Below, piece after piece: positions 1-64,000 of a DNA stretch of 64,000 bases. Made by a program: the position numbers and the translations under genes. Under the pieces are notes generated by a model. The model was not told the origin of the DNA. It worked only from the letters and a program-made list of their open reading frames with translations, and searched no databases. Each line of letters begins with the position of its first letter. Positions within the stretch are counted from its first letter, which is position 1. The DNA lies in the NCBI RefSeq assembly GCF_020165495.1, contig NZ_JAIUIE010000002.1, positions 372,001 to 436,000 of the forward strand. The letters run 5' to 3'. This DNA is from Mesorhizobium sp. BR1-1-16. GTDB taxonomy: Bacteria; Pseudomonadota; Alphaproteobacteria; Rhizobiales; Kaistiaceae.

Positions 1-2
1 CG

Positions 3-1058
3 GTCGCCCAAGTGGTGCCGCCCGGTTCGCTGATAGCCTATGCGAGTTCCAGTCGCGTCGAGCAGCCATCCGGCGCCACCTATATCCCGCCCCGGCGGTC
101 AAATCGCTGGCTGGATCAATCCGTCCTTCGATGCAAAGAGGGATTCGATGTCTGCGTTGCCGTCAGTGAGCCGGCAAAACCGGCCTTTCGAGCCCTCCCT
201 CTCGGCGAGCAGTTGGCGCTGCTCGTCGGCGGCGCGCTTCTTGGCAAAGTCTGCCAAGCCCTCCTCGCCGCTTGGCTCGCCTCGCGACGCACACTTTACC
301 GCCGCTTGAGGCGTGCGATCGCCCGGAGCGAGATCACGCTCCACTACCAACCGCTGGTCCGGCTCGAAGATCGTACCGTGGTAGGGTTTGAGACGCTCGC
401 CCGCTGGCGCCCGAAGAGCGGCGAAGACGTCAGCCCGGACATCTTCGTGCCGCTGGCCGAGCGAACGGGCCTTCTGCCCGCTTTGACGGAGTTTGTGATC
501 GACAGAGCGCTCTCGGACATGTCGTCGATGCTGTCAGAACGGCCGGATCTCTATGTCAGCATCAACATAGCGGTGCAGTCGCTGCTGTCAGACGAGCTCC
601 TCACGGCGCTGAAGCTCTATTGCGACGCTCATGGCGTCGATCGATCCCGCATCGTCCTCGAAATCACCGAGCGAGAGACCGGCGAGGTTGAACTGATTGG
701 CGATGCCGTCGGCCGTCTGCGCGATGCCGGCTTCAGGATCTTCCTGGACGATTTTGGCACCGGATATTCGAGCCTTGCTTATCTCGCGACCCTGCCGATC
801 GACACGATCAAGCTGGATAAGCTGTTCAGCAATTCGGTCGGAACGAGCCTCGTCAGCTCGCTCGTTCTCGGCGAAATCCTGCACATGATGTCGACCCTCA
901 ATCTTTCGGTCGTGTTCGAGGGCATCGAGACAGAGGAACAGGCGGTCGCATTAGGAGTGATCGCCCCCGGCGCCATGGGCCAGGGCTGGCTATTCGGCCG
1001 CCCTGCACCCGCTGGCGAAATCCGGGGCTCATCTTTGCCTGACGCGACTGTCCGCTGA
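3..1058 (+). CDS. EAL-domain cyclic-di-GMP phosphodiesterase, 5' end outside window
   Basis: The reading frame is open to the left edge of the window, so the N-terminus is missing; a GTG at 12 is in frame but unlikely to be the true start. The visible part begins with a segment containing two Cys (RCKEGFDVC), then a hydrophobic stretch (LALLVGGALL to LLAAWL), then a complete EAL domain. Conserved catalytic features are seen: ETL in place of EAL with the metal-binding Glu kept, Asn in SINI, LEITE, the DDFGTG loop, the Lys in IKLDK, FEGIET and the closing GQGWLFGRP. The layout of periplasmic Cys-containing segment, membrane helix and EAL resembles CSS-motif phosphodiesterases, which hydrolyse c-di-GMP to pGpG; that subfamily call is tentative because the sensor region is cut off. 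Confidence 0.85.
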   Translation, partial: VAQVVPPGSLIAYASSSRVEQPSGATYIPPRRSNRWLDQSVLRCKEGFDVCVAVSEPAKPAFRALPLGEQLALLVGGALLGKVCQALLAAWLASRRTLYRRLRRAIARSEITLHYQPLVRLEDRTVVGFETLARWRPKSGEDVSPDIFVPLAERTGLLPALTEFVIDRALSDMSSMLSERPDLYVSINIAVQSLLSDELLTALKLYCDAHGVDRSRIVLEITERETGEVELIGDAVGRLRDAGFRIFLDDFGTGYSSLAYLATLPIDTIKLDKLFSNSVGTSLVSSLVLGEILHMMSTLNLSVVFEGIETEEQAVALGVIAPGAMGQGWLFGRPAPAGEIRGSSLPDATVR

Positions 1059-1063
1059 AGGAG

Positions 1064-1084
1064 GGCGGGAAATCCACTCCCGCC
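1064..1084. terminator. Hairpin between convergent EAL and glgX1 genes
   Basis: A perfect 7-bp stem (GGCGGGA at 1064-1070 with TCCCGCC at 1078-1084) and 7-nt loop lies in the 30-base gap between two convergent genes. There is no strong T run on either side, so it may be a weak bidirectional terminator. Confidence 0.4.
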
Positions 1085-1088
1085 TCAA

Positions 1089-3167
1089 TCAGTCCGCCGG
1101 CTTGTCGGCGACGCCTTCCAGCACGAGCATCGAGCGCGCGACCACCGTCAGCGTCTTGCCGGCATCGGTTTTCTCGCCTTCGAGCGCGCCGGCCGTGTCG
1201 AGGACCACTGTCCAGCCGCCACCTTCCTTGCCGGGGACGGTGAAGTCCACGTCGACATGCGAGGCGTTCATCATGACGATCATCACCGGCTCGTCGGCCC
1301 GCATCGGCGCAAGGCGCACGGTGATGCATTTGACATGCGGATCACCCCACTCCTCGTCCGACATGCGCGCTCCGCCGGCGCTGAACCAGGCGACATCGCG
1401 TTGGCCAAGGCTCGTCCGGGTGCCCGTCAGGAATTCGGCCCGTGAGAAGGCACTGCGGCTGCGCCTCAGCGCGATGACCTTGGCCGTGAAGTCGGCAAGC
1501 TCGGGGTCGGTATTGCCCCAGTCGACCCAGCCGATCTCGTTGTCCTGCGCATAGGCGTTGTTGTTGCCGCCCTGCGAGTTCCCGATCTCGTCGCCGGCCA
1601 GCATCATCGGCACGCCCTGCGACAGCATCAGCGTCGCGATCAGGTTGCGCTTCTGGCGCTTCCGCAGCTCGATGATCTCGGGATCGTCTGTCGGGCCCTC
1701 GACGCCGCAGTTCCAGCTGCGGTTATCGCTGTGTCCGTCGCGATTGTCCTCGCCATTCGCCTCGTTGTGCTTGTCGTTGTAGGAAACGAGATCTTCGAGC
1801 GTGAAGCCGTCATGGGCGGTGATGAAATTGACGCTCGACCAGGGCCGGCGCCGGCCTTCGTTGAACAGGTCGCTCGACGCCGCGAAGCGGGTGGCGAAGC
1901 TCGGCAGCAAGCCTTCGGCGCCCATCCAGAATTCGCGCACCACATCGCGATAGTCGCCGTTCCACTCGGAGAATCCGGCCGGGAAATTGCCGAGCTGATA
2001 GCCGCCGGGGCCAACGTCCCAGGGCTCTGCGATCAGCTTCAGCCGGCCGAGAACCGGATCCTGCAGGATGGCATTGAAAAAGGCATGGCGCGGATTGAAG
2101 CCGGTCGGTTCGCGCCCGAGTGTCAGCGCGAGATCGAAGCGGAAGCCGTCGACGCCATAAACGGTTGCCCAGAGACGGAGGCTGTCGAGCACCATCTGCA
2201 GCACGCGCGGATGGTTGGTGTCGATCGCGTTGCCGGTGCCGGTCAGGTCGTCATAGTAGCGCTTGTCGTCCGGCATCAGCCGGTAATAGGAGAAGTTGTC
2301 GATGCCCTTGAAGGAGAGCGTCGGCCCGAGATGGTTGCCCTCGGCTGTGTGATTGTAGACGACGTCGAGGATCACCTCGATGCCGGCGTCGTGCAGGCGG
2401 TCGACAGCCTCTCCGATTTCGGCAAGGCCCCCGCCATCGACATAGTTCATCTCAGGCGCAAAGAAGCCGATGGTGTTGTAGCCCCAGAAATTCCGCAGGC
2501 CGCGCTCGCCGAGGTGCCGATCCTGCACGAAGGCGTGGACAGGCATCAGCTCGATGGTCGAAACCCCTATGCGGTGGAGATGCTCGATCGCCTTGGGATG
2601 GCCGAGTGCCGCGAAAGTGCCGCGAACATCGTCCGGCACGAAAGGCTGGCGCATGGTCCAGCCGCGCACATGGCTCTCATAGATGACGGTCTGCGGCCAG
2701 GGGATCATCGGCCGCTTCGACTTGGTCAAAATCTTCGGCGAGATGACGCGGGCCTTCGGCATGAACGCGGCGCTGTCGCGCTCGTCCTTGTTGAGATCGG
2801 CATCATCGCCGCCGCCAACCGGATAGCCGTAGAGAGCGTCGTCCCAGACGAGATCGCCGACGAGCTCGCGGGCGTAAGGGTCGAGCAGCAGCTTTGCATC
2901 GTTGAAGCGATGACCGTTGGCGGGGTCGAACGGGCCGCGCACGCGATAGCCGTAAAGCTGGCCTTCCTTCACGCCGGCAACGTGACCATGCCAGACGCCG
3001 TTCGTGCATTCGAGCAGGTCAATACGGTCAGTTTCCTTGCTGCCGTCCTTCGAGAACAGGCACAGCGTCACGCCCTCGGCGTGATCGGAAAAGAGCGCAA
3101 AATTGGTGCCCTTGTCGTCCGGCGTGGCTCCAAGGGTGAAAGGTGATCCCGTCGTAAGTTTCATCAT
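1089..3167 (-). CDS. glgX: Glycogen debranching enzyme GlgX (copy 1)
   Basis: This is a 692-residue GH13 isoamylase-type enzyme that cleaves alpha-1,6 branches left after phosphorylase action. An N-terminal carbohydrate-binding domain (about 1-130) precedes the TIM barrel. The catalytic residues are visible: nucleophile D345 in DGFRFDLA, acid/base E381 in LIAEPWD and D453 in TAHDGFT. The gene starts with two consecutive ATG codons and overlaps the stop of the upstream glgA1 by 4 bases, so the two are probably translationally coupled. A second 692-residue GlgX is encoded at 12434-14512; the two have the same architecture but differ clearly in sequence, so this is not a recent duplication. Confidence 0.95.
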   Translation of the reverse strand: MMKLTTGSPFTLGATPDDKGTNFALFSDHAEGVTLCLFSKDGSKETDRIDLLECTNGVWHGHVAGVKEGQLYGYRVRGPFDPANGHRFNDAKLLLDPYARELVGDLVWDDALYGYPVGGGDDADLNKDERDSAAFMPKARVISPKILTKSKRPMIPWPQTVIYESHVRGWTMRQPFVPDDVRGTFAALGHPKAIEHLHRIGVSTIELMPVHAFVQDRHLGERGLRNFWGYNTIGFFAPEMNYVDGGGLAEIGEAVDRLHDAGIEVILDVVYNHTAEGNHLGPTLSFKGIDNFSYYRLMPDDKRYYDDLTGTGNAIDTNHPRVLQMVLDSLRLWATVYGVDGFRFDLALTLGREPTGFNPRHAFFNAILQDPVLGRLKLIAEPWDVGPGGYQLGNFPAGFSEWNGDYRDVVREFWMGAEGLLPSFATRFAASSDLFNEGRRRPWSSVNFITAHDGFTLEDLVSYNDKHNEANGEDNRDGHSDNRSWNCGVEGPTDDPEIIELRKRQKRNLIATLMLSQGVPMMLAGDEIGNSQGGNNNAYAQDNEIGWVDWGNTDPELADFTAKVIALRRSRSAFSRAEFLTGTRTSLGQRDVAWFSAGGARMSDEEWGDPHVKCITVRLAPMRADEPVMIVMMNASHVDVDFTVPGKEGGGWTVVLDTAGALEGEKTDAGKTLTVVARSMLVLEGVADKPAD

Positions 3168-4675
3168 CGAGCGGCGGCTTTCCGGTCCATATCAGCACTG
3201 ATCAGTTGTGGCAGGCGCGTTACTCCCGAAAAGCCGCGGTCGGGAGGCTTGCTCGCCGGTACGCCGGCGACACGCGAAAACAGTGTTTCATACGCCTTGG
3301 CGGGTTCGTCCCAGCCAAAGCTCTTGGCCATGGCGCGACGACGCATGGCCGCGAGGCGTTCCGGCGCATGATAGGTATCGAACGCTCTGCCGGTCGCCTC
3401 GAGGAAACCGCGGATCGAGAAATCGGTGAAAAGGAAACCCGTCTCATCGTTTTCGATCGTATCGGCAAGACCGCCCGTCGCATGGGCAACGGGCAATGCG
3501 CCATAGCGCTGCGCCTGCATTTGCGTCAGCCCGCACGGCTCGAAGCGCGACGGCATCAGGAAGAAGTCGCTCGCCGCAACGAGGCGGTGCGCCATGGTGT
3601 CGCTGAAGCCGGCGACGAGGCCGATATCGCCGCGATAGCGGCGGGAGACGTCGAGCAGCATGCGTTCGACGCCCGGATCACCGGTGCCGAGGATCGCAAT
3701 CTGGCCGCCCCTCTCCACCACGGTGCCAGCGATCTCGGCGATGAGATCGAGGCCCTTCTGGTGAACAAGTCGCGAGACGACGCCAAAGAGCGGGCCGTCC
3801 GACGAATTGAGGCACAGCGACATCCGGATGAAGTCGGTATTGACGCGCTTGCCCTCGAGATTGTCGGCGTCGAACATCTTGGGCAGGTGACGGTCCGTTG
3901 CCGGGTCCCATTCGGCTTCGAGCCCGTTGACGATGCCCGAAAGGCGGCCCTCGGCAGCGAGGTCGCGCGTCACGCCATGGAGGCCCGAACCGAGGTGATC
4001 GGTGGTGATTTCGGCGGCATAGGTGTTACTCACCGTCGTCACATGATTGGCGTAGACAAGGCCGGCCTTCATGAACGAGATGTAGCCGTGGAACTCGACG
4101 CCGTCCGTCCGGAACGCATGATGGGGAATGCCGAGGGCGTCGAGCCGATCGGCGCCGAAGAGGCCCTGATGAGCCAGATTGTGAATGGTGAACACGGACG
4201 GCACGCGCGCGCCCGACCAGGCCAGATAAGCCGGCGCGAGCGCCGACGGCCAGTCGTGGCAGTGAACGAGGTCCGGTGTCCAGCCAATGCTGGCGATGCC
4301 CTTGCCGACTTCGGCGGCTGCGAGGCCGAGCCGCGCAAAGCGAACATCGTTGTCGCCCCAATCATAGCCTTCCGGCGTGGTATAGGGGGTTCCGGGACGC
4401 TGATAGAGCGAAGGCGCGAGGATCAGGTAGACAGTGATGCCGTCGGCGGTTTCTGTTTCGCCGATCAGGCACGGCTCGATCGAGGCGTGTCCGGGCAGCG
4501 AAGCCACGACCTTGAGCTGGGTGATCTTGTCGAGAACGTTCTGGTAGGCCGGCATCAGGATGCGGACATCGACGCCCCGGCGTTTCAGCGCGCGCGGGAG
4601 CGCTGCCGAAACATCGGCGAGGCCGCCGGCCTTCGCGAAGTCGCCGAATTCGCTGGTGACGAACAGTATTTTCAT
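3164..4675 (-). CDS. glgA: Glycogen synthase GlgA (copy 1)
   Basis: A 503-residue GT5 glycogen synthase that transfers glucose from ADP-glucose to the non-reducing end of alpha-1,4-glucan. I chose the ATG at 4675 because it begins the canonical N-terminus MKILFVTSEFGDFAKAGGLA with the KxGG sugar-nucleotide loop; a longer open frame runs to 4861 but its extra residues do not look like GlgA. The C-terminal Rossmann half contains the RFEPCGLTQ motif that includes the catalytic-region Glu. It is first in a two-gene operon with glgX1 (4-base overlap), divergent from glgP. It differs substantially from the second GlgA at 10974-12428 (KAGGL against KTGGL, different loop lengths), so the two may differ in regulation or primer preference. 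Confidence 0.93.
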   Translation of the reverse strand: MKILFVTSEFGDFAKAGGLADVSAALPRALKRRGVDVRILMPAYQNVLDKITQLKVVASLPGHASIEPCLIGETETADGITVYLILAPSLYQRPGTPYTTPEGYDWGDNDVRFARLGLAAAEVGKGIASIGWTPDLVHCHDWPSALAPAYLAWSGARVPSVFTIHNLAHQGLFGADRLDALGIPHHAFRTDGVEFHGYISFMKAGLVYANHVTTVSNTYAAEITTDHLGSGLHGVTRDLAAEGRLSGIVNGLEAEWDPATDRHLPKMFDADNLEGKRVNTDFIRMSLCLNSSDGPLFGVVSRLVHQKGLDLIAEIAGTVVERGGQIAILGTGDPGVERMLLDVSRRYRGDIGLVAGFSDTMAHRLVAASDFFLMPSRFEPCGLTQMQAQRYGALPVAHATGGLADTIENDETGFLFTDFSIRGFLEATGRAFDTYHAPERLAAMRRRAMAKSFGWDEPAKAYETLFSRVAGVPASKPPDRGFSGVTRLPQLISADMDRKAAAR

Positions 4676-4939
4676 GGCTCGAACGGCCCTTTGCCCTGCG
4701 ATCGAAGCGAAATTCGCTGCATTCACAGGGCCTCCGGAGCGCGCCCGGAGGCGAGGACCTGGTCCCGCAGCCGCTTCTACAACGATGACGCGCGCGGTTT
4801 GGTTGCCTGCGCCAATGCCCAATTTCGCGTCATGCGACGCAATTGCCGCGGCGAGCGGCACTTTTGTTGCATAGCGTCAGCGCAGGATCTAGACGCCTTC
4901 TGGCGGGCATGCGGGTAAGCCGCCAATGCTCCGGACGAT
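4676..4939. promoter_or_regulatory. Divergent intergenic region between glgA1 and glgP operons
   Basis: These 264 bases separate the two divergent glycogen operons and must contain the promoters for both. A perfect 8-bp inverted repeat, GCCTCCGG at 4730-4737 with CCGGAGGC at 4745-4752 (7-nt loop), lies in what would be the glgA1 leader. I could not assign -35/-10 elements with confidence. Confidence 0.5.
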
Positions 4940-7444
4940 ATGGGGATGGGAGACACAATGGTGGACGCCGTCATGAGCTCAGAAGCCACGGTCGCGCCGC
5001 AAGGCGGAACAGACGACGAGGTCGCCGCGGCCCGTGCCGCGATCACCGCCAAGCTGACCTATGCGGTCGGCAAGAATGCCGTGACTGCGAGCGACCGCGA
5101 CTGGTTTCTCGCGACGGCGCTGGCGGTGCGCGATCGGATGGTCGACCCGTGGATCGCCTCTTCCAAGGCGACCTACGCCACCGGCGCCAAGCGGGTCTAT
5201 TATCTATCGCTTGAATTTCTCATCGGCCGGCTGCTGTTCGACACGATGAACAATCTTGGCCTCACCGATGTCTATCGCGCGGCGCTGGGTGATCTCGGCG
5301 TCGATCTCGAGAAGCTGAAGACGGTCGAGCCGGACGCGGCGCTCGGCAATGGCGGCCTCGGACGCCTCGCCGCCTGCTTCCTCGACTCGATGGCCTCGCT
5401 GTCGATCCCTGCCTATGGCTACGGCATCCGCTATGATCATGGCCTGTTCCGGCAGGTCGTGAAGGGCGGCTGGCAGCAGGAATATCCTGAAAACTGGCTC
5501 TCCTTCGGCAACCCCTGGCAGTTCGAGCGGCCGGAGGTGATCTACGACATTCAGTTTGGCGGCAGCGTCGAAGCGATCATGCAGCCGAGCGGCTATCCGC
5601 GCTATGTCTGGCATCCCGCCGAAACGATCGAGGCGGTTGCCTATGACACGCCGATCGCCGGCTGGCGCGGCCGCCATGTCAACACGCTGCGCCTGTGGTC
5701 GGCGCGGGCCGTCGACCCGCTCCGCCTCGACGCCTTCAATTCGGGCGATCATATCGGCGCGCTGGTCGAGCAGGTTCGCGCGGAAGCGATCTCGAAGATC
5801 CTTTATCCGAGCGACGAGACGCCGGCCGGGCATGAACTGCGCCTCAGGCAGGAATATTTCTTCGTCTCGGCCTCGCTGCAGGACCTCATCTACCGCCACA
5901 TGCGGACCTATGGCGACATCCGCTCGCTGGCCGACAAGGTGGCGATCCAGCTCAACGATACGCATCCGGCGATCAGCGTCGCCGAACTGATGCGCATCCT
6001 CGTCGATGTGCGCGACATTCCCTGGGACGAGGCGTGGGACATCACCTGCCGCACGCTCGGCTACACCAATCACACGCTGCTGCCCGAGGCGCTGGAGACC
6101 TGGCCCGTTCCGCTGCTGGAGCGGCTGCTGCCGCGCCAGATGCAGATCATCTACCTGATCAACGCCATTCACCTGGAGAAGGCGAAGACGATCGAGGGTG
6201 CGGATGACGCGTTCCTGTCGTCGGTGTCGCTGATCGACGAGGGCAACGGCCGCAAGGTGCGCATGGGGCATCTCGCCTTCATCGGCTCGCATTCCATCAA
6301 TGGCGTGTCGGCCCTGCATTCGGACCTTGTCCAGAAAACGATCTTCCGCGACCTCGACCGCGTCTATCCGGGCCGGATCAACAACAAGACGAATGGCATC
6401 ACCTTCCGCCGCTGGCTGCAGGGCGCCAATCCCGGCCTCACGCGCATCCTTGTCGACAATTGCGGCGAGAGCATTCTCGATGACCCGACGGGCCTTGCGA
6501 AGCTCGTTCCGCATGCGGCCGATACCGGACTGCATGACGAATTCGGCAGCGTTCGCCGGGCCAACAAGGTCGCGCTCGCCCGGCTGATCCGCGACCGGCT
6601 CGACATCCGCGTCAATCCGAATGCGCTGTTCGACGTGCAGATCAAGCGCATCCACGAATACAAGCGCCAGCTTCTCAATATCCTGGAGACCATCGCTCTC
6701 TATCAGGCCATGCGCGCGCAACCGCACAAGGAATGGGTGCCGCGCGTCAAGATCTTCGCGGGCAAGGCGGCGGCGAGCTATCATCAGGCCAAGCTGATCA
6801 TCAAGCTGGCCAACGACGTGGCTCAGGTGGTCAACAGCGATCCGACCGTGCGCGACCTGCTCAAGGTGGTGTTCCTGCCGAACTACAATGTCAGCCTCGC
6901 CGAGATGATCATCCCGGCCGCCGACCTTTCCGAGCAGATCTCGACAGCCGGCATGGAAGCCTCGGGCACCGGCAACATGAAGCTTGCCCTCAACGGAGCG
7001 CTCACCATCGGCACGCTCGATGGCGCCAATGTCGAGATCAAGGAGCATGTCGGCGACGACAACATCTTCATTTTCGGCCTGACGACCGACGAGGTCGCCG
7101 AGCGGCGGCGCCAGGGCATCGATGCGGGCGGAACGATCGCCGCGTCGCGGGAACTCTCGGCCGTTCTCGAGGCAATCGAGGCCGGAATCTTCTCGCCCGG
7201 AGAGCCCGGCCGCTTCGCCGCCCTCACGACGGCGCTGCGCCATCACGACTATTTCCTCGTCACCGCAGATTTCGATTCTTACTATGCAGCGCAACGAGCC
7301 GTTGACGCGTTGTGGCTAGACAGAGCAGCATGGTGGAAAGCGAGCCTCACGAACACGGCTCGGGTGGCCTGGTTCTCCTCGGACCGCACAATTGCGGAAT
7401 ATGCCAAGGATATCTGGAACGTACCCGTACGCCCTGCCGGATGA
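4940..7444 (+). CDS. glgP: Glycogen phosphorylase
   Basis: An 834-residue GT35 alpha-glucan phosphorylase that releases glucose-1-phosphate from glycogen ends using pyridoxal phosphate. The PLP-binding lysine lies in EASGTGNMKLALNGA (about K681), with the conserved segment GTLDGANVEI following. Phosphorylase hallmarks such as ALGNGGLGRLAACFLDS and the GINNKTNGIT-like RINNKTNGITFRRW are intact. The start is uncertain among closely spaced ATGs at 4940, 4946 and 4958. It leads the plus-strand glycogen operon and is followed after 21 bases by glgB. Degradation and synthesis genes share a transcript here, as in many alphaproteobacteria. Confidence 0.96.
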   Translation: MGMGDTMVDAVMSSEATVAPQGGTDDEVAAARAAITAKLTYAVGKNAVTASDRDWFLATALAVRDRMVDPWIASSKATYATGAKRVYYLSLEFLIGRLLFDTMNNLGLTDVYRAALGDLGVDLEKLKTVEPDAALGNGGLGRLAACFLDSMASLSIPAYGYGIRYDHGLFRQVVKGGWQQEYPENWLSFGNPWQFERPEVIYDIQFGGSVEAIMQPSGYPRYVWHPAETIEAVAYDTPIAGWRGRHVNTLRLWSARAVDPLRLDAFNSGDHIGALVEQVRAEAISKILYPSDETPAGHELRLRQEYFFVSASLQDLIYRHMRTYGDIRSLADKVAIQLNDTHPAISVAELMRILVDVRDIPWDEAWDITCRTLGYTNHTLLPEALETWPVPLLERLLPRQMQIIYLINAIHLEKAKTIEGADDAFLSSVSLIDEGNGRKVRMGHLAFIGSHSINGVSALHSDLVQKTIFRDLDRVYPGRINNKTNGITFRRWLQGANPGLTRILVDNCGESILDDPTGLAKLVPHAADTGLHDEFGSVRRANKVALARLIRDRLDIRVNPNALFDVQIKRIHEYKRQLLNILETIALYQAMRAQPHKEWVPRVKIFAGKAAASYHQAKLIIKLANDVAQVVNSDPTVRDLLKVVFLPNYNVSLAEMIIPAADLSEQISTAGMEASGTGNMKLALNGALTIGTLDGANVEIKEHVGDDNIFIFGLTTDEVAERRRQGIDAGGTIAASRELSAVLEAIEAGIFSPGEPGRFAALTTALRHHDYFLVTADFDSYYAAQRAVDALWLDRAAWWKASLTNTARVAWFSSDRTIAEYAKDIWNVPVRPAG

Positions 7445-7465
7445 GGTTCGCGTCGGGGAGACGCA

Positions 7466-9661
7466 ATGGCCGGTTGGCGCGCTAGTGAAACTGATGTCGG
7501 AAATCTGATCGCAGCGCGCAACGGGGATCCGTTTTCCCTGCTCGGGCTGCACGAAACGCGGGCGGGAATGGTCGTCCGCTCCTTTGTGCCGCATGCGGAA
7601 ACCGTCGAGGTCCTCGATCTCGACGGAAGGCTGATCGCGCCGCTGGAGCGGCGGCCCGGCACCGATTTCTTCGAGGGCCTGATTCCCGCCCGCAGCCAGC
7701 GTTTCCTGTATCGCCTGCGCGCTGCAAACAGTGGCGGCGAATGGACGCTGATCGATCCCTATGCATTCGGGCCCGTGCTCGGGCCGCTGGACGATTATCT
7801 GCTGGTCGAGGGGACGCACCGCGAACTCTACGAAAAGCTCGGCGCCCATGTGATGGAGCATGGCGGCATTCCCGGCGTGCATTTCGCCGTCTGGGCGCCA
7901 GAGGCGCTGCGCGTCTCGGTCGTCGGCGACTTCAACGACTGGGACGGCCGCCGCCACCAGATGCGCAAGCGCGTCGACAGCGGCATCTGGGAAATCTTCG
8001 CCCCGGAACTCGGCGAAGGCGCCATCTACAAATACGAGATCGTCGCGCCCGACGGCGTTGTCCTGCCCCTGAAGGCCGATCCGGTTGGCTTCGGCAGCGA
8101 ACTGCGCCCCTCGACCGCATCGATGGTCGCCAAGACCGACGCCTTCAGCTGGAGCGATGCGGAGTTCCTGGAGACGCGTGGCGGCGACGACCAGCGTCGC
8201 AAGCCGATGTCGATCTATGAGGTGCATCTCGCGTCCTGGCAGAAGGCCGATGGCTGGCGCTTCATGACATGGGACGAGATCGCCGACCGTCTCATTCCCT
8301 ACGCGGTCGACATGGGCTTCACCCATGTCGAACTGCTGCCGATCACCGAGCATCCGCTCGATGCGTCCTGGGGCTATCAGCCGATCGGACTGTTCTCGCC
8401 GACCGCGCGCCATGGCGATGTGGCCGGTTTTGCGCGCCTTGTCGACCGCGCGCATCAGGCCGGCCTCGGCGTTATCCTCGATTGGGTGCCGGCGCATTTC
8501 CCGACTGACCAGCATGGTCTCGCGCATTTCGACGGCCGGCCGCTTTATGAATATGCCGATCCGCGTCGCGGCTTTCATCCGGACTGGAACACGGCGATCT
8601 ATGATTTCGGCCGCCGCGAGGTTTCCAACTTCCTGGCCGCCAGCGCGCTCTATTGGCTCGATCGCTTCCATGTCGACGGACTGCGCGTCGATGCCGTCGC
8701 CTCGATGCTTTATCTCGATTATTCGCGCAAGCCAGGCGAGTGGCTGCCCAATCCGGACGGTTCGAACCAGAACAACGATGCGGTCGCGTTCCTGCAGAGC
8801 GTCAACCAGCTCGCCTACGGCCAGCATCCCGGCACGATGACGATCGCCGAGGAATCGACGTCATGGCCGGGCGTTTCCCAGCCGGTCCATGCCGGTGGCC
8901 TCGGCTTCGGCTTCAAGTGGAACATGGGCTGGATGCACGACACGCTGGATTATATGGCGCTCGATCCGGTCTATCGCCGCTTCCATCATAACAAGCTGAC
9001 CTTCGGCCTGCTCTACGCCTTCTCCGAGAATTTCGTGCTGCCGCTCAGCCATGACGAGGTCGTGCATGGCAAGGGCTCGATGCTGGCGCGCATGTCGGGC
9101 GATGATTGGCAGCAATTCGCCAATTTGAGGGCGTTCTATGGCTTCATGTGGGGCCATCCGGGCAAGAAACTCATCTTCATGGGCCAGGAATTCGGGCAGC
9201 GTCGCGAATGGAATTTCGAGAACGAGCTCGACTGGCACCTCCTGGGCGCGCCGCTTCATGCCGGCGTGCGCGATCTCGTCCGTGATCTCAATCATGTCTA
9301 TCGCGATCATCCCGCGCTTCATGCGCGCGATTGCGAAGGCGAGGGGTTCCGCTGGGTCGTGGCCGACGACAAGGATCAATCCGTCATCGTGTTCATTCGC
9401 TTTGGCGCGCCGGGCGATCCGCCGGTGGCTGTCGCGTGCAATTTCACGCCCGTTGTCCGGTATGGCTATCGTGTCGGACTGCCGGAGGCGGGGCGCTGGC
9501 GCGAGATCCTGAACACCGACGCCTCGCAATATGGCGGTTCGGGCATTGGCAATCTCGGCGTCGTCCATGCCGCGGCGCTGCCTTCGCACGGGCTGCCGGC
9601 TTCGGCCGATATCATCCTGCCGCCCCTCTCGGCGGTCTATTTCGAGTTCGACGGTAACTGA
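7466..9661 (+). CDS. glgB: 1,4-alpha-glucan branching enzyme
   Basis: A 731-residue GH13 branching enzyme that cuts an alpha-1,4 chain and re-attaches it by an alpha-1,6 bond. Two N-terminal beta-sandwich (CBM48-type) regions precede the TIM barrel, the second containing [20 protein letters not shown]. Catalytic residues are D409 in [13 protein letters not shown]462 in IAEESTSWP and the Asp of [12 protein letters not shown]. The family sequence [17 protein letters not shown] is present. Length and architecture match the Escherichia coli type. It lies 21 bases after glgP and is followed by a stable hairpin before glgC. Confidence 0.97.
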
Positions 9662-9679
9662 GCCTGCCTTCGGGCAGGC
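9662..9679 (+). other. UUCG-capped hairpin between glgB and glgC
   Basis: Directly after the glgB stop codon there is a perfect 7-bp stem (GCCTGCC, 9662-9668, with GGCAGGC, 9673-9679) closed by a C-UUCG-G tetraloop, one of the most stable RNA loops known. No T run follows, so an mRNA-stabilising or processing role within the operon is more likely than termination. Confidence 0.55.
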
Positions 9680-9714
9680 AGCAAGACAAAACAGACGAGC
9701 GGGGAGAAGCGACG

Positions 9715-10977
9715 ATGCAGAAGCCGGGAAGTGCACCTCTGGCGCGCCAGACCATGGCCTTCGTACTGGCCGGCGGCCGCGGCAGCCGGCTGATGGAACT
9801 CACCGACCGGCGCGCCAAGCCGGCCGTCTATTTCGGCGGCAAGTCGCGCATCATCGATTTTGCGCTGTCGAACGCGCTCAATTCCGGCATTCGAAGGATC
9901 GGCGTCGCGACGCAGTACAAGGCGCACAGCCTCATCCGCCATCTGCAGCGCGGCTGGAACTTCTTCCGTCCCGAGCGCAACGAAATCTTCGATATCTTCC
10001 CGGCCAGCCAGCGTGTTTCCGAGGAGCTCTGGTATCTCGGTACGGCCGATGCGGTGTATCAGAACCTTGATATCCTTAAGGACTATGACAGCGAGTATTT
10101 CGTCGTTCTCGCTGGCGATCACATCTACAAGATGGATTATGAGGACATGCTGAAACAGCATGTCGAGGCCAAGGCCGACGTCACCATCGGCTGTCTCGAA
10201 GTGCCGCGCATGGAAGCGACGGGCTTCGGCGTCATGCATGTCGACACCGAAGACCGCGTGATGTCGTTCATCGAGAAGCCGGCGGATCCGCCGGCGATGC
10301 CCGGCCAGCCCGACAAGGCGCTCGCCTCGATGGGCATCTATGTCTTCAACACCAAATTCCTGATGGAGGAATTGCGCCGCGACGCCGAGGACCCGAATTC
10401 GAGCCATGATTTCGGCAAGGACATCATTCCCCATATCGTGAAGCACGGCAAAGCGATCGCGCATCACTTCGAGACGTCCTGCGTCCGCTCGCGGGCGGAA
10501 TCGATCTCCTATTGGCGCGATGTCGGGACGGTCGATGCCTATTGGGAAGCCAATATCGACCTCACCAGCGTCGTGCCTGATCTCGATCTCTATGACCGCG
10601 ACTGGCCAATCTGGACCTATGGCGAGGTGACGCCGCCGGCGAAGTTCGTTCACAACGAGGAGAACCGGCGCGGCTATGCGTTGTCCTCGCTGGTTTCCGG
10701 CGGCTGCATCGTGTCGGGCGCCTCGCTCAACCGGGCGCTGCTCTTCACCGGCGTGCGCTGCAACTCCTATTCGCATGTCGAGAGCAGCGTGGTTCTGCCC
10801 TATGCCGAAATCGGCCGCTCGGCGCGCCTGCGCAATGTCGTGGTCGACTCGCGCGTGCAAATCCCCGAGGGTCTCGTTGTCGGAGAGGACCCTGACTACG
10901 ATGCCCAGCGCTTCCGTCGCACCGACAATGGCATCTGCCTCATCACGCAGCCGATGATCGACGCGCTGAAGGGATGA
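9715..10977 (+). CDS. glgC: Glucose-1-phosphate adenylyltransferase (ADP-glucose pyrophosphorylase)
   Basis: A 420-residue nucleotidyltransferase that makes ADP-glucose from glucose-1-phosphate and ATP, the committed step of glycogen synthesis. The N-terminal Rossmann-like domain carries the pyrophosphorylase signature [20 protein letters not shown] and the ADP-glucose pyrophosphorylase motifs [11 protein letters not shown] and SMGIYVFN. The C-terminal part is a left-handed beta-helix ([18 protein letters not shown] and following). RBS GGGGAGAAG precedes the ATG. The stop overlaps the start of glgA2 by 4 bases, coupling ADP-glucose production to its consumer. Confidence 0.97.
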
Positions 10978-12428
10978 GCACGCTGAACGTTCTTTCTGTC
11001 GCCTCGGAGGTCTATCCGCTGGTGAAGACCGGGGGGCTCGCCGACGTCGTCGGCGCGCTGCCGGCGGCGCTTGAGCCAGAGGCCATCCATGTCACCACTC
11101 TGGTACCGGGCTATCCCGCCGTCATTGCCGCGCTCGAGGGCGCGGAGACGGTGCATATCTTCCACGGTCTCTTCGGGGGCGATGCCCGCCTGCTGAAGGG
11201 CAGGGCCGGCGGCCTCGATCTGCTCGTCCTCGAGGCGCCCTATCTCTATGAGCGTCCGGGCAATCCCTATGTGGGCGCCGATGGTCGCGACTGGCATGAC
11301 AATGCCATTCGCTTCGCGGCGCTTGCCCGTGTCGCCGCCGATCTCGGCCTTGGTTTGCTGCCGGATCTCCGTCCCGACATTGTCCATGCGCATGACTGGC
11401 AGACCGGTCTCGCGCCGGCCTATATGCGCTATTCCGGCCGCCCCCATGCGCCTTCGGTGATGACGGTGCACAACATGGCCTTCCAGGGCCAGTATGGCCG
11501 CGAACTGATGCAGGTGCTCGGCCTGCCTCCGCATGCCTTCTCGATGGAAGGTGTCGAATATTATGGCACGATCGGCTTTCTGAAGGCCGGGTTGCAACTC
11601 GCCGATCGCATCACCACGGTTTCGCCCACCTATGCTGTCGAGATCCGCACGCCGGATGGCGGCATGGGTCTCGACGGCCTGTTGCGGAGCCGCGTCGGCG
11701 TCGTCTCCGGAATTCTCAACGGCATCGACGACACGGTCTGGAACCCGGCCACCGATCCGATGATCGCGGCGCCCTTCAGCGCGGAGAGCCGCAACGGCCG
11801 CGCCGCAAACAAGGCCGCGCTGCAGGCCAGGCTCGGGCTCGATGCCGATCCCGCAGCGCTCGTCTTCGGCGTCATCAGCCGGCTGACCTGGCAGAAGGGC
11901 CTCGACCTGCTGCTGGAGCGCCTTGGCACCTTGCTCGGCACGGGCGCGCAACTGGCCATTCTTGGCTCGGGCGAACCGTCGATCGCCGAGGGCTTTGCCC
12001 GTGCTGCACAGCTTAATCCGGGTCGCGTCGGGATGTTCAATGGCTATGACGAGCCGTTCGCGCATCTGGTCCAGGCCGGCAGCGATGTCATCCTCGTGCC
12101 CTCGCGCTTCGAGCCTTGCGGGCTGACCCAGCTCTGCGCGCTGCGCTACGGCGCGCTTCCGCTCGTGGCGCGCGTCGGCGGCCTCACCGACACGGTGATC
12201 GACGCCAATGAAGTCGCGCGCGCGGCCGGCATCGGCACCGGCGTCCAGTTTGGCCCCGTCACGGCCGATCATCTCGAGGCTGCGATCCTGCGCACCGCCG
12301 ATCTCTGGCAGGATCGGCCTTACTGGAAGAAAATGCAGACCAATGCGATGAAGACCGACGTTTCCTGGCGCCGGCCTGCCGCCGCCTATGCGCGGCTCTT
12401 CCGCAGCCTTCGGGCCGAGGCGGGCTGA
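10974..12428 (+). CDS. glgA: Glycogen synthase GlgA (copy 2)
   Basis: A 484-residue GT5 glycogen synthase with the N-terminal [20 protein letters not shown], including the KxGG ADP-glucose loop, and C-terminal [17 protein letters not shown]. Its length is that of the standard bacterial enzyme. It overlaps glgC by 4 bases and precedes glgX2 by 5 bases, so it is likely the main synthase of the glgPBCAX operon; the first copy at 3164-4675 belongs to the divergent operon. Confidence 0.96.
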
Positions 12429-12433
12429 CGCAA

Positions 12434-14512
12434 ATGCGCCATGATCGGGTGACCGACAGCAGCGCCGGCCCGCTCGGCGTGACGCTGTCGCACAAGGGCG
12501 TCAACGTCGCGGTCCATTCCCCGGCGGCGGAGGCGATCGAGTTCTGCCTGTTCTCGGCGGATGGCGACGAGGAGCTTCGCCGCATCCGCCTGCCCGGACG
12601 CACCGGCGACATCCATCACGGCCATGTCGAAGGCGTTTCTGCCGGTGCCCGTTACGGCCTTCGCGCTCATGGGCCTTGGCGGCCTGAGGACGGCCATCGC
12701 TTCAACGCTGCAAAGCTACTCGTCGATCCCTATGCGCGGGCGCTCGACCGGGCCTTCGCCGAGCATCCGCTGCTCTATGATGCGCGCCGCCTCGGCGCGG
12801 CGGAGGATACGGCTGACAGCGCCGGCGTCGTCCCCAAAGGGATCGTCACGCCGCCGCTGCCACTGGCCGCTCGGCTGCAGCCGCCGCCATCCTTCGAGCG
12901 GCAGGTTGTCTACGAACTGCATGTGCGCGGCTTCTCGAAGCTCAACAGCGAAGTGCCCGAAGCGCTGCGCGGCACCTTTGCCGGGCTCGGCCATGCGGCT
13001 TCGATCCGCCATCTGAAGGCGCTCGGTGTCACGACGGTCGAACTGTTGCCGATTGGGGCCTGGCTCGACGAGCGCCATCTGCCGCCGCTCGGCCTTTCGA
13101 ATTACTGGGGCTATAATCCCATTGCCTGGTTCGTGCCGGATCCGCGACTTGCGCCTGGCGGCATGGCGGAAGTGCGCGCCGCCGTCGCGGCGCTGCATGC
13201 GGCCGGAATCGCGGTCATTCTCGATGTCGTCTACAATCATTCCGGCGAGAGCGATCATCTCGGTCCCACCGTCTCGATGCGCGGGCTCGACAATGCCGGC
13301 TATTACCGGCTGATCCCCGAGGACCGGCGCTTCTATGCCAATGACGCCGGCTGCGGCAATATCCTGGCGCTGGAGCGGCCCGCCGGGCTGCGCCTGGTGA
13401 TGGATTGCATGCGCTATTGGGTCGAGACCGCCGGCATCGATGGCTTCCGCTTCGATCTCGCGACCACCCTTGCCCGCCGTGACACAGGCTTTGATCCCGC
13501 CGCGCCGATCCTTTCGGCCATCGACCAGGATCCGCTGTTGTCGCAGGTGATCCTCATCGCAGAGCCTTGGGACATCGGCTATGGCGGCTATCAGGTCGGC
13601 GCGTTTCCTGCGTCTTGGGGCGAATGGAACGACCGTTATCGCGATACGCTGCGCCGCTTCTTCAAGGGCGAGGACGGCCTGATCGGAGAACTCGCGACGC
13701 GGATCGCCGGCTCGGCCGACATCTTCGCCGGCCGCCATCGGCCGCTGTCGCGCAGCGTCAATTTCGTGACCGCGCATGATGGCTTCACGCTCGCCGATCT
13801 CGTCGCCTATGAGCGGAAGGCCAATGCGGCGAATGGCGAGCAGAATCGCGACGGCAACGACGGCAACCATTCCTGGAACAACGGCGTCGAGGGCGAGACC
13901 GGGGACCCGGCCGTCGCGCGCCGCCGCGCCGCCGACATGCGGGCATTGTTCGCCGCGCTGCTGTTCTCTCGCGGCACGCCGATGATCGCGATGGGCGACG
14001 AGACCGGCCGCAGCCAGAACGGCAACAACAACGCCTATGCGCAGGATAACGAGATCGCCTGGATGAACTGGGCAAGGGCCGATACGGAACTGCTGGGCTT
14101 TGCGAGCACCGTCGTGGGGCTGCGAGCGGCCCATCCGCTTCTCAGCGATCCGCGGCCGCTCTCCGGCCAGCCTCGCGACGGCCTCGCGACGGCGGATGTC
14201 GTATGGCATGGCGCCGACGGCCATCCGCTCATCGGCGATCGCTGGAATGACGGCAGCGCGCGCGTTCTTGTCGCCGTCCTTTCCGGCCATGACGGCGCTG
14301 GCGACGCGGAGCGCCTCTGTCTGGTGCTTGCCGGCGGGGAGGGCGAGAAGCTCATGACGCTGCCGCCGAGCACCGGTGCCGGCTGGCATCTCCTCGTCGA
14401 CAGCTGCGAAGGCCTGACGCCGGAAACGGATCGCCGCGATCCGGCGCTCGTTACCGGCCCGATCATGTTGCGGGGCCGCGTCACGATGCTGTTCGCGGAT
14501 GTCGCGGGTTAG
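12434..14512 (+). CDS. glgX: Glycogen debranching enzyme GlgX (copy 2)
   Basis: A 692-residue GH13 debranching enzyme with catalytic D341 (DGFRFDLATT), E377 (LIAEPWDIG) and D449 (TAHDGFTLADL). It is the last gene of the plus-strand glycogen operon, 5 bases after glgA2. Its N-terminal domain (SSAGPLGVTLSHKGVNVAV) is diverged from that of copy 1. A possible reading is that one copy acts in mobilisation with GlgP and the other trims glucans during synthesis; the sequence does not settle this. Confidence 0.95.
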   Translation: MRHDRVTDSSAGPLGVTLSHKGVNVAVHSPAAEAIEFCLFSADGDEELRRIRLPGRTGDIHHGHVEGVSAGARYGLRAHGPWRPEDGHRFNAAKLLVDPYARALDRAFAEHPLLYDARRLGAAEDTADSAGVVPKGIVTPPLPLAARLQPPPSFERQVVYELHVRGFSKLNSEVPEALRGTFAGLGHAASIRHLKALGVTTVELLPIGAWLDERHLPPLGLSNYWGYNPIAWFVPDPRLAPGGMAEVRAAVAALHAAGIAVILDVVYNHSGESDHLGPTVSMRGLDNAGYYRLIPEDRRFYANDAGCGNILALERPAGLRLVMDCMRYWVETAGIDGFRFDLATTLARRDTGFDPAAPILSAIDQDPLLSQVILIAEPWDIGYGGYQVGAFPASWGEWNDRYRDTLRRFFKGEDGLIGELATRIAGSADIFAGRHRPLSRSVNFVTAHDGFTLADLVAYERKANAANGEQNRDGNDGNHSWNNGVEGETGDPAVARRRAADMRALFAALLFSRGTPMIAMGDETGRSQNGNNNAYAQDNEIAWMNWARADTELLGFASTVVGLRAAHPLLSDPRPLSGQPRDGLATADVVWHGADGHPLIGDRWNDGSARVLVAVLSGHDGAGDAERLCLVLAGGEGEKLMTLPPSTGAGWHLLVDSCEGLTPETDRRDPALVTGPIMLRGRVTMLFADVAG

Positions 14513-14541
14513 CGCCGCATCCGCGCCCGCCGGTGATGGCG

Positions 14542-14976
14542 TCAGGCAGCCAGCGTTTCGCGCCGCCCCTCGACCGGGAAGACACGGTCATAGGCGAGGT
14601 TGAAGACGAACGCGTAGCCCATGTAAAAGAGCGCGAACGAGACATCCATCGCCAGCGCCTCGAAGAGGCTGATCCCGAGATACCAGGCGATGATCGGCAT
14701 CAGCATCACCATCAGCCCGCCTTCGAACAGCACGGCATGCAACACGCGCAGCGGAACGCCGCGGCTCGTATCGCCCTTGAGGCGGACGAGGGCATGATCG
14801 AAGCCGAGATTGTAGACATAGTTCCAGAGGGCAGCGGCAAGGCTGGTGCCGAGACCGACCACGCCGACATCGGCGAGCGGCAGGCCGAAGGCCAGCGCCG
14901 CCAGCGGCGTAGCGATCAGGAGCCCAATGATTTCAAAGCTGATTGTGTGACGGATACGGTCGCGCGTTGTGCGCAT
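14542..14976 (-). CDS. PACE-family efflux transporter (tandem BTP domains)
   Basis: A 144-residue membrane protein with four predicted helices arranged as two bacterial transmembrane pair repeats, the pattern of the proteobacterial antimicrobial compound efflux (AceI) family. The first repeat holds RIRHTISFEIIGLL with the membrane-embedded Glu expected for proton coupling; the second has RVLHAVLFEGGLMV and a later ALAMDVSFALFYMGYAFVFNLAYDR. I chose the ATG at 14976 because GGGGA sits 7 bases upstream; an ATG at 14982 would place the ribosome site too close. Substrates in the family include chlorhexidine and polyamines; none can be inferred here. It is convergent with glgX2 and unrelated to its neighbours in function. 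Confidence 0.85.
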   Translation of the reverse strand: MRTTRDRIRHTISFEIIGLLIATPLAALAFGLPLADVGVVGLGTSLAAALWNYVYNLGFDHALVRLKGDTSRGVPLRVLHAVLFEGGLMVMLMPIIAWYLGISLFEALAMDVSFALFYMGYAFVFNLAYDRVFPVEGRRETLAA

Positions 14977-15064
14977 GGTCATTCCCCATCGGCAGCGTCG
15001 GGTCGTCCCGACAAGTGTCCCCGATGGGGGAGGCCGTCCTCTTGATGGCGTTGATATAAGGCTG

Positions 15065-15079
15065 GCCGGCCCGGCCGGC
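15065..15079 (-). terminator. Possible terminator of the GH2/aminoacyl-carrier operon
   Basis: A 7-bp G+C palindrome (GCCGGCC, 15065-15071, and GGCCGGC, 15073-15079) lies about 26 bases past the GH2 stop. On the minus strand it is followed by a short A/T-rich stretch (CTTATATC). The central loop is tiny, so the folded RNA would open some pairs; moderate to weak evidence. Confidence 0.35.
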
Positions 15080-15104
15080 AAGCCCAGCCGGCGCAAGGCA
15101 GCCC

Positions 15105-17558
15105 TCAGCCGCCGGCATAACGCGCGCCGTCGGTGGCGTTGATCGCCCGTATCTCACCCTCGGGCGCGGCCGTCTCGCCGGCCACGAACGGCAGCAGACG
15201 TACGGTGCGCCGGTCCCCCGGAGCGAGGTCGAAGCCGTTATCCTCAGCCCGATAATGCGCGTCGGCGATCGTGACATGCGCGGCCATTCGCTCTGCGGAG
15301 AGCGTGAGAAACCAGCCATGAGCATCGCGCTCTGCGGTCGCCGCAAGGCCGATCGCATGACGCTCACTTCGCCGGCCGGGCAGCCAATGCGTCGCCTCGG
15401 CGATCACGGTGCCATCGGCGGCGATCAGGCGGGCAAGGCTGACATCATGGCCGGCGGGACCGAAGCGATAGGCATAGGTCGTGTCGAAGAACGAGCCGAG
15501 CAGCTCGGTCGCGGTCACGGTCAATCCGCCGCGCGCCGGGATCGTGACGGCCTTCTCGCCGCGTGCCACGGGCAGGCGACCGTCGCGGAGGCAGGCGAGC
15601 GAAAGCGTCGCTTCGACGGCCTTGGGACCGTCATTGACGACATGGAGGTGCAGCCCATTGACGCCTTCATCGGTGAGGATGAGGGCAAGCGGGCGAAAAG
15701 CCCGCTTCAGCGCGTGATAGATCGATTTCGGCCGACCCAGCGCATCGACGACGCCCCAGCCGGCGCCCGGCACGAGATCGCGCCAGAACCAGACCAGCGC
15801 ACCGGCGGTCGGCGAGCCCGGTCGCCGCCATTCGCCTATGGTCACCTCCGCGACATCCGCCGTCGTCGCGCGGGCCAGCGCGAGATAGCGGGCCGGATCC
15901 TCCGTTCGGAGACGGGCGACGTCGACGCCATAGAGAAGCGCGGTGTAGTGATCGCGCACATCCTCGAAATCCCAGCTCGCGCCGAGATCCCGCGGCACGG
16001 CTGCTTTCCAGCGTGGGTGATGCGCGGGAGCGACGGGCAGCGCCTCCTGCAGCGTGGCCTCTTCAGGCACATTGGCGAAGGCGAGGCATTCCGAGGCGAA
16101 GCGGACATGGGACCGCCGCGCATCCTCAAGCGGCCGCCGATAGGCACCCACACCATAGTAATGCGTCACGCCGCTATCGGCGACGAAAGGCAATTCGCCG
16201 CCAATGGGCGATGACGCGACAAACGGCACGTCAGGCCGCAGCCGCGCGACTGCGTCGGGCAAGACGTCCTCGAAAATTCGGCTCGTCCAGGCCGAAGGCG
16301 GAAGGCCCATCATAGCCGCCTGCTGGGCCACTTCGCTGCCGCCGCAGAGAATGGCGAGTGATGGCGAAAGCGCCAGTCGGTTCAGCAACGCTTCCGCCTC
16401 GGCTGCAACGGTCGAGGCAAAGGCGTCGTCGGCCGGATAGTCGCAGTTCGCGAACATGAAATCCTGCCAGACGAGAATGCCATATTCGTCGCAGAGATCG
16501 TGAAAGGCACGCGCCTCATAAAGCATCGTGCCGCCGACGCGCAGCATGTTCACGCCAGCTGCTGCCGCCATCCTGATCAGCGGTTCGAGGGTGGCGCGAT
16601 CGCTGGCCAGGGAGACGATGTCCGCCGGTGTCCACACGGCCCCACGGCAGAAGACGCGAACGCCGTTGATCACTAGAGCGAAGCCGCGTCCGTCCGCCCC
16701 TTGATCGATGGCGATGGTGCGAAAGCCGGTCTGCCCGAGGTCGAGCCGGCGCGCGCCGATCTGGATCGCGACCGGATAAAGCTTGGGCGCACCATGGCTT
16801 GCCGGCCACCAGCGATCGACATCGGCGATCTCGATCGCTCCGCTGACACGATCGCCGAGGCGCGTCAGCGCGACGGCGTCGTTGCCGACCATGAGCGAGA
16901 TCAATTCGTCCGGGCCGTCATAGGTGAAGCTGACGGCGACAACGCCGGTTGTTCCGGCCAGCGACGCCTTGAGATCAAGCGCGCCAATTTGAGGCGCGCC
17001 TGTTTCCACAAGGCGGATCGGTCGATAGGGGCCAATGGCGTCGACCGGCGGACACCAGCCCGGCATATGGCCGAGCAGTGTGGTTCGCACCAGCCTGAGC
17101 CGCTGATCGTCGATCATGGTGGGCCGCCAGCGCGCGCGCCTCCCCTTGCGGCGCCCGAGTTCGGCGGTGAGGCTGCGGAAACCAATCGCCAGCACGGAGC
17201 CCGGCCGGCGCTCGATCAACGCCGAAACGGGCTGGAACATGCTGTCGCTGGCAAGGATCGGAGCGCCGTCGAGGAAGATCTCGGCGATCGTCGCGAGCCC
17301 TTCGAAAGAAAGACGCGCCGGGCCGCTGCCGGGCAATTTCACGCGATACCAGATGTCCTGATCGGCAAGCGGCGCAGGTCGTTCCAGCGACCAGCGCCCA
17401 AGCGCCGACAGAGCCTGCGCAGCCGTTCCGGGCACGATTGCCGGCAGCCAGTCGGCATCAGCCGGCGGGCCGGTAAAGACCCCGGCTTCGGTCGGCAGGA
17501 ATTCCCAGCCCGTGTTGAGATCGATGACGCGGTCCGCAGTGTCGGAGAGCCGCTGCAT
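15105..17558 (-). CDS. Glycoside hydrolase family 2, beta-mannosidase-like
   Basis: An 817-residue enzyme with the GH2 order: N-terminal jelly-roll (DLNTGWEFLPTEAG, then QDIWYRVKLPG and RLSFEGLATIAEIFLDG), Ig-like domain, then a TIM barrel with GGTMLYEARAFHDLCDEYGI and WQDFMFANCDYPADD, typical of beta-mannosidases. The probable acid/base is E409 in CGGSE, and the nucleophile is E490 in RFASECLAF; the usual GNNE around the acid/base is altered to GGSE. No signal peptide is seen, so it probably acts in the cytoplasm. It starts 7 bases after the DUF1839 stop and is the last gene of the carrier-protein operon, which suggests its substrate is related to the product of that module. A beta-galactosidase or glucuronidase activity cannot be excluded. 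Confidence 0.85.
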   Translation of the reverse strand: MQRLSDTADRVIDLNTGWEFLPTEAGVFTGPPADADWLPAIVPGTAAQALSALGRWSLERPAPLADQDIWYRVKLPGSGPARLSFEGLATIAEIFLDGAPILASDSMFQPVSALIERRPGSVLAIGFRSLTAELGRRKGRRARWRPTMIDDQRLRLVRTTLLGHMPGWCPPVDAIGPYRPIRLVETGAPQIGALDLKASLAGTTGVVAVSFTYDGPDELISLMVGNDAVALTRLGDRVSGAIEIADVDRWWPASHGAPKLYPVAIQIGARRLDLGQTGFRTIAIDQGADGRGFALVINGVRVFCRGAVWTPADIVSLASDRATLEPLIRMAAAAGVNMLRVGGTMLYEARAFHDLCDEYGILVWQDFMFANCDYPADDAFASTVAAEAEALLNRLALSPSLAILCGGSEVAQQAAMMGLPPSAWTSRIFEDVLPDAVARLRPDVPFVASSPIGGELPFVADSGVTHYYGVGAYRRPLEDARRSHVRFASECLAFANVPEEATLQEALPVAPAHHPRWKAAVPRDLGASWDFEDVRDHYTALLYGVDVARLRTEDPARYLALARATTADVAEVTIGEWRRPGSPTAGALVWFWRDLVPGAGWGVVDALGRPKSIYHALKRAFRPLALILTDEGVNGLHLHVVNDGPKAVEATLSLACLRDGRLPVARGEKAVTIPARGGLTVTATELLGSFFDTTYAYRFGPAGHDVSLARLIAADGTVIAEATHWLPGRRSERHAIGLAATAERDAHGWFLTLSAERMAAHVTIADAHYRAEDNGFDLAPGDRRTVRLLPFVAGETAAPEGEIRAINATDGARYAGG

Positions 17559-17565
17559 GAACGGC

Positions 17566-18567
17566 TCAGGCGGCCTGGCGGGACGGGGAGGCTTGGCCGA
17601 AACGCGCGCTGAGATCGCCGATCACCACGTCATAGGCCGTGGCCATCGGCGCGATGAAGCTGTCGAGCCCATCATAGCGGCCGCGGGCCATCGCGCGCGC
17701 CAGCTTGAACTGCATCGTCTTGGCGCTGGCCGCGATCTCGATCGCCGCAGCCTCTGCCGCCTCAAGCCCCGCCTCGCCATGGCGTGCCAGCCACGCAAGG
17801 TGGCTCGCCAGCAACTCGAAATTGGCGCCGAGCTGGCGCAGCGTGTTGAAGGCGTAGATGTGGAAATAGTCCGGCGATCGCGTGCCGAGATCGGCGAGAT
17901 GGGCGGCGAGCGCTTCGCCATAGGCGCGGATCGGATTGCTTGCCGGGCGGCGGCCGAGATGGCGGGCCAACAGTTTCTTGGCGACCGCGAGCGTATCGAT
18001 GCGCGGCGCAGATGCTGTCGGCAGCTTTACGAACTCGACATAGGGGAACAGCGCATCCGCACTCTTCGCCGAGCCGGGCGCCCCGAGGATGCCGTCATAA
18101 TCGGCGCCTTCGAGCGCGAAGAAGCTGCCATTGTGGAAATAGTGCATGCGGCGCGCGGCGATATCGAGATGCGTAATCCCGACGGTCGTCTTGGTGTGCT
18201 GGACGCGATAGGAGACGCCGCCGGTATCGGGCAGGAAATAGCCATCCACCTCGACCAGCACGACGCGGCCGCGACCGAGCTGCTCGGCGATGTGATCTTC
18301 CAGCCGGTCGAAGATCGCGAGCTCCTGGACGCGGAGGCCGTAGAGCGCCTCGAGATCGTCGACCGGAACCTTGAAGAACGAGAACTGATCGCCCTCGAAA
18401 TCCTGCGTCACGGTAAAGCCGAACATCGCCTCGACCTCGTAGCCCAAAGCGCCGACCAGTTCGATGAACAGGTCGACATAACAATTGGTCTCCGGCCAGT
18501 GGCGCGCGCTGTCATGCAGCGCGTGCGGGCGATGGGAGGCGGGGTCGAGCGTCGCGAGATCGGCCAT
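17566..18567 (-). CDS. DUF1839 protein, candidate papain-fold aminoacyl transferase
   Basis: A 333-residue protein of the DUF1839 family, known to occur next to amino acid:[carrier protein] ligases; its function is not established to my knowledge. I see an N-terminal ETNCYVDL with C29, the strongly conserved-looking QDFEGDQFSFFKVP, then VLVEVDGYFLPD (D108), a histidine in VQHTKTTVG (H124), and HLDIAARRMHYFHN (D135). This order of Cys, VD-Y-LP, His and Asp resembles the BtrH-type papain-like acyltransferases that move acyl groups from carrier proteins to amines. The C-terminal third is helical. It lies 3 bases after the ligase gene, so it is likely a direct partner. The transferase role is my inference. 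Confidence 0.8.
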   Translation of the reverse strand: MADLATLDPASHRPHALHDSARHWPETNCYVDLFIELVGALGYEVEAMFGFTVTQDFEGDQFSFFKVPVDDLEALYGLRVQELAIFDRLEDHIAEQLGRGRVVLVEVDGYFLPDTGGVSYRVQHTKTTVGITHLDIAARRMHYFHNGSFFALEGADYDGILGAPGSAKSADALFPYVEFVKLPTASAPRIDTLAVAKKLLARHLGRRPASNPIRAYGEALAAHLADLGTRSPDYFHIYAFNTLRQLGANFELLASHLAWLARHGEAGLEAAEAAAIEIAASAKTMQFKLARAMARGRYDGLDSFIAPMATAYDVVIGDLSARFGQASPSRQAA

Positions 18568-18570
18568 CGG

Positions 18571-19518
18571 TCAGCCCCAGAGTACGGCGCGGACCGATTG
18601 CGGCCAGTCGGCGACCTTCATGCCGTGATGGCGGAAGAGCGCCAACGCCACCCGTTCGAGGCCGAAGCCGACACAGGCCGAATGCGCGGGCGCGCCATCC
18701 GCCTGCTGGATGCCCCAGAGCGTGCCGAAATGGTCCTGATGATAGTTGAACGAGAGACAGGCGGTTGGCTTCTCGTTGGCGACGGGGATCAGAAGTTCGA
18801 ATTTGAGCCCCTGGTCGCGCTGATTGTTGGCCAGCATCTTGCCGGCGCGGCCGAAGAACGGATCGTTGGCCAGGTCGATTTCGCAAGAAAGGCCCAGCGA
18901 GCGGATCAGTTCGGGGCCACGCTCCAGCCAGCTTTCGCGGAAGGCGCGGACTTCTTCCGGCGAACCGATGCGGACATATTCCCGCATGCGGAAAAGCTGC
19001 ATGCGCGCCGGATCCTGTGACGGCTCGTGGCGGAAACAGTAGGATTTCAAGTCGAACAGCACGCCGCCTTCCGGCATCGGGCCGCGCTTCGCGACGGTCG
19101 GATAAAGCGGATAGCAGGCGGCCGGCGTCAGCACGACATCGGTGGCCTGCTGCAGCTCGGTCCAGTCCTCGCCATTCGCCAGCATCTGCAGGAGACGCGC
19201 GTGATCGGCCTCGCCGCCCATGAAGGAATGCACGCAGCCGGCGAGCTGCGGGAAGCTCTTGAGATAGCCGGACTTTTCCAGCATCGGCCGCGGCATGCCC
19301 GGCGGGAAATGAATGCGCTCGGCCTTGTCGGCGCCGGCATAGCGCGTGACGAGGGCTTCGAAACGCTCGATCACCTCCTCGAAATCGCCTGAGCGGCCAT
19401 AAAGGCCGTCGACGCCCGTCTCGGTGAGGACACCTGCGGTAAAGAGTTGGTCGAGGAACGCCTTCGCGCCAATCGGGCCCTCGGCGGATGGGGTCGCGGT
19501 CTGCGGCGCAGCGTCCAT
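18571..19518 (-). CDS. Amino acid:[carrier protein] ligase, seryl-tRNA synthetase-like
   Basis: A 315-residue class II synthetase catalytic core. Motif 2 ([21 protein letters not shown]) and motif 3 ([13 protein letters not shown]) are clear. Zinc ligands typical of archaeal-type SerRS and of this family are C135, E180 and C282. The N-terminal tRNA-binding helical domain of true SerRS is absent. Characterised homologues from Bradyrhizobium and Agrobacterium activate glycine or alanine with ATP and transfer it to the phosphopantetheine of a small carrier protein rather than to tRNA. The carrier is encoded two genes upstream (20713-20958). The gene is separated from the dehydrogenase by 1 base and from DUF1839 by 3, so it is part of one operon. 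Confidence 0.92.
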
Positions 19519-19519
19519 G

Positions 19520-20707
19520 TCAGTTCACCAGGCTGGTATCGAAACGGCTGACCAGCAGCAGGTTCGACGTGTTCGACAGGATGCGATCGTTCGAGATCAT
19601 GATCGCGGCGGAGGTCACGTCGCGCAGATGGCGCCCGACGCTGAAGGGCGTGTCGTTCTTATAGCCGGAGAGGCCGGTGATCAGCATCGCATGAGTGACG
19701 ATCTGCGCGGCGCGCTGCGATGTCGTAACCTTGAGATTGTTCATCTCGGCGGCGAAGCCCATCGAGGAGAGTTCGTCAGGCCGGCTCATCGCGGCCTCAT
19801 AGCGCACGACACCGGCGATGACGCTCGCCTTCATGTCCTGCAGCATGGCAACGACTTCCGCTAGGCGGAGGGCGCCCGGCGGCAAGCTGCCCGGCTGCTT
19901 GCGGGCAGCGGCGCGCACATAGGCCTGCGCCCGCGCCACCGCGTCGGCGGCGATGCCGAACCAGACGGCGCCCCAGAGAATATGCGAGGCCGAGAGCATC
20001 GACTGCGCGGCGATTTCGGAGAAGGGCTGCGGGAAAATCTGTGCGGCATCACCAGCCGAAACGAGGCGGAAGCCTTCCGAACAGGTGCCGCGCATGCCGA
20101 GCGTGTCCCAGCCCGTCGTCTTGTCGAGCGTATAGTCGCCGCGCTTCACCACCACCATTGACTGGTCGGAGCTTTGCGCGTCCGGCGAACGGCGGCAGGT
20201 GACGAGGATGGCGTCGGCATAGAGGCCGTAGGAGATGACGGTGGCGTCCTTCTCCAGAGTGAAGCGGCCATCGGCAACATTGACGGCGCAGATCGAATTG
20301 CGGAGGTCGCCGCCGATGCCGCCCTCGGTGGTGGCGGAGGCAAGGAGATGCTGCTGCTCGACCAGTTCGCGCATGAAGTCGGCATGCCAGGGGCTGCTGC
20401 CGCCATGCGAGACGAGGCTCGACGCCTTGATCTGGTGCATCGCATAAATCATGGCGGTCGAGCCGCAGGCCTGGCCGAGAATCGTGCAGAGCTCTGCCGT
20501 CTCAATCAGGCTGAGGCCTTCGCCACCGAAACGCTTCGGCACCATCACGCCCAACAGCCGCTCGGCCTTCAGGGCATCGACGGCTTCCTGCGGAAAGCGG
20601 CCCTCGCGGTCCACCTCGCCCGAATGCCGCGCAGCGATCTCGGCGACGCCGCGCATGCGCTCCGCCGGCGCGCGCAGGATTTCGATCGTGGGGGAGGCCA
20701 CAGGCAT
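19520..20707 (-). CDS. Acyl-CoA dehydrogenase homologue acting in carrier-protein module
   Basis: A 395-residue protein with the acyl-CoA dehydrogenase fold: N-terminal helical domain ([19 protein letters not shown]), middle beta domain ([28 protein letters not shown]) and C-terminal helical domain ending [20 protein letters not shown]. The FAD-interacting segments are present, but the position that normally supplies the catalytic Glu (the YEG region after the conserved RD) reads ISND here, around residues 371-374, so the usual base seems absent. Together with its place between the carrier protein and the aminoacyl ligase, this suggests oxidation or hydroxylation of a carrier-bound aminoacyl group instead of fatty-acid beta-oxidation. 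It ends 1 base before the ligase gene starts. Confidence 0.85.
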
Positions 20708-20712
20708 GATGG

Positions 20713-20958
20713 CTACACCTGCTCGCCGATGAGCTCGGCAATCGACCGGTCGATCGACTCGATCGAGACAAAGGTCTTGCGCGTCAGCATGCGCTCGGGA
20801 AATTCGATATCGAACTCGTCTTCGAGGGCCAGCATGAACTGGATCGAGGCGAAGGAGCTCAGCCCAGCCTCATAGAGATCAGATGTATCGGTAAGGGTGT
20901 CGACATCGACGGCGACGACTTTGCGCTCGGCGATAAGCTTACGAATGCGATCCCGCAT
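20713..20958 (-). CDS. Small acyl/aminoacyl carrier protein
   Basis: An 81-residue carrier protein with the four-helix pattern and the phosphopantetheine attachment site GLSSF (S35), corresponding to the canonical GxDSL. It is acidic and includes FMLALEDEFDIEFPE after the attachment serine. RBS GGGAG precedes the ATG. It opens a five-gene operon with the dehydrogenase homologue, the amino acid ligase, DUF1839 and GH2. It is therefore the likely thiol acceptor for glycine or alanine. A phosphopantetheinyl transferase is not encoded in the window and would have to be supplied from elsewhere. Confidence 0.93.
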   Translation of the reverse strand: MRDRIRKLIAERKVVAVDVDTLTDTSDLYEAGLSSFASIQFMLALEDEFDIEFPERMLTRKTFVSIESIDRSIAELIGEQV

Positions 20959-20982
20959 ATTCCCTCTCCCAACGAAATAACG

Positions 20983-20992
20983 TCAAATTTGA
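20983..20992. promoter_or_regulatory. Palindrome upstream of carrier-protein operon
   Basis: The 94-base gap between the GT4 stop and the carrier protein start contains the perfect palindrome TCAAATTTGA, 25 bases before the carrier ATG. It lies in an A/T-rich stretch and could be an operator or part of an internal promoter separating the carrier operon from the upstream polysaccharide genes. No -35/-10 pair is convincing. Confidence 0.3.
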
Positions 20993-21052
20993 TGCGAATT
21001 CTTAGGTGTGCGTGTCCGAACGAATTGTGAATCCGATCAGATAAACTCGGCC

Positions 21053-22276
21053 CTATTTCGGATGAATCCCCAAGAGCGGCGACGGCCGTTTCTGATGTTT
21101 AACCGATGCTGAAGCTTCATCAAGAAAATCGGGCACATCTGCAAGCGGCTGGCCCAACGCCACTCGATAGATATCGGCGTATCGGGCCGCGACGCTCGCC
21201 CATGCATAATCATCCACCCAGTCCGGCGCGCCTGGATGCTCAGGTAACTGGATAAAGGCGGCGGCGATGCCGGTGGCGGCGCGGCCGGGGTCGGTGAAAT
21301 CGATCAGGCCGATGCCGGCATGGCGGGCGGCAAGATCGCTGAAGGCGGTGTTGGCATGCACGACGAGGCCAAGGCCGGCGCTCGCTGCCTCGACAAGGGC
21401 AATGCCGAAGCCCTCGAAGTCCGAGGCTGACACGAACAGCGACGCGCGGCCGATCACGGCGCGAACCTCCGCGTCCGGCACGCCGAGATGCAGCGTCACA
21501 TGGTCATCGAGCCCCAGCCGAGCCACCTCGGCCATGAAACGCTCGGCCGACCAGTCCGACGCGGTTCCGACGACGGAAAGCTGCCATTCTGGGTCGCGGC
21601 GCACCAGCTCGGCCATCGCGGCCAGCAGACGCTCGGGCCGCTTGTTGACCGCGAGCCGTCCGATCGTCACGAGGTGCTTGACCTTACGCGGGCTCGCGGC
21701 GCCGCGGAATTTATCGATATCGACGCCGTTTTCGATGAGGGTCAGCCGCTTGCCGGCGATCGGGGCGAAGCGCGCCGCGTCCTGCGGGCTACAGGCGACG
21801 ATGCGCCGATAGGCAAGGCTCGAGAGGCGCGTCGGTCCGTTGAACCAGAGCTGCTTCAGCCCCGAATAGGCGCCGGAGTGAAAGAAGCCGCCATGCGTGG
21901 TGGCGACCAGGGGCGTCCGATGGACCGGCTTCGTCGCGGCCAGCGCATCAAAGAAGAAATCGATGGCGTGGACATGTACGAGATCGGCCTTCGCAACGGC
22001 GCTGGGAAATCCTGGCGCAATCGGATAGCGGCTCGATCCCCAATAGGGGATGCGGCGGATCGCGATCGGCCCGAGGTGATCCTCCCCCGGCAGTTTTTCG
22101 TCCGGCCGCGCGAACAGCCGATCGAGCGTTAGCACCGAGACATCGAGCCCCTCGGCCACCTGGGCGCGCGCCAGATTGGCAACGAAATCCTCGAGCCCGC
22201 CGCGGTTCGGATGGAACTGGCGCACCACATGCAGCACGCGCAAGGGGCGAACGGCAGGGGAGGCCGACATCTTCAT
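21053..22276 (-). CDS. Glycosyltransferase family 4 (GT-B fold)
   Basis: A 407-residue GT4 enzyme. The N-terminal Rossmann half starts LRVLHVVRQFHPNRGGLEDFVANLA, with the glycine-rich acceptor loop, and the C-terminal half has LVTIGRLAVNKRPERLLAAM and the nucleotide-sugar binding ASDFEGFGIALVEAASAGLG (E-x7-E motif). It would add one sugar from a nucleotide donor to a lipid-linked repeat unit on the cytoplasmic side of the membrane. It overlaps the upstream GH5 gene by 4 bases, placing it in the exopolysaccharide operon. The sugar transferred cannot be told from the sequence. Confidence 0.92.
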   Translation of the reverse strand: MKMSASPAVRPLRVLHVVRQFHPNRGGLEDFVANLARAQVAEGLDVSVLTLDRLFARPDEKLPGEDHLGPIAIRRIPYWGSSRYPIAPGFPSAVAKADLVHVHAIDFFFDALAATKPVHRTPLVATTHGGFFHSGAYSGLKQLWFNGPTRLSSLAYRRIVACSPQDAARFAPIAGKRLTLIENGVDIDKFRGAASPRKVKHLVTIGRLAVNKRPERLLAAMAELVRRDPEWQLSVVGTASDWSAERFMAEVARLGLDDHVTLHLGVPDAEVRAVIGRASLFVSASDFEGFGIALVEAASAGLGLVVHANTAFSDLAARHAGIGLIDFTDPGRAATGIAAAFIQLPEHPGAPDWVDDYAWASVAARYADIYRVALGQPLADVPDFLDEASASVKHQKRPSPLLGIHPK

Positions 22277-23310
22277 TTCGTCACCACGCCGCAGCTGGCG
22301 TCTTCGACCTTCATCAGGGGTTTCAGCGCCGCGATCTGCGCCCGGTCACCCTCTGCCGTGGGTTGGGCATTGAACATATAGTCGGGCGGCCACCATTCGC
22401 CCGCGGCCCAGTAGGTCCAGCCGATCCATTCGGCCTTGGCGCTGTCGACAGCCGTGACCAGCTTCGTCATGGCCGCGAGGCAGGCGGCGTCGTCGGCCGC
22501 CGCGAATTCACCGAGAAAACCGCGCTTGCCATTCGCCTTCAGCCAGGCCGTGACCCGGTCGATCCCTGCGAGCGCCTCGTCGGCGCCCGAACATTCGGCA
22601 TTGCGGCCGGAGAAGTCGGCATCGAGATATTGATGGAAATCATAGGCATAGCGGTTGAGCGGATCCGCGACGCCGGCCATCACCTTGCTGTTGTTGCCGA
22701 CGGGAAGGTCCTTGGTCCAGCTATGCGCTCCGGTATAGGCGGTGCCGGGCACGAGGATGAGATTGGCGGCGCCAGCCTTGCGGATCGCGGCGATCGCAAG
22801 GTTCACGGCGACGAGCCAGTCTTCGGCGTGGATGTCATAGGGCTCGTTCATCAGCGAGAAGACGACCTTTGGCTCCGATCGATCATGAGCAGAAAGGCGT
22901 GCCCAGAACGAAGCAAAGGACGCGGTCGGCACCGCGTCCGAGCCGATCCGCTGCTCGTTGTAGTAGGCATAGTTATGGGGGTCGAGGATGACGGTCAGCC
23001 CGGCCTTGGTTGCATCGGCCACGGTCTCGTCGAGCGCGGCGAGTTCGGCGGGATCGAATGGCTTGCCGAGCTTGGGCTGGAGACGTTCCCAGCGGAAGGG
23101 CAGGCGGATCGCCGTCGCGCCGGTGCTGGCGACATAGTCGATCGTCGCCTTGGTCGGATACGTGTAATCGGTGTGCAGCTTGCCTGGCAGCGTCCCGAAC
23201 TCGGCCCCGGCCAGATTGACACCGCGCAGGCATGGTTCAGCTACCGCCGTCGTTGTCATCGCAGCGAGCGCAAGCAGGCCCGCGATCCCGTGGCCAAATT
23301 TGCGTTTCAT
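22273..23310 (-). CDS. Secreted glycoside hydrolase family 5 (endoglucanase-like)
   Basis: A 345-residue protein with a signal peptide (positively charged MKRKFGHG, hydrophobic GIAGLLALAAMTTTAVA, cleavage about residue 24). GH5 hallmarks are LRGVNLAGAEFG, IRLPFRWERLQP, ILDPHNYAYY, the acid/base E156 in SLMNEPYD and the nucleophile E268 in GFLGEFAA. The fold predicts cleavage of beta-1,4 or beta-1,3 glucan-type linkages in the periplasm. Encoded within the polysaccharide operon (4-base overlaps on both sides), it probably trims or releases the exported polymer, as ExoK/ExsH-type glycanases do in rhizobia, although those belong to other families. Confidence 0.92.
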   Translation of the reverse strand: MKRKFGHGIAGLLALAAMTTTAVAEPCLRGVNLAGAEFGTLPGKLHTDYTYPTKATIDYVASTGATAIRLPFRWERLQPKLGKPFDPAELAALDETVADATKAGLTVILDPHNYAYYNEQRIGSDAVPTASFASFWARLSAHDRSEPKVVFSLMNEPYDIHAEDWLVAVNLAIAAIRKAGAANLILVPGTAYTGAHSWTKDLPVGNNSKVMAGVADPLNRYAYDFHQYLDADFSGRNAECSGADEALAGIDRVTAWLKANGKRGFLGEFAAADDAACLAAMTKLVTAVDSAKAEWIGWTYWAAGEWWPPDYMFNAQPTAEGDRAQIAALKPLMKVEDASCGVVTK

Positions 23311-25154
23311 GATGCGAAAACCTCGCGCAGCGCCGACAGCAGCCGGTCACGGGCGCCTCGATGGGTGAAGTTGTGGTCAGCGTCGGGAATGAGCCGCATG
23401 CCGACGCGGCGATAGGAGGCGAGGCGTTGGCCGCGCTCCCCGAAATAGACAGCGAACTCGTTGAGCCCGGCATCATCGGTCGAGAACAGCATCGTGACGT
23501 CGGTGCCGCGTTGCTCCAGAGCCCGAAACTGGCGATGTACCGCGCGGTGCATGCGCGCATGTTTGGAAAGGCTGCCGAGGAAAGGCGCTAGTTTGCGGCT
23601 TGCTCTGGTCGCGAGGGTCCGGGCGATATAGCGGCCGGCCGGCAGAATGTTGAGCTGGCCGCGCAGAAGCCGTTTGAGCGTGTCGCGCTTCATCAAGGTC
23701 GCGCCGAAATTGCCGACGCTCCGATGGCCGTAGCGAACGGCAGTCGCGACATCCTCGTCGGCGTCCCAGACGAAGCGCTGCGTGTTGACGATGACAAGCT
23801 TCCGCACGTCTTCCCGCTGCACCGCCGCCTGGAGCGCGGCATAGCCGCCGCTGCAGCGGCCGATCAGGATGATCGGTCCCTTCGAAAGCGAGGCGACATG
23901 ATCGACGGCGGCCACCGCATCGGCGATATGGAGGCCGGAATAGAGCACTTCGTCGGGCGCTCCGGGATGGTCGGGGCTGTCACCGATACCGTCGAGATCG
24001 AAGCGGAAGCTCGCGAACCCGTCCCGGGCAAGGGCGCGCGACAGCTCGACCGTCACGCGGGCCCAGCCGATGTGATAGTCATGCCCGGCATTGGTGAAGA
24101 CCAGCGTCGGTGCGTTGTGGACGCCGGTCGGACGGCAGAGGATGCCGAAGAGACGGCCATCGCGGCCGAAGCGGCCAGGCAGTTCCTCGAAGCCGTCGCC
24201 GCGCAGTGGCTCTGGCGGCGGCGGCAATATGGCGGGACGCGGCCTAGTGGTCGCGAGGCGCCCGATCCAGGAGGCGATCCCGGCGAGCGTCGCCATCGGC
24301 GGCCGTGCCTGTGTCGGGTCGGTCAGGAGCGTTTCATAGCCTTCGAACGGCTGACGCGTGACATTGGCGCCGAGCGATGCGAGGTGATCGGCGAGCGGTC
24401 CATCGCGGCCCGACATCATGCGCCCGACCACCAGCACATCCGCGGCGGGCCGCGCATCGAGTGCATCGAGCCGGATCGCCTTGATCGCCGCGGCCCGGCC
24501 GGGCGGCAGAGCGAGGCCTGCGACGGCGAGGCCATTCTCGTCGCCGGGATCGCGGCCGATGCCGATCGAATCCGTGACGATGCGGGACCAGGCTGAGAGC
24601 TCGCGCAGATAGTGGCGGCCATTGTCGACCGCTGCCATCGAGACGACGGCACGCGTGCCGGACATTTCCGCTGCCATCAGCAGCGCCAGCGAGGCGCCGA
24701 GGCCTTGGCCGACAAGGACGATCTCATCCGCCCCCGACGTCTCCTTTAGCCAGTTCGCCGCATGCCTGACCGCGTCCTTCCAGTCGTCGATTCCGGAAGG
24801 CGGCTCGGCCGGGTCGAGTGCATCGCTGGTGCCCGGATAGTCGAAGCGGAGGCATGCCAGCCCCTCGGCTGCGATCAGCGCTGCCAGGCTGCGCCAGGTC
24901 GAGCGGATGCACATCTCCTCGAAGCCGATCGGGCTCAGCATCAGCACGGCAAGCCCGCTGCGGCCTGGATGGTAGAAGCCGCCGAAGGTTCCGAGCGTCA
25001 CCGGCAGGCCAACGGCCGCCGAATCCGTCGCAGCGCCCGCTTCCGCCGGGTCGTTCTTCGAGAGACCGCCCAGCGAAAAGGGAGGCGAGGCGTCGCTGCG
25101 CCCAAACGTGGCCGGCATGAGCAGAGCCGCGTCGCCATTGGAACGGATGTTCAT
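23307..25154 (-). CDS. Tandem alpha/beta hydrolase protein
   Basis: A 615-residue protein containing two alpha/beta hydrolase domains, roughly 50-300 and 330-612. In the first, the nucleophile elbow reads VGQGLG, so glycine (G151) replaces the catalytic Ser and the domain is probably inactive. In the second, the elbow reads IGRCSG, so the nucleophile would be Cys (C434), as in dienelactone hydrolase; a late histidine in DADHNF could complete the triad. Similar hydrolases occur in exosortase-linked polysaccharide loci. Within an operon that also encodes a carrier protein, an acyl- or aminoacyl-transferring role is conceivable. It overlaps the flippase gene and the GH5 gene by 4 bases each. Confidence 0.82.
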   Translation of the reverse strand: MNIRSNGDAALLMPATFGRSDASPPFSLGGLSKNDPAEAGAATDSAAVGLPVTLGTFGGFYHPGRSGLAVLMLSPIGFEEMCIRSTWRSLAALIAAEGLACLRFDYPGTSDALDPAEPPSGIDDWKDAVRHAANWLKETSGADEIVLVGQGLGASLALLMAAEMSGTRAVVSMAAVDNGRHYLRELSAWSRIVTDSIGIGRDPGDENGLAVAGLALPPGRAAAIKAIRLDALDARPAADVLVVGRMMSGRDGPLADHLASLGANVTRQPFEGYETLLTDPTQARPPMATLAGIASWIGRLATTRPRPAILPPPPEPLRGDGFEELPGRFGRDGRLFGILCRPTGVHNAPTLVFTNAGHDYHIGWARVTVELSRALARDGFASFRFDLDGIGDSPDHPGAPDEVLYSGLHIADAVAAVDHVASLSKGPIILIGRCSGGYAALQAAVQREDVRKLVIVNTQRFVWDADEDVATAVRYGHRSVGNFGATLMKRDTLKRLLRGQLNILPAGRYIARTLATRASRKLAPFLGSLSKHARMHRAVHRQFRALEQRGTDVTMLFSTDDAGLNEFAVYFGERGQRLASYRRVGMRLIPDADHNFTHRGARDRLLSALREVFAS

Positions 25155-26560
25155 GCGGACGCCTCCCCGTTTCCCTCAGTGAGCGCGATGCGGCGATCGA
25201 CGGCCACGCTCTTCTGGACGCGGCGGCGTTCCCGCCGTCCGTCGAAGAGAAGGAACGGCTTCAGGAAAGCGGTCGCCATATTGTCGATGCGCCAGCGCCG
25301 CATGACCCAGACCGTGGCGATCAGGTTCGAGGCGACGTTCATCAGCAACCCTGCGATGGCGATCCCCATGAGCCCGTCGAGCTTGGCGAGGCCGAAGAGA
25401 AGGCCGAGATAGAACACGAACAGGATCGAGCGGCCGATCAGGAAATAGCGCTCGCCGCCGCCGATCATCAGCAGCCATGAGCCTGGCCCGAAAAAGGCGA
25501 GCGAGACAGCCGAGAGGCAGAGCGCGATCAGCACGTCATGATGCTGCGCGAACTCGGCATTGAACAGCACCAGCACATAGTTGCCGACGATCGCGAGGCC
25601 GAGCGCGCCGGTCAGCGAGATCGCGAAGCTCGCGAAGGACAGCCGGCCGACCAGCCGCTGCGCTCCGGCGACATCCTCGGCCTGAAAGCGGGCAGCGATC
25701 ATCGGAATGCCGACCGTATCGATGGCCGCGACGGGCAGCGTCAGGAACATCGCGATGCGCAGCGCGACGAAATAGAACGCGGCCTGATCCAGCCCGAGCG
25801 CCGCGCCGATCACGATCGTCTCAAGATAGGCCGAGGCGGAGTTCAGGATATTGTTGGCGATGAAATAATAGCTTTCCTTGCGCCATTGCCGCCGCGTCAC
25901 GCGGTCCGTGCGGCCGGATTTGCCAAGAAAAGCCACGCCCTCATCGCGCACGAAATGGCGCATCTGATAGGCGGTGGCAGCCGCCAGCAGCAGCGTGACC
26001 GCCCAGAAGGCCTCGGCGCCGCCATAGAGCACGCCGCCGGCGGCGAGGCTGGCAAGGACAGCCGCCGAGGCGACGCGCCAGGCGATCTCGCGCGGCGTCA
26101 GCGACAGGTTGATGCGGCCGTGGATGCGGAAATAGTTCTGCAGATATTCGCTGACCGCATAAACGGCCGCGAAGATCAGCGCGACATAGATCTGGTCATA
26201 GGGCGCCGGCAGCCGCCCGCGGATCAGGAAGCCGATGATCGACGCCGCGATCAGCGTCCCGACGCCGAGGATCAGCCAGAGGGCGTTGACGCGCAGCAGC
26301 GCCTTGTTGCCCCGGTCGTCGAGGCCGATACCGGAGCGGTAATGCTTCACGACCAGGATCTGCTGGCCGAGCACGAAGATCAGCCCGAGCGCGCTGCCGA
26401 TCGAGAACAGGAAGACGTAAAGCCCATATTCCTGCGTCGAGAGCGCGTGGCTGGCCACGAGCAGCACGAGGAACGACAGCACGGCGCTGCCGAGGCGCGA
26501 GGAAAAGGCCGAGGCGAAGCGTCCGGCGCCTGGCCTGTTGCGGAGACGGTCGAGGATCAT
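25151..26560 (-). CDS. Polysaccharide flippase (Wzx/MOP family)
   Basis: A 469-residue polytopic protein with about 12-14 hydrophobic segments, beginning FASAFSSRLGSAVLSFLVLL and including ALSTQEYGLYVFLFSIGSAL near the N-terminus, the usual layout of Wzx-type lipid-linked oligosaccharide translocases. It would flip the undecaprenyl-linked repeat to the periplasm for the polymerase encoded at 31003-32298. Its start overlaps the stop of the upstream GT4 by 4 bases and its stop overlaps the hydrolase start by 4 bases. The C-terminal tail (LLFDGRRERRRVQ onward) is basic and cytoplasmic. Confidence 0.88.
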   Translation of the reverse strand: MILDRLRNRPGAGRFASAFSSRLGSAVLSFLVLLVASHALSTQEYGLYVFLFSIGSALGLIFVLGQQILVVKHYRSGIGLDDRGNKALLRVNALWLILGVGTLIAASIIGFLIRGRLPAPYDQIYVALIFAAVYAVSEYLQNYFRIHGRINLSLTPREIAWRVASAAVLASLAAGGVLYGGAEAFWAVTLLLAAATAYQMRHFVRDEGVAFLGKSGRTDRVTRRQWRKESYYFIANNILNSASAYLETIVIGAALGLDQAAFYFVALRIAMFLTLPVAAIDTVGIPMIAARFQAEDVAGAQRLVGRLSFASFAISLTGALGLAIVGNYVLVLFNAEFAQHHDVLIALCLSAVSLAFFGPGSWLLMIGGGERYFLIGRSILFVFYLGLLFGLAKLDGLMGIAIAGLLMNVASNLIATVWVMRRWRIDNMATAFLKPFLLFDGRRERRRVQKSVAVDRRIALTEGNGEASA

Positions 26561-27783
26561 CGGCGGATATTTCCCGCCGCGACGGCCGGCGCGACACGCG
26601 ATGGCTGGACCAGCCGGTCGAAGAACTCCGTGTAAGCGGCAGAAAGGATCGGCGGCAGATAACGTCGCGCCGACGAAAGCGCACCAGCGGAAAGCGACGC
26701 GACCATCTCCGGCGAGTCAATGAGCCGACCGAGCGTCGCGGCAAGCGCCCCAGCATCGCCCGGCGCCACGGCATAACCGTTGAACCCGTCCTCGATCGTC
26801 TCGGCGATGCCGCCGGAACGCGCGCCGATCACCGGGACGGCATGCGCGAAGGCCTCGACGATGACCCGTCCGAACGGCTCCTGGAACAGCGACGGCACGA
26901 CAAGGACGTCGATCTGCGGGAAGAACGCGTCGGGATCGCTCCAGCCAAGGAACCGCGTATCGGCCTCGGGAAACTGGCTATGCAGCGCCTCGGCGTAAGC
27001 ATCCTGCCCGCTGCCGGCGATCAGGAATTCGGCCCGGCCAGAGCCGGCGATCATCCGGGCGGCCTCGGCAAGGATATGGGGTCCCTTCATCGGGGTGTGA
27101 ACACCGATGAAGCCGATGCGCAGCGGCCGGCCCTCCGGCGCAGGGCGGGGCGCATCGGCCATGAGGCGGGGTACGACGCCCGGGATGCGGCGTGTCTCGG
27201 CGTTCGGGAAATAGCCGGCATCGGTATGCCGGGCGATGATGAAATCGGTTTCGCCGACGACGCCGTCGACGAGACGGCTCATCGCCTTCTTGCCGATCGA
27301 CGTTGCCTTGCACGAGCCACAGGCGCCGGCGCAGTTCTCCCCGCCCCGCATCATCGAGCCCTTCCAGCAAAGGAGGAAGGTGGAGCGCAGGATATGGCAG
27401 ACAGGAACGCCCGCGGCCCGCGCTGCGCCCCAGGTCGCCACATTGACGTTTTCGATGCTGTCGGTCAGCACCAGATCAGGCTTGAAGCGGACAATCTCGC
27501 GCCGCATCGCGAGGAAGGCGCGCGGATTGAAATTTTCCAGCGCATGCCACGCGGCCTTCTTCCATGCGGGACGCGGCACGCGGTAATTCCAGTAGAGATT
27601 GAGCGTCTCGAGCCGGCGCACCGGAACGCCGTCGAGCACCTCGTCCTTCGCTTCGTCGGCGACATTGATGACGAGAAGATCGTGGCCGGCACCGAGAAGC
27701 AGCCTGGCCACCAGCATGGCGGACACGGGACCCCCGCCATCCATGAAGGGCGGAAAAGCCGCCGCCGCCATCAAGATCCGCAT
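26557..27783 (-). CDS. Glycosyltransferase family 4 with Cys-rich insert
   Basis: A 408-residue GT-B glycosyltransferase. The N-terminus MRILMAAAAFPPFMDGGGPV has the acceptor-side glycine loop; the C-terminal half has IGFIGVHTPMKGPHILAEA and VVPSLFQEPFGRVIVEAFAHA with the E-x7-E donor motif. Between the two lies a segment with five cysteines (LLCWKGSMMRGGENC then AGACGSC) similar to inserts seen in other surface-polysaccharide GT4 enzymes and possibly binding metal. It follows the wecG-like gene by 37 bases and overlaps the flippase gene by 4. The sugar specificity is unknown. Confidence 0.9.
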   Translation of the reverse strand: MRILMAAAAFPPFMDGGGPVSAMLVARLLLGAGHDLLVINVADEAKDEVLDGVPVRRLETLNLYWNYRVPRPAWKKAAWHALENFNPRAFLAMRREIVRFKPDLVLTDSIENVNVATWGAARAAGVPVCHILRSTFLLCWKGSMMRGGENCAGACGSCKATSIGKKAMSRLVDGVVGETDFIIARHTDAGYFPNAETRRIPGVVPRLMADAPRPAPEGRPLRIGFIGVHTPMKGPHILAEAARMIAGSGRAEFLIAGSGQDAYAEALHSQFPEADTRFLGWSDPDAFFPQIDVLVVPSLFQEPFGRVIVEAFAHAVPVIGARSGGIAETIEDGFNGYAVAPGDAGALAATLGRLIDSPEMVASLSAGALSSARRYLPPILSAAYTEFFDRLVQPSRVAPAVAAGNIRR

Positions 27784-27820
27784 CTGAATTTCCCGATCGA
27801 CGATCCAGACATTGCCCGTC

Positions 27821-28654
27821 TCAGTTTCCCGGCCGCAGACGCTTCGGCAGGTCCTGTTCCTCGCGCTCCAGGTCGGCCGGCTTCAGCCACAGGCGCGCAA
27901 TGCGCAGCCGCATGATCTGGACGAGGAAGATCGCGAGCCCGCCCGTATAGCGCCAGCCGAGCCGCCGCGGCTCGATCATCAGGCGGAACAGCCATTCAAG
28001 CCGCAGCACCCGCATCCAGTGCGGCGCGCGCGGCACGGTGCCGCTGATGAAATCGAACAACGCCCCGACACCGATGAGGACGTGGGGCGACAACTCGGCC
28101 GCATGGCGATCGATGAACTGCTCCTGGCGCGGATTGCCCATGGCAACGAGCAACAGGCCCGCCTTCGAAGCGTTGATCTCGGCAACAACCGCGGCCTCGT
28201 CCTCCCGCTTCAGATAACCATGATGCATGCCGACCACATGGTGGCGGGGAAAACGTGCGGCGAGTTGCCGTCCCGCTTCCTCGACCACCGGTTGCTTGGC
28301 GCCGAGCAGATAGATCGAAACGGGCGCAGTGGCCTTTTCGAGGATTTCGGGTACGAGATCAGTGCCGTTCAGATTGTCCTCGAAGCCATGCCCCATGAAC
28401 AGCGACGACGCCAAATCGATCCCGACGCCGTCATTCAGCACCAGGAAGCGCGACAGCGTGTCGATATAGGCCTGCGAGCGCAGCGCCGAGACCATGGTAT
28501 TCGCATTGCAGAACGCCACGCGGATCTGGCTGCCGTCGTGAAACGACCGGTCGATGGTCTGCAGGACCTTCGCGCGCGAGGCATAGGGGATGTGCACGCC
28601 GCCCACGCGGAGAAAACGCGGCACCCATCGCCGATCTGGACCGTCATAGGACAT
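27821..28654 (-). CDS. WecG/TagA/CpsF family glycosyltransferase
   Basis: A 277-residue GT26 enzyme with the family features FCNANTMVSAL, LVLNDGVGIDLAS (catalytic Asp in NDG), LNGTDLVPEIL, VSIYLLGAKQPVVEEA and LLVAMGNPRQEQFI, and the C-terminal RLEWLFRLMIEPRRLGWRY that contacts the membrane. Members transfer a sugar (ManNAcA, ManNAc or glucose/glucuronate types) to an undecaprenyl-linked acceptor during repeat assembly. It is the first gene of the minus-strand operon and is divergent from the chain-length regulator gene. The initiating undecaprenyl-phosphate sugar-phosphate transferase is not in the window. Confidence 0.93.
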   Translation of the reverse strand: MSYDGPDRRWVPRFLRVGGVHIPYASRAKVLQTIDRSFHDGSQIRVAFCNANTMVSALRSQAYIDTLSRFLVLNDGVGIDLASSLFMGHGFEDNLNGTDLVPEILEKATAPVSIYLLGAKQPVVEEAGRQLAARFPRHHVVGMHHGYLKREDEAAVVAEINASKAGLLLVAMGNPRQEQFIDRHAAELSPHVLIGVGALFDFISGTVPRAPHWMRVLRLEWLFRLMIEPRRLGWRYTGGLAIFLVQIMRLRIARLWLKPADLEREEQDLPKRLRPGN

Positions 28655-28954
28655 TTGATTCGAGTTTTACATTTTCACTAGGGTTGGATACCCGAACCAT
28701 GCCAGCGAAAAAATCTGAAATGTCGTTGGGAATCCGAGAGTTGCTTTTAGTGTTAAGCGCAATTTAACGATTGCCGCCACAATTACTTTACGGGCGTTAA
28801 CCCATACGACGGGTTTGAATTTCTTAACCCTGTTTGGGTCAATATCACGGCATCGCGTCGGCGGAACGGTCATCCGGCCGCGGCGCGACGCCTCCAGCAT
28901 GGTCGCGCATGTCGCCGCCGTGGGCCGGTGGCCACGTCTGGATGAGGATCGGGA
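28655..28954. promoter_or_regulatory. A/T-rich divergent promoter region of the exopolysaccharide locus
   Basis: These 300 bases separate the two divergent polysaccharide operons and are noticeably richer in A/T than the flanking genes. They contain a CtrA-type box (28753-28768) and, at 28796-28840, clustered AACCC/GGGTT motifs, including the inverted repeat AACCC at 28799-28803 with GGGTT at 28811-28815 and two copies of TTAACCC. No protein-coding frame with good features is seen, and no clear -35/-10 pair could be assigned. Confidence 0.6.
28753..28768 (+). promoter_or_regulatory. CtrA-type binding site TTAA-N7-TTAAC
   Basis: The sequence TTAAGCGCAATTTAAC matches the full CtrA consensus TTAA-N7-TTAAC of alphaproteobacteria. 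It is about 100 bases from the wecG-like start and about 190-200 bases from the start of the chain-length gene, so it could act on either operon. The match is seen directly; binding is inferred. Confidence 0.55.
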
Positions 28955-30994
28955 ATGCTCGCGCAGGGGGATGGACGGCTCATGGAGGCAATGCTTCCCG
29001 CTCGCCGGCCGCTCTCCTCGATCGACGTGATGGAGCTTTTCGGGGTCGTGCGGCGCCGTCTTGCGCTCGTCTTCGGCTGCGGATTGCTGTTCCTGGTTCT
29101 GGCCGCCCTCTACATCCACCACCAGCATCCGGTCTACCGGTCCACCGTCGAGATCCTGGTCGATCCGCAGGGACTGCAGGTCGTCGGCCGCGATATCCTG
29201 CCGACCGACAGCTCGGCATCGATCGACTTCGCAAATGTCGACAGCCAGCCGCTGATCATTGCCTCCACCAATGTACTGGCCGAGGTGATCCGCAAGCTCG
29301 ATCTGGAGCACGATCCCTTCTATGCCGGTTCCATGGTCAACTGGCCGGCCGATGGCGAGGGCGCCGTCAGCCCGCGCTTTGTCCATGTGCTCGACATGCT
29401 GCGCGGAAACGTCGTCATCCATCGCGCCGATCCCTCGCTCGTCTTCCAGATCACCGTAACGCATGACGACGCCGATCGAGCCGCTCTCATCGCCAACACG
29501 ATCTCGGCTGTCTATCTGGAGCAGAGCCGCGAGGCCCGCCTGACCGCCGCGCGGCAGGCGAACGAGTCCCTTGTCGGACAGGCGACCTCGCTTCGCGCCC
29601 AGTTCGAGGAGGCGCAGCACCGCCTCGAGCAATTCCGCGCCGACAACGGCCTCGTGACGACCGGTACGGCCGGGCTCGTCGTCAACCAGCGCCTGCAGGA
29701 TCTCACCACCCGCATCACCGCCGCAACCGCCCAGGTCGCGGAGCTGGAGGCGCGCCGCAACCAGGTGCGCGGCCTCGATCTCGCCGTGGTCGAGGCCGGC
29801 GGCATTCCCGAAGTGGTGAGCTCGCCGACGATCACGGCGCTGCGAACCCAATATGGCCGAGTGGTGCAGCAGCAGGCGGAGCTTGCCCGTTCGCTCGGCC
29901 CCAATCACCCGGCGCTGCAGCAAAGCGACTCCGAGCGCGAGGCCGTGGCCCGGCTGATCGATGCCGAGATCATCCGCATCAAGCAGTCGATCGAGGCCGA
30001 TTATGCCCGCGCCAAGGCCAATCTTGCCTCGCTGCAGGGGCAGGAGCAGGCGATCACCGCGACGCAGGCGACCAGCAACACTGCTGAAATCAGGGCCCGC
30101 GAACTGCAGGGCGATGCTGACGCGATCCAGCAGGTCTATAATGCGGTGCTGAACCGCACCAAGGAGCTCGACCTCCAACAGCAGATCCAGACCAACAATT
30201 CGCGCGTGATCTCGGAGGCTGTGCCACCGGTCAAGGCGTCAGCTCCGCCAAAGGCGATCGTTCTGGCGGCGGGCACCTTGTTCGGCCTTGCGGTGGGCAT
30301 CGCGCTCGCCTTCGCTGTCGATTTCCTCGCTTCTGATCCGATCGCCAGGCTGCGCGCGATCAGCGGCAGCCTAGGCACCGAGCTTGTCGGCCTGTTGCCG
30401 TCTCGCCGCCGCCGCTGGCTGAAGCGCGACGGTGTCGGGCATGTCGAGGCTGACGATCCCGATGCGGCCGACCGCGAGGCCCTCTTTCCGGCCGCCCAGG
30501 CGCTGGCCATTCATCTTGCAGACGCGCTTCCGGCTACGATCCTGCTGATCGAGGCCGGCTCGGTCCGGAACGGACCACGCGTCGCGCGGGGTCTCGCCGG
30601 TGCGCTCGCCGATCTCGGCGAGGAAACGCTGCTCTGTTCGGCGAACGACATCTCGTCGATGCTGCGCATCGAGCGTTCGGCGCCGGAGACCATCCGCGCG
30701 GCGCATAAGGAAGTCAGCGAACGCCTGCTCGGAACCCACGGCCGCCGCCGCGCTGGCATTCAGGATCCCGATAGCAGCGATCCCTACGGCCTCGATGGCC
30801 GCGAATTCATCCTCATCGACGGCGGTCCGTCGCGCGACACGCGGACATTGGCGGCGAGCTACGGCTATGTCGATGCGGTCATCGTCGTGGCGACGACCGG
30901 CCATAGTTCGAGCGAGGATGTCCGCGACCTCATCGCCTCGCTCGGTCCGCTCGCTTCGGCCGCGATCGGCGTGGTCGGCGTCGTCGATCGCTGA
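28955..30994 (+). CDS. Wzz/GumC-like chain-length determinant with degenerate tyrosine-kinase domain
   Basis: A 679-residue inner-membrane protein. The Wzz domain (about 25-120) starts with a membrane helix (LALVFGCGLLFLVLAALYI) and YRSTVEILVDPQG; a long periplasmic coiled-coil region follows (about 190-415, GNVRD-like ARELQGDADAIQQVYNAVLNR), then a second helix (AIVLAAGTLFGLAVGIALAFAV). The C-terminal 180 residues have the shape of a bacterial tyrosine kinase (FILIDGGPS as Walker A' equivalent), but the P-loop position reads GSVRNGPRVA with no GKS/T, and there is no terminal Tyr cluster. It therefore probably controls polymer length and export without ATP-driven autophosphorylation. An alternative start is ATG 28982; I kept 28955 because GAGG lies 7 bases before it. 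Confidence 0.9.
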   Translation: MLAQGDGRLMEAMLPARRPLSSIDVMELFGVVRRRLALVFGCGLLFLVLAALYIHHQHPVYRSTVEILVDPQGLQVVGRDILPTDSSASIDFANVDSQPLIIASTNVLAEVIRKLDLEHDPFYAGSMVNWPADGEGAVSPRFVHVLDMLRGNVVIHRADPSLVFQITVTHDDADRAALIANTISAVYLEQSREARLTAARQANESLVGQATSLRAQFEEAQHRLEQFRADNGLVTTGTAGLVVNQRLQDLTTRITAATAQVAELEARRNQVRGLDLAVVEAGGIPEVVSSPTITALRTQYGRVVQQQAELARSLGPNHPALQQSDSEREAVARLIDAEIIRIKQSIEADYARAKANLASLQGQEQAITATQATSNTAEIRARELQGDADAIQQVYNAVLNRTKELDLQQQIQTNNSRVISEAVPPVKASAPPKAIVLAAGTLFGLAVGIALAFAVDFLASDPIARLRAISGSLGTELVGLLPSRRRRWLKRDGVGHVEADDPDAADREALFPAAQALAIHLADALPATILLIEAGSVRNGPRVARGLAGALADLGEETLLCSANDISSMLRIERSAPETIRAAHKEVSERLLGTHGRRRAGIQDPDSSDPYGLDGREFILIDGGPSRDTRTLAASYGYVDAVIVVATTGHSSSEDVRDLIASLGPLASAAIGVVGVVDR

Positions 30995-31002
30995 CGGCGG
31001 CG

Positions 31003-32298
31003 ATGCGCTCGTTCGCCACCGGCCGCGTCGATCCCGCCTTCGGCGCCTTCGACGCAGATGCCATCCGCGACCGCATCCACCAGCCGGCGATCGTGCTGAT
31101 CCTGATCGGCGCGCTGGTCTTCAATCTCCTGCTCTGCTTCGTCAACACCGTGGTCTTCCGCGTGACGGACACCATGGTGATGGGCTCCGAGATGGTGTTG
31201 ATCAGCGCGGCCTTCGCGCTCGGCGTCAACCGCAAGGTGACGCTGTGGCTGATCCTCGGCATCTTCATGAGCTACATGGCGCTGCTGATGGCGCTTCGTC
31301 CGATGCTCGACCTGAAGGCGGTCCGCGATTTCCTGATCCCGATCACCTTCTACACGCTCGGCCGCCGCTATCCAGATCGCCGGATCGCTGACAAGGCAGC
31401 GCTGATTTCAGGCGCGATCGTGCTGTTCTTCGGCCTGTTCGAGTACTTCTTCCTCGACATTTACATCAAGTATTTCAACATCATCGCCTATTATGTCGCG
31501 AGAGGCACCGTCGCGGCTTCCGATGTCACCGGCGAGTCCGGCCTGTTTGCGAGCGGCCTGCGCCCGGACGCGCGCAACATTCTGCCATTCCTCGGGCCAC
31601 ATCGCGTCTCCTCGGTGTTCCTCGAGCCGGTTTCGGCGGGCAATTTCGGCGCGATCCTCTATATGTGGGCGCTCTGCCGCAAGGACATGCGCTGGCGGAA
31701 GACGCTGTTCGTGCTCGGCGCCATGCCGATCATTCTCTCCGATGCGCGTTTCGGACTTTATGTCTGCGTGGCTGCGACAGCGCTATCGCTCGTGCCGTTC
31801 CGCCTGCCACGGATCGCCTGGTACTTCCTGCCGATGGCCGTCATGCTGGCGCTGGCGATCTATGGCTTCACCAGCGCCGAGGTCGACTGGCGCAACGATT
31901 TCGGCGGCCGCCTCCTCTGGACCGCCCGCCTGCTGACCTCGCTGGATATCCGCGGTGCCTTCGGCATCTCGCCTGACAAGCCGTTTCTGTCCGACTCGGG
32001 CTATGCCTATACGATCAGCGAGATCGGCATCTTCGGCGTGATCGGCTTCTGGACGCTGTTCATCTTTGGTCGCGAGGACAATCCCGACGCCTGGCGCTTC
32101 AAGATGCTGGTCGCAACCTATATCTGCCTCCTGCTCTTGATCAGCGACTCGCCTTATTCGATCAAGACCGCGGCGCTGCTCTGGTTCATGGTCGGAACCA
32201 ATGACGGCTTCGTGCCGCCGGCAAAGCCGCAGCTGTCGATCCCGAACCGCTTCACGCGCTGGCGGGCGAGCGCCGCGTCCGCGCCACAAGCCGGCTGA
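31003..32298 (+). CDS. O-antigen/exopolysaccharide polymerase-like membrane protein (Wzy)
   Basis: A 431-residue polytopic protein with roughly ten membrane helices and a large periplasmic loop (about 165-215, containing SGLRPDARNILPFLGPHRVSS). This topology and its place directly after the chain-length gene (8-base gap) fit a Wzy polymerase that joins repeats in the periplasm. Such proteins diverge strongly in sequence, so the call leans on topology and context. Its last 47 bases overlap, in antisense, the 3' end of the acyltransferase gene on the other strand. Confidence 0.78.
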   Translation: MRSFATGRVDPAFGAFDADAIRDRIHQPAIVLILIGALVFNLLLCFVNTVVFRVTDTMVMGSEMVLISAAFALGVNRKVTLWLILGIFMSYMALLMALRPMLDLKAVRDFLIPITFYTLGRRYPDRRIADKAALISGAIVLFFGLFEYFFLDIYIKYFNIIAYYVARGTVAASDVTGESGLFASGLRPDARNILPFLGPHRVSSVFLEPVSAGNFGAILYMWALCRKDMRWRKTLFVLGAMPIILSDARFGLYVCVAATALSLVPFRLPRIAWYFLPMAVMLALAIYGFTSAEVDWRNDFGGRLLWTARLLTSLDIRGAFGISPDKPFLSDSGYAYTISEIGIFGVIGFWTLFIFGREDNPDAWRFKMLVATYICLLLLISDSPYSIKTAALLWFMVGTNDGFVPPAKPQLSIPNRFTRWRASAASAPQAG

Positions 32299-33394
32299 TC
32301 GCCGGCCCGATCCGCCGCTTGAGGCCAAGAGCGGGCTTTTCGACGAAATGCCAGGACAGCGCCGCGAGAATGATCGTCGGCACGGCGCTGATCACGAAGA
32401 AAACCCAATAGTTGCTGATGCCCGGCAGGAAATGGATCAGCGTCTGCTGCACGGGGAAGCCGAACAGATAGATGCCGTAGGAATAATCGAGGCCCGCGAG
32501 GATCGGCAGGGCAAACCATGCCGACAGGCCGAGCCAGACAGCGACATAGGCGAAGAGCGGTGCTGTCACTGCCCAGACGATCGGATTGTCCTGCCAGCTC
32601 GGATTGCCGATGATCGCGATCACGACGAGCGCCGCGCCGGCTGCGAGGCCAAGGATGCGGCTCATCGGCATATTGGCACGGAAGAGATGGAACAGCGTGC
32701 CGGTCAGGAACAGCGGAACCAGCTTGGCCGCGCCGCGCCAGACGAAGATATAGGTCAGCTTGTCGCTCAGCGGAAACTGCAGGCCGTAGCGATCGATCAG
32801 CCAGAATCCGATCGCTAGGGCATAGAGGCCGATGGTGCCGCCGAGGACCAGCCAGCGGCGGCGGAGCAGACCCAGCCCGGCGATGATCGCCAATAGGATA
32901 TAGCAGCTCACCTCATGCGGGATCGTCCAGAGTGAGCCGTTGATCTCATGGGCCGGATTGGTTTCGAAGACGCCCGGCAGCGCATCATGATGCAGCCCGG
33001 CGGCATTGAGGAAATAGGCGTAGAGGCCGGGCTTGCTGAAATAGCTGCCGAGCGAATCCTGCGTCATCAACGGCCCCAGCACCAGCGCCGCGAGCGCGAC
33101 GACGAGGACGAGCGCCGGCAGGATGCGCAGCAGCCGGTTGACGAGGAACTGGTCGAGGCTCAGCCGCTCGACGCTCGCCGCGACAAGGAAGCCGCTGACG
33201 ACGAAGAACATCGGCACCGGCACGTTGTTGAGCGCCCAGCGCGCGCCATACGGCCAGAATTGATCGGCCGCGGCGCCGTTGTCGATCAGGCTGCAATGAA
33301 TGAAGACCACCGTCAGCGCGAGGATCAGGCGCAGCAGGTTGAAGCCCGGGCCGATGCCCCTGTTCGCGTCGAGGACGCTGCCGATGCTCTTCAT
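32252..33394 (-). CDS. Acyltransferase family 3 (OafA/YrhL type)
   Basis: A 380-residue integral membrane acyltransferase. I chose ATG 33394, which gives the typical N-terminus with GFNLLRLILALTVVFIHCSL, the conserved first helix including the R of NLLR and the catalytic-site His after the helix. About ten hydrophobic segments follow, including FFVVSGFLVAAS. Members move acetyl or succinyl groups from acyl-CoA onto periplasmic sugars, so it probably decorates the exopolysaccharide. It is convergent with, and overlaps by 47 bases, the polymerase gene. Confidence 0.9.
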   Translation of the reverse strand: MKSIGSVLDANRGIGPGFNLLRLILALTVVFIHCSLIDNGAAADQFWPYGARWALNNVPVPMFFVVSGFLVAASVERLSLDQFLVNRLLRILPALVLVVALAALVLGPLMTQDSLGSYFSKPGLYAYFLNAAGLHHDALPGVFETNPAHEINGSLWTIPHEVSCYILLAIIAGLGLLRRRWLVLGGTIGLYALAIGFWLIDRYGLQFPLSDKLTYIFVWRGAAKLVPLFLTGTLFHLFRANMPMSRILGLAAGAALVVIAIIGNPSWQDNPIVWAVTAPLFAYVAVWLGLSAWFALPILAGLDYSYGIYLFGFPVQQTLIHFLPGISNYWVFFVISAVPTIILAALSWHFVEKPALGLKRRIGPAISRLVARTRRSPASA

Positions 33395-33498
33395 GGACTG
33401 ACTGCCAGTGCGAGGAACGGCCCCGTTCTGCGGCCACAATCCTTGTCGAAACCTTGCACCGATTACTGCAAATTGAGGGGTATTTGCAAAAAAGTCGC

Positions 33499-34110
33499 TT
33501 ACCCGCCATGGCGATCGAGAAAGGCTTCGATGGGAAGAGCGCGGAAGTCGGCGAGCGCGCCCCGCAGCCGCCCATGCTCCCAGTCCCACCAGGCAAGGCG
33601 GAGAAGGCGCTCGGCGATCGCTTCCGGGAAGCGGCGCTTGATGGTCTTCGCAGCGACACCGACGGCGATCTCATAGGGCCCGACATCCTTGGCGACCACG
33701 GCGCCGGCGCCGATGATCGCCCCCGTACCGATCGAGACGCCGGCCAGGACCACGACGCCATGCCCGATCCAGACATCATGTCCGATCGTCACCGGCTGTG
33801 AGCGGCGCCAGTCGAAGAATGCCGTCTCATCCTCCTCGTCGTCGAAATAATAGGACGAACGGTAGGTGAAATGGGACTGCGAGGCACGCCATTGCGGATG
33901 GTTGCCGGGATTGATCCGCACGGACGCGGCGATCGAGCAGAACTTGCCGATGGTGCTGTGGATCACGTCGCCGCCCGGCGAGATATAGGAGTAGTCGCCG
34001 AGTTCGCTCTCCGCGAGGTCGCAGCCGGCGCCGATCTCGGTATAGCGGCCGAGCCGGCAGGCGCGGACACGCGCGGTTGGGTGGATCGTCGGATTTTCGC
34101 TGAGGCGCAT
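33499..34110 (-). CDS. Phosphonate-associated hexapeptide-repeat acetyltransferase
   Basis: A 203-residue left-handed beta-helix acyltransferase. ATG 34110 begins MRLSENPTIHPTARVRACRL, matching the phn-associated transferase family; longer frames upstream would run through the Pho box. Hexapeptide repeats are visible (IHPTARV, TIGHDVWIGHGVVVLAGVSIGTGAIIGAGAVVAKDV) with the active-site His in NPGNHPQW or FTYRSS region. This family is regularly linked to C-P lyase operons and is thought to acetylate aminoalkylphosphonates or an intermediate; the substrate is not certain. It is divergent from phnC. Confidence 0.88.
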   Translation of the reverse strand: MRLSENPTIHPTARVRACRLGRYTEIGAGCDLAESELGDYSYISPGGDVIHSTIGKFCSIAASVRINPGNHPQWRASQSHFTYRSSYYFDDEEDETAFFDWRRSQPVTIGHDVWIGHGVVVLAGVSIGTGAIIGAGAVVAKDVGPYEIAVGVAAKTIKRRFPEAIAERLLRLAWWDWEHGRLRGALADFRALPIEAFLDRHGG

Positions 34111-34153
34111 GGCGGGTGACCCGGAGGATGATGCGCGAAGGTCACCCCGGCAC

Positions 34154-34171
34154 ATGACATCAGGATGACTG
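34154..34171 (-). promoter_or_regulatory. Pho box upstream of the phosphonate acetyltransferase
   Basis: Read on the minus strand, CAGTCAT-CCTG-ATGTCAT matches the PhoB consensus CTGTCAT-N4-CTGTCAT at 12 of 14 specified positions, with correct 11-base phasing. It lies 44 bases before the acetyltransferase ATG and 123 bases before the phnC ATG. Phosphate-starvation control through PhoB is expected for such loci. Confidence 0.6.
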
Positions 34172-34293
34172 AGCCGGCTGATCGTATTGGCTGAATAATC
34201 AGAGGCGCTTGGACTGTCGTCCACAGGCCGTTCCCGCTGTCACACCAGCTTCGCATGCTTTCAGCACTCTCCGAGCACCGAGGAGAATGCCTG

Positions 34294-35103
34294 ATGCTCG
34301 TATTGAATGACGTCTCGCGACGGTTCAACAACAAGGCCGCTGTCTCTGGCGTGAGCCTTTCCATCGCTGGCGGAAGCTTCGTCGGCGTGATCGGCCGTTC
34401 CGGTGCCGGCAAGTCGACCCTGCTGCGCATGATCAACCGCCTGGTCGACCCGACCGCCGGCTCGATCCGCTTCGGCGATGTCGACGTGACGGGCCTCGAT
34501 GGCCGGGCGCTGCGCGATTGGCGCGCCCGCTGCGCCATGATTTTCCAGCAGTTCAATCTGGTCGGCCGGCTGGACGTCCTGACCAATGTGCTGATGGGCC
34601 GGCTCAACAAGGTGCCGACCGCACGCTCGCTCCTGCGTCTTTGGAGCGAGGAAGACCGCGCCATCGCGCTGTCGGCGCTGGAGCAATTCGACATCGCCGG
34701 CCTCGCTGCCCAGCGCGCCGATAGCCTGTCGGGCGGCCAGCAGCAGCGGGTCGCGATTGCCCGGGCGCTGGTACAGGAGCCGGACGCGATCCTCGCCGAC
34801 GAGCCGATCGCCTCGCTCGATCCGCGCAATACCAAGGTGGTGATGGACGCGCTGCTGCGCATCAATCGCCATTATGGCATCACCGTCATCTGCAATCTGC
34901 ATTCGCTCGATCTCGCCCGCAGCTATTGCGACCGGCTGATCGGCATGTCGGCGGGGCGCGTCGTCTTCGATGGCGCCCCTGAAATGCTGACCGAGGATGT
35001 CGCCCGCGATCTTTATGGCCTCGAGGCCGGAGAAGCGCTGGAAGCGGCGCCCGCCCTCGAACCCCGTTCCGCCGCCGTCGGTCCGTTCGCCGTCGCCGTC
35101 TGA
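34294..35103 (+). CDS. phnC: Phosphonate ABC transporter ATP-binding protein
   Basis: A 269-residue ABC ATPase with Walker [11 protein letters not shown]-loop [14 protein letters not shown], signature [15 protein letters not shown], Walker [12 protein letters not shown] and the switch His region [10 protein letters not shown], all in the PhnC pattern. I chose ATG 34294 because AGGAG lies 8 bases upstream and [16 protein letters not shown] is the usual N-terminus; an in-frame ATG at 34255 has no such site. It energises the PhnDEE importer encoded downstream. Confidence 0.96.
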
Positions 35104-35159
35104 TGCCCGACGCGGCATGACACCCGGCGCCGACCGGCGCCATCACCTTGGAGAGACAG

Positions 35160-36092
35160 ATGTTCAATCGCCGCACTCTGATCGGCGCCGCCGTCGCGAG
35201 CCTTGCCTTCGCCGGTGTCGCGCATGCCGATGACTGGAAGGCCCAGTATCCGGAGCTCACGCTCGCCGTGATCCCGGCCGAGAATGCCTCGACCACCACC
35301 GACCGCTATCAGCCGCTGGCCGATTATCTCGGCAAGCAGCTTGGCGTCCCGGTCAAGCTGGCGGTCGCCACCGACTATGCGGCCGTCATCGAGGCCCAGC
35401 GCGCCGGCAATGCCCAGATCGCCTTTTATGGCCCGGCATCCTATGCCCGCGCGGTGCTCACCGGCGTCGCCACCGAGCCGGTCGCCGTCTCGCGCCATTC
35501 CAACGGCCTGACGGGCTATTACTCGGTCATCTACACGCTGGCGAACAGCCCCTATAAGTCGATCGACGACCTCAAGGGCAAGAAGCTCGCCCTCGTCGAC
35601 CCGAACTCGACCTCGGGCAACAATGCGCCGCGCTTCTTCCTGCATCGCGACGGCAAGGACGTCGACACGTTCTTCTCGCAGGCGATCTTCGCTGGCAGCC
35701 ACGACAACGCCGTCCTGGCGCTGGCGCAAGGCACCGTCGACGCGGCCGCGAATTCGTGGAACTCGGAAGACGACAGCAACCTGACGCGCATGATCACCAA
35801 GGGCGTCCTCAAGGATGCCGACGGCAAGCCGATGACGAAGGAAGACTTCCGCATCGTCTTCAAGTCCGACTTCCTGCCGGAAGGCCCGTATTCGGTGCTC
35901 GCCTCACTGCCGGCCGATCTGAAGAAGCAGATCACCGATGCCTTCATTGACATGCCGAAGAATGACCGGAAGGCCTTCGACGGTCTCTCGGACGGCAAGG
36001 ACATCGAATTCGCCCCGATCTCGGCCAAGGACTATCAGCCGATCGTCGACATGGTGAAGTTCAACGACGAGCAGCGCAAGAAGAGCTCGTAA
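35160..36092 (+). CDS. phnD: Phosphonate ABC transporter substrate-binding protein
   Basis: A 310-residue periplasmic binding protein. The start at 35160 is preceded by GGAGAG and gives a signal peptide (MFNRRTLIGAAVASLAFAGVAHA). The mature part contains the PhnD pattern LTLAVIPAENASTTTDRYQPL and YSVIYTLANSPYKSIDDLKGKK, with LVDPNSTSGN forming part of the phosphonate site. It would capture 2-aminoethylphosphonate and other phosphonates. A strong hairpin follows the stop, which would favour higher expression of this gene than of the permeases. Confidence 0.96.
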   Translation: MFNRRTLIGAAVASLAFAGVAHADDWKAQYPELTLAVIPAENASTTTDRYQPLADYLGKQLGVPVKLAVATDYAAVIEAQRAGNAQIAFYGPASYARAVLTGVATEPVAVSRHSNGLTGYYSVIYTLANSPYKSIDDLKGKKLALVDPNSTSGNNAPRFFLHRDGKDVDTFFSQAIFAGSHDNAVLALAQGTVDAAANSWNSEDDSNLTRMITKGVLKDADGKPMTKEDFRIVFKSDFLPEGPYSVLASLPADLKKQITDAFIDMPKNDRKAFDGLSDGKDIEFAPISAKDYQPIVDMVKFNDEQRKKSS

Positions 36093-36107
36093 CCTCCATC
36101 GATCAGC

Positions 36108-36134
36108 GAAGGGCGGCCGTCGGCCGCCCTTCGT
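36108..36134 (+). terminator. Hairpin/attenuator between phnD and phnE
   Basis: A 27-base near-perfect palindrome, CGAAGGGCGGCCG (36108-36120) and CGGCCGCCCTTCG (36122-36134), is followed by the T-rich TCTGTCTTC. It sits 16 bases after the phnD stop and 38 before phnE, so it is likely a partial terminator or 3' stabiliser that sets binding protein in excess of permease. Confidence 0.65.
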
Positions 36135-36171
36135 CTGTCTTCAATTCCCCTTGAAAATCCGGACCTGATCC

Positions 36172-37056
36172 TTGGCGACTGCGATCCCCGTTCTGCCCGA
36201 GCCACAGGCGCGCGCGCTGGCCAGCGCCTATGCCGCCGCCGTCTCGGTCCGGCGCTGCCGCGGCGCCGCCGTGCTGGTGACCATCATCCTGCTGGCGCTG
36301 GTAAGCGGCTGGCTCGCGGATGTTCGCCCGGTCACGCTCGTCGCCAAGATCGGCAATTTCGGCTCATTTATCGGCCGGACGATCCCCGACTTTTCATCCG
36401 GTAACGTCCTGGCTGATCTCAGGGCCTGGTACTGGAACTTTCCCGATTGGCTCGGCCTGCTCGGTCAGACAATTCTCATCGCCTATCTCGGCACGCTGAT
36501 GGGCGCTGTTGTCGCCTTCGCGCTCTGCTTCATCGCCTCGGCCAATCTCGCCCGCAGCCGCTGGTCGCGCGTCGGCGCGCGTCGCCTGCTCGAATTCTGT
36601 CGCACGGTGCCGGATATCGTTTTCGCGCTGATCTTTGTCATCGCCTTCGGCCTAGGCCCGATGGCTGGCGTCTTCGCGCTCGCGATCCATACGACGGGTG
36701 CGCTCGGCAAGCTCTTCGCCGAGGTGGTGGAAAATATCGACATGAAGCCGGTCGAAGGCCTTCAGGCGACCGGCGCTTCCTGGGTGCAGACGGTGCGCTA
36801 CGGCGTGCTGCCACAGGTTGCTCCCGGCTTCGCGTCCTATGCATTGCTGCGCTTCGAGATCAATGTGCGCGGCGCCGGCGTCATGGGTTTCGTCGGTGCC
36901 GGCGGCATCGGACAGGAGTTCCTCGTCGCGATCCGCAACTTCTATTATTCGGATGTCAGCGCGATCCTGCTGATGATCATCGCCACGGTCATCGTCATCG
37001 ATCTCGTGACGGAGCAGGTCCGCCACCGCCTGATCGGTTTCGAGGGCGCGCGATGA
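36172..37056 (+). CDS. phnE: Phosphonate ABC transporter permease (first PhnE)
   Basis: A 294-residue permease with an N-terminal helix (AAVLVTIILLALVSGWLA), the cytoplasmic LGLLGQTILIAYLGTLMGAVVAF entry to the transmembrane domain, and the ABC coupling loop EVVENIDMKPVEGLQATGAS (EAA motif). The best start is TTG 36172, since an in-frame stop lies 6 bases upstream and no ATG or GTG is well placed; the ribosome site is weak, consistent with coupling to phnD expression. It overlaps the second phnE by 4 bases; the two probably form a heterodimer. Confidence 0.93.
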   Translation: MATAIPVLPEPQARALASAYAAAVSVRRCRGAAVLVTIILLALVSGWLADVRPVTLVAKIGNFGSFIGRTIPDFSSGNVLADLRAWYWNFPDWLGLLGQTILIAYLGTLMGAVVAFALCFIASANLARSRWSRVGARRLLEFCRTVPDIVFALIFVIAFGLGPMAGVFALAIHTTGALGKLFAEVVENIDMKPVEGLQATGASWVQTVRYGVLPQVAPGFASYALLRFEINVRGAGVMGFVGAGGIGQEFLVAIRNFYYSDVSAILLMIIATVIVIDLVTEQVRHRLIGFEGAR

Positions 37057-37949
37057 GCGAGACCGTCACCACCGCCGCCGAGGACACAGGCCGGGGCCGC
37101 CTTGCAGCCGCCGCGCGCGCGGATCTCGCGGGGTTGAAGGCGCGCCACCCCGACGCCTTCCGCCTGTCGCCGAAGAACCGGGCGCTGGCGATCCTGGTGC
37201 CGCTTGCCATCATTGCCGTCGCGTTCGGCGCGATGGTGGCGCTCGATTTCTCGCTGTTCCGCATCCTCAATGGCCTGTCGCGGCTCGGCCGCTTCGCCGT
37301 TCTGATGATGCCGCCCGCGCCGGAGGGCCGCTTCTTCGTCTTCCTCAGCGCGCTCGGCGAAACGCTCGGCATCGCCTTTCTCGGCACGCTGACCGCCGCG
37401 CTCCTCGCCTTTCCCGTCGCTTTCCTCGCCGCGCGCAACGTCATCCCGAACATCTTCGTGCATTTCGGCACGCGGCGCGCCTTCGACGTCATTCGCTCGG
37501 TCGATACGCTGATCTGGGCGCTGTTGTGGATCAACGTCGTCGGGCTCGGGCCCTTCGCCGGCGTGCTCGCTATCGCCTGTTCGGATTTCGGCTCCTTCGG
37601 CAAGTTGTTCTCGGAGGCGATCGAGGCGACGGACGGCAAGGCGACGGAAGGCGTTGCCGCCTCCGGTGGAAGCCGGTTGCATCAGGTCCGCTTCGGGCTC
37701 GTGCCCGGCGTGCTGCCGGTCATCGCGAGCCAGGTTCTGTATTATTTCGAATCGAATACCCGCTCGGCGACGATCATCGGCATCGTCGGGGCAGGCGGTG
37801 TCGGCATCTACCTGACCGAATTGATCCGCGTGCTGGAATTGCAGCAGGTCGCGTTCCTGATCCTGATGATCCTGGTCACTGTCGCCATCATCGATTTCAT
37901 CTCGACGCGCCTGCGCCTCGCCATCATCGGCAACAAGAAGTTCGTCTAG
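37053..37949 (+). CDS. phnE: Phosphonate ABC transporter permease (second PhnE)
   Basis: A 298-residue permease starting at ATG 37053, which overlaps the first phnE stop; a longer open frame reaching back to 36447 merely runs antisense-like through phnE1 and is not real. The EAA loop reads LFSEAIEATDGKATEGVAASGG, and the C-terminal helix pair includes TIIGIVGAGGVGIYLTELI and LILMILVTVAIIDFIS. The N-terminus carries about 45 extra cytoplasmic residues. It closes the phnCDEE operon and overlaps phnF by 4 bases tail to tail (CTAG). Confidence 0.94.
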   Translation: MSETVTTAAEDTGRGRLAAAARADLAGLKARHPDAFRLSPKNRALAILVPLAIIAVAFGAMVALDFSLFRILNGLSRLGRFAVLMMPPAPEGRFFVFLSALGETLGIAFLGTLTAALLAFPVAFLAARNVIPNIFVHFGTRRAFDVIRSVDTLIWALLWINVVGLGPFAGVLAIACSDFGSFGKLFSEAIEATDGKATEGVAASGGSRLHQVRFGLVPGVLPVIASQVLYYFESNTRSATIIGIVGAGGVGIYLTELIRVLELQQVAFLILMILVTVAIIDFISTRLRLAIIGNKKFV

Positions 37950-38707
37950 CTCTCGACGACGATCTCGGTGCGGTCGGCGGCGAAGAGCGCGCGCGTGAAC
38001 TGGATCGGCGTGCCGTCGCTGTCGACATTGATGCTGTCGACCGCAAGCAGCAGGCGTCCCGGCGCGAGGTCGAGGTGTGTGGCTTCCTCCGCGCCGGCTG
38101 GGCGGGCCGAGATGCGAGTCTCAAAGCGGCGATAATCGGCGACACCGCGCGATGCGAGGGCCCCGGTGATCGATCCATAGGCAAGATAGGCGTCGCCGAA
38201 ACGCTCGAAGCGGGGCAGCGGGAAGAAGCCGCTACCGAGTGAGATCGGCGATCCATCGGCCGAACGCAGCGTATCGAGACGGATGACCGCCTCGCCCGCG
38301 ACGATACCAAGCGCGGCGGCCGTGCGAGGATCTGCGGCCACCACCTGTGAACCGAGCAATCGGCCGCCAGCTTCGCGGCCGGCGCGCGAGACGATCTCGG
38401 AAAAGCGCGTGCGTGGGCCGATCGGATAGGGCAGCGGCCGCGCCTCGACGAAAGTGCCGCGACCCTGCGTCGCGCGGACAAGACCGCGCGCGGCAAGCTC
38501 GGCAAGGCCGCGTCGCACCGTATGGCGGTTGACGGCGAAGCGCGTCGCGAGTTGCGCCTCCGTGGGGAGTTGCGTACCGGCGGCAAAGCGGCCGGCCGCG
38601 ATATCGGCCTCGATTTCGTCGGCGATCTGCCGCCACGCCGAAATGCCCGCGCCGCGGGCGATCTCGCGGGCCTCGTCGGCGCTCTCCGCGCCATCGGGTG
38701 TCGTCAT
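37946..38707 (-). CDS. phnF: GntR/HutC-family phosphonate regulator PhnF
   Basis: A 253-residue regulator with an N-terminal winged helix (ISAWRQIADEIEADIAAGRF, LPTEAQLATRFAVNRHTVRRGLAEL, VRATQGRGTFVEA) and a C-terminal UTRA ligand-binding domain (about 95-250). ATG 38707 was chosen as the most likely start; ATG 38731 is possible, and the frame beyond it would cross the operator and phnG. It is divergent from phnG and convergent with phnE2. It most likely represses the C-P lyase genes until phosphonate or phosphate limitation, using the palindrome at 38736-38755. Confidence 0.92.
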   Translation of the reverse strand: MTTPDGAESADEAREIARGAGISAWRQIADEIEADIAAGRFAAGTQLPTEAQLATRFAVNRHTVRRGLAELAARGLVRATQGRGTFVEARPLPYPIGPRTRFSEIVSRAGREAGGRLLGSQVVAADPRTAAALGIVAGEAVIRLDTLRSADGSPISLGSGFFPLPRFERFGDAYLAYGSITGALASRGVADYRRFETRISARPAGAEEATHLDLAPGRLLLAVDSINVDSDGTPIQFTRALFAADRTEIVVES

Positions 38708-38735
38708 GAAAACGTCACTGGACTGGATCATGGAG

Positions 38736-38755
38736 TTGTCTATACCATTAGACAA
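38736..38755. promoter_or_regulatory. PhnF operator palindrome
   Basis: A perfect inverted repeat TTGTCTA-TACCAT-TAGACAA lies between divergent phnF and phnG. On the minus strand it contains TGGTATAGACAA, which agrees at 11 of 12 positions with the mycobacterial PhnF operator TGGTATAGACCA. It sits 27 bases before the phnG ATG, where bound repressor would block transcription in both directions. Confidence 0.72.
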
Positions 38756-38781
38756 ATAGAAACGGAAGGCACGGAGTTGCG

Positions 38782-39273
38782 ATGACCGATGGTCCTGCAA
38801 ACGACGAGCAGATCCAGCCGCAGGCTTCTGCCGATAGGAGTGTCGCGGCCCGTCAGGCGTTGATGGCGACCATGGCGGCCGCCTTGTACGAAGAGCTCGG
38901 CGCCGCTCTTGCCAGCCTCGGCGATGTCCCCGCCGCGACCGATATTCGCCCCGCCGAAAGCGGCCTCGTGATGCTGCGCGGCCGCGCCGGTGGCGATGGC
39001 CGCGCCTTCAATCTCGGCGAAGCCACCGTGACGCGCGCGGCGGTTCGCCTTGCCGATGGCCGCACCGGCTTTGCCTATCATCTCGGCCGTGACAGCCGAA
39101 AGGCGCGTGTCGCCGCCATTCTCGATGGACTTTGGCAAGGCCCCGAACGGCCGCGTGTCGAAAAGGCTCTGGCCGGCCTGCGCGAGCGTCTTGCGGCCGC
39201 AGCCGAGACCAAGGCCCGCCGCGTTGCCGCAACGCGCGTCGACTTCTTCACCATGGTGCGCGGAGAGGATTGA
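38782..39273 (+). CDS. phnG: C-P lyase complex subunit PhnG
   Basis: A 163-residue PhnG protein, a subunit of the PhnGHIJ core and needed with PhnI, PhnH and PhnL to attach the ribose-triphosphate of ATP to the phosphonate. Family features include ARQALMATMAAALYEELGAAL, ETGLVMLRGR-like ESGLVMLRGRAGGDGRAFNLGEATVTRA and FAYHLGRDSRKARVAAILDGLWQ. It leads the phn core operon just downstream of the PhnF operator. phnH begins 2 bases after its stop. Confidence 0.96.
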   Translation: MTDGPANDEQIQPQASADRSVAARQALMATMAAALYEELGAALASLGDVPAATDIRPAESGLVMLRGRAGGDGRAFNLGEATVTRAAVRLADGRTGFAYHLGRDSRKARVAAILDGLWQGPERPRVEKALAGLRERLAAAAETKARRVAATRVDFFTMVRGED

Positions 39274-39275
39274 TC

Positions 39276-39872
39276 ATGCTTGATGTCGCCAGCACAGGCT
39301 TCGCCGATCCCGTCCTCGATGCACAGGCGCAATTCCGTGCGCTTGCGGATGCGCTTGCCCGGCCCGGCAGCCTTCGTGCCTTCACGCCGAGGTTGACGCC
39401 GCCCGTCGGTTTTCCGGCGGCGCTCGCGTCTATCGCCCTGACGGTCGCCGATCATGAGACAGCGATCTGGCTCGATCCGGCTTTCGCTGCCGATCCCGGT
39501 ATCGCGGTCTGGCTCGCCTTCCATTCCGGCGCGCGCACGACATCCGACCCATCGGAGGCGGCGTTCGCGTTTGTGGCCGATATCCGAGCGATGCCGCCGC
39601 TCGCAGCCTTTGGCTTGGGCGATGAAGCCTATCCCGATCGCTCGACGACTCTAGTCATCGCGGTGGAAAGCCTGGCCGAGGAGGGCGCTCTCGTCCTGTC
39701 GGGGCCGGGCATCGAGACAGACCGTCGCCTTGGCGTCACGCCCTGGCCGGAAGGCTTTTCCGCGCAGTTCGCCGCCAATCGCGCCCTCTTCCCGCGCGGC
39801 GTCGATCTGATCCTCGCAGCTCAGGGCGTCATCGCGGCTCTGCCGCGCACGACGCGCATCCGGGAGGCTTGA
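39276..39872 (+). CDS. phnH: C-P lyase complex subunit PhnH
   Basis: A 198-residue PhnH. ATG 39276 gives the typical N-terminus (GFADPVLDAQAQFRALADALARPG), so the longer frame from 39132, which overlaps phnG, is rejected. Conserved segments include ALTVADHETAIWLD, FHSGAR, GDEAYPDRSTTLVI and LSGPGIETDRRLGV. PhnH is a dimeric subunit of the PhnGHIJ core. It is followed by phnI after 3 bases. Confidence 0.96.
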   Translation: MLDVASTGFADPVLDAQAQFRALADALARPGSLRAFTPRLTPPVGFPAALASIALTVADHETAIWLDPAFAADPGIAVWLAFHSGARTTSDPSEAAFAFVADIRAMPPLAAFGLGDEAYPDRSTTLVIAVESLAEEGALVLSGPGIETDRRLGVTPWPEGFSAQFAANRALFPRGVDLILAAQGVIAALPRTTRIREA

Positions 39873-39875
39873 ACC

Positions 39876-40970
39876 ATGTATGTCGCGGTCAAAGGCGGCG
39901 AGGCAGCGATCGACAACGCCCATGCGCTGCTTGCCCATGAGCGGCGGGGGCCCGCTGATGTGCCGGAAATCGCGCCAGATCAGATCGAGCATCAGCTCTC
40001 GCTTGCTGTCGATCGTGTCATGGCAGAGGGTTCGCTCTATGATCCGGCCCTGGCGGCTCTGGCGATCAAGCAGGCGCGCGGGGACCTGATCGAGGCGATC
40101 TTCCTGGTCCGCGCCTTCCGCACGACGCTGCCGCGTTTCGGCCATTCCGAGCCGCTCGACACGGCCAGGATGGCGATCGAGCGCCGCATCTCCGCCACCT
40201 ACAAGGATCTTCCGGGCGGGCAGGTGCTGGGGCCGACATTCGACTACACCCATCGCCTGATCGATTTCATGCTGGCCGCAGGCGTCACGCCGCCGGAGCC
40301 CGCCGAAGCCGAGCCCGAGTGCGGCGCCGTGCCGCGCGTCACCGATCTTCTGGATGGCGAGCAGTTGATCGAGGCCGAAACGCCACGCGACGGCGAGCCT
40401 GTTGGCGACCTGACGCGCGCCCCGCTCGATTTCCCTGCTGATCGCGACCTTCGTCTGCAGGCCCTGGCGCGCGGCGACGAGGGCTTCCTGCTGGCGCTCG
40501 GCTATTCGACGCAGCGCGGCTATGGCCGGACGCATCCCTTTGTCGGCGAGATCCGCTTCGGCGAAGTCATGGCCGAATTCGTGCCGGAGGAGCTCGGCTT
40601 CGCGGTGCCGCTTGGCCCCGTCGCGCTCACCGAATGCCAGATGGTCAACCAGTTTCATGGCAATGCGGAACAGCCGCCGCAATTCACGCGCGGCTATGGC
40701 CTCGTCTTCGGCCAGAGCGAGCGGAAGGCGATGTCGATGTCGCTGGTCGATCGGGCGCTTCGGACGCGCGAATTCGGCGAGGATGTCGTCGCGCCGGCTC
40801 AGGATGAGGAATTCGTCCTTTCCCACTGCGACAATGTCCAGGCGACCGGCTTCGTCGAGCATCTGAAGCTGCCGCACTATGTCGATTTCCAGGCCGAGCT
40901 CGGACTCGTGCGCCAGATGCGCGCCGAGCATGAGGCGGCGCGCGAAACCTTGAGGGAGGCGGCAGAATGA
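39876..40970 (+). CDS. phnI: C-P lyase complex subunit PhnI
   Basis: A 364-residue PhnI, the nucleosidase component of the core that helps form the 5-triphosphoribosyl-phosphonate. The N-terminus MYVAVKGGEAAIDNAHALL, the block SLYDPALAALAIKQARGDLIEAIFLVRAF, GYSTQRGYGRTHPFVGEIR and the C-terminal EEFVLSHCDNVQATGFVEHLKLPHYVDFQAEL are all family-typical. It overlaps phnJ by 4 bases. Confidence 0.97.
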   Translation: MYVAVKGGEAAIDNAHALLAHERRGPADVPEIAPDQIEHQLSLAVDRVMAEGSLYDPALAALAIKQARGDLIEAIFLVRAFRTTLPRFGHSEPLDTARMAIERRISATYKDLPGGQVLGPTFDYTHRLIDFMLAAGVTPPEPAEAEPECGAVPRVTDLLDGEQLIEAETPRDGEPVGDLTRAPLDFPADRDLRLQALARGDEGFLLALGYSTQRGYGRTHPFVGEIRFGEVMAEFVPEELGFAVPLGPVALTECQMVNQFHGNAEQPPQFTRGYGLVFGQSERKAMSMSLVDRALRTREFGEDVVAPAQDEEFVLSHCDNVQATGFVEHLKLPHYVDFQAELGLVRQMRAEHEAARETLREAAE

Positions 40971-41863
40971 ACGCCCCGTCGCCGGCCGAGACCGGATACA
41001 ACTTCGCCTATCTCGATGAACAGACCAAGCGGATGATCCGCCGCGCTATCCTGAAGGCAATCGCCATTCCGGGCTACCAGGTGCCGTTCGCCAGTCGCGA
41101 AATGCCCATGCCCTATGGCTGGGGCACGGGCGGCGTCCAGGTGACGGCGGCGGTCATCGGGCCGGATGACGTGCTGAAGGTCATCGACCAGGGCTCGGAC
41201 GACACGACCAATGCCGTCTCGATCCGCAAATTCTTCGCCAAGACCGCCGGCGTCGCAACGACGACGCGGACGGCCGAAGCGACCGTCATCCAGACGCGCC
41301 ACCGCATTCCTGAAACGCCGCTCTCGGAGGGGCAGATCCTCGTCTATCAGGTGCCGATCCCCGAGCCGCTGCGCTTCCTCGAGCCGCGCGAGACAGAGAC
41401 GCGCAAGCTGCACGCGCTTGCCGACTATGGGCTCATGCATGTGAAGCTCTACGAGGACATCGCGCGGCACGGCCATATCGCCACGACCTATGACTATCCG
41501 GTCGAGGTAGCGGGCCGCTATGTGATGAACCCGTCTCCGACGCCGAAATTCGACAATCCGAAGATGCACCGCTCGCCCGCGTTGCAGCTCTTTGGCGCCG
41601 GCCGCGAAAAGCGCATCTATGCCGTGCCGCCCTATACCGATGTCGTGAGCCTCGATTTCGAGGACCATCCCTTCGAGGTGCAGCGCTTCGAAAAGCCCTG
41701 TGCGCTCTGCGCCGCGACGGGCGTCTATCTCGACGAGGTCGTGCTGGATGATCGCGGCGGGCGGATGTTCGTCTGCTCTGACAGCGATTATTGCGCGAGC
41801 CGCCGCGACGCCGGCCATCGCGGCGAGATGGCGGGTGACGCTCTGCCTGCGGGGCAGTCATGA
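40967..41863 (+). CDS. phnJ: Carbon-phosphorus lyase PhnJ (radical SAM-like)
   Basis: A 298-residue PhnJ, the enzyme that breaks the C-P bond of alpha-D-ribose-1-phosphonate-5-phosphate. Four cysteines are placed as in Escherichia coli PhnJ: C245 and C248 (CALC), C270 and C276 in CSDSDYC. Three bind the 4Fe-4S cluster and the last corresponds to the thiyl-radical Cys. The N-terminal TGYNFAYLDEQTKRMIRRAILKA and GWGTGGVQVTAAVIGPDDVLKVIDQG are conserved. It overlaps phnI and the following GNAT gene by 4 bases each. Confidence 0.98.
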   Translation: MNAPSPAETGYNFAYLDEQTKRMIRRAILKAIAIPGYQVPFASREMPMPYGWGTGGVQVTAAVIGPDDVLKVIDQGSDDTTNAVSIRKFFAKTAGVATTTRTAEATVIQTRHRIPETPLSEGQILVYQVPIPEPLRFLEPRETETRKLHALADYGLMHVKLYEDIARHGHIATTYDYPVEVAGRYVMNPSPTPKFDNPKMHRSPALQLFGAGREKRIYAVPPYTDVVSLDFEDHPFEVQRFEKPCALCAATGVYLDEVVLDDRGGRMFVCSDSDYCASRRDAGHRGEMAGDALPAGQS

Positions 41864-42336
41864 CCGGGCTCATCTTGCGCAAGGCCGTCGAGGTGGATCT
41901 GCCGGCGCTGCTTGCGCTCTATGGCCAGTCCAGTTTCAACAATGGCCGCACCGTCTCGCTCGACGTGGCGCGCGAGACCTTCGGACGGATGGCGCTCTAT
42001 CCCGATTTCGCTGTTTATCTCGCCGAGCGGGATGGCGCGGTCGTCGGGACCTTCGCTCTGATGGTGATCGACAATCTCGCCCATTGGGGCATGCCTTCGG
42101 CGCTTGTCGAAAACGTCGTCGTCGCGGAAGGCGCGCAGGGCGGCGGCATCGGCCGCTGGATGATGCGCGAGGCCTTCCGGATGGCCGAGGCAAAGGGCGC
42201 CTACAAGGTGGCGCTTTCCTCGAACATTCGTTCGGAAAAGGCGCATCGCTTCTATGAAAGCCTCGGTTTCGAGAAATATGGCTTCAGCTTCAAGCTGGAG
42301 CCGGTTCCGGTTCCCGTCGAAGGAGAAGTCGCATGA
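41860..42336 (+). CDS. GNAT acetyltransferase inserted between phnJ and phnK (PhnO-like role)
   Basis: A 158-residue GNAT protein with the acetyl-CoA loop VAEGAQGGGIGRWMMREAF (R/Q-x-x-G-x-G/A) and the C-terminal SEKAHRFYESLGFEKYG. Its coding frame overlaps phnJ and phnK by 4 bases each, so it is fully embedded in the core operon. By position it may do the job of PhnO, acetylating aminoalkylphosphonates before C-P cleavage, but it is not obviously a close PhnO orthologue. A second transferase of the beta-helix class is encoded at 33499-34110. Confidence 0.85.
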   Translation: MTGLILRKAVEVDLPALLALYGQSSFNNGRTVSLDVARETFGRMALYPDFAVYLAERDGAVVGTFALMVIDNLAHWGMPSALVENVVVAEGAQGGGIGRWMMREAFRMAEAKGAYKVALSSNIRSEKAHRFYESLGFEKYGFSFKLEPVPVPVEGEVA

Positions 42337-43109
42337 GCGAACTGCCGCTCCTGTCCGCCCGCGATCTCGGCAAGCTCTACGGCGCGCGCATTGGCTGCGA
42401 GGCTGTCAGCTTCGACATCCATGAAGGCGAAGTGCTGGCGGTGGTCGGCGAATCCGGCTCGGGCAAGTCGACGCTCCTGAAGCTGCTTTCGACCGAGCTT
42501 GCGCCGACCTCGGGCACGATCCGCTACCGTATGCGTGATGGGGTGACGCGTGATCTCTTCGCGCTCACGGAGGCTGAGCGACGGTTCCTGCTCCGCACCG
42601 ATTGGGGCTTCGTGCGCCAGGATGCGCGCGAGGGCCTCCGGATGAGCGTCTCGGCCGGCGGCAATGTCGGCGAGCGGCTGATGGCAGTCGGCGAGCGTCA
42701 CTATGGCCGCATCCGCGGCACGGCGCTCGATTGGCTTGGCCGCGTCGAGATCGAAACCGACCGCATCGACGATCTCCCGCGCGATTTCTCGGGCGGCATG
42801 CGCCAGCGCCTGCAGATTGCCCGCAATCTCGTCACGCATCCGCGCCTCGTCTTCATGGACGAGCCGACTTCAGGTCTCGATGTCTCGGTGCAGGCCCGGC
42901 TGCTCGATCTCGTGCGCGGGCTCGTCGCCGAGATGGGGCTCGCCGTGATCATCGTCACGCATGATCTTGCCGTCGCAAGGCTGCTGTCGCACCGGATCAT
43001 GGTGATGCGGCATGGCCGCGTCATTGAACAGGGCCTCACCGACCAGGTGCTCGACGATCCGCGCGAGGCCTATACCCAGCTCCTCGTTTCCTCGGTGCTC
43101 GCAGCATGA
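42333..43109 (+). CDS. phnK: Phosphonate C-P lyase system ABC-type protein PhnK
   Basis: A 258-residue ABC ATPase with Walker A GESGSGKST, signature FSGGMRQRLQIARNL, Walker B LVFMDEPTSGLD and the switch segment IIVTHDLAVARLL. In Escherichia coli a PhnK dimer docks on the PhnGHIJ core and drives its opening; no membrane partner is expected. The insert after the Walker A region (RMRDGVTRDLFALTEAERRFLLR) is family-typical. It overlaps phnL by 4 bases. Confidence 0.96.
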   Translation: MSELPLLSARDLGKLYGARIGCEAVSFDIHEGEVLAVVGESGSGKSTLLKLLSTELAPTSGTIRYRMRDGVTRDLFALTEAERRFLLRTDWGFVRQDAREGLRMSVSAGGNVGERLMAVGERHYGRIRGTALDWLGRVEIETDRIDDLPRDFSGGMRQRLQIARNLVTHPRLVFMDEPTSGLDVSVQARLLDLVRGLVAEMGLAVIIVTHDLAVARLLSHRIMVMRHGRVIEQGLTDQVLDDPREAYTQLLVSSVLAA

Positions 43110-43828
43110 CCGCTCCAGACGCTTCCTTGCCGCTCGTCAGCCTTTCCGGCGTCTCGAAAAGCTTCACGCTGCATCTGCGCGAGGGCATGCGCATCCGCGT
43201 GGTCGACAATGTCGCCTTTGAAGCGCGACCGGGCGAATGTGTCGTGCTGGGCGGTCCTTCCGGCGCGGGCAAGTCGTCGATCCTCAAGATGATCTATGGC
43301 AATTACCGCTGCGATACGGGCCGCATCCTCGTCCAGGACGGCGATGAGAGCGTCGATGTCGCGCGCGCCGAGCCCCGGCGCATCCTGGCGCTCCGGGCCA
43401 GCGTCATGGGCTATGTCAGCCAGTTCCTGCGCGTCATTCCGCGCGTCTCCGCGCTCGATATCGTTGCCGCCGCGGCTGCCGAAGGTGGCGCGGCGCAGGC
43501 GGAGGCTTGGGCGCGGGCCGAGCGGCTGTTGACGCTGCTCAACGTGCCCGAGCGGCTCTGGAGCCTGCCGCCCGGCACATTTTCCGGTGGCGAGCAGCAG
43601 CGGGTCAATATTGCCCGTGGCCTCGCGGCCGATCGCCCGCTATTGCTCCTCGACGAGCCGACGGCGTCGCTCGACGCCGCCAACCGGGCCGTCGTCGTGC
43701 GGCTGATCGAAGAGAAGAAGAAGGCCGGCGCCGCGATCGTCGGCATTTTTCACGACGAGGACGTGCGCGACGCGGTCGCGGACAAGATCGTCGACATGAC
43801 GGCCTTCGCCACCGAAAAGGCGGCTTGA
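43106..43828 (+). CDS. phnL: Phosphonate C-P lyase system ABC-type protein PhnL
   Basis: A 240-residue ABC ATPase with Walker A GPSGAGKSS, signature FSGGEQQRVNIARGL and Walker B LLLDEPTASLD, followed by IVGIFHDEDVRDAVADKI, the typical PhnL switch region. PhnL acts together with PhnK on the C-P lyase core. The stop is followed by a strong hairpin before phnM, which may divide the operon into core and downstream-processing parts. Confidence 0.95.
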   Translation: MTAPDASLPLVSLSGVSKSFTLHLREGMRIRVVDNVAFEARPGECVVLGGPSGAGKSSILKMIYGNYRCDTGRILVQDGDESVDVARAEPRRILALRASVMGYVSQFLRVIPRVSALDIVAAAAAEGGAAQAEAWARAERLLTLLNVPERLWSLPPGTFSGGEQQRVNIARGLAADRPLLLLDEPTASLDAANRAVVVRLIEEKKKAGAAIVGIFHDEDVRDAVADKIVDMTAFATEKAA

Positions 43829-43848
43829 AGGGCCTTGATTGCAATATG

Positions 43849-43868
43849 GCGGCGCCGCCGGGCGCCGC
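43849..43868 (+). terminator. Hairpin between phnL and phnM
   Basis: A perfect 8-bp stem (GCGGCGCC, 43849-43856, with GGCGCCGC, 43861-43868) and 4-nt loop lies in the 71-base gap. There is only a TT after it, so attenuation or mRNA processing is more likely than full termination. Confidence 0.45.
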
Positions 43869-43899
43869 TTCGGGACCTTGAACCTCGGGAAGAGCAGCC

Positions 43900-45051
43900 A
43901 TGAACGAGCCCCGCAGCTATGTCCTTGAAAATGCGAGCATCGTTCTGCCCGATCGGGTGATCGAGAATGGCTGGATCGCCATCTCGGACGGCCGCATCGC
44001 CGAGATCGGCGAGGGGGCCGCACCGGAGCGCGGCTTCGACGTCCAGGGCGATCATCTGGTGCCGGGGCTCATCGAGCTGCACACCGATCACCTCGAGAGC
44101 CATTTCTCGCCGCGCCCGCATGTCCGCTGGCATGCACTTGCCTCGGTCATGGCCTATGACGCGCAGATCGCCAGCGCCGGCATTACGACGGTGTTTGATT
44201 CGCTGCGCGCCGGCACCGATATCGACGCGAAGCCGATCGGGGCTGACCTGATGACGCTGGCCGGTGGCATCGAGCAGGCGCGGGCAACCGGGCATCTCCG
44301 CGTCGATCACCGCACCCATATCCGCTGCGAGATCGCGACGCCCGACGTTGTCGAGCATCTTGAGACCTTTGCCGCGCGCTATCCGGTCCACCTCATTTCG
44401 CTGATGGATCACACGCCGGGTCAGCGCCAGTTCCGCGATCTCGAGACATGGCGCCGCTTCTATCTTCGCAACAAGGAAGCGTCGCCCGCCCAGGCGGATC
44501 ATTTCGTGCGCCAGCGGCTCGAACTGCATGACCTCTACGCCAAGGTCAATCGTGCGCGGCTGATCGAGATCGCCGCCGCCAACAATGCGGTACTCGCGAG
44601 CCATGACGATGCCACCGCCGGCCATGCCGCCGAGGCTGCGGGCGAAGGCGTCGCCGTCGCGGAATTCCCGACGACGATCGAGGCGGCCGAGGCGCTCAAC
44701 GCAGCCGGCATCGTCGTCATGATGGGCGGCCCCAATATCGTCCGCGGTGGCTCGCATTCGGGCAACATCGCCGCCGAGGAACTGGCGCGCGCCGGCCTGC
44801 TGGACGTGCTCTCGTCCGACTATGTGCCGGCAAGCCTCCTGATGTCGGCTTTCGAACTGCCGCGCCGCGCGCCGAATATCGATCTCGCTGCAGCCGTCCG
44901 GACCGTGACGGTGACGCCGGCCAAGGCGACGGGCCTCTCCGATCGCGGCGCGATCGAACCGGGGCTGCGCGCCGATCTCGTGCGCGTCCACCTCGTCGAG
45001 ACCACGCCGATCGTGCGCCAGGTCTGGCGCGAGGGTCAGCGGGTTTCGTGA
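43900..45051 (+). CDS. phnM: Alpha-D-ribose 1-methylphosphonate 5-triphosphate diphosphatase
   Basis: A 383-residue metal-dependent hydrolase of the amidohydrolase superfamily that removes diphosphate from the ribose-phosphonate intermediate to give the PhnJ substrate. Metal-site features are VPGLIELHTDHLESHFSPRP (the PhnM form of HxH, with H-x-D), SLMDHTPGQRQF, and LASHDDATAGHAAEAA with the late SSDYVPASLL. Length fits the family. It follows the phnL hairpin and precedes phnN by 7 bases. Confidence 0.96.
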   Translation: MNEPRSYVLENASIVLPDRVIENGWIAISDGRIAEIGEGAAPERGFDVQGDHLVPGLIELHTDHLESHFSPRPHVRWHALASVMAYDAQIASAGITTVFDSLRAGTDIDAKPIGADLMTLAGGIEQARATGHLRVDHRTHIRCEIATPDVVEHLETFAARYPVHLISLMDHTPGQRQFRDLETWRRFYLRNKEASPAQADHFVRQRLELHDLYAKVNRARLIEIAAANNAVLASHDDATAGHAAEAAGEGVAVAEFPTTIEAAEALNAAGIVVMMGGPNIVRGGSHSGNIAAEELARAGLLDVLSSDYVPASLLMSAFELPRRAPNIDLAAAVRTVTVTPAKATGLSDRGAIEPGLRADLVRVHLVETTPIVRQVWREGQRVS

Positions 45052-45058
45052 GGCAGAG

Positions 45059-45637
45059 ATGGGCAGCGGAGCTTTCATCGCCATCGTCGGTCCGAGCGGC
45101 GCCGGCAAGGACACGCTGATCGCCCATGCGCGGGCAGCGCTTGGCGAAGAGGGACGTTTCCTGTTCGCGCGCCGGATGGTGACGCGGCCAGCCAACGCCT
45201 TCGAGGATCATGACACGATCGACGAAGAGAGCTTCGAGGCCGGCCATGCCTCGGGTCGTTTCGCGCTGTCGTGGCGGGCGCATGGCCTCGGCTATGCCCT
45301 GCCATCCTCGATCGTCGAGACGCTGGCGAGCGGCACGCATGTGATCTGCAATCTCTCGCGCGCGGTGCTGCCGCTGGCGCGCAGCCGATTTGGCCGTGTC
45401 GTCGTCATCGAGATCACGGCGCCACCCGAGGTGCTCGCGGCCCGGCTCGAAGGGCGCGGCCGCGAAAGTCGCGCTTCAATCGAGGAGCGCCTTACGCGCG
45501 AGGCTGCGAAGAGCTTTGAACTCCGGGCCGATCTCGTCATCGTCAACGATCGCCCGGTCGCCGAGACAGGCGGCCGTCTGGTCGCCTTCCTCGCGGCGCT
45601 CGCGACCGAAAGCGTCAGCGAAACCGCTTCGCCATGA
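45059..45637 (+). CDS. phnN: Ribose 1,5-bisphosphate phosphokinase PhnN
   Basis: A 192-residue kinase of the guanylate-kinase-like fold with P-loop GPSGAGKDT. It phosphorylates ribose-1,5-bisphosphate to PRPP, completing recycling of the ribose used in C-P lyase activation. Other features are RFLFARRMVTRPA, FALSWRAHGLGYALP and SRAVLPLARSRFG, all PhnN-typical. Its 3' end overlaps the convergent GNAT gene by 23 bases. The phosphodiesterase PhnP, which makes its substrate, is not encoded in this window. Confidence 0.95.
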   Translation: MGSGAFIAIVGPSGAGKDTLIAHARAALGEEGRFLFARRMVTRPANAFEDHDTIDEESFEAGHASGRFALSWRAHGLGYALPSSIVETLASGTHVICNLSRAVLPLARSRFGRVVVIEITAPPEVLAARLEGRGRESRASIEERLTREAAKSFELRADLVIVNDRPVAETGGRLVAFLAALATESVSETASP

Positions 45638-46253
45638 TGACGCCGCCGGGGTCGAGATCCGGCGTTTCCAGCGCGACCAGCCCGACCTTGCGATAGAAGG
45701 CGAGCGCCGGCAGATTGTCGCGCGCGACGCCCAAATGAAGGCCCGGTGAGCCATCGGCCGCCAGCGTCTCCATCAATGTTTCAAGCAGGCGGCGGCCCCA
45801 GCCATGGCCCTGCGCTTCCGGCAGCAGGTCGATATGGCCATGCGAGGGATAGGCTTCGGTCAGCGCTGGCGGACAATAGGGCATGAAGTTGTGCACCTGC
45901 CGCCGTTTGGCGTCGCTGAGCCGCCACGCCGCCTTGTCGGGACCGGGATCGGGAATGCGCCGGCGTAGTGGCGGCAGCCATTCCCTTTCCATGCGGTCAT
46001 AAAAGGCGGCGCTGTCGCGCGCGCCGACGACATAGCCCGCGACCCCGTTCGGCCCGTCGATGACGAAGGCAAGGTCCGGTTCCATCACGACGTAATTGCC
46101 GACATAGAGGTGGCCGAGAATGTCGGGATCATCGTTCTGTGGCGTCGCATCCTTGCCGAGATCGCCGGTCAGCATGCAGATGCGATAGACCGCCGGCAGA
46201 TCGGCAAGGTCCGCCTTGCGCATGTGGAAATCGTCGCGGCCGAACGCGCTCAT
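45615..46253 (-). CDS. GNAT family N-acetyltransferase
   Basis: A 212-residue GNAT protein with RKADLADLPAVYRICMLTGD at the N-terminus, HGHIDLLPEAQGHGWGRRLLETL (the acetyl-CoA loop Q-G-x-G-x-G/R) and LHLGVARDNLPALAFYRKVGL. It resembles the GNAT-like domains related to the C-terminal part of O-GlcNAcase, but the substrate is unknown. A second possible start is ATG 46223. It overlaps phnN by 23 bases tail to tail and is probably not part of phosphonate metabolism. Confidence 0.85.
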   Translation of the reverse strand: MSAFGRDDFHMRKADLADLPAVYRICMLTGDLGKDATPQNDDPDILGHLYVGNYVVMEPDLAFVIDGPNGVAGYVVGARDSAAFYDRMEREWLPPLRRRIPDPGPDKAAWRLSDAKRRQVHNFMPYCPPALTEAYPSHGHIDLLPEAQGHGWGRRLLETLMETLAADGSPGLHLGVARDNLPALAFYRKVGLVALETPDLDPGGVIMAKRFR

Positions 46254-46323
46254 GCCGGGATGCTCCTCAGTTGGGATGAACGCGACCGTTCTGCGCCCTG
46301 CCGGCGGCGGGGGTCAACCCAGG

Positions 46324-47061
46324 TCAGGCAAGCGTTCGCCCGCCATTCACAGCGATGGTCTGGCCGGTGATGAAACCGCCTCCGGGTGAGGCGAGGAACA
46401 CTACTGTTGCAGCGATGTCTTCGGGAACGCCCTGATGCCCAAGCGGCACGAGGCGGCGATACGCTTCGAGGTCTTCAGCGCTTGCATCATTGTGCCGCTC
46501 GACGGGGATGAAGCCCGGCGCGACCAGATTGACGCGAATGCCGTCGCCGCCGAGTTCATTGGCCCAGGAACGCGTCAGCCCGACCATGGCCGCCTTGGCG
46601 GCGACGTAATGGCCGAAATCGGCATTGCCCATGTCCACGACTTCGCTGCCGATGTTGACGACGATGCCACTGCCTTTTGCTTTCCAGTTCGGCAGCACGC
46701 ATTGCAGGATCAGGAGGGGCGCCTTCACGAAGAAGCGGAGTTGGTCGAGATGATCGTCCCAGTTCTGTTCCTCGATCGGCTTGAACGGCTGCGGACCGGT
46801 GGCGTTGTTGACGATGAGACCGATCGGCCCGAGTTGATGTTCGATCTCGGTGATGCCGTGGCGGACGCTTGCCTTGTCGGTGACGTCGAACTTGAACGCG
46901 GCAGCCCGACCGCCTGCAACCTCGATCGCATCGACGGTCGCGGCCGCGCCGGCATCGTCATGGGCATAGTTGACGGCCACGGTCCAACCAGCGGCACCCA
47001 GCCCCTTGGCAATGGCAGCCCCGAGCCCGCGCGATGCGCCGGTAACGAGTGCGGTACGCAT
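46324..47061 (-). CDS. Short-chain dehydrogenase/reductase (FabG-like)
   Basis: A 245-residue SDR with the NAD(P) motif TGASRGLG, the NNAT segment (VNNATGP), the catalytic Ser in VVNIGSEVV and the YVAAK Tyr/Lys pair. GGAAGGAA precedes ATG 47061, and longer frames upstream lack features. The sequence AATVDAIEVAGGRAAAFKFDVTD is typical of 3-oxoacyl-ACP reductase relatives, but substrate cannot be assigned. It lies 52 bases downstream of a LysR gene on the same strand. Confidence 0.9.
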   Translation of the reverse strand: MRTALVTGASRGLGAAIAKGLGAAGWTVAVNYAHDDAGAAATVDAIEVAGGRAAAFKFDVTDKASVRHGITEIEHQLGPIGLIVNNATGPQPFKPIEEQNWDDHLDQLRFFVKAPLLILQCVLPNWKAKGSGIVVNIGSEVVDMGNADFGHYVAAKAAMVGLTRSWANELGGDGIRVNLVAPGFIPVERHNDASAEDLEAYRRLVPLGHQGVPEDIAATVVFLASPGGGFITGQTIAVNGGRTLA

Positions 47062-47113
47062 AAATGTTCCTTCCCCAATGCTTATCCCCCTCGCGCCGCC
47101 GCTGCGCGCGGCA

Positions 47114-48088
47114 TCAGGCGGCGGGCGCGCCGCTCCCGGGCCTGTCGAGCGGCATCCGGTCGGGACGGTCGCTCCGCCGGTAAGGGAATGAAGTGTAGCC
47201 GTCGAAGCGGCTGCCGACAAACCGTGTCAGCGCTTTGATGAGTGGATTGGCGATGCGGTGCGCTGGATGCAGGACAAGGAGCGGGCTCGGGTCTGAGGTC
47301 CAGCCGGGGAGCACCGGCACCAGCGCGTCGGCGCGGATTTCGTCGGCGACAAAGAAATCCGGGAAATAGCCGATGCCTTGGCCCTGCACGACGCAGAGTT
47401 TGGTCATCCAGTTGTCGTTGGACGCGATGCGGCCGTCGGCATGGAAGACGACGCTTCGCGTGCCGTCTGACAGCGCCCATTGGGTCGATCCGCTTCGGCT
47501 GCGATTGACGACGAGAGCATGGCGACCGAGATCCTCCGGCGTGGCGGGATGACCGCGGATGGCGAGATAATCGGGCGCCGCATAGAGGCGGCTGACATAG
47601 CTCGAGAAGCGCCGAGCGACCATGTTCGCCGCCGCGGGATCGGTGGGATCGCCGGCATAGAGGGCGCAGTCGATGCCACTGTCGGGATGGAAGAGGCTGG
47701 CGGCACCAAGGATCAGAAGCTCGATATTGACGGCGGGGTGATCGCGTCCGAATTCGACCGCCAGCGGGCCCATGAGATTGGTGCCGAGTTCGTCGGTCGT
47801 GCCGATGCGAAGGTGGCTGCGGGTCGTGGCGCGCTGCGCGGTCACCACATCTTCCGCCCGCTCGCATGCCTGGATCACCTCGCGGGCATGCGGCAGCAGG
47901 GCGATCCCGGCCGATGTCGGGGCAAGTCGCCCGCCGCGCCGCTGGAACAACTCGGCGCCGAGCTCCGATTCCAGGCGCCGCAACTGGTGACTGAGGCTAC
48001 CCTTGGCGGCGCCGTGTCGCCGCGCCGCTTCCGAGAGGGAGCCGCAATCGGCAATGCGCATGAACGCCTTCAAATCGTCGATCCGCAA
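47114..48088 (-). CDS. LysR-family transcriptional regulator
   Basis: A 324-residue LysR-type regulator with an N-terminal helix-turn-helix (LKAFMRIADCGSLSEAARRHGAAKGSLSHQLRRLE, then LGAELFQRRGGR) and a C-terminal periplasmic-binding-like effector domain (about 95-300). It is divergent from the nucleoside hydrolase gene and upstream of the SDR gene, so either could be its target. The C-terminus after about 300 is rich in Arg/Pro and appears unstructured. Confidence 0.93.
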   Translation of the reverse strand: MRIDDLKAFMRIADCGSLSEAARRHGAAKGSLSHQLRRLESELGAELFQRRGGRLAPTSAGIALLPHAREVIQACERAEDVVTAQRATTRSHLRIGTTDELGTNLMGPLAVEFGRDHPAVNIELLILGAASLFHPDSGIDCALYAGDPTDPAAANMVARRFSSYVSRLYAAPDYLAIRGHPATPEDLGRHALVVNRSRSGSTQWALSDGTRSVVFHADGRIASNDNWMTKLCVVQGQGIGYFPDFFVADEIRADALVPVLPGWTSDPSPLLVLHPAHRIANPLIKALTRFVGSRFDGYTSFPYRRSDRPDRMPLDRPGSGAPAA

Positions 48089-48225
48089 GCGAATACCGTT
48101 CGAGATGTTGAACGAGCGTCATTGTTTTCATGTCCATGCAACGGCGTCAATGCGAGCTAGTCTCTACGTATTCAACGCAAATGCCCTGTCCGCACGGCGG
48201 GCTCGTTCATGAAATGGAGACGACC

Positions 48226-49302
48226 ATGTCCCTGCCATCGCCTTTTGTCGCCGCCATGGGGCTCGTTCTCGCGGGCCTTTCTCTCGGGGCAGCGCCACCC
48301 TCGGCAACGCAGAAGCTGTTTGTCATCGACAATGATTTTTCGGGACCGGGCGGCTCCGACCTGCAGCCGGTGCTGTTCTTCCTGGATAATCCTGACGCAA
48401 AGCTGCTCGGTCTCACCGTGGTGACCGGCGACGATTGGATGAAAGTCGAGACGGCGCATCTGCTGCGCTTCCTCGAGATCGCCGGCCATCCGGAGATTCC
48501 CGTCGTCGAGGGCGCGCGCGTGCCGCTGGTGAATACGCCGCGCCGTATCGCTGATTGGGAGGCGCGCTATGGCAAGCTCTCGTGGAAGGGCGCGTGGAAC
48601 AAGCCCGAGACGGATGGCACCGTGGCCGGCTTTGATCCCGATGCCGTACCGACGCTGGAAGAGGGCAACCCGACGATCAAAGCGGCGCCCGGAGCCGCGG
48701 CGGCTTTCCTGGTCGATGCAGTCCGAAAGCACCCGCACGAGGTATCGATCATCGCACTCGGTCCGCTCACGAATATCGCGCTCGCAACGAGCCTCGATCC
48801 TGAATTCCCGAGCCTCGTCAAGGAGATCGTTATGACGAACGGGCCGGCGACCAATCTCGACCCGGCTACGGGCAAGGTCGGGCCGTTCACCAGCGGCTTC
48901 AATTTCGTGTTCGATCCGGAAGCCGCCGACATCGTCCTCCGGGCGCCGTTTCCGCGTATCGTCAGCGTCGGGCCAGTGGCGGAGCGGGTTTCCGTCGACC
49001 AATCGCTGATCGACGCCATCGCCGCGAAAAAGACGCCACTTGCCGCCTATCTCGCAAAATATGCCTGGAAAGACCTTCCGATGTGGGATGAAACGGCGAC
49101 GGCGATCGCGCTTGATCCGACGCTGGCGTTGAAGAGCGTCGATGTGTTGACGGCAATCGATCTCGGCGACGGCGCCACGCATGGCAGTGCCATCGCCTTC
49201 GATGCCAAGTCGGCGCCCGGCCGCGGCGAACGCCCGGTCTCGACGGTGCTCGATTTCGACGCGGCGCGCTACCGCGAGATGCTGCTTGGTGCCGTGCGCT
49301 GA
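48226..49302 (+). CDS. Exported nucleoside hydrolase-like protein
   Basis: A 358-residue inosine/uridine-preferring nucleoside hydrolase family protein. ATG 48226 has GGAGA 5 bases upstream and yields a signal peptide (SPFVAAMGLVLAGLSLGAAPPS), unusual as most such enzymes are cytoplasmic. The calcium-binding start of the domain is altered: DNDFSGPGGSD instead of the compact DxDxxxDD. Later family segments remain (TVVTGDDWMKVET, PVVEGA, ALGPLTNIALA, GPATNLDP, DPEAADIVL and DETATAIALDP). Cleavage of extracytoplasmic nucleosides or a related N-riboside is plausible. Confidence 0.85.
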   Translation: MSLPSPFVAAMGLVLAGLSLGAAPPSATQKLFVIDNDFSGPGGSDLQPVLFFLDNPDAKLLGLTVVTGDDWMKVETAHLLRFLEIAGHPEIPVVEGARVPLVNTPRRIADWEARYGKLSWKGAWNKPETDGTVAGFDPDAVPTLEEGNPTIKAAPGAAAAFLVDAVRKHPHEVSIIALGPLTNIALATSLDPEFPSLVKEIVMTNGPATNLDPATGKVGPFTSGFNFVFDPEAADIVLRAPFPRIVSVGPVAERVSVDQSLIDAIAAKKTPLAAYLAKYAWKDLPMWDETATAIALDPTLALKSVDVLTAIDLGDGATHGSAIAFDAKSAPGRGERPVSTVLDFDAARYREMLLGAVR

Positions 49303-49312
49303 GGGCAAAGCC

Positions 49313-50158
49313 TCAGGCGGCGGCCCAGCCCTCGCGCATGAGCTTGATGGCGCCCCGGTAGACATCCTCCGGTTTGTCGAACAGGGGTCGCCAGACGCGC
49401 GTTGCGGCGGCGATGTCGGGCAGCGCCGAGCCAAAGGATTCGACGGTCACCCAGCCATCATAGCCGCTCGCTTTCAGCGCCTTGAAGACTGAGGCAAAAT
49501 CGATTGGGCCGGTTCCCGGCGTGCCGCGGTCGTTCTCCGAGATATGCACATGGTTGAAGCGCCCGGCGGTCGCCTGGATGGCGCGCGCCTGGCTCTTCTC
49601 CTCGATGTTGAAGTGGAACGTATCGTAGAGATAGCCGTGGTTCGCGGCCCCCACGGCATCGACCAGCGTCCTGGCGGCGGCGGCCGTATTGAGGAAATAG
49701 CATTCGAAGCGGTTGAGCGGCTCCACGGAATAGCTCACCCCGGCTTTCCCCGCATAAGCGGCCGCCTCCTTGTGCACCTCGACACAGCGCGCAAATTCGT
49801 CCGCCGTCGGACCGGCGCCCGAGAAACGGCCGAGCGTCTGGTGGAGAGGGCCGCAGACGAGGTCGGCCCCGAGCGCTGCCGTGCAGTCGGCAAGCCATTT
49901 CATGTGGTCGAGCGCTGCCGCGCGCTCGGCCGGATCAGCTGAGGTCGCGTCCGTTCCGGGCGGAAAGAAGGCGACTCCGGTCGACGCCAGCCCGGCATCC
50001 GCGAGGCGGGTCCGGACCCAAGCGAAATGGGCCTCCTCGCCGCCGAAGATCGGGACTTCCACGCCGTCATAGCCCGCCGCCTTCAGGTCATCGAGGATCG
50101 GCAGATGCTGTTCCTCGAAATGGGCGGTCCAGAGCAGCAGGTTGAAGCCGAACTTCAT
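49313..50158 (-). CDS. Sugar isomerase/epimerase, TIM barrel (psicose/tagatose 3-epimerase-like)
   Basis: A 281-residue xylose-isomerase-like TIM barrel. ATG 50158 gives [19 protein letters not shown], the usual beginning. The four metal ligands are visible: Glu in [15 protein letters not shown], Asp in [12 protein letters not shown], His in [13 protein letters not shown] and Glu in VTVESFG. It resembles D-psicose/D-tagatose 3-epimerases and hydroxypyruvate isomerases. It is last in a minus-strand catabolic operon and overlaps the Gfo/Idh gene by 4 bases. Confidence 0.92.
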
Positions 50159-51306
50159 GGCGTCATCCCGGCGGCGAGATCGACCCATTGCCCGCTGCGA
50201 CCAGAGGCGATGATGGCGTCGCAGATCCGCGTCGTTTCCAACGCGTCGCGGAATGTCGGCGCCGCCGGTTTGCCGTTCGAGAGCCCTTCGAGGAAGTCGG
50301 CGACCTGATGCACGAAGGAGTGTTCGTAGCCGATAATGAGGCCAGGCACCCACCACTTGCCCAGATACGGGTGCTCGCCATCGGTGACGAGGATCGACGT
50401 CCAGCCGCGCAGCGCGCCGGGCGTACGGTGATCGAACCAGGCGACGCGGTTGAGATCATGCAGGTCCCAGGCAAGAGATCCGTTCTCGCCGTTGATCTCG
50501 AGCGTATAGGCCGCCTTGTGGCCGCGGGCATAGCGCGTCGATTCGAACGTGCCGAGCGAGCCATTGGCGAAGCGCGTCATGACGGCAGCGGCATCGTCGA
50601 TGCCGACATCGCGCATTGCGCCCGTGACGGCGTCCTTGCGCTGCTTGACGAAGGTTTCCGTCATTGCGGTGAGGCTGTCGATGCCGCCATTCAGCCAGAT
50701 CGCCGTATCGAGGCAGTGGGCCAGCAGGTCGCCCGTGACGCCCGAGCCGGCGCTATCGACATCAAGCCGCCAGGTGGCCGCGCCGCCCTGCGGCACGTCG
50801 GGCGAAATGGTCCAGTCCTGCAGGAACTTCGCGCGGTAGTGATAGATGTGGCCGAGCAGGCCCTGGTCGATCATCCGCTTCACCAGCATGACGGCCGGGA
50901 CGCGGCGGTAGTTGTACCACACCATGTTGGGTACACCGGCCGCCTCGACGGCCTCGACCATGGGCTTGCCTTCGGCTTCGGTGCGCGCCAGCGGCTTCTC
51001 GCAGAGCACCATCTTGCCGGCCTTGGCGGCGGCAATGGCGATCTCGGCATGGCTGTCGTTCGGCGTGCAGATGTCGATCGCGTCGATATCCGCCCGCTCG
51101 ATCAGCCGCCGCCAGTCGCTTTCGACGGATTCGTAGCCCCATTGCTGCGCGAAGGCCGTCGCCTTTTCGGTGTTACGCGCCGCGACCGCCTTCAGCACTG
51201 GCCGGTAGCCGGTATCGAAGAAGTGCGAAACCTTGCTCCAGGCATTGGAGTGGGCGCGGGCCATGAAGCCATAGCCCACCATGCCGACATTCAGCGTCTT
51301 GGTCAT
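50155..51306 (-). CDS. Gfo/Idh/MocA family oxidoreductase
   Basis: A 383-residue NAD(P)-dependent sugar dehydrogenase. ATG 51306 gives [20 protein letters not shown] with the GxGxxA dinucleotide loop; CEKPLA carries the conserved active-site Lys, followed by [15 protein letters not shown] and a C-terminal beta-sheet domain with [12 protein letters not shown] (catalytic-region Asp/His). The family oxidises polyols, inositols or glycosides at ring hydroxyls. It is paired with two TIM-barrel isomerases (49313 and 51339), a common arrangement for sugar or inositol-like catabolism. Confidence 0.94.
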
Positions 51307-51338
51307 TTCAAGCGATCCTTCCCGTAGGCTCTCAAGGC

Positions 51339-52382
51339 CTATTCCTGCCAGCCATGCGCTTCGCGCACCTTGATCATGGCGCCGAGCACGGCATTCCAGG
51401 TGTCCTGGCTTTCCATGACGGCATTCGGGAACATGCAGCCGTCCCAGCAGATATGGCGCATGCGCTTGGTGAGGTTGCCTTCCCGGTCGCGCAGCCAGTA
51501 GCCGGCATGTTTCGTGATATCGAGGCGGCCATTGGGGTCGGTGACCTGGCAATGGCGGCCGGTCTTCTCGTGATCGCCCGAACCGAACACGGTGCCGTCG
51601 TTCTGCGCGACGTGGAAATCCATCGTCCAGGGACGCAGCGCATCGGCGACCTTGCGATAGGCCGCGTCGAGCGTCGCCGTATCGGACCAGTCGAAATCCT
51701 TCGGCAGGATGCGGTCGGCCTCGGCGTTGTAGCCGAGCGTATAGAGCATCGAATGGGCCATGTCGGCCTGGAAGCCGACCACGCCGGGCCGATCCACCGT
51801 TTCGAGCAGCCGCACCATCTCGCGCCAGGAATGCATGCCGCCCCAGCAGATCTCGCCCTCCGCGACCAGGAACTCATCATAGTCCTCGGCGATATCGGCC
51901 GCTTCGGAAAAGGTCTCGGCGATCAACCTGGTATTGCCGACCGGGTCCTTGTCCCAGGCCTCGACGCCGACGGAGGAATCGATGCGGATGCCGCCGGTTG
52001 GGCGGATGCCGAGTTCGCGCATTTGCTGGCCGATGGCGCAGGCCTTGCGCACCTGCTCAACGAAACGCTTGCGCTCGTCCGCGGTACCCATGGCCGAGCC
52101 GCCGCCAGCGCCGCCCCAGATCGGCGCCACGAAAGAGCCGACCTTGAGGCCATAGCCGGCGATGTGGTCGCTGAGCCGCTTGACCGCATCCTTGTCGCTG
52201 TCGATGTCGAAATGCGGCGCGGTGATGAAGAGGTCGATGCCGTCGAACTTGATTCCGTCGACTTCGGCATTGGCGGTGAGGCGCAGGAGCGTATCGAGCG
52301 CGATGATCGGCTCGCTTTCGCCACCCTTGCCGACAACCCCCGGCCAGGCGGCATTGTGCAGTTTCGGATAGGTGTTCGGCAT
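51339..52382 (-). CDS. Sugar phosphate isomerase/epimerase, TIM barrel
   Basis: A 347-residue xylose-isomerase-like protein. ATG 52382 begins [20 protein letters not shown]; longer frames run into an intergenic repeat. Metal-ligand candidates are Glu in [13 protein letters not shown], Asp in [11 protein letters not shown], His in [23 protein letters not shown], and a C-terminal CWDGCMFPN segment. Its substrate is unknown. It lies 32 bases upstream of the Gfo/Idh gene in the same operon, after an interposed palindromic repeat. Confidence 0.9.
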
Positions 52383-52441
52383 CGGATCCTCCCAGATCGT
52401 CCTGCTATTTGCGGTTCTGCTCGCGGCGACCGCTCTTTTCC

Positions 52442-52549
52442 TGTCATTGCCGGACTTGGCCCGGCAATCCAGTCTCCCTTGGGCCGTCTTCCTGCGGCCG
52501 CTTCGATCGAACGCCAGTCTGGATCGTCGGGTCAAGCCCGGCGATGACA
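52442..52549. repeat. Intergenic palindromic repeat (alphaproteobacterial REP-like)
   Basis: Two 34-base arms (52442-52475 and 52516-52549) are inverted copies with 28 of 34 positions complementary; most mismatches are transitions that leave G-U pairs in RNA. The core GCCGGACTTGGCCCGGCAAT is a form of the TGGATNNCCGGGTCAAGCCCGGNNATGAC repeat scattered through alphaproteobacterial genomes. It sits inside the catabolic operon between the cupin gene and the isomerase gene and would form a long hairpin in the transcript. Confidence 0.75.
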
Positions 52550-52571
52550 GCTGGTGCATCTTCGGTGACGA

Positions 52572-52976
52572 TTAGATCCGCAGGTCCTTCCACGGCGCCT
52601 CACCGGCGACCTCGACGGAGACATACCCGTTGACGCCGATGCAGGGGCCGAGGATCGCGACCACACGGGCGTCCTCGTCGCCGGCATTGAACGAGGCATG
52701 CACGACACCCGGAGGGATAAAGGCGGCGTCTCCCGGTCCGAGCAGGCGCTTCTCCTCTCCCACCCACTGCTCGACGCGGCCGGCGGTGACATAGATCACC
52801 TCTTCCTGGTCGGGATGTTTGTGGAAGTCGTGACCCTTGCCGGGCGAGAGAGTGACGTCGATGACCGTGAGCTGGTCGGCGCCTGTGGCCGGCGGATGGC
52901 TCATCCAGCGCAGCCTGCCCCAGTCCAGATGCTCCTGCGGTGTCTCCCCGGCAATGATGAATTGACCTTCGGCCAT
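52572..52976 (-). CDS. Cupin-domain protein
   Basis: A 134-residue single-domain cupin. Motif 1 is GKGHDFHKHPDQEEVIYVTAG (G-x5-H-x-H-x4-E form, with metal-binding His and Glu) and motif 2 is PGDAAFIPPGVVHASFN. The preceding VIDVTLSP and following RVVAILGP strands complete the barrel. It is likely a metal-dependent isomerase, epimerase or sensor of a sugar intermediate; the role is unknown. It lies between the PEP-hydrolase-like gene (31-base gap) and the palindromic repeat. Confidence 0.9.
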   Translation of the reverse strand: MAEGQFIIAGETPQEHLDWGRLRWMSHPPATGADQLTVIDVTLSPGKGHDFHKHPDQEEVIYVTAGRVEQWVGEEKRLLGPGDAAFIPPGVVHASFNAGDEDARVVAILGPCIGVNGYVSVEVAGEAPWKDLRI

Positions 52977-53007
52977 TGGCGTTCCTCCTCCCTTTCGTGT
53001 TTCTGGC

Positions 53008-53838
53008 TCAGAAGGCCAGTTCCTTGAAACGCCGCGTCTGCGCCGTCAGCGCCACTTCGACCGGCAGGCGCTCCATGCTGGAGGCGCCGTAGAAGCCGTG
53101 GCAATGCGCAGCGTTGCGCAACACGAAGGCGGCATCGTCGGGCATCGCGATCGGACCGCCATGGCAGAGGATGATCACGTCGGAGCGCACCGCCATCGCG
53201 GCCTCGGCGATCGCATCGATCTCCCGCACGCAGTCGTCGAGCGACTTGGCCGAGGTCGCGCCGATCGCGCCGCCCGTGGTGACGCCCATATGCGCGACGA
53301 TGATGTCGGCGCCCGCCTCGGCCATGGCGCGCGCCTCGTCGGGATTGAAGACATAGGGCGTCGTCAGCATGTCGAGCCGGTGGGCCTCGCGGATCATGTC
53401 GACTTCGAGCGCGTAACCCATGCCGGTCTCCTCGAAGCTCGCCCGCATTACGCCGTCGAAGAGGCCGATCGTCGGAAAGTTCTGCACGCCGGAAAAGCCC
53501 ATGGCCTTCAGCTCGGCGAGGAACTGCGGCATCAGCACGAACGGGTCGGTGCCGTTGACGCCGGCGAGCACCGGCGTGTGCTTCACGACAGGCAGCACCT
53601 CAAGCGCCATGTCCTTCACGATCTCATTGGCATTGCCGTAGGCGAGCAGCCCCGCCGCCGAGCCGCGGCCCGCCATCCGGTAACGGCCGGAATTGTAGAT
53701 GATGATGAGATCGATGCCGCCCGCTTCCTCGCATTTGGCCGAAAGGCCGGTCCCGGCGCCGCCGCCGATGATCGGCACGCGGCGCTGAACCATGTCGTTG
53801 AAAGTGTCGAGGATCTGTCGGCGGGGAATGACGGGCAT
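53008..53838 (-). CDS. Phosphoenolpyruvate hydrolase-like TIM-barrel protein
   Basis: A 276-residue protein of the PEP_hydrolase/TIM-barrel family, with [40 protein letters not shown] near the N-terminus, [12 protein letters not shown] in the middle and [18 protein letters not shown] toward the C-terminus. Members occur next to Tm-1-like proteins; the two are fused in the plant protein Tm-1. The in vivo reaction is unclear. The gene lies 17 bases after the Tm-1-like gene in one operon. Confidence 0.9.
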
Positions 53839-53855
53839 CCGCGCGTCCTTTCGTA

Positions 53856-55049
53856 TCAGTCTTTGATGTCATGAAAATGCCGGACGAGCGCATCGGCGAA
53901 GTCCGGATCGTTGATATGAAGCGGCAGCCGGACGATCCGTCGGCGCGCGGTCTGGTTGACCGTCGCCTCCAGCGCATCGAACAGCGCCGCATCGGCCTCA
54001 GGATCGTGGAACGCGCCGCCGGGCGTGTCGAGCGCCGAGATGCCGCGCTCGGGGATGAGGAAACGCACAGGCCCCGCGCAGGCATTGAGTTTTTCGCCGA
54101 TGAAGACGCCGAGAGCGCGATTTTCTTCAGCAGTGGTGCGCATCAGCGTGATGTTGGGATTGTGCTTGTAGAGCAGGCGGCCGCGATAATGCTCCGGCAC
54201 GGTATCGATGGCCCAGAAATTGACCATGTCGAGCGCGCCGACCGAGCCGACATAGGGAATGCCGCTGCGTGCAATGGCTCCGAGGCGGTCGGCGCCGGCC
54301 GAAAGTACGCCGCCAAAGAGATGATCGGCGATCTCCGTCGTCGTAACATCGATGACGCCGACCAGCATGCCGCTGTCGACGAGCTTTTCCATCGCCCGCC
54401 CACCTGTTCCCGTGGCATGGAAGACGAGACAGTCATGCGCCTCGCGAAGCAGTTCGGAAACGTGGGTGACGCAAGGCGTCGTGACGCCGAACATCGTCAG
54501 CCCGATCGGCGGCTTGCCGCTGGCCTCGACCACCGGATAGCGCACCATGCCGATGATGGCATGGGCGGCGTTCTGCAGGACGAGACGGCTGATCCGGTTG
54601 AGCCCGGCGAGATCCGTCACCGAGGGGACCATGACGATGTCGGAGACGCCGACATAGGGGCCGACATCGCCGGAGGCGAGTGTCGAGACCATGAGCTTCG
54701 GCAGGCCGACTGCCAGTTCTCGCATGCCGGCGGTGATGATCGACGTGCCGCCGCCACCGCCGATGCCGATGACGCCGCCGATATCGTTACGACTGATGAT
54801 GAAACGGGTGAATGCCTCGGCCATCGCAGCGACCGCTGTGCCGCGATCGGAAAGGCCAAGCACCGCGTTCGGCCCGCGCGGATGATGTGCGGCCACGGAT
54901 GATGCTGGAAACTCGGCCTCAACAGTCGATGGCTGCGTGCCGACATCGACCAGCGCGTGCGCCATGCCAGACGCCTCGATGACGCTTTTCAGGAAGTCGA
55001 GTTCCTCGCGCTTCGTGTCCGCCGTACCGACGATATAGATGCGCTTCAT
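53856..55049 (-). CDS. Tm-1-like ATP-binding domain protein (UPF0261)
   Basis: A 397-residue UPF0261 protein. The two-domain layout begins [24 protein letters not shown], then [39 protein letters not shown] with the nucleotide-binding glycine cluster, and ends [32 protein letters not shown]. In tomato, the homologous N-terminal part of Tm-1 binds ATP and inhibits tobamovirus replication; the bacterial function is unknown. It is the first gene of the minus-strand catabolic operon and is divergent from the TetR gene. Confidence 0.93.
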
Positions 55050-55241
55050 GGCGTCCTCGACGTGCTTGCCATTCCGGTCGATGCGCCGTCTGGCCGAGCG
55101 AAAGGGCTGGCCGGAGAGGGGCTCTCGGCGGTTCGAAATGGCGGATTTGCTGGTGTTTATCGCCTTACGATGATCTCCCCAGGCATCGGAAAGGCAATTT
55201 GTCTGGTTGCATTATTTTTGAGACACGCGTATCGTATTGGC
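55050..55241. promoter_or_regulatory. Divergent promoter region, TetR gene and catabolic operon
   Basis: These 192 bases separate divergent operons. For the TetR gene a plausible promoter is TTGCAT (55207-55212), a 17-base spacer and TATCGT (55230-55235), which would start transcription at or just before the ATG, consistent with a leaderless mRNA and the lack of a ribosome site. TGTCT (55200-55204) with AGACA (55221-55225) forms an inverted repeat around the -35 region and is a candidate operator. Confidence 0.35.
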
Positions 55242-55946
55242 ATGTCAGTCTCAGGTCAAGAGCAGCAGGGACGGCCGGTCGAGAAGGGTCCGCGCGGTCG
55301 CATGAAGCGGCTGATGCTGGATACGGCGCTTCGCCTGATGCAGGACGGGGGCAGCCCTTCGGTTTCGGACGTGGCGGAGGCGGCGCAGGTTTCACGCGCC
55401 ACGGCCTATCGCTATTTCCCGAGCCAGGCGGCGATGATCCAGGCGGCGGTCGACGATGCGCTGGGACCGGTACTCGACTGGAAGCCGACCGACGGCGATG
55501 CGGCAAGGAATGTCGCGGATTTGTTCGGTTTCGCCTTCAGGCGGATGGAGGCCTATGAGGCGACCCATCGCGCGGCCCTTCTCCTGGCGCTCGACCAGTG
55601 GCAGCGCCGCCGCGCCGGGACGCTGGGCGCCGAGACGCGCGTGGTGCGCGGCAACAGGCGTGGGCTGCTGAAGGCGGCGGTTGCGCCGCTCGATGAGGAA
55701 ATCGGCCGCGATGCCGCGGAGCGGGTGACGCAGGCGCTGTCGCTCGTCTTCGGCATCGAGGCGATCGTCATCCTAAAGGATATCTGGGGCCTCGATGCAA
55801 AGGGAGCCGAGGCCGTGGCAAGTTGGGCGGCATCCGCCCTGATCCGGCAGGCGCTTCTTGAGGCGCGGGAGGGAGAGACCCGCGCCGAAAAGAAAACCCT
55901 GGATCCGGCCAAGGGAGAAGGGAAGACGCACAAGAAGGGGGCCTAG
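55242..55946 (+). CDS. TetR/AcrR-family transcriptional regulator
   Basis: A 234-residue TetR-type repressor. ATG 55242 gives a short N-arm followed by MLDTALRLMQDGG and the helix-turn-helix SVSDVAEAAQVSRATAYRYFPSQAAMI. The frame is open further upstream to 54957, but that part overlaps the divergent gene. The ligand domain runs to about residue 205, and the C-terminus is a charged Lys/Glu-rich tail. It is divergent from the catabolic operon and 71 bases before the sugar transporter genes, so it probably controls both in response to a sugar metabolite. Confidence 0.92.
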   Translation: MSVSGQEQQGRPVEKGPRGRMKRLMLDTALRLMQDGGSPSVSDVAEAAQVSRATAYRYFPSQAAMIQAAVDDALGPVLDWKPTDGDAARNVADLFGFAFRRMEAYEATHRAALLLALDQWQRRRAGTLGAETRVVRGNRRGLLKAAVAPLDEEIGRDAAERVTQALSLVFGIEAIVILKDIWGLDAKGAEAVASWAASALIRQALLEAREGETRAEKKTLDPAKGEGKTHKKGA

Positions 55947-56017
55947 CCGCGCATACGGCGAAGCAAGCTGCCGACCCCTGAAGAATAATGGCAGTGGGAG
56001 AGGGAGGAGATATTGAG

Positions 56018-57331
56018 ATGAGGAAGAACCTCAAGCTGTTGCTGGCCGGGGCGGCATTCACGCTGGCCGGCGCGGCGAGCGCTCATGCGGAAGATCTCAC
56101 GATCTTCTGGGCGGAGTGGGATCCCGCAAATTACCTTCAGGAACTCGTCAACGAATACGCAGCGGAATCCGGCGACACGATCACCGTCGAGACGACGCCC
56201 TGGTCCGATTTCCAGACCAAGACATTCGCCGAGTTCAATGCTCACGGCGATGCCTATGACATGGTCGTCGGCGACAGCCAGTGGCTCGGCGCAGGCGCGA
56301 CGCAGGGGCATTATGTCGACCTGACGGACTTCTTCAACGCGAACAAGCTGAACGACGTCATGGCCCCGGCCACCGTCAAATACTACGCCGAATATCCAGG
56401 CGGCAGCGGCAAGTATTGGGCGATCCCGCTCGAGGGCGATGCCGTCGGCTGGGCCTACCGCAAGGACTGGTTCGAGGACCCGAAGGAGAAGGACGCGTTC
56501 AAGGCCAAATATGGCTACGATCTCGCTATTCCCGAGACCTACGCCCAGCTGCGCGATATCGCCGAATTTTTCTATCGCCCCGACGAGAAGAAATACGGCG
56601 TCGCGATCTACACCGACAATTCCTATGACGCCATGGCAATGGGCGTCGAGAGCGCCATCTTCTCGTATGGTGGCGAGCTCGGCGATTATGCCACCTACAA
56701 GGTCGACGGCATCACCAATTCCAAGGAGGCCATTGCCGGCCTCGAGATGTACAAGGACCTCTACAAGTTCACGCCTCCGGGCTGGGGCAAGACGTTCTTC
56801 ATCGAGGACAACCAGGCGATCACCGAAGGCCTGGCGGCGATGAGCATGAACTTCTTCGCCTTCTTCCCGCCGCTCGTGAACAAGTCGACCAACCCGAATG
56901 CCGACGTCACCGGCTTCTTTGCCAATCCGGCCGGTCCCGGCGGCCAGCGCTTCGCGGCGCTCGGTGGCCAGGGCATCTCGATCGTCTCCTATTCGAAGAA
57001 GCAGGAGGCCTCGAAGAAGTTCCTTGAGTGGTTCATCAAGGATTCGACGCAGAAGCGCTGGGCAGAGCTCGGCGGTTATACGGCCAGCCAGGCCGTCCTG
57101 AAGTCGCCGGAATTCCAGAACGCCACGCCCTACAACAAGGCGTTCTACGATACGATGTTCATGGTCAAGGACTTCTGGGCCACCCCGGAATACGCCGAGA
57201 TTCTCGACCAGTTCAACCAGAACATCTATCCCTATGTCGTTGGCGACAAGGGCACGGCGCAGGAAGCGCTGGACAAGACGGTCAAGGACTGGACCGCCAC
57301 GTTCAACAAGTACAACCGCTACAGCAACTGA
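56018..57331 (+). CDS. Sugar ABC transporter substrate-binding protein (CUT1)
   Basis: A 437-residue periplasmic solute-binding protein. ATG 56018 has GGGAGGAG about 8 bases upstream and yields a signal peptide (MRKNLKLLLAGAAFTLAGAA to AHA). Family-type segments include LTIFWAEWDPANYLQELVNEY, YDMVVGDSQWLGAGATQGHYVDLTDFF and GGQRFAALGGQGISI. It would bind an oligosaccharide, polyol or similar carbohydrate. A strong hairpin follows the stop, which should raise its expression above that of the permeases. Confidence 0.95.
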   Translation: MRKNLKLLLAGAAFTLAGAASAHAEDLTIFWAEWDPANYLQELVNEYAAESGDTITVETTPWSDFQTKTFAEFNAHGDAYDMVVGDSQWLGAGATQGHYVDLTDFFNANKLNDVMAPATVKYYAEYPGGSGKYWAIPLEGDAVGWAYRKDWFEDPKEKDAFKAKYGYDLAIPETYAQLRDIAEFFYRPDEKKYGVAIYTDNSYDAMAMGVESAIFSYGGELGDYATYKVDGITNSKEAIAGLEMYKDLYKFTPPGWGKTFFIEDNQAITEGLAAMSMNFFAFFPPLVNKSTNPNADVTGFFANPAGPGGQRFAALGGQGISIVSYSKKQEASKKFLEWFIKDSTQKRWAELGGYTASQAVLKSPEFQNATPYNKAFYDTMFMVKDFWATPEYAEILDQFNQNIYPYVVGDKGTAQEALDKTVKDWTATFNKYNRYSN

Positions 57332-57347
57332 CCGTTGATCGGTCCTG

Positions 57348-57371
57348 TCCGGGGGCGGGAAGGCCCCCGGA
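57348..57371 (+). terminator. Hairpin/attenuator after the sugar-binding protein gene
   Basis: A perfect 9-bp stem (TCCGGGGGC, 57348-57356, with GCCCCCGGA, 57363-57371) and 6-nt loop is followed by TATCATTTG. It lies 17 bases past the binding-protein stop and 30 before the permease start, and probably acts as a partial terminator or 3' stabiliser. Confidence 0.6.
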
Positions 57372-57401
57372 TATCATTTGCTCGACCCCGGGAGGCGGTG
57401 C

Positions 57402-58307
57402 GTGACCAGTCTGGCGACCAAAATGGATTCCTTGGCGCGGCCCGCCCAGCGGAGCGGCCTCAGCGATCTTGGAATTCGAAATCTCTTCATCATCCCGACG
57501 GTCCTGTTCCTGATCGTCTTCAATATCTTTCCGCTCATCTATTCGCTCGGCTATTCCTTCACTGATTTCAGCGCCTCCGCGAACGCACCGGCGAATTTCG
57601 TTGGTCTCAGGAATTATCGCGAACTGCTGAGCGACGAAAAGATCTGGGCGAATTTCGCGATCACCGCAAAATACGTCATCATCTCCGTGAGCGGCCAGAT
57701 GATCGTCGGCTTCGGTCTCGCTCTGCTGCTCAACCGCACCTTTCCGATGAAGGGTCTGGTGACGACGTTGCTGCTTCTCCCGATGATGATGTCTGCGGCC
57801 GTTGTCGGCCTGTTCTGGAAGCTTCTCTACGATCCGTCCTGGGGCATCATCAACTATGCCCTCGGCCTCGGCGATTTCGCCTGGCTGTCCAATCCCGATG
57901 CCGCGCTCTTCGCGATCGCGATCACCGATATCTGGATGTGGGCGCCGTTCGTCATGCTGCTGTCGCTGGCAGGTCTCTCGGCGGTGCCGAAATATCTCTA
58001 CGAGGCTGCCGCCATCGATCGCGCCGGCGCCTGGTACACATTCCGGCGTATCACCTTGCCGCTGGTCGCGCCGATCCTTCTGATCGCCCTGATCTTCCGC
58101 ACAATGGAGGCCTTCAAGACCTTCGACATCGCCTACATCATGTCGACGCAGCCGACGACGGAAGTCATCGCGATCCGCCTTTACAAGCAAGCCTTCCAGC
58201 AATGGGACACCGGCAAGTCCTGCGCACTCGCCTATATAGTGCTGATCATGGTTCTGGCGATCACCAACATCTATGTGAAGTATCTCAACAAGGTGAAGGA
58301 GCGCTAG
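57402..58307 (+). CDS. Sugar ABC transporter permease (MalF-type)
   Basis: A 301-residue permease with six predicted helices. GTG 57402 was chosen because GGGAGG lies 6 bases upstream. The first helix is NLFIIPTVLFLIVFNIFPLIYSLGYSF, and the coupling loop reads LYEAAAIDRAGAWYTFRRITLPL (EAA motif). The C-terminal half includes RTMEAFKTFDIAYIMS. It pairs with the permease encoded one base downstream. Confidence 0.95.
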   Translation: MTSLATKMDSLARPAQRSGLSDLGIRNLFIIPTVLFLIVFNIFPLIYSLGYSFTDFSASANAPANFVGLRNYRELLSDEKIWANFAITAKYVIISVSGQMIVGFGLALLLNRTFPMKGLVTTLLLLPMMMSAAVVGLFWKLLYDPSWGIINYALGLGDFAWLSNPDAALFAIAITDIWMWAPFVMLLSLAGLSAVPKYLYEAAAIDRAGAWYTFRRITLPLVAPILLIALIFRTMEAFKTFDIAYIMSTQPTTEVIAIRLYKQAFQQWDTGKSCALAYIVLIMVLAITNIYVKYLNKVKER

Positions 58308-58308
58308 G

Positions 58309-59265
58309 ATGGCGGCCGTCAAGTCTTCCGGCCGCGCTGCGGTCAATCGCCTCGCCGTCGTCGGCGTCATCATCGCGACGCTGATCTTCCTGGCGCCGAT
58401 CTACTGGATCGCCTCGACGGCCTTCAAGCCGCGGGCGCTGGCGACGACCGTGCCGCCGACCGTGCTGTTCCAGCCCGAGATCACCTCGTTCATCAAGCTC
58501 TTCGTCAAGCGGGTACAGATGAACAAGCCTGTTGATCCTGAGGCTTATGCGGCCGCTCCGTGGTGGGAGCAGCGCATCATGGACAATGGCGAGCGCGTGC
58601 TGCGCGCCGGCAACAGCGTCCAGGTCTCGGGCTATCCGAGCCGCTTCATGAACAGCCTGATCATCGCGATCACCTCGACGGTGCTGGCGGTCGGCATGGG
58701 GACGTTCACTGCCTATGGTTTCTCGCGCTTCAGGGTCAAAGGGGAGGCGGACCTCCTCTTCTTCATCCTGTCGACGCGCATGCTGCCGCCGATCGTCGTC
58801 GCCATTCCGATGTTCCTGATGTACCGGGCGGTCGGTCTCACCGACACGCATATAGGCCTGATCATCCTCTACATCGCGTTCAATCTCTCCTTCTCGGTCT
58901 GGCTCATGAAGGGTTTCATGGACGAGATTCCGAAGGAATATGAGGAGGCGGCGCTCGTCGATGGCTACACGCGCATGCAGGCCTTCTTCAAGATCGTGCT
59001 GCCCGAGGCAGCGACCGGCATCGCCGCCACCGCGGTGTTCTGCTTCATCACCGCCTGGAATGAATATGCCTTCGCGCTGATCATGACCAACCGGCGCGCC
59101 CAGACGGCGCCGCCCTTCATTCCCTCGCAGCTCGGCTCGGGCCTGCCGGACTGGACGGTGATCGCCGCGGGAACGACGCTGTTCCTGTTGCCGGTCGCGA
59201 TCTTCACCTTCGCTCTTCGTGGCCATCTGCTGCGCGGCGTGACCTTCGGCGCCATCCGCAAGTAG
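58309..59265 (+). CDS. Sugar ABC transporter permease (MalG-type)
   Basis: A 318-residue permease with the N-terminal helix LAVVGVIIATLIFLAPIYWIASTAFKPRA, a periplasmic insert of about 60 residues (QMNKPVDPEAYAAAPWWEQRI) between helices 1 and 2, and the coupling loop EYEEAALVDGYTRMQAFFKIVLP. The insert and the family-typical AWNEYAFALIMTNR fit CUT1 transporters for polyols or glycerol-like compounds. It is followed after 13 bases by a small membrane protein gene. Confidence 0.95.
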   Translation: MAAVKSSGRAAVNRLAVVGVIIATLIFLAPIYWIASTAFKPRALATTVPPTVLFQPEITSFIKLFVKRVQMNKPVDPEAYAAAPWWEQRIMDNGERVLRAGNSVQVSGYPSRFMNSLIIAITSTVLAVGMGTFTAYGFSRFRVKGEADLLFFILSTRMLPPIVVAIPMFLMYRAVGLTDTHIGLIILYIAFNLSFSVWLMKGFMDEIPKEYEEAALVDGYTRMQAFFKIVLPEAATGIAATAVFCFITAWNEYAFALIMTNRRAQTAPPFIPSQLGSGLPDWTVIAAGTTLFLLPVAIFTFALRGHLLRGVTFGAIRK

Positions 59266-59278
59266 AGGAGGCAGACCC

Positions 59279-59476
59279 ATGAATTTCCGTGAACTGTGTG
59301 CTCGCTGGATCGAGCCTGGCTCCATCGCCCTGATGGTCGGCGGCATCATCGCCCTCTGCCAGCCCTGGCACCATGGCCTGCATGCCTGGAGCGTCTCGAT
59401 CATCCTGGTCGGCCTCGTCGGTTTCAATATCGCCGCGCATGTGCCGAAGCCACTTCAAGACGGCAAGGACGCCTGA
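59279..59476 (+). CDS. Small two-helix membrane protein of the ABC transporter operon
   Basis: A 65-residue protein with two hydrophobic segments (SIALMVGGIIALCQPW and SVSIILVGLVGFNIAAHV). RBS GAGGAGG lies shortly before its ATG, and the ATPase gene starts 3 bases after its stop, so it is a genuine operon member. Small membrane proteins at this position occur in rhizobial glycerol-type transporters (GlpU). The function is unknown; it may assist or regulate the permease complex. Confidence 0.8.
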   Translation: MNFRELCARWIEPGSIALMVGGIIALCQPWHHGLHAWSVSIILVGLVGFNIAAHVPKPLQDGKDA

Positions 59477-59479
59477 GCC

Positions 59480-60595
59480 ATGGCCGAGATCGTCCTTTCC
59501 AACGTCCAGAAGTTCTTTGGTGCCGTTCAGGTCATCCGCGACATGAACTTGACCATCGCCGATCGCGAGTTCGTCGTGCTGCTCGGCCCATCCGGCTGCG
59601 GCAAGACGACGACGCTCCGCGCCATTGCCGGTCTCGAGGACATCACATCGGGCGAGATCCGCATCGACGGCAAGCCCGTGCAGGATCTTGAGGCATCGCA
59701 GCGCGACATCGCCTTCGTGTTCCAGCTTTATGCGCTCTATCCGCATCTGACCGTGTTCGAGAATATCGCCTTTCCGCTGCGCGCGGCGGGCGGAGCGCGC
59801 GCCGACGTGGAGCGCGAGGTCAATGCCGTCGCCCGCGCGCTCGATATCGGCCATTTCCTCGGCAAGCGGCCCTCGGCGCTCTCGGGCGGCGACATGCAGC
59901 GCGTTGCCATCGGTCGCGCCTTGGTGCGCCGTCCCAAGGCCATTTTGATGGACGAGCCGATCGGCGCTCTCGATGCCAAGCTGCGCGAGGACATGCGGGC
60001 GGAGCTGAAGCGGCTGCATATCGAGAACAAGGCGACCTCGGTCTATGTCACGCATGATCAGGTCGAGGCGATGTCGCTTGCCGACCGCATCGTGGTGATG
60101 AGCGAGGGTGTGCTGCAACAGGTCGGAACGCCGATCGAGGTCTACCAGAACCCCGCCAATCTCTTCGTGGCGCAGTTCATCGGCAGCCCGGTGATGAACA
60201 TCGCCGATGCAAGGCTCGAAACCGAGGGCGACGAGGCGAAGGTCCGGCTCGGTGATGCCGGAGAAGCCTTCGGCGTTCCGCTGGCGCTGCCGGGGGCAAT
60301 CGAGGCCAGCGGGCGTGGCGCGGGCGGGCTTTCTCTGGGCATCCGGCCGGAGGGCGTCATCGTCGCCCATGCTCCCGGCAAAGGCCTCGTGCCGCTCGAA
60401 GCGCATGGCATCGAGCCGCTCGGCGCCTATGACATCGTCGATCTCAAGGTCGGTTCGGGCGTGTTGCGCGCCCGGACAGCCTCCGGCTTCGTTGGCAAGC
60501 CCGGCGACACCGTCTTCGCGCGTCTTGATGAGACACAGACGCATTTCTTCGACACGAGGTCCGGGCAGTCGCTTGGCGTGAGGCTGGGAGCGTAG
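59480..60595 (+). CDS. Sugar ABC transporter ATP-binding protein, first of two
   Basis: A 371-residue MalK/UgpC-like ATPase with Walker A GPSGCGKTT, signature LSGGDMQRVAIGRAL, Walker B ILMDEPIGALDAKL and switch VYVTHDQVEAMSLA. The C-terminal TOBE/OB region (about 240-370) includes LGIRPEGVIVAHAPG. The signature has D in place of the usual E/Q after SGG, as in rhizobial glycerol-type ATPases. It is followed after 2 bases by a second ATPase gene, so the transporter may use a heterodimer. Confidence 0.94.
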   Translation: MAEIVLSNVQKFFGAVQVIRDMNLTIADREFVVLLGPSGCGKTTTLRAIAGLEDITSGEIRIDGKPVQDLEASQRDIAFVFQLYALYPHLTVFENIAFPLRAAGGARADVEREVNAVARALDIGHFLGKRPSALSGGDMQRVAIGRALVRRPKAILMDEPIGALDAKLREDMRAELKRLHIENKATSVYVTHDQVEAMSLADRIVVMSEGVLQQVGTPIEVYQNPANLFVAQFIGSPVMNIADARLETEGDEAKVRLGDAGEAFGVPLALPGAIEASGRGAGGLSLGIRPEGVIVAHAPGKGLVPLEAHGIEPLGAYDIVDLKVGSGVLRARTASGFVGKPGDTVFARLDETQTHFFDTRSGQSLGVRLGA

Positions 60596-60597
60596 AG

Positions 60598-61704
60598 ATG
60601 GCGCATGTCCGCTTGAACGGCATCACCAAGCGCTTCGGCGCGCATACGGCGCTGGAGAATCTCGATCTCGAGATCGAGGATGGGCAGTTCTTCGTGCTGC
60701 TCGGCCCGACCGGCGCCGGCAAGACGACGACGCTGCGGCTCATCGCCGGGCTGGAGAAACCGACGGCCGGCACGATCGAGATCGGCGGCGTCAATGTCGG
60801 CGATTGGGGGGCGGCCGAGCGCGACGTCGCGCTGGTCCTCCAGCAATATTCGCTCTATCCGCGCTACACGGTGCGGCAAAACCTCGAATTCCCGTTGAAG
60901 TCGAATATCCGCCGCATGGCGCAGCCCGATATCGATCAGCGTGTCGCCCGTGCCGCCAAGACGCTTCGCATCGAGCACCTCCTGGAACGCAAGGTCGATC
61001 GCCTCTCCGGCGGCGAAATGCAGCGCGTCTCCATCGGTCGCGCCATTGTGCGCTCGCCGCGCATCTTCCTGATGGACGAACCGCTCAGCAATCTTGACGC
61101 CAAGCTGCGCGAAACGCTCCGATCCGAGCTCAAGGATCTGCAGATGAAGCTCGGCGCCACCTTCCTGTTCGTCACGCACGACCAGATCGAGGCGATGTCG
61201 ATGGGCGACAAGGTGGGCGTGCTCAACAATGGGCGGCTCGCCCAGGTTGGCACGCCCTACGAGATTTATCACCATCCGCGCGATACCTATGTCGCCGGCT
61301 TTGTCGGATCGCCAGCGATGAACCTTCTCGCCGCCGATCTTCTCGGCGACCGGATGCGCATCCCATCCGGCGCCATCGAGTTCGCCGTCAGCCCGGCGCT
61401 CCGGGCCCGGCTTGGCCGCAGCAGCGGCCCGGTGACGCTCGGTATTCGCGCTGAAAATGTCCATCTCGATCCCGCCGGGCTGATCGAGGCGCGCGTCTGG
61501 GGCTTTGAAAATCACGGGGTCGAGAAGATCGTGACGTTGAAGACCGGCGATTGCCTGTTCAAGGCGACAATGCCGGCATCGATCCCAACCGCGATCGACG
61601 AGCCGATGCGGCTGAGCTTCGATCAGAGCCGCCTGCATGCCTTCGACGCGGCGACCGGCCTCAATCTCTCGCAAGAAGGCCGCGAACTGGAGGCGGCCGA
61701 ATAG
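60598..61704 (+). CDS. Sugar ABC transporter ATP-binding protein, second of two
   Basis: A 368-residue MalK/UgpC-like ATPase with Walker A GPTGAGKTT, signature LSGGEMQRVSIGRAI, Walker B FLMDEPLSNLDAKL and switch LFVTHDQIEAMSMGDK. The C-terminal TOBE region contains LGIRAENVHLDPAG. It is the last gene of the transport operon. The pairing of two different ATPases, two permeases and a small membrane protein matches the layout of the rhizobial glycerol transporter, although substrate cannot be concluded from that. Confidence 0.94.
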   Translation: MAHVRLNGITKRFGAHTALENLDLEIEDGQFFVLLGPTGAGKTTTLRLIAGLEKPTAGTIEIGGVNVGDWGAAERDVALVLQQYSLYPRYTVRQNLEFPLKSNIRRMAQPDIDQRVARAAKTLRIEHLLERKVDRLSGGEMQRVSIGRAIVRSPRIFLMDEPLSNLDAKLRETLRSELKDLQMKLGATFLFVTHDQIEAMSMGDKVGVLNNGRLAQVGTPYEIYHHPRDTYVAGFVGSPAMNLLAADLLGDRMRIPSGAIEFAVSPALRARLGRSSGPVTLGIRAENVHLDPAGLIEARVWGFENHGVEKIVTLKTGDCLFKATMPASIPTAIDEPMRLSFDQSRLHAFDAATGLNLSQEGRELEAAE

Positions 61705-61739
61705 TGGCAGGCGGCGGGGCGTTCAGTCGCCGCTCCGCA

Positions 61740-62069
61740 TCAGTCCAGATGGAAGACCTCTTCCATCATCGCCCACCACTCGCCTGATTTTGCCGAGGCG
61801 AGCGGCTGCTGGCACGCGTCGGTCTGCGCCAGCCAGGTCTGGACGGCCGGCTCCTGGCCGAGCCGTGCCGCGTCGGCCGGCCAGTCCTCGCCGTGATACT
61901 CCCAGCTGCCGAACAGCAGATTTTCCGGCTCGCGGAGATAGATCGTGTAGTTGCGCACGCCGGCGGCCGAGAGCAGGGCATTGACCTCTGCCGACCCCTC
62001 GGCGTGCAGGCGCTTGTACTCAGCGATCGCCTCGGCCTTGATGCCGATGACCATGCCCATCCGTTGCAT
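61740..62069 (-). CDS. L-rhamnose mutarotase family protein
   Basis: A 109-residue dimeric alpha/beta-barrel protein of the RhaM/RhaU family. Family features are MGMVIGIKAEAIAEYKRLHAEG with the active-site His, GVRNYTIYLREPENLLFGSWEYHG and the C-terminal GEWWAMMEEVFHLD with the paired Trp. Such enzymes interconvert alpha and beta anomers of L-rhamnose or related sugars. Here the gene lies directly downstream of two nucleoside-type ABC permease genes (30-base gap), so the sugar handled may come in by that transporter. Confidence 0.9.
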   Translation of the reverse strand: MQRMGMVIGIKAEAIAEYKRLHAEGSAEVNALLSAAGVRNYTIYLREPENLLFGSWEYHGEDWPADAARLGQEPAVQTWLAQTDACQQPLASAKSGEWWAMMEEVFHLD

Positions 62070-62099
62070 GACGTCTCCCTCCCGCTCCGTATCGCGACC

Positions 62100-63023
62100 T
62101 CAGGCCGCGATCCGCCTGCGCGAGGAGAGCATCAGCGCCAACACCGTCACCACGAACGGGATCGAGTGGATCACCTCACCCGGCACCTGGGGCAGGATGC
62201 CGGGCAGCGCGATCGACAGGGCTTCGAAGGCGCCGAACAGCACCGCCGCGATCGCGGTTCCGACCGGATGCCGCCGTCCGAGCAGCACGGCGCCGAGCGC
62301 GATGAAGCCACGGCCGGCGGTCATGTCGCGCGTGAAGCCGACGAAGTTGAACATCGCGAGCTGGGCACCGCCGAGGCCGGCGAGCGCGCCGGACGCGATC
62401 AGGCCATAGGTGCGCAGCCGGTTCGGCGAGATGCCCGCCGCCTCGGCAGCCGCCGGATATTCGCCGACGGCGCGGAACCGCAATCCCTCGGGCGTGCGAT
62501 AGAGGAAATACCAGATCGCGAAAACGAGGAAGGCCGCGAGCCAGGTCAGATAGGAATGGCCCGAGAACATCTGCGTCAGAACCGGGCCGATACCGGGGAT
62601 GGCGTTCAGGAAGGAAAGGTCGAGCGCCGGGATCGCCTTGGAAGGCAGGTTGATCGAGGTGCCCTTGTCGCCGCCGGTCGCATAGTTAAGCACGGTGACC
62701 GTGCCGCCTGCTGCGACGATGTTGACGGCGAAGCCGACAAGGATCACGTCTGCCTTGAAGCGGAGATGGAACAGCGCCATCAGCGCGCCGAGCATTCCGC
62801 CAACGGCAATGCCGGCGAGCACGCCGACATACCAGGGCGCATAGGCCGAGACGATGACCGAGGTCAACGCGCCGATCAGCATCATGCCTTCGAGCGCGAC
62901 GTTGAGCGAGCCGACGAGGTCGGAAAGGAGGCCGCCGAGCGAGGCGAAGAGGACCGGCGTCGTCGTGCGGATCACCGCGGCGACGAAGGCGGCCGAAAGG
63001 ATGGTCTCGATGATGGCGTTCAT
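62100..63023 (-). CDS. ABC transporter permease, nucleoside type (NupQ/YufQ-like)
   Basis: A 307-residue permease of the branched-chain/ribose type. The N-terminal FVAAVIRTTTPVLFASLGGLLSDLVGSLNVALEGMMLIGAL is characteristic of the second permease of BmpA-dependent nucleoside transporters; RFRAVGEYPAAAEAAGISPNRLRTYGLIASGALAGLGGA and GRGFIALGAVLLGRRHPVGT are further family blocks. It overlaps the upstream permease gene by 4 bases. The ATPase and binding protein are presumably encoded beyond the right edge. Confidence 0.93.
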   Translation of the reverse strand: MNAIIETILSAAFVAAVIRTTTPVLFASLGGLLSDLVGSLNVALEGMMLIGALTSVIVSAYAPWYVGVLAGIAVGGMLGALMALFHLRFKADVILVGFAVNIVAAGGTVTVLNYATGGDKGTSINLPSKAIPALDLSFLNAIPGIGPVLTQMFSGHSYLTWLAAFLVFAIWYFLYRTPEGLRFRAVGEYPAAAEAAGISPNRLRTYGLIASGALAGLGGAQLAMFNFVGFTRDMTAGRGFIALGAVLLGRRHPVGTAIAAVLFGAFEALSIALPGILPQVPGEVIHSIPFVVTVLALMLSSRRRIAA

Positions 63024-64000
63024 GTCGAGGGGGCTCGCGCGGCGGCAGATCCGCCCATGATGCGGTTGAGAAAGGCGCGACCCGGAAGCGTGAAGGACGA
63101 GGCGACGAGCAGGATGACAATGCCCTGCACGATGCCGATCACCTCCGCCGGAACGTCGGTGCGATAGCCCATCAGCGCGGCGCCCTGGCGGAGATAGCCA
63201 TAGCCGAGCGCGACGAAGGGAATGGCGAGCGGCCGGTTGCGCGCCACGATGGCGATCAGGATGCCTTCGAAGGACAGGCCGCCTTCAAAGCCGACAACGA
63301 TCTTGCCGAAGCCCTGGCCCTGGACATACAGCGCGCCGAGCAAGCCACCGATCGCGCCCGAGGCCGTCATCGCGCTGACCATGATGAAGTTGGAGCGGAT
63401 GCCGGAATAGGCCGCGAAACGGGCGTTGTGACCGGTGAGGCGGAGCCGCAGGCCCCATGCCGTCCGGTAGAGCAGGAACCAGACGATGGCCACGGAGCCG
63501 AGGGCGAGGATGACGCCGAGATCGATGCGCGTGTGCTGAACGAAAGCCGGGTAGACCGCGCTGCGGGGGAACCCCTCCGAGGCGGTGAGGCCGCTTTTCG
63601 GCGAGGCGAGATAAAGGCGCAGGATGAGGTTGGCGACGTCGTAGGCGATGTAGTTCAGCATCAGCGACGAGACGATCTCGTTCGCATTGAGCTTCGCCTT
63701 GGCATAGCCGGGGATGAAGCCGAGGAAGGCGCCGGCGAGCATGGCGGCCAGCGCACCGAGCGGGATCGAGACCCAGGACATACCGAGCGGCGAAAGCGCG
63801 ATCGCGGCAGCGATCGTGCCGCCGGCATAGACCTGGCCCTGGACGCCGAGCGCGAACTGCCGGGCCTGGAAGACGAGGCTGAAGGCGAGGCCAGCCAGTG
63901 CGAGCTTCGCCGAATCGTCGATCCAGTTGCCGATCGTGCGTTTCGACGACAGTGGGCCGGCGATGAAGGTGTTGAAGGTCTCGAAGGGTGTCTTGGACGC
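63020..64000 (-). CDS. ABC transporter permease, nucleoside type (NupP/YufP-like), 5' end outside window
   Basis: The frame is open through the right edge of the window, adding 73 residues upstream of the internal ATG at 63781; the true start lies outside. The visible upstream part (KTPFETFNTFIAGP, then DDSAKLALAGLAFSLVFQARQFALGVQGQ) matches this family, followed by KAKLNANEIVSSLMLNYIAYDV and the late GFEGGLSFEGILIAIVARNRPLAI. The C-terminus ends with a short Arg/Ala tail after GIVILLVASSFTLPG. It forms the transport channel with the permease at 62100-63023. Confidence 0.93.
   Translation of the reverse strand, partial: ASKTPFETFNTFIAGPLSSKRTIGNWIDDSAKLALAGLAFSLVFQARQFALGVQGQVYAGGTIAAAIALSPLGMSWVSIPLGALAAMLAGAFLGFIPGYAKAKLNANEIVSSLMLNYIAYDVANLILRLYLASPKSGLTASEGFPRSAVYPAFVQHTRIDLGVILALGSVAIVWFLLYRTAWGLRLRLTGHNARFAAYSGIRSNFIMVSAMTASGAIGGLLGALYVQGQGFGKIVVGFEGGLSFEGILIAIVARNRPLAIPFVALGYGYLRQGAALMGYRTDVPAEVIGIVQGIVILLVASSFTLPGRAFLNRIMGGSAAARAPST

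Follow-up and report, generated by a model that had tools for sequence, protein, structure and literature searches.

Amino acid:[carrier protein] ligases, whose fold resembles that of seryl-tRNA synthetases, adenylate glycine or alanine and load it onto the phosphopantetheine of a carrier protein; Mocibob et al. have reportedly worked on these enzymes. To our knowledge, members of the family have been solved and assayed, but no physiological product has ever been assigned to them. In butirosin biosynthesis, BtrI and BtrJ are the partners of BtrH in the transfer of an acyl group from its carrier to an aminoglycoside. Excerpts of PMC12945683 describe CcbD and LmbD, from the celesticetin and lincomycin pathways, as condensing a carrier-protein-bound proline with the amine of a thiooctose through a Cys-His-Glu ping-pong mechanism. 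The portion of PMC10318531 consulted independently places DUF1839 among papain-like proteins having a C(T/S)H site, reports from modelling that His and Thr/Ser are switched, and counts hydrolases among the papain-like folds. The literature searched nowhere assigns the charged carrier to exopolysaccharide, a search combining carrier and polysaccharide being little informative; the partial texts retrieved mention Atu2571, Atu2573, Bll0957 and Bll0956 only in a list of hub genes and in a table of proteome data, and no exosortase work mentioning aminoacyl was found.

The window, the whole 64,000-nucleotide stretch of DNA analysed here, holds eleven minus-strand ORFs between positions 15105 and 28654 (Table 1), with successive spacings from the GH2 gene to the WecG gene of 7, 3, 1, 5, 94, -4, -4, -4, -4 and 37 bases. 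ORF coordinates and family matches thus bear out the eleven-gene run with gaps of at most 94 bases given in a preliminary description. The same description had singled out a tight five-gene sub-operon. A tight block of carrier protein, acyl-CoA dehydrogenase homologue, ligase, DUF1839 and GH2 genes is indeed present within the run, but the conserved unit extends to a sixth gene, that of the two-domain hydrolase. Because chain-length and polymerase-like genes lie divergently on the plus strand, 15.1-34.1 kb reads as a single Wzx/Wzy-type locus, with the flippase, chain-length protein and glycosyltransferases recognised by Pfam and the putative polymerase by position and reading. A Pfam scan of this last membrane protein gave no match; its cluster adjoins the gene for the chain-length protein at several of the module loci (neighbour-cluster counts are given without the window itself, 1 being subtracted).

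Table 1. Genes of the locus, in window coordinates, with the matches on which each identity rests.
Feature	Position	Strand	Evidence
GH2 (mannosidase-like) glycosidase, 817 aa	15105..17558	-	PF22666 33.7 bits (cut-off 27), PF17753
DUF1839, predicted papain-like carrier-protein-dependent N-acyltransferase, Cys29	17566..18567	-	PF08893 402 bits (cut-off 22.5)
Amino acid:[carrier protein] ligase, seryl-tRNA-synthetase-like	18571..19518	-	NF005479 501.7 bits (cut-off 357)
Acyl-CoA-dehydrogenase-fold flavoprotein	19520..20707	-	PF02771, PF00441
Stand-alone aminoacyl carrier protein, Ser35	20713..20958	-	NF005480 101.6 bits (cut-off 72)
GT4 glycosyltransferase	21053..22276	-	PF13439, PF00534
GH5 glycosidase, N-terminal signal-like stretch (by eye)	22273..23310	-	PF00150 166.8 bits
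Two-domain alpha/beta hydrolase, sixth core gene	23307..25154	-	TIGR03100/TIGR03101, both sub-threshold
Wzx-type flippase	25151..26560	-	PF01943 40.3 bits
GT4 glycosyltransferase	26557..27783	-	PF13692, PF00534
WecG/TagA/CpsF glycosyltransferase	27821..28654	-	PF03808 198 bits
Wzz/GNVR chain-length (Wzc-like) protein	28955..30994	+	PF13807, PF02706
Membrane protein, putative Wzy-like polymerase	31003..32298	+	Position and reading; no Pfam match
Acyltransferase-3 family membrane protein	32252..33394	-	PF01757 90.1 bits
Hexapeptide-repeat transferase	33499..34110	-	PF00132

The conserved unit comprises six genes, encoding the carrier, flavoprotein, ligase, DUF1839, GH2 and two-domain hydrolase. 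The core order is retained in most of the 80 relatives' loci compared (the best 80 of at least 561, hence biased towards relatives of the window), and its recurrence across most of these loci makes the arrangement more than chance. Among 398 genomes, all 16 with DUF1839 also carry the ligase, and 12 of the 28 ligase genomes are without DUF1839. In a hand-picked set of 19 module and 37 module-less genomes, full-length hydrolase orthologues and GH2 orthologues each occur in 19/19 versus 0/37, and a GH5 orthologue above 280 bits in 10/19 versus 0/37. Genes in the GC-rich loci of the relatives were called by codon-scored calling. Conservation rows include the window and omit gene calls that fall below 85% of the median length, leaving 74 rows for GH2, 57 for the carrier, 78 for the ligase and 68 for the flavoprotein.

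By sequence, DUF1839 matches no solved chain beyond one chance-level result (E 0.21). Its predicted model (pLDDT 88.7) retrieves AziU3/U2, CtaG and CcbD chains at all of Foldseek ranks 1-19 (E 3.5e-7 to 3.6e-3), and across ranks 1-15 (E 3.5e-7 to 5.5e-4) the query TM score is 0.55-0.63 over 323-363 columns with an rmsd of 5.4-7.4; the matches are remote, at 11-14% identity and an rmsd of 5.4-8.2. DUF1839, whose modelled fold agrees with these folds along most of its length, is predicted to be an acyltransferase of the CcbD/CtaG kind, and the model points to an amide, rather than an ester, as the product. The candidate nucleophile C29, placed by reading of the DUF1839 model itself, opens the first long helix (29-40) and is kept in 97/100 rows. 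In both rows with C29 substituted, T128 is replaced by Cys, a residue found at position 128 nowhere else in the 100 rows. Two genomes carry a module DUF1839 without Cys29 together with a second, Cys29-bearing copy that has the hydrolase and a chain-length gene as neighbours. Both H124 and H145 are invariant in the 100 rows. Strict BtrH membership is out: hhalign of DUF1839 against BtrH_N (PF14399) returns a probability of 3 (E 0.014), the comparison for the G296 protein a probability of 0.1, and PF14399 has no match in the window's own genome.

The ligase has solved relatives in 3mey and 4h2w, and the closest solved chains to the carrier protein are 4h2w_C and Atu2571 (2jq4). Carrier Ser35, the phosphopantetheine Ser, is present in all 57 rows kept, and the DltC model NF003464 matches the carrier weakly (24.5 bits, cut-off 68). 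In an NRPS-like cluster, a distant relative of the ligase has a BtrH_N protein nearby. Where the ligase occurs without DUF1839, an orphan protein of 271-291 residues is found in 9 of 14 loci; GNAT-like by motif, it was considered as a stand-in for DUF1839, for which Pfam, NCBIfam and PDB profile searches gave no support. AMP-ligase and SDR genes are present at both of the DUF1839-less ligase loci scanned (L142 and L146).

The flavoprotein has I371 and S241 at the MCAD-376-like and IVD-254-like places, presumably those of the catalytic Glu, as read from HMMER alignments. Its closest solved homologue, 7p98, is named a dehydrogenase and likewise has no Glu at the MCAD-376-like place (homologues aligned at a profile search threshold of 1e-12). 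In GH2, which has no signal peptide by eye, E409 and E490 are invariant in 74/74 rows and are taken here, by motif, to be the two catalytic Glu. The first domain of the hydrolase is without a nucleophile by reading of a 20-row alignment, in which the second domain keeps an invariant G-x-Cys434-x-G, Asp561 and His594; a fold search with the hydrolase model returns ordinary esterases and lipases as nearest. Membership in the exosortase A hydrolase 1 and 2 families was rejected on scores below the cut-offs (99.8 versus 168.45 and 49.8 versus 202.75 bits). A simple glycylation gives the flavoprotein, GH2 and hydrolase no proven place.

Genomic neighborhood analysis, set beforehand as the refuting test of a link to polysaccharide genes, reveals enrichment over controls. 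At least two polysaccharide genes lie beside the module in 25/75, 6/15 and 3/3 loci of three sets versus 0/24 control stretches, and at least one in 32/75, 9/15 and 3/3 versus 2/24. The 75-locus set is the 80-locus set minus L066, L069, L122, L130 and L131 (left out for short contigs or because gene calling failed); it overlaps the 15-genome set (L054 is G420:C4, L070 is G265:C41), in which module loci L158 and L166 have short flanks. No recognised polysaccharide gene lies within ∼10 kb in 43/75 module loci, and 3 of the 15 module genomes (G028, G143 and G197) have none beside module or hydrolase. At ligase loci without DUF1839, at least one such gene occurs in 5/14 and at least two in 2/14; the ligase family by itself shows a weak link to polysaccharide genes at best. 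In 16/75 loci the module has no hydrolase gene within 10 kb, and in the seven genomes of the 15-genome set where it lies apart, polysaccharide genes adjoin it in 7/7, one of these (G328) through a single weak match. Two genomes encode a 1093-residue fusion of a Wzx-type flippase with the hydrolase (Pfam was run on one), and in Kaistia without the module a different exopolysaccharide locus occupies the same slot in 9/9 genomes examined. Chain-length-protein genes recur adjoining the module or the hydrolase, and the module adjoins EpmA and an EpmB-like gene in 30/80 loci. The earlier proposal of an aminoacyl decoration of exopolysaccharide is partly supported: it gains from the enrichment, from the hydrolase beside polysaccharide genes and from the CcbD/CtaG-like DUF1839 model, and is weakened by the 43 loci and three genomes where polysaccharide genes are lacking and by the at most weak link of the ligase family taken alone.

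The preferred reading, held at barely better than even confidence, is that of a six-gene aminoacyl-transfer unit serving a Wzx/Wzy-type exopolysaccharide, in which DUF1839 would attach the aminoacyl group to an amino sugar within the precursor. By analogy with its relatives, the ligase would adenylate a small amino acid, either Gly or Ala, and load the phosphopantetheine of the carrier with it; the flavoprotein may then oxidise the aminoacyl group on the carrier, or its amine. Cys29 of DUF1839 would take over the acyl group and pass it to an amine in a CcbD-like reaction, so that an amide would form in the cytosol, either on a sugar nucleotide or on a lipid-linked repeat. GH2 and the Cys-hydrolase could serve to trim intermediates, both sugar and acyl, or to proof-read them, while the Wzx/Wzy/Wzc-type proteins, judged by their families, would export and polymerise the decorated repeat. 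We infer the acceptor, the amino acid, and what the flavoprotein, GH2 and hydrolase do. Since no gene making or baring an amino sugar appears among the core genes in their Pfam and NCBIfam matches, the free amine acceptor is an assumption.

The loci without polysaccharide genes within ∼10 kb, the natural-product pathway enzymes that provide the nearest folds to DUF1839, and the distant ligase relative near a BtrH_N protein would also suit a unit making a small secreted amino-acid glycoside of lincosamide- or aminoglycoside-like type, with the adjacent flippase and glycosyltransferases serving this compound and not a polymer. Such a product is considered unlikely, and the recurrent chain-length-protein genes, the flippase-hydrolase fusion and the swap with other exopolysaccharide loci in Kaistia argue for a polymer instead. 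The fusion and the Kaistia exchange likewise weigh against a module that is a mere neighbour of the exopolysaccharide locus and whose charged carrier serves unrelated metabolism, as do the enrichment over controls, the polysaccharide genes adjoining the hydrolase where it lies away from the module, and the confinement of the GH5 orthologue to module genomes. Many loci without a nearby polysaccharide gene and the 30 beside EpmA and an EpmB-like gene are consistent with mere proximity, which nevertheless appears very improbable.

Another assignment of roles within the unit would make DUF1839 a thioesterase or peptidase and leave the Cys-nucleophile hydrolase to put the flavoprotein-modified acyl group on the sugar, as ester or amide. 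The invariant Cys-Asp-His set, the position of the hydrolase as the core gene adjoining flippase and glycosyltransferase genes when apart from the module, and the occurrence of hydrolases among papain-like folds would agree with this. It is nonetheless rated as distinctly unlikely: CcbD, among the best solved matches to DUF1839, makes an amide from a carrier thioester, whereas the hydrolase finds its nearest folds among ordinary esterases and lipases. It also seems improbable that the unit performs a new surface-polymer chemistry, in which the amino acid charged onto the carrier by the tRNA-synthetase-related ligase would be altered by the flavoprotein and bound to a sugar by DUF1839 as an amide, and the Cys-hydrolase and GH2 would edit the lipid-linked repeat before export. 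The flavoprotein, without the usual dehydrogenase base, would then perhaps be closer in action to amino-sugar N-oxygenases, and, if this were true, exopolysaccharides of many rhizobial bacteria would bear a modified amino-acid group that has not been seen before.

Under the preferred reading of aminoacyl transfer to an exopolysaccharide precursor, the carrier-charging ligase family would gain a physiological job, and Gram-negative bacteria of many rhizobial genera would possess a cytosolic, amide-forming counterpart of Dlt. The present analysis names DUF1839, with its CcbD-like fold, as the candidate acceptor-side enzyme for the charged carrier, and adds two partners, the hydrolase and GH2, present in 19/19 module genomes checked, within a set tied to exopolysaccharide.

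The lincosamide pathway employs an adenylation domain where the window's unit has a seryl-tRNA-synthetase-like ligase. The papain-like Cys enzyme fold is common to CcbD/LmbD and the DUF1839 model, and CcbD, in the excerpts of PMC12945683, works with a carrier-bound aminoacyl group and a sugar amine as acceptor; however, the solved CcbD/LmbD chains have no sequence match to DUF1839, and the window's unit sits in an exopolysaccharide locus. BtrH of butirosin is likewise a papain-like acyl-carrier:aminoglycoside acyltransferase according to the partial text of PMC10318531; DUF1839 is set apart from BtrH by its profile comparison with BtrH_N. In Dlt D-alanylation, as described in excerpts of PMC12930378, a small carrier is charged with an amino acid destined for a cell-surface polymer. 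Unlike Dlt, the window's unit has a predicted Cys transferase and is expected to form an amide and not an ester, and the ten operon proteins scanned gave no match to DltA, DltB or DltD. The hydrolase domains match exosortase-A-associated hydrolases 2 and 1 (TIGR03101 and TIGR03100), in that order, but in the window both are fused in one chain. Finally, Bll0957 and Atu2571 (3mey, 4h2w, 2jq4) belong to the same ligase and carrier families, whereas the ligase and carrier of the window are accompanied by DUF1839, GH2 and the hydrolase.

The region from 15.1 to 34.1 kb of the window is a single Wzx/Wzy-type exopolysaccharide locus with aminoacyl-carrier genes inside it. All eleven minus-strand genes of the preliminary description are confirmed by the ORF listing and family profiles, with spacings of -4 to 94 bases and the expected families. 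The chain-length, polymerase-like, acyltransferase-3 and hexapeptide genes beside this run, together with the genes of the two flanks, define the locus as one unit. Its closest named relative among the matches listed is that of Kaistia soli DSM 19436 (86% in DUF1839), and we take the window to belong to the genus Kaistia.

Features in and around the exopolysaccharide locus (window positions)
Feature	Position	Placement	Basis
Two-domain alpha/beta hydrolase	23307-25154 (-)		
Wzz/GNVR chain-length protein		upstream of and divergent from the eleven-gene run	profile match
Polymerase-like membrane protein		beside chain-length protein, upstream and divergent	our own reading
Acyltransferase-3, then hexapeptide transferase		beyond polymerase-like gene	profile match
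Glycogen-debranching-like gene	12434-14512	left flank of locus	GlgX by eye
ABC transporter and PhnI		right flank of locus	profile match
Phosphonate-binding protein, permeases, PhnI	35160-40970	adjoining the exopolysaccharide locus	

Scanning the genome collection for DUF1839 gave at least 592 matching stretches, of which at least 561 were confirmed; the best 80, mostly with Hyphomicrobiales names, were kept as set A. Genes were obtained by codon-scored gene calling followed by clustering, with the window's own copy subtracted from the counts. DUF1839 was called in 79 of the 80 loci, the SerRS-like amino acid:[carrier protein] ligase in 77, the flavoprotein (an acyl-CoA dehydrogenase homologue) and GH2 in 75 each, the carrier in 73 and the hydrolase in 58; by profile, the hydrolase occurs in 59 of the 75 counted loci and is absent within 10 kb in 16. 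In these best 80 of at least 561 loci, the order carrier-flavoprotein-ligase-DUF1839-GH2 is near-constant, and the hydrolase is mostly the adjoining gene, in line or convergent. The five-gene unit described initially thus forms part of a six-gene unit to which the hydrolase belongs. EpmA and an EpmB-like aminomutase also lie near the module in 30/80 loci, nearly all with rhizobial names (e.g. L070:1821-4670, clusters c6, c7 and c8), and elongation factor P in 29/80; another tRNA-synthetase-derived ligase next door is probably plain synteny, though odd.

Co-occurrence supports the same grouping. Among 398 genomes drawn over the phylum and searched for both proteins, the ligase had some match in 44 and exceeded the cut-off in 28, and all 16 genomes with DUF1839 fell within these 28. 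We then compared 56 hand-picked genomes. Nineteen carried the module (the 16 DUF1839-positive genomes and three Kaistia, with DUF1839 seen in L148-L150); 37 did not, comprising 25 DUF1839-negative by search and 12 classed by ligase or neighbourhood rather than by DUF1839 search (10 Kaistia lacking the ligase, and G398 and G399, with a ligase but no DUF1839 beside it). In these related genomes, whose counts are not independent trials, the full-length hydrolase was found in 19/19 versus 0/37 (G335 has two partial matches, ≤50 bits), the GH2 orthologue (>690 bits) in 19/19 versus 0/37 (remoter GH2, ≤160 bits, in 11/37), and the exopolysaccharide GH5 (>280 bits) in 10/19 versus 0/37 (matches ≤62 bits in 2/37). 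Since 12 of the 37 still encode the ligase, the hydrolase and GH2 track DUF1839 and not the ligase as such.

The polysaccharide setting seen in the window recurs elsewhere. One profile collection, iterated over all locus sets, was applied to about 10 kb around each module and to 24 control stretches 60 kb to either side of it, taken from 13 of the 15 genomes of set B (15 module loci). With profiles seeded from module loci, which may favour such loci, at least one polysaccharide gene was found in 32/75 set A loci, 9/15 set B loci and 3/3 further Kaistia versus 2/24 controls (one-sided Fisher, 0.0013 for set A, against controls from set B genomes, and 0.0009 for set B), and at least two in 25/75, 6/15 and 3/3 versus 0/24. 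The 69 set A loci with full flanks gave 31 and 24, respectively, and the 14 ligase loci without DUF1839 gave 5 (Fisher 0.0498) and 2.

In seven set B genomes the hydrolase is separated from the core, either on another contig (G107, G191, G255) or about 7-18 kb away (G382, G249, G324, G328). Polysaccharide genes surround it in 7/7 (L194-L199, L169, L168), the controls flanking modules and not these stretches; they range from flippase, GH5, GT4, GT2, WecG, chain-length and polymerase profiles together in G191 to a single weak chain-length match in G328. Including these stretches, 12/15 set B genomes have polysaccharide genes beside module or hydrolase; the profile search found none there in G028, G143 and G197. 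In G043 and G253, the hydrolase forms the C-terminal part of one 1093-aa protein (L155:14917-18198 and L160:2456-5737); Pfam, applied to L160 alone, identifies its N-terminal part in G253 as a Wzx-type flippase, and the first 30 residues are the same in G043.

In Kaistia, the ligase is absent from 10/14 genomes, and PhnI was found in 13/14 (not in the fragmented G419). Nine ligase-less genomes carry the left-hand gene and PhnI on one contig. Their slot, which lacks all six module genes, holds another exopolysaccharide locus, with a chain-length protein (26-31% identity to that of the window) and GT4 in 9/9 and a WecG-like protein in 8/9; thus, the Kaistia module and polysaccharide genes are gained and lost as one unit.

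The AlphaFold2 model of DUF1839 (mean pLDDT 88.7, pTM 0.89) has as its 19 best PDB matches AziU3/U2 (3 chains), CtaG (8) and CcbD (8), with E-values of 3.5e-7 to 3.6e-3, TM 0.50-0.63, rmsd 5.4-8.2 and 11-14% identity. The predicted fold match is clear, yet remote; sequence methods gave no link of DUF1839 to BtrH_N or to the solved chains. A review describes CcbD as loading proline from a carrier onto a Cys, which the thiooctose amine attacks, with a Cys-His-Glu triad (PMC12945683). A 2023 survey files DUF1839 as papain-like with a C(T/S)H site, its glycan role guessed from context (PMC10318531). Cys29 opens the first long helix and is present in 97/100 rows. It is missing from one truncated gene call and from the module copies of G255 and G328 (L166:10934-11920, L168:8400-9380). 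These two copies have Arg or Gln in place of Cys29, Ala or Ser in place of T127 and Cys in place of T128, with H124, H145 and D156 kept, and each genome has a second DUF1839 with Cys29 beside chain-length and hydrolase genes. The Cys29-less copies are possibly inactive scaffolds.

Among the partners, the carrier shows Ser35 in all 57 rows retained, and the closest solved carriers are those of ligase complexes and Atu2571. The hydrolase has an ordinary alpha/beta hydrolase fold by structure search of its model; its second domain holds an invariant Cys434-Asp561-His594 set, and its first appears, on our own reading, to lack a nucleophile. GH2 keeps two Glu, presumably the catalytic pair. The flavoprotein has 20 solved matches below 1e-12, mostly acyl-CoA dehydrogenases but including a chain named nitrososynthase (3mxl) and DnmZ (4zxv). 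Ile371 and Ser241 occupy what we take to be the places of the dehydrogenase catalytic Glu; the closest solved homologue likewise has no Glu at the first.

In G296, an NRPS-like cluster (L221:4728-12443) offers a second, weaker pairing of a ligase of this kind with a papain-like transferase. Its SerRS-like ligase is a remote relative (101 bits, far below cut-off; PF00587 27.6 bits, cut-off 29.3), encoded 1.4 kb away from a marginal BtrH_N protein (30.2 bits, cut-off 29.7). Pfam identifies an ATP-grasp protein and a carbamoyltransferase beside them, and reading of the translations adds an NRPS, a MATE-like transporter and a small carrier-like protein of 85 aa. Near DUF1839-less ligases, a conserved 271-291 aa orphan protein, with no match in Pfam or NCBIfam, occurs in 9/14 stretches (L135:10540-11415, L146:13089-13904, L141:13631-14500), and GINT1_N proteins (PF24793) lie at L142:13810-15387 and L146:5413-6882, with chain-length genes in the same stretches.

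The best-supported mechanism is a chain in which the ligase would charge the carrier, from which DUF1839 would transfer the aminoacyl group to an amine of the acceptor. The many loci without polysaccharide genes nearby count against it, as do the absence of any amino-sugar gene from the set and the presence of the flavoprotein and GH2, which it leaves unexplained. The link of the module to a Wzx/Wzy polysaccharide is very probable, and DUF1839 is likely a carrier-dependent, amide-forming transferase; the chances are about even that the acceptor is an amino sugar of an exopolysaccharide precursor. The ligase, the carrier and the fold class are each already known; among the papers listed by searches of open-licence PMC, none describes them combined with two more constant partners into a unit that decorates exopolysaccharide.
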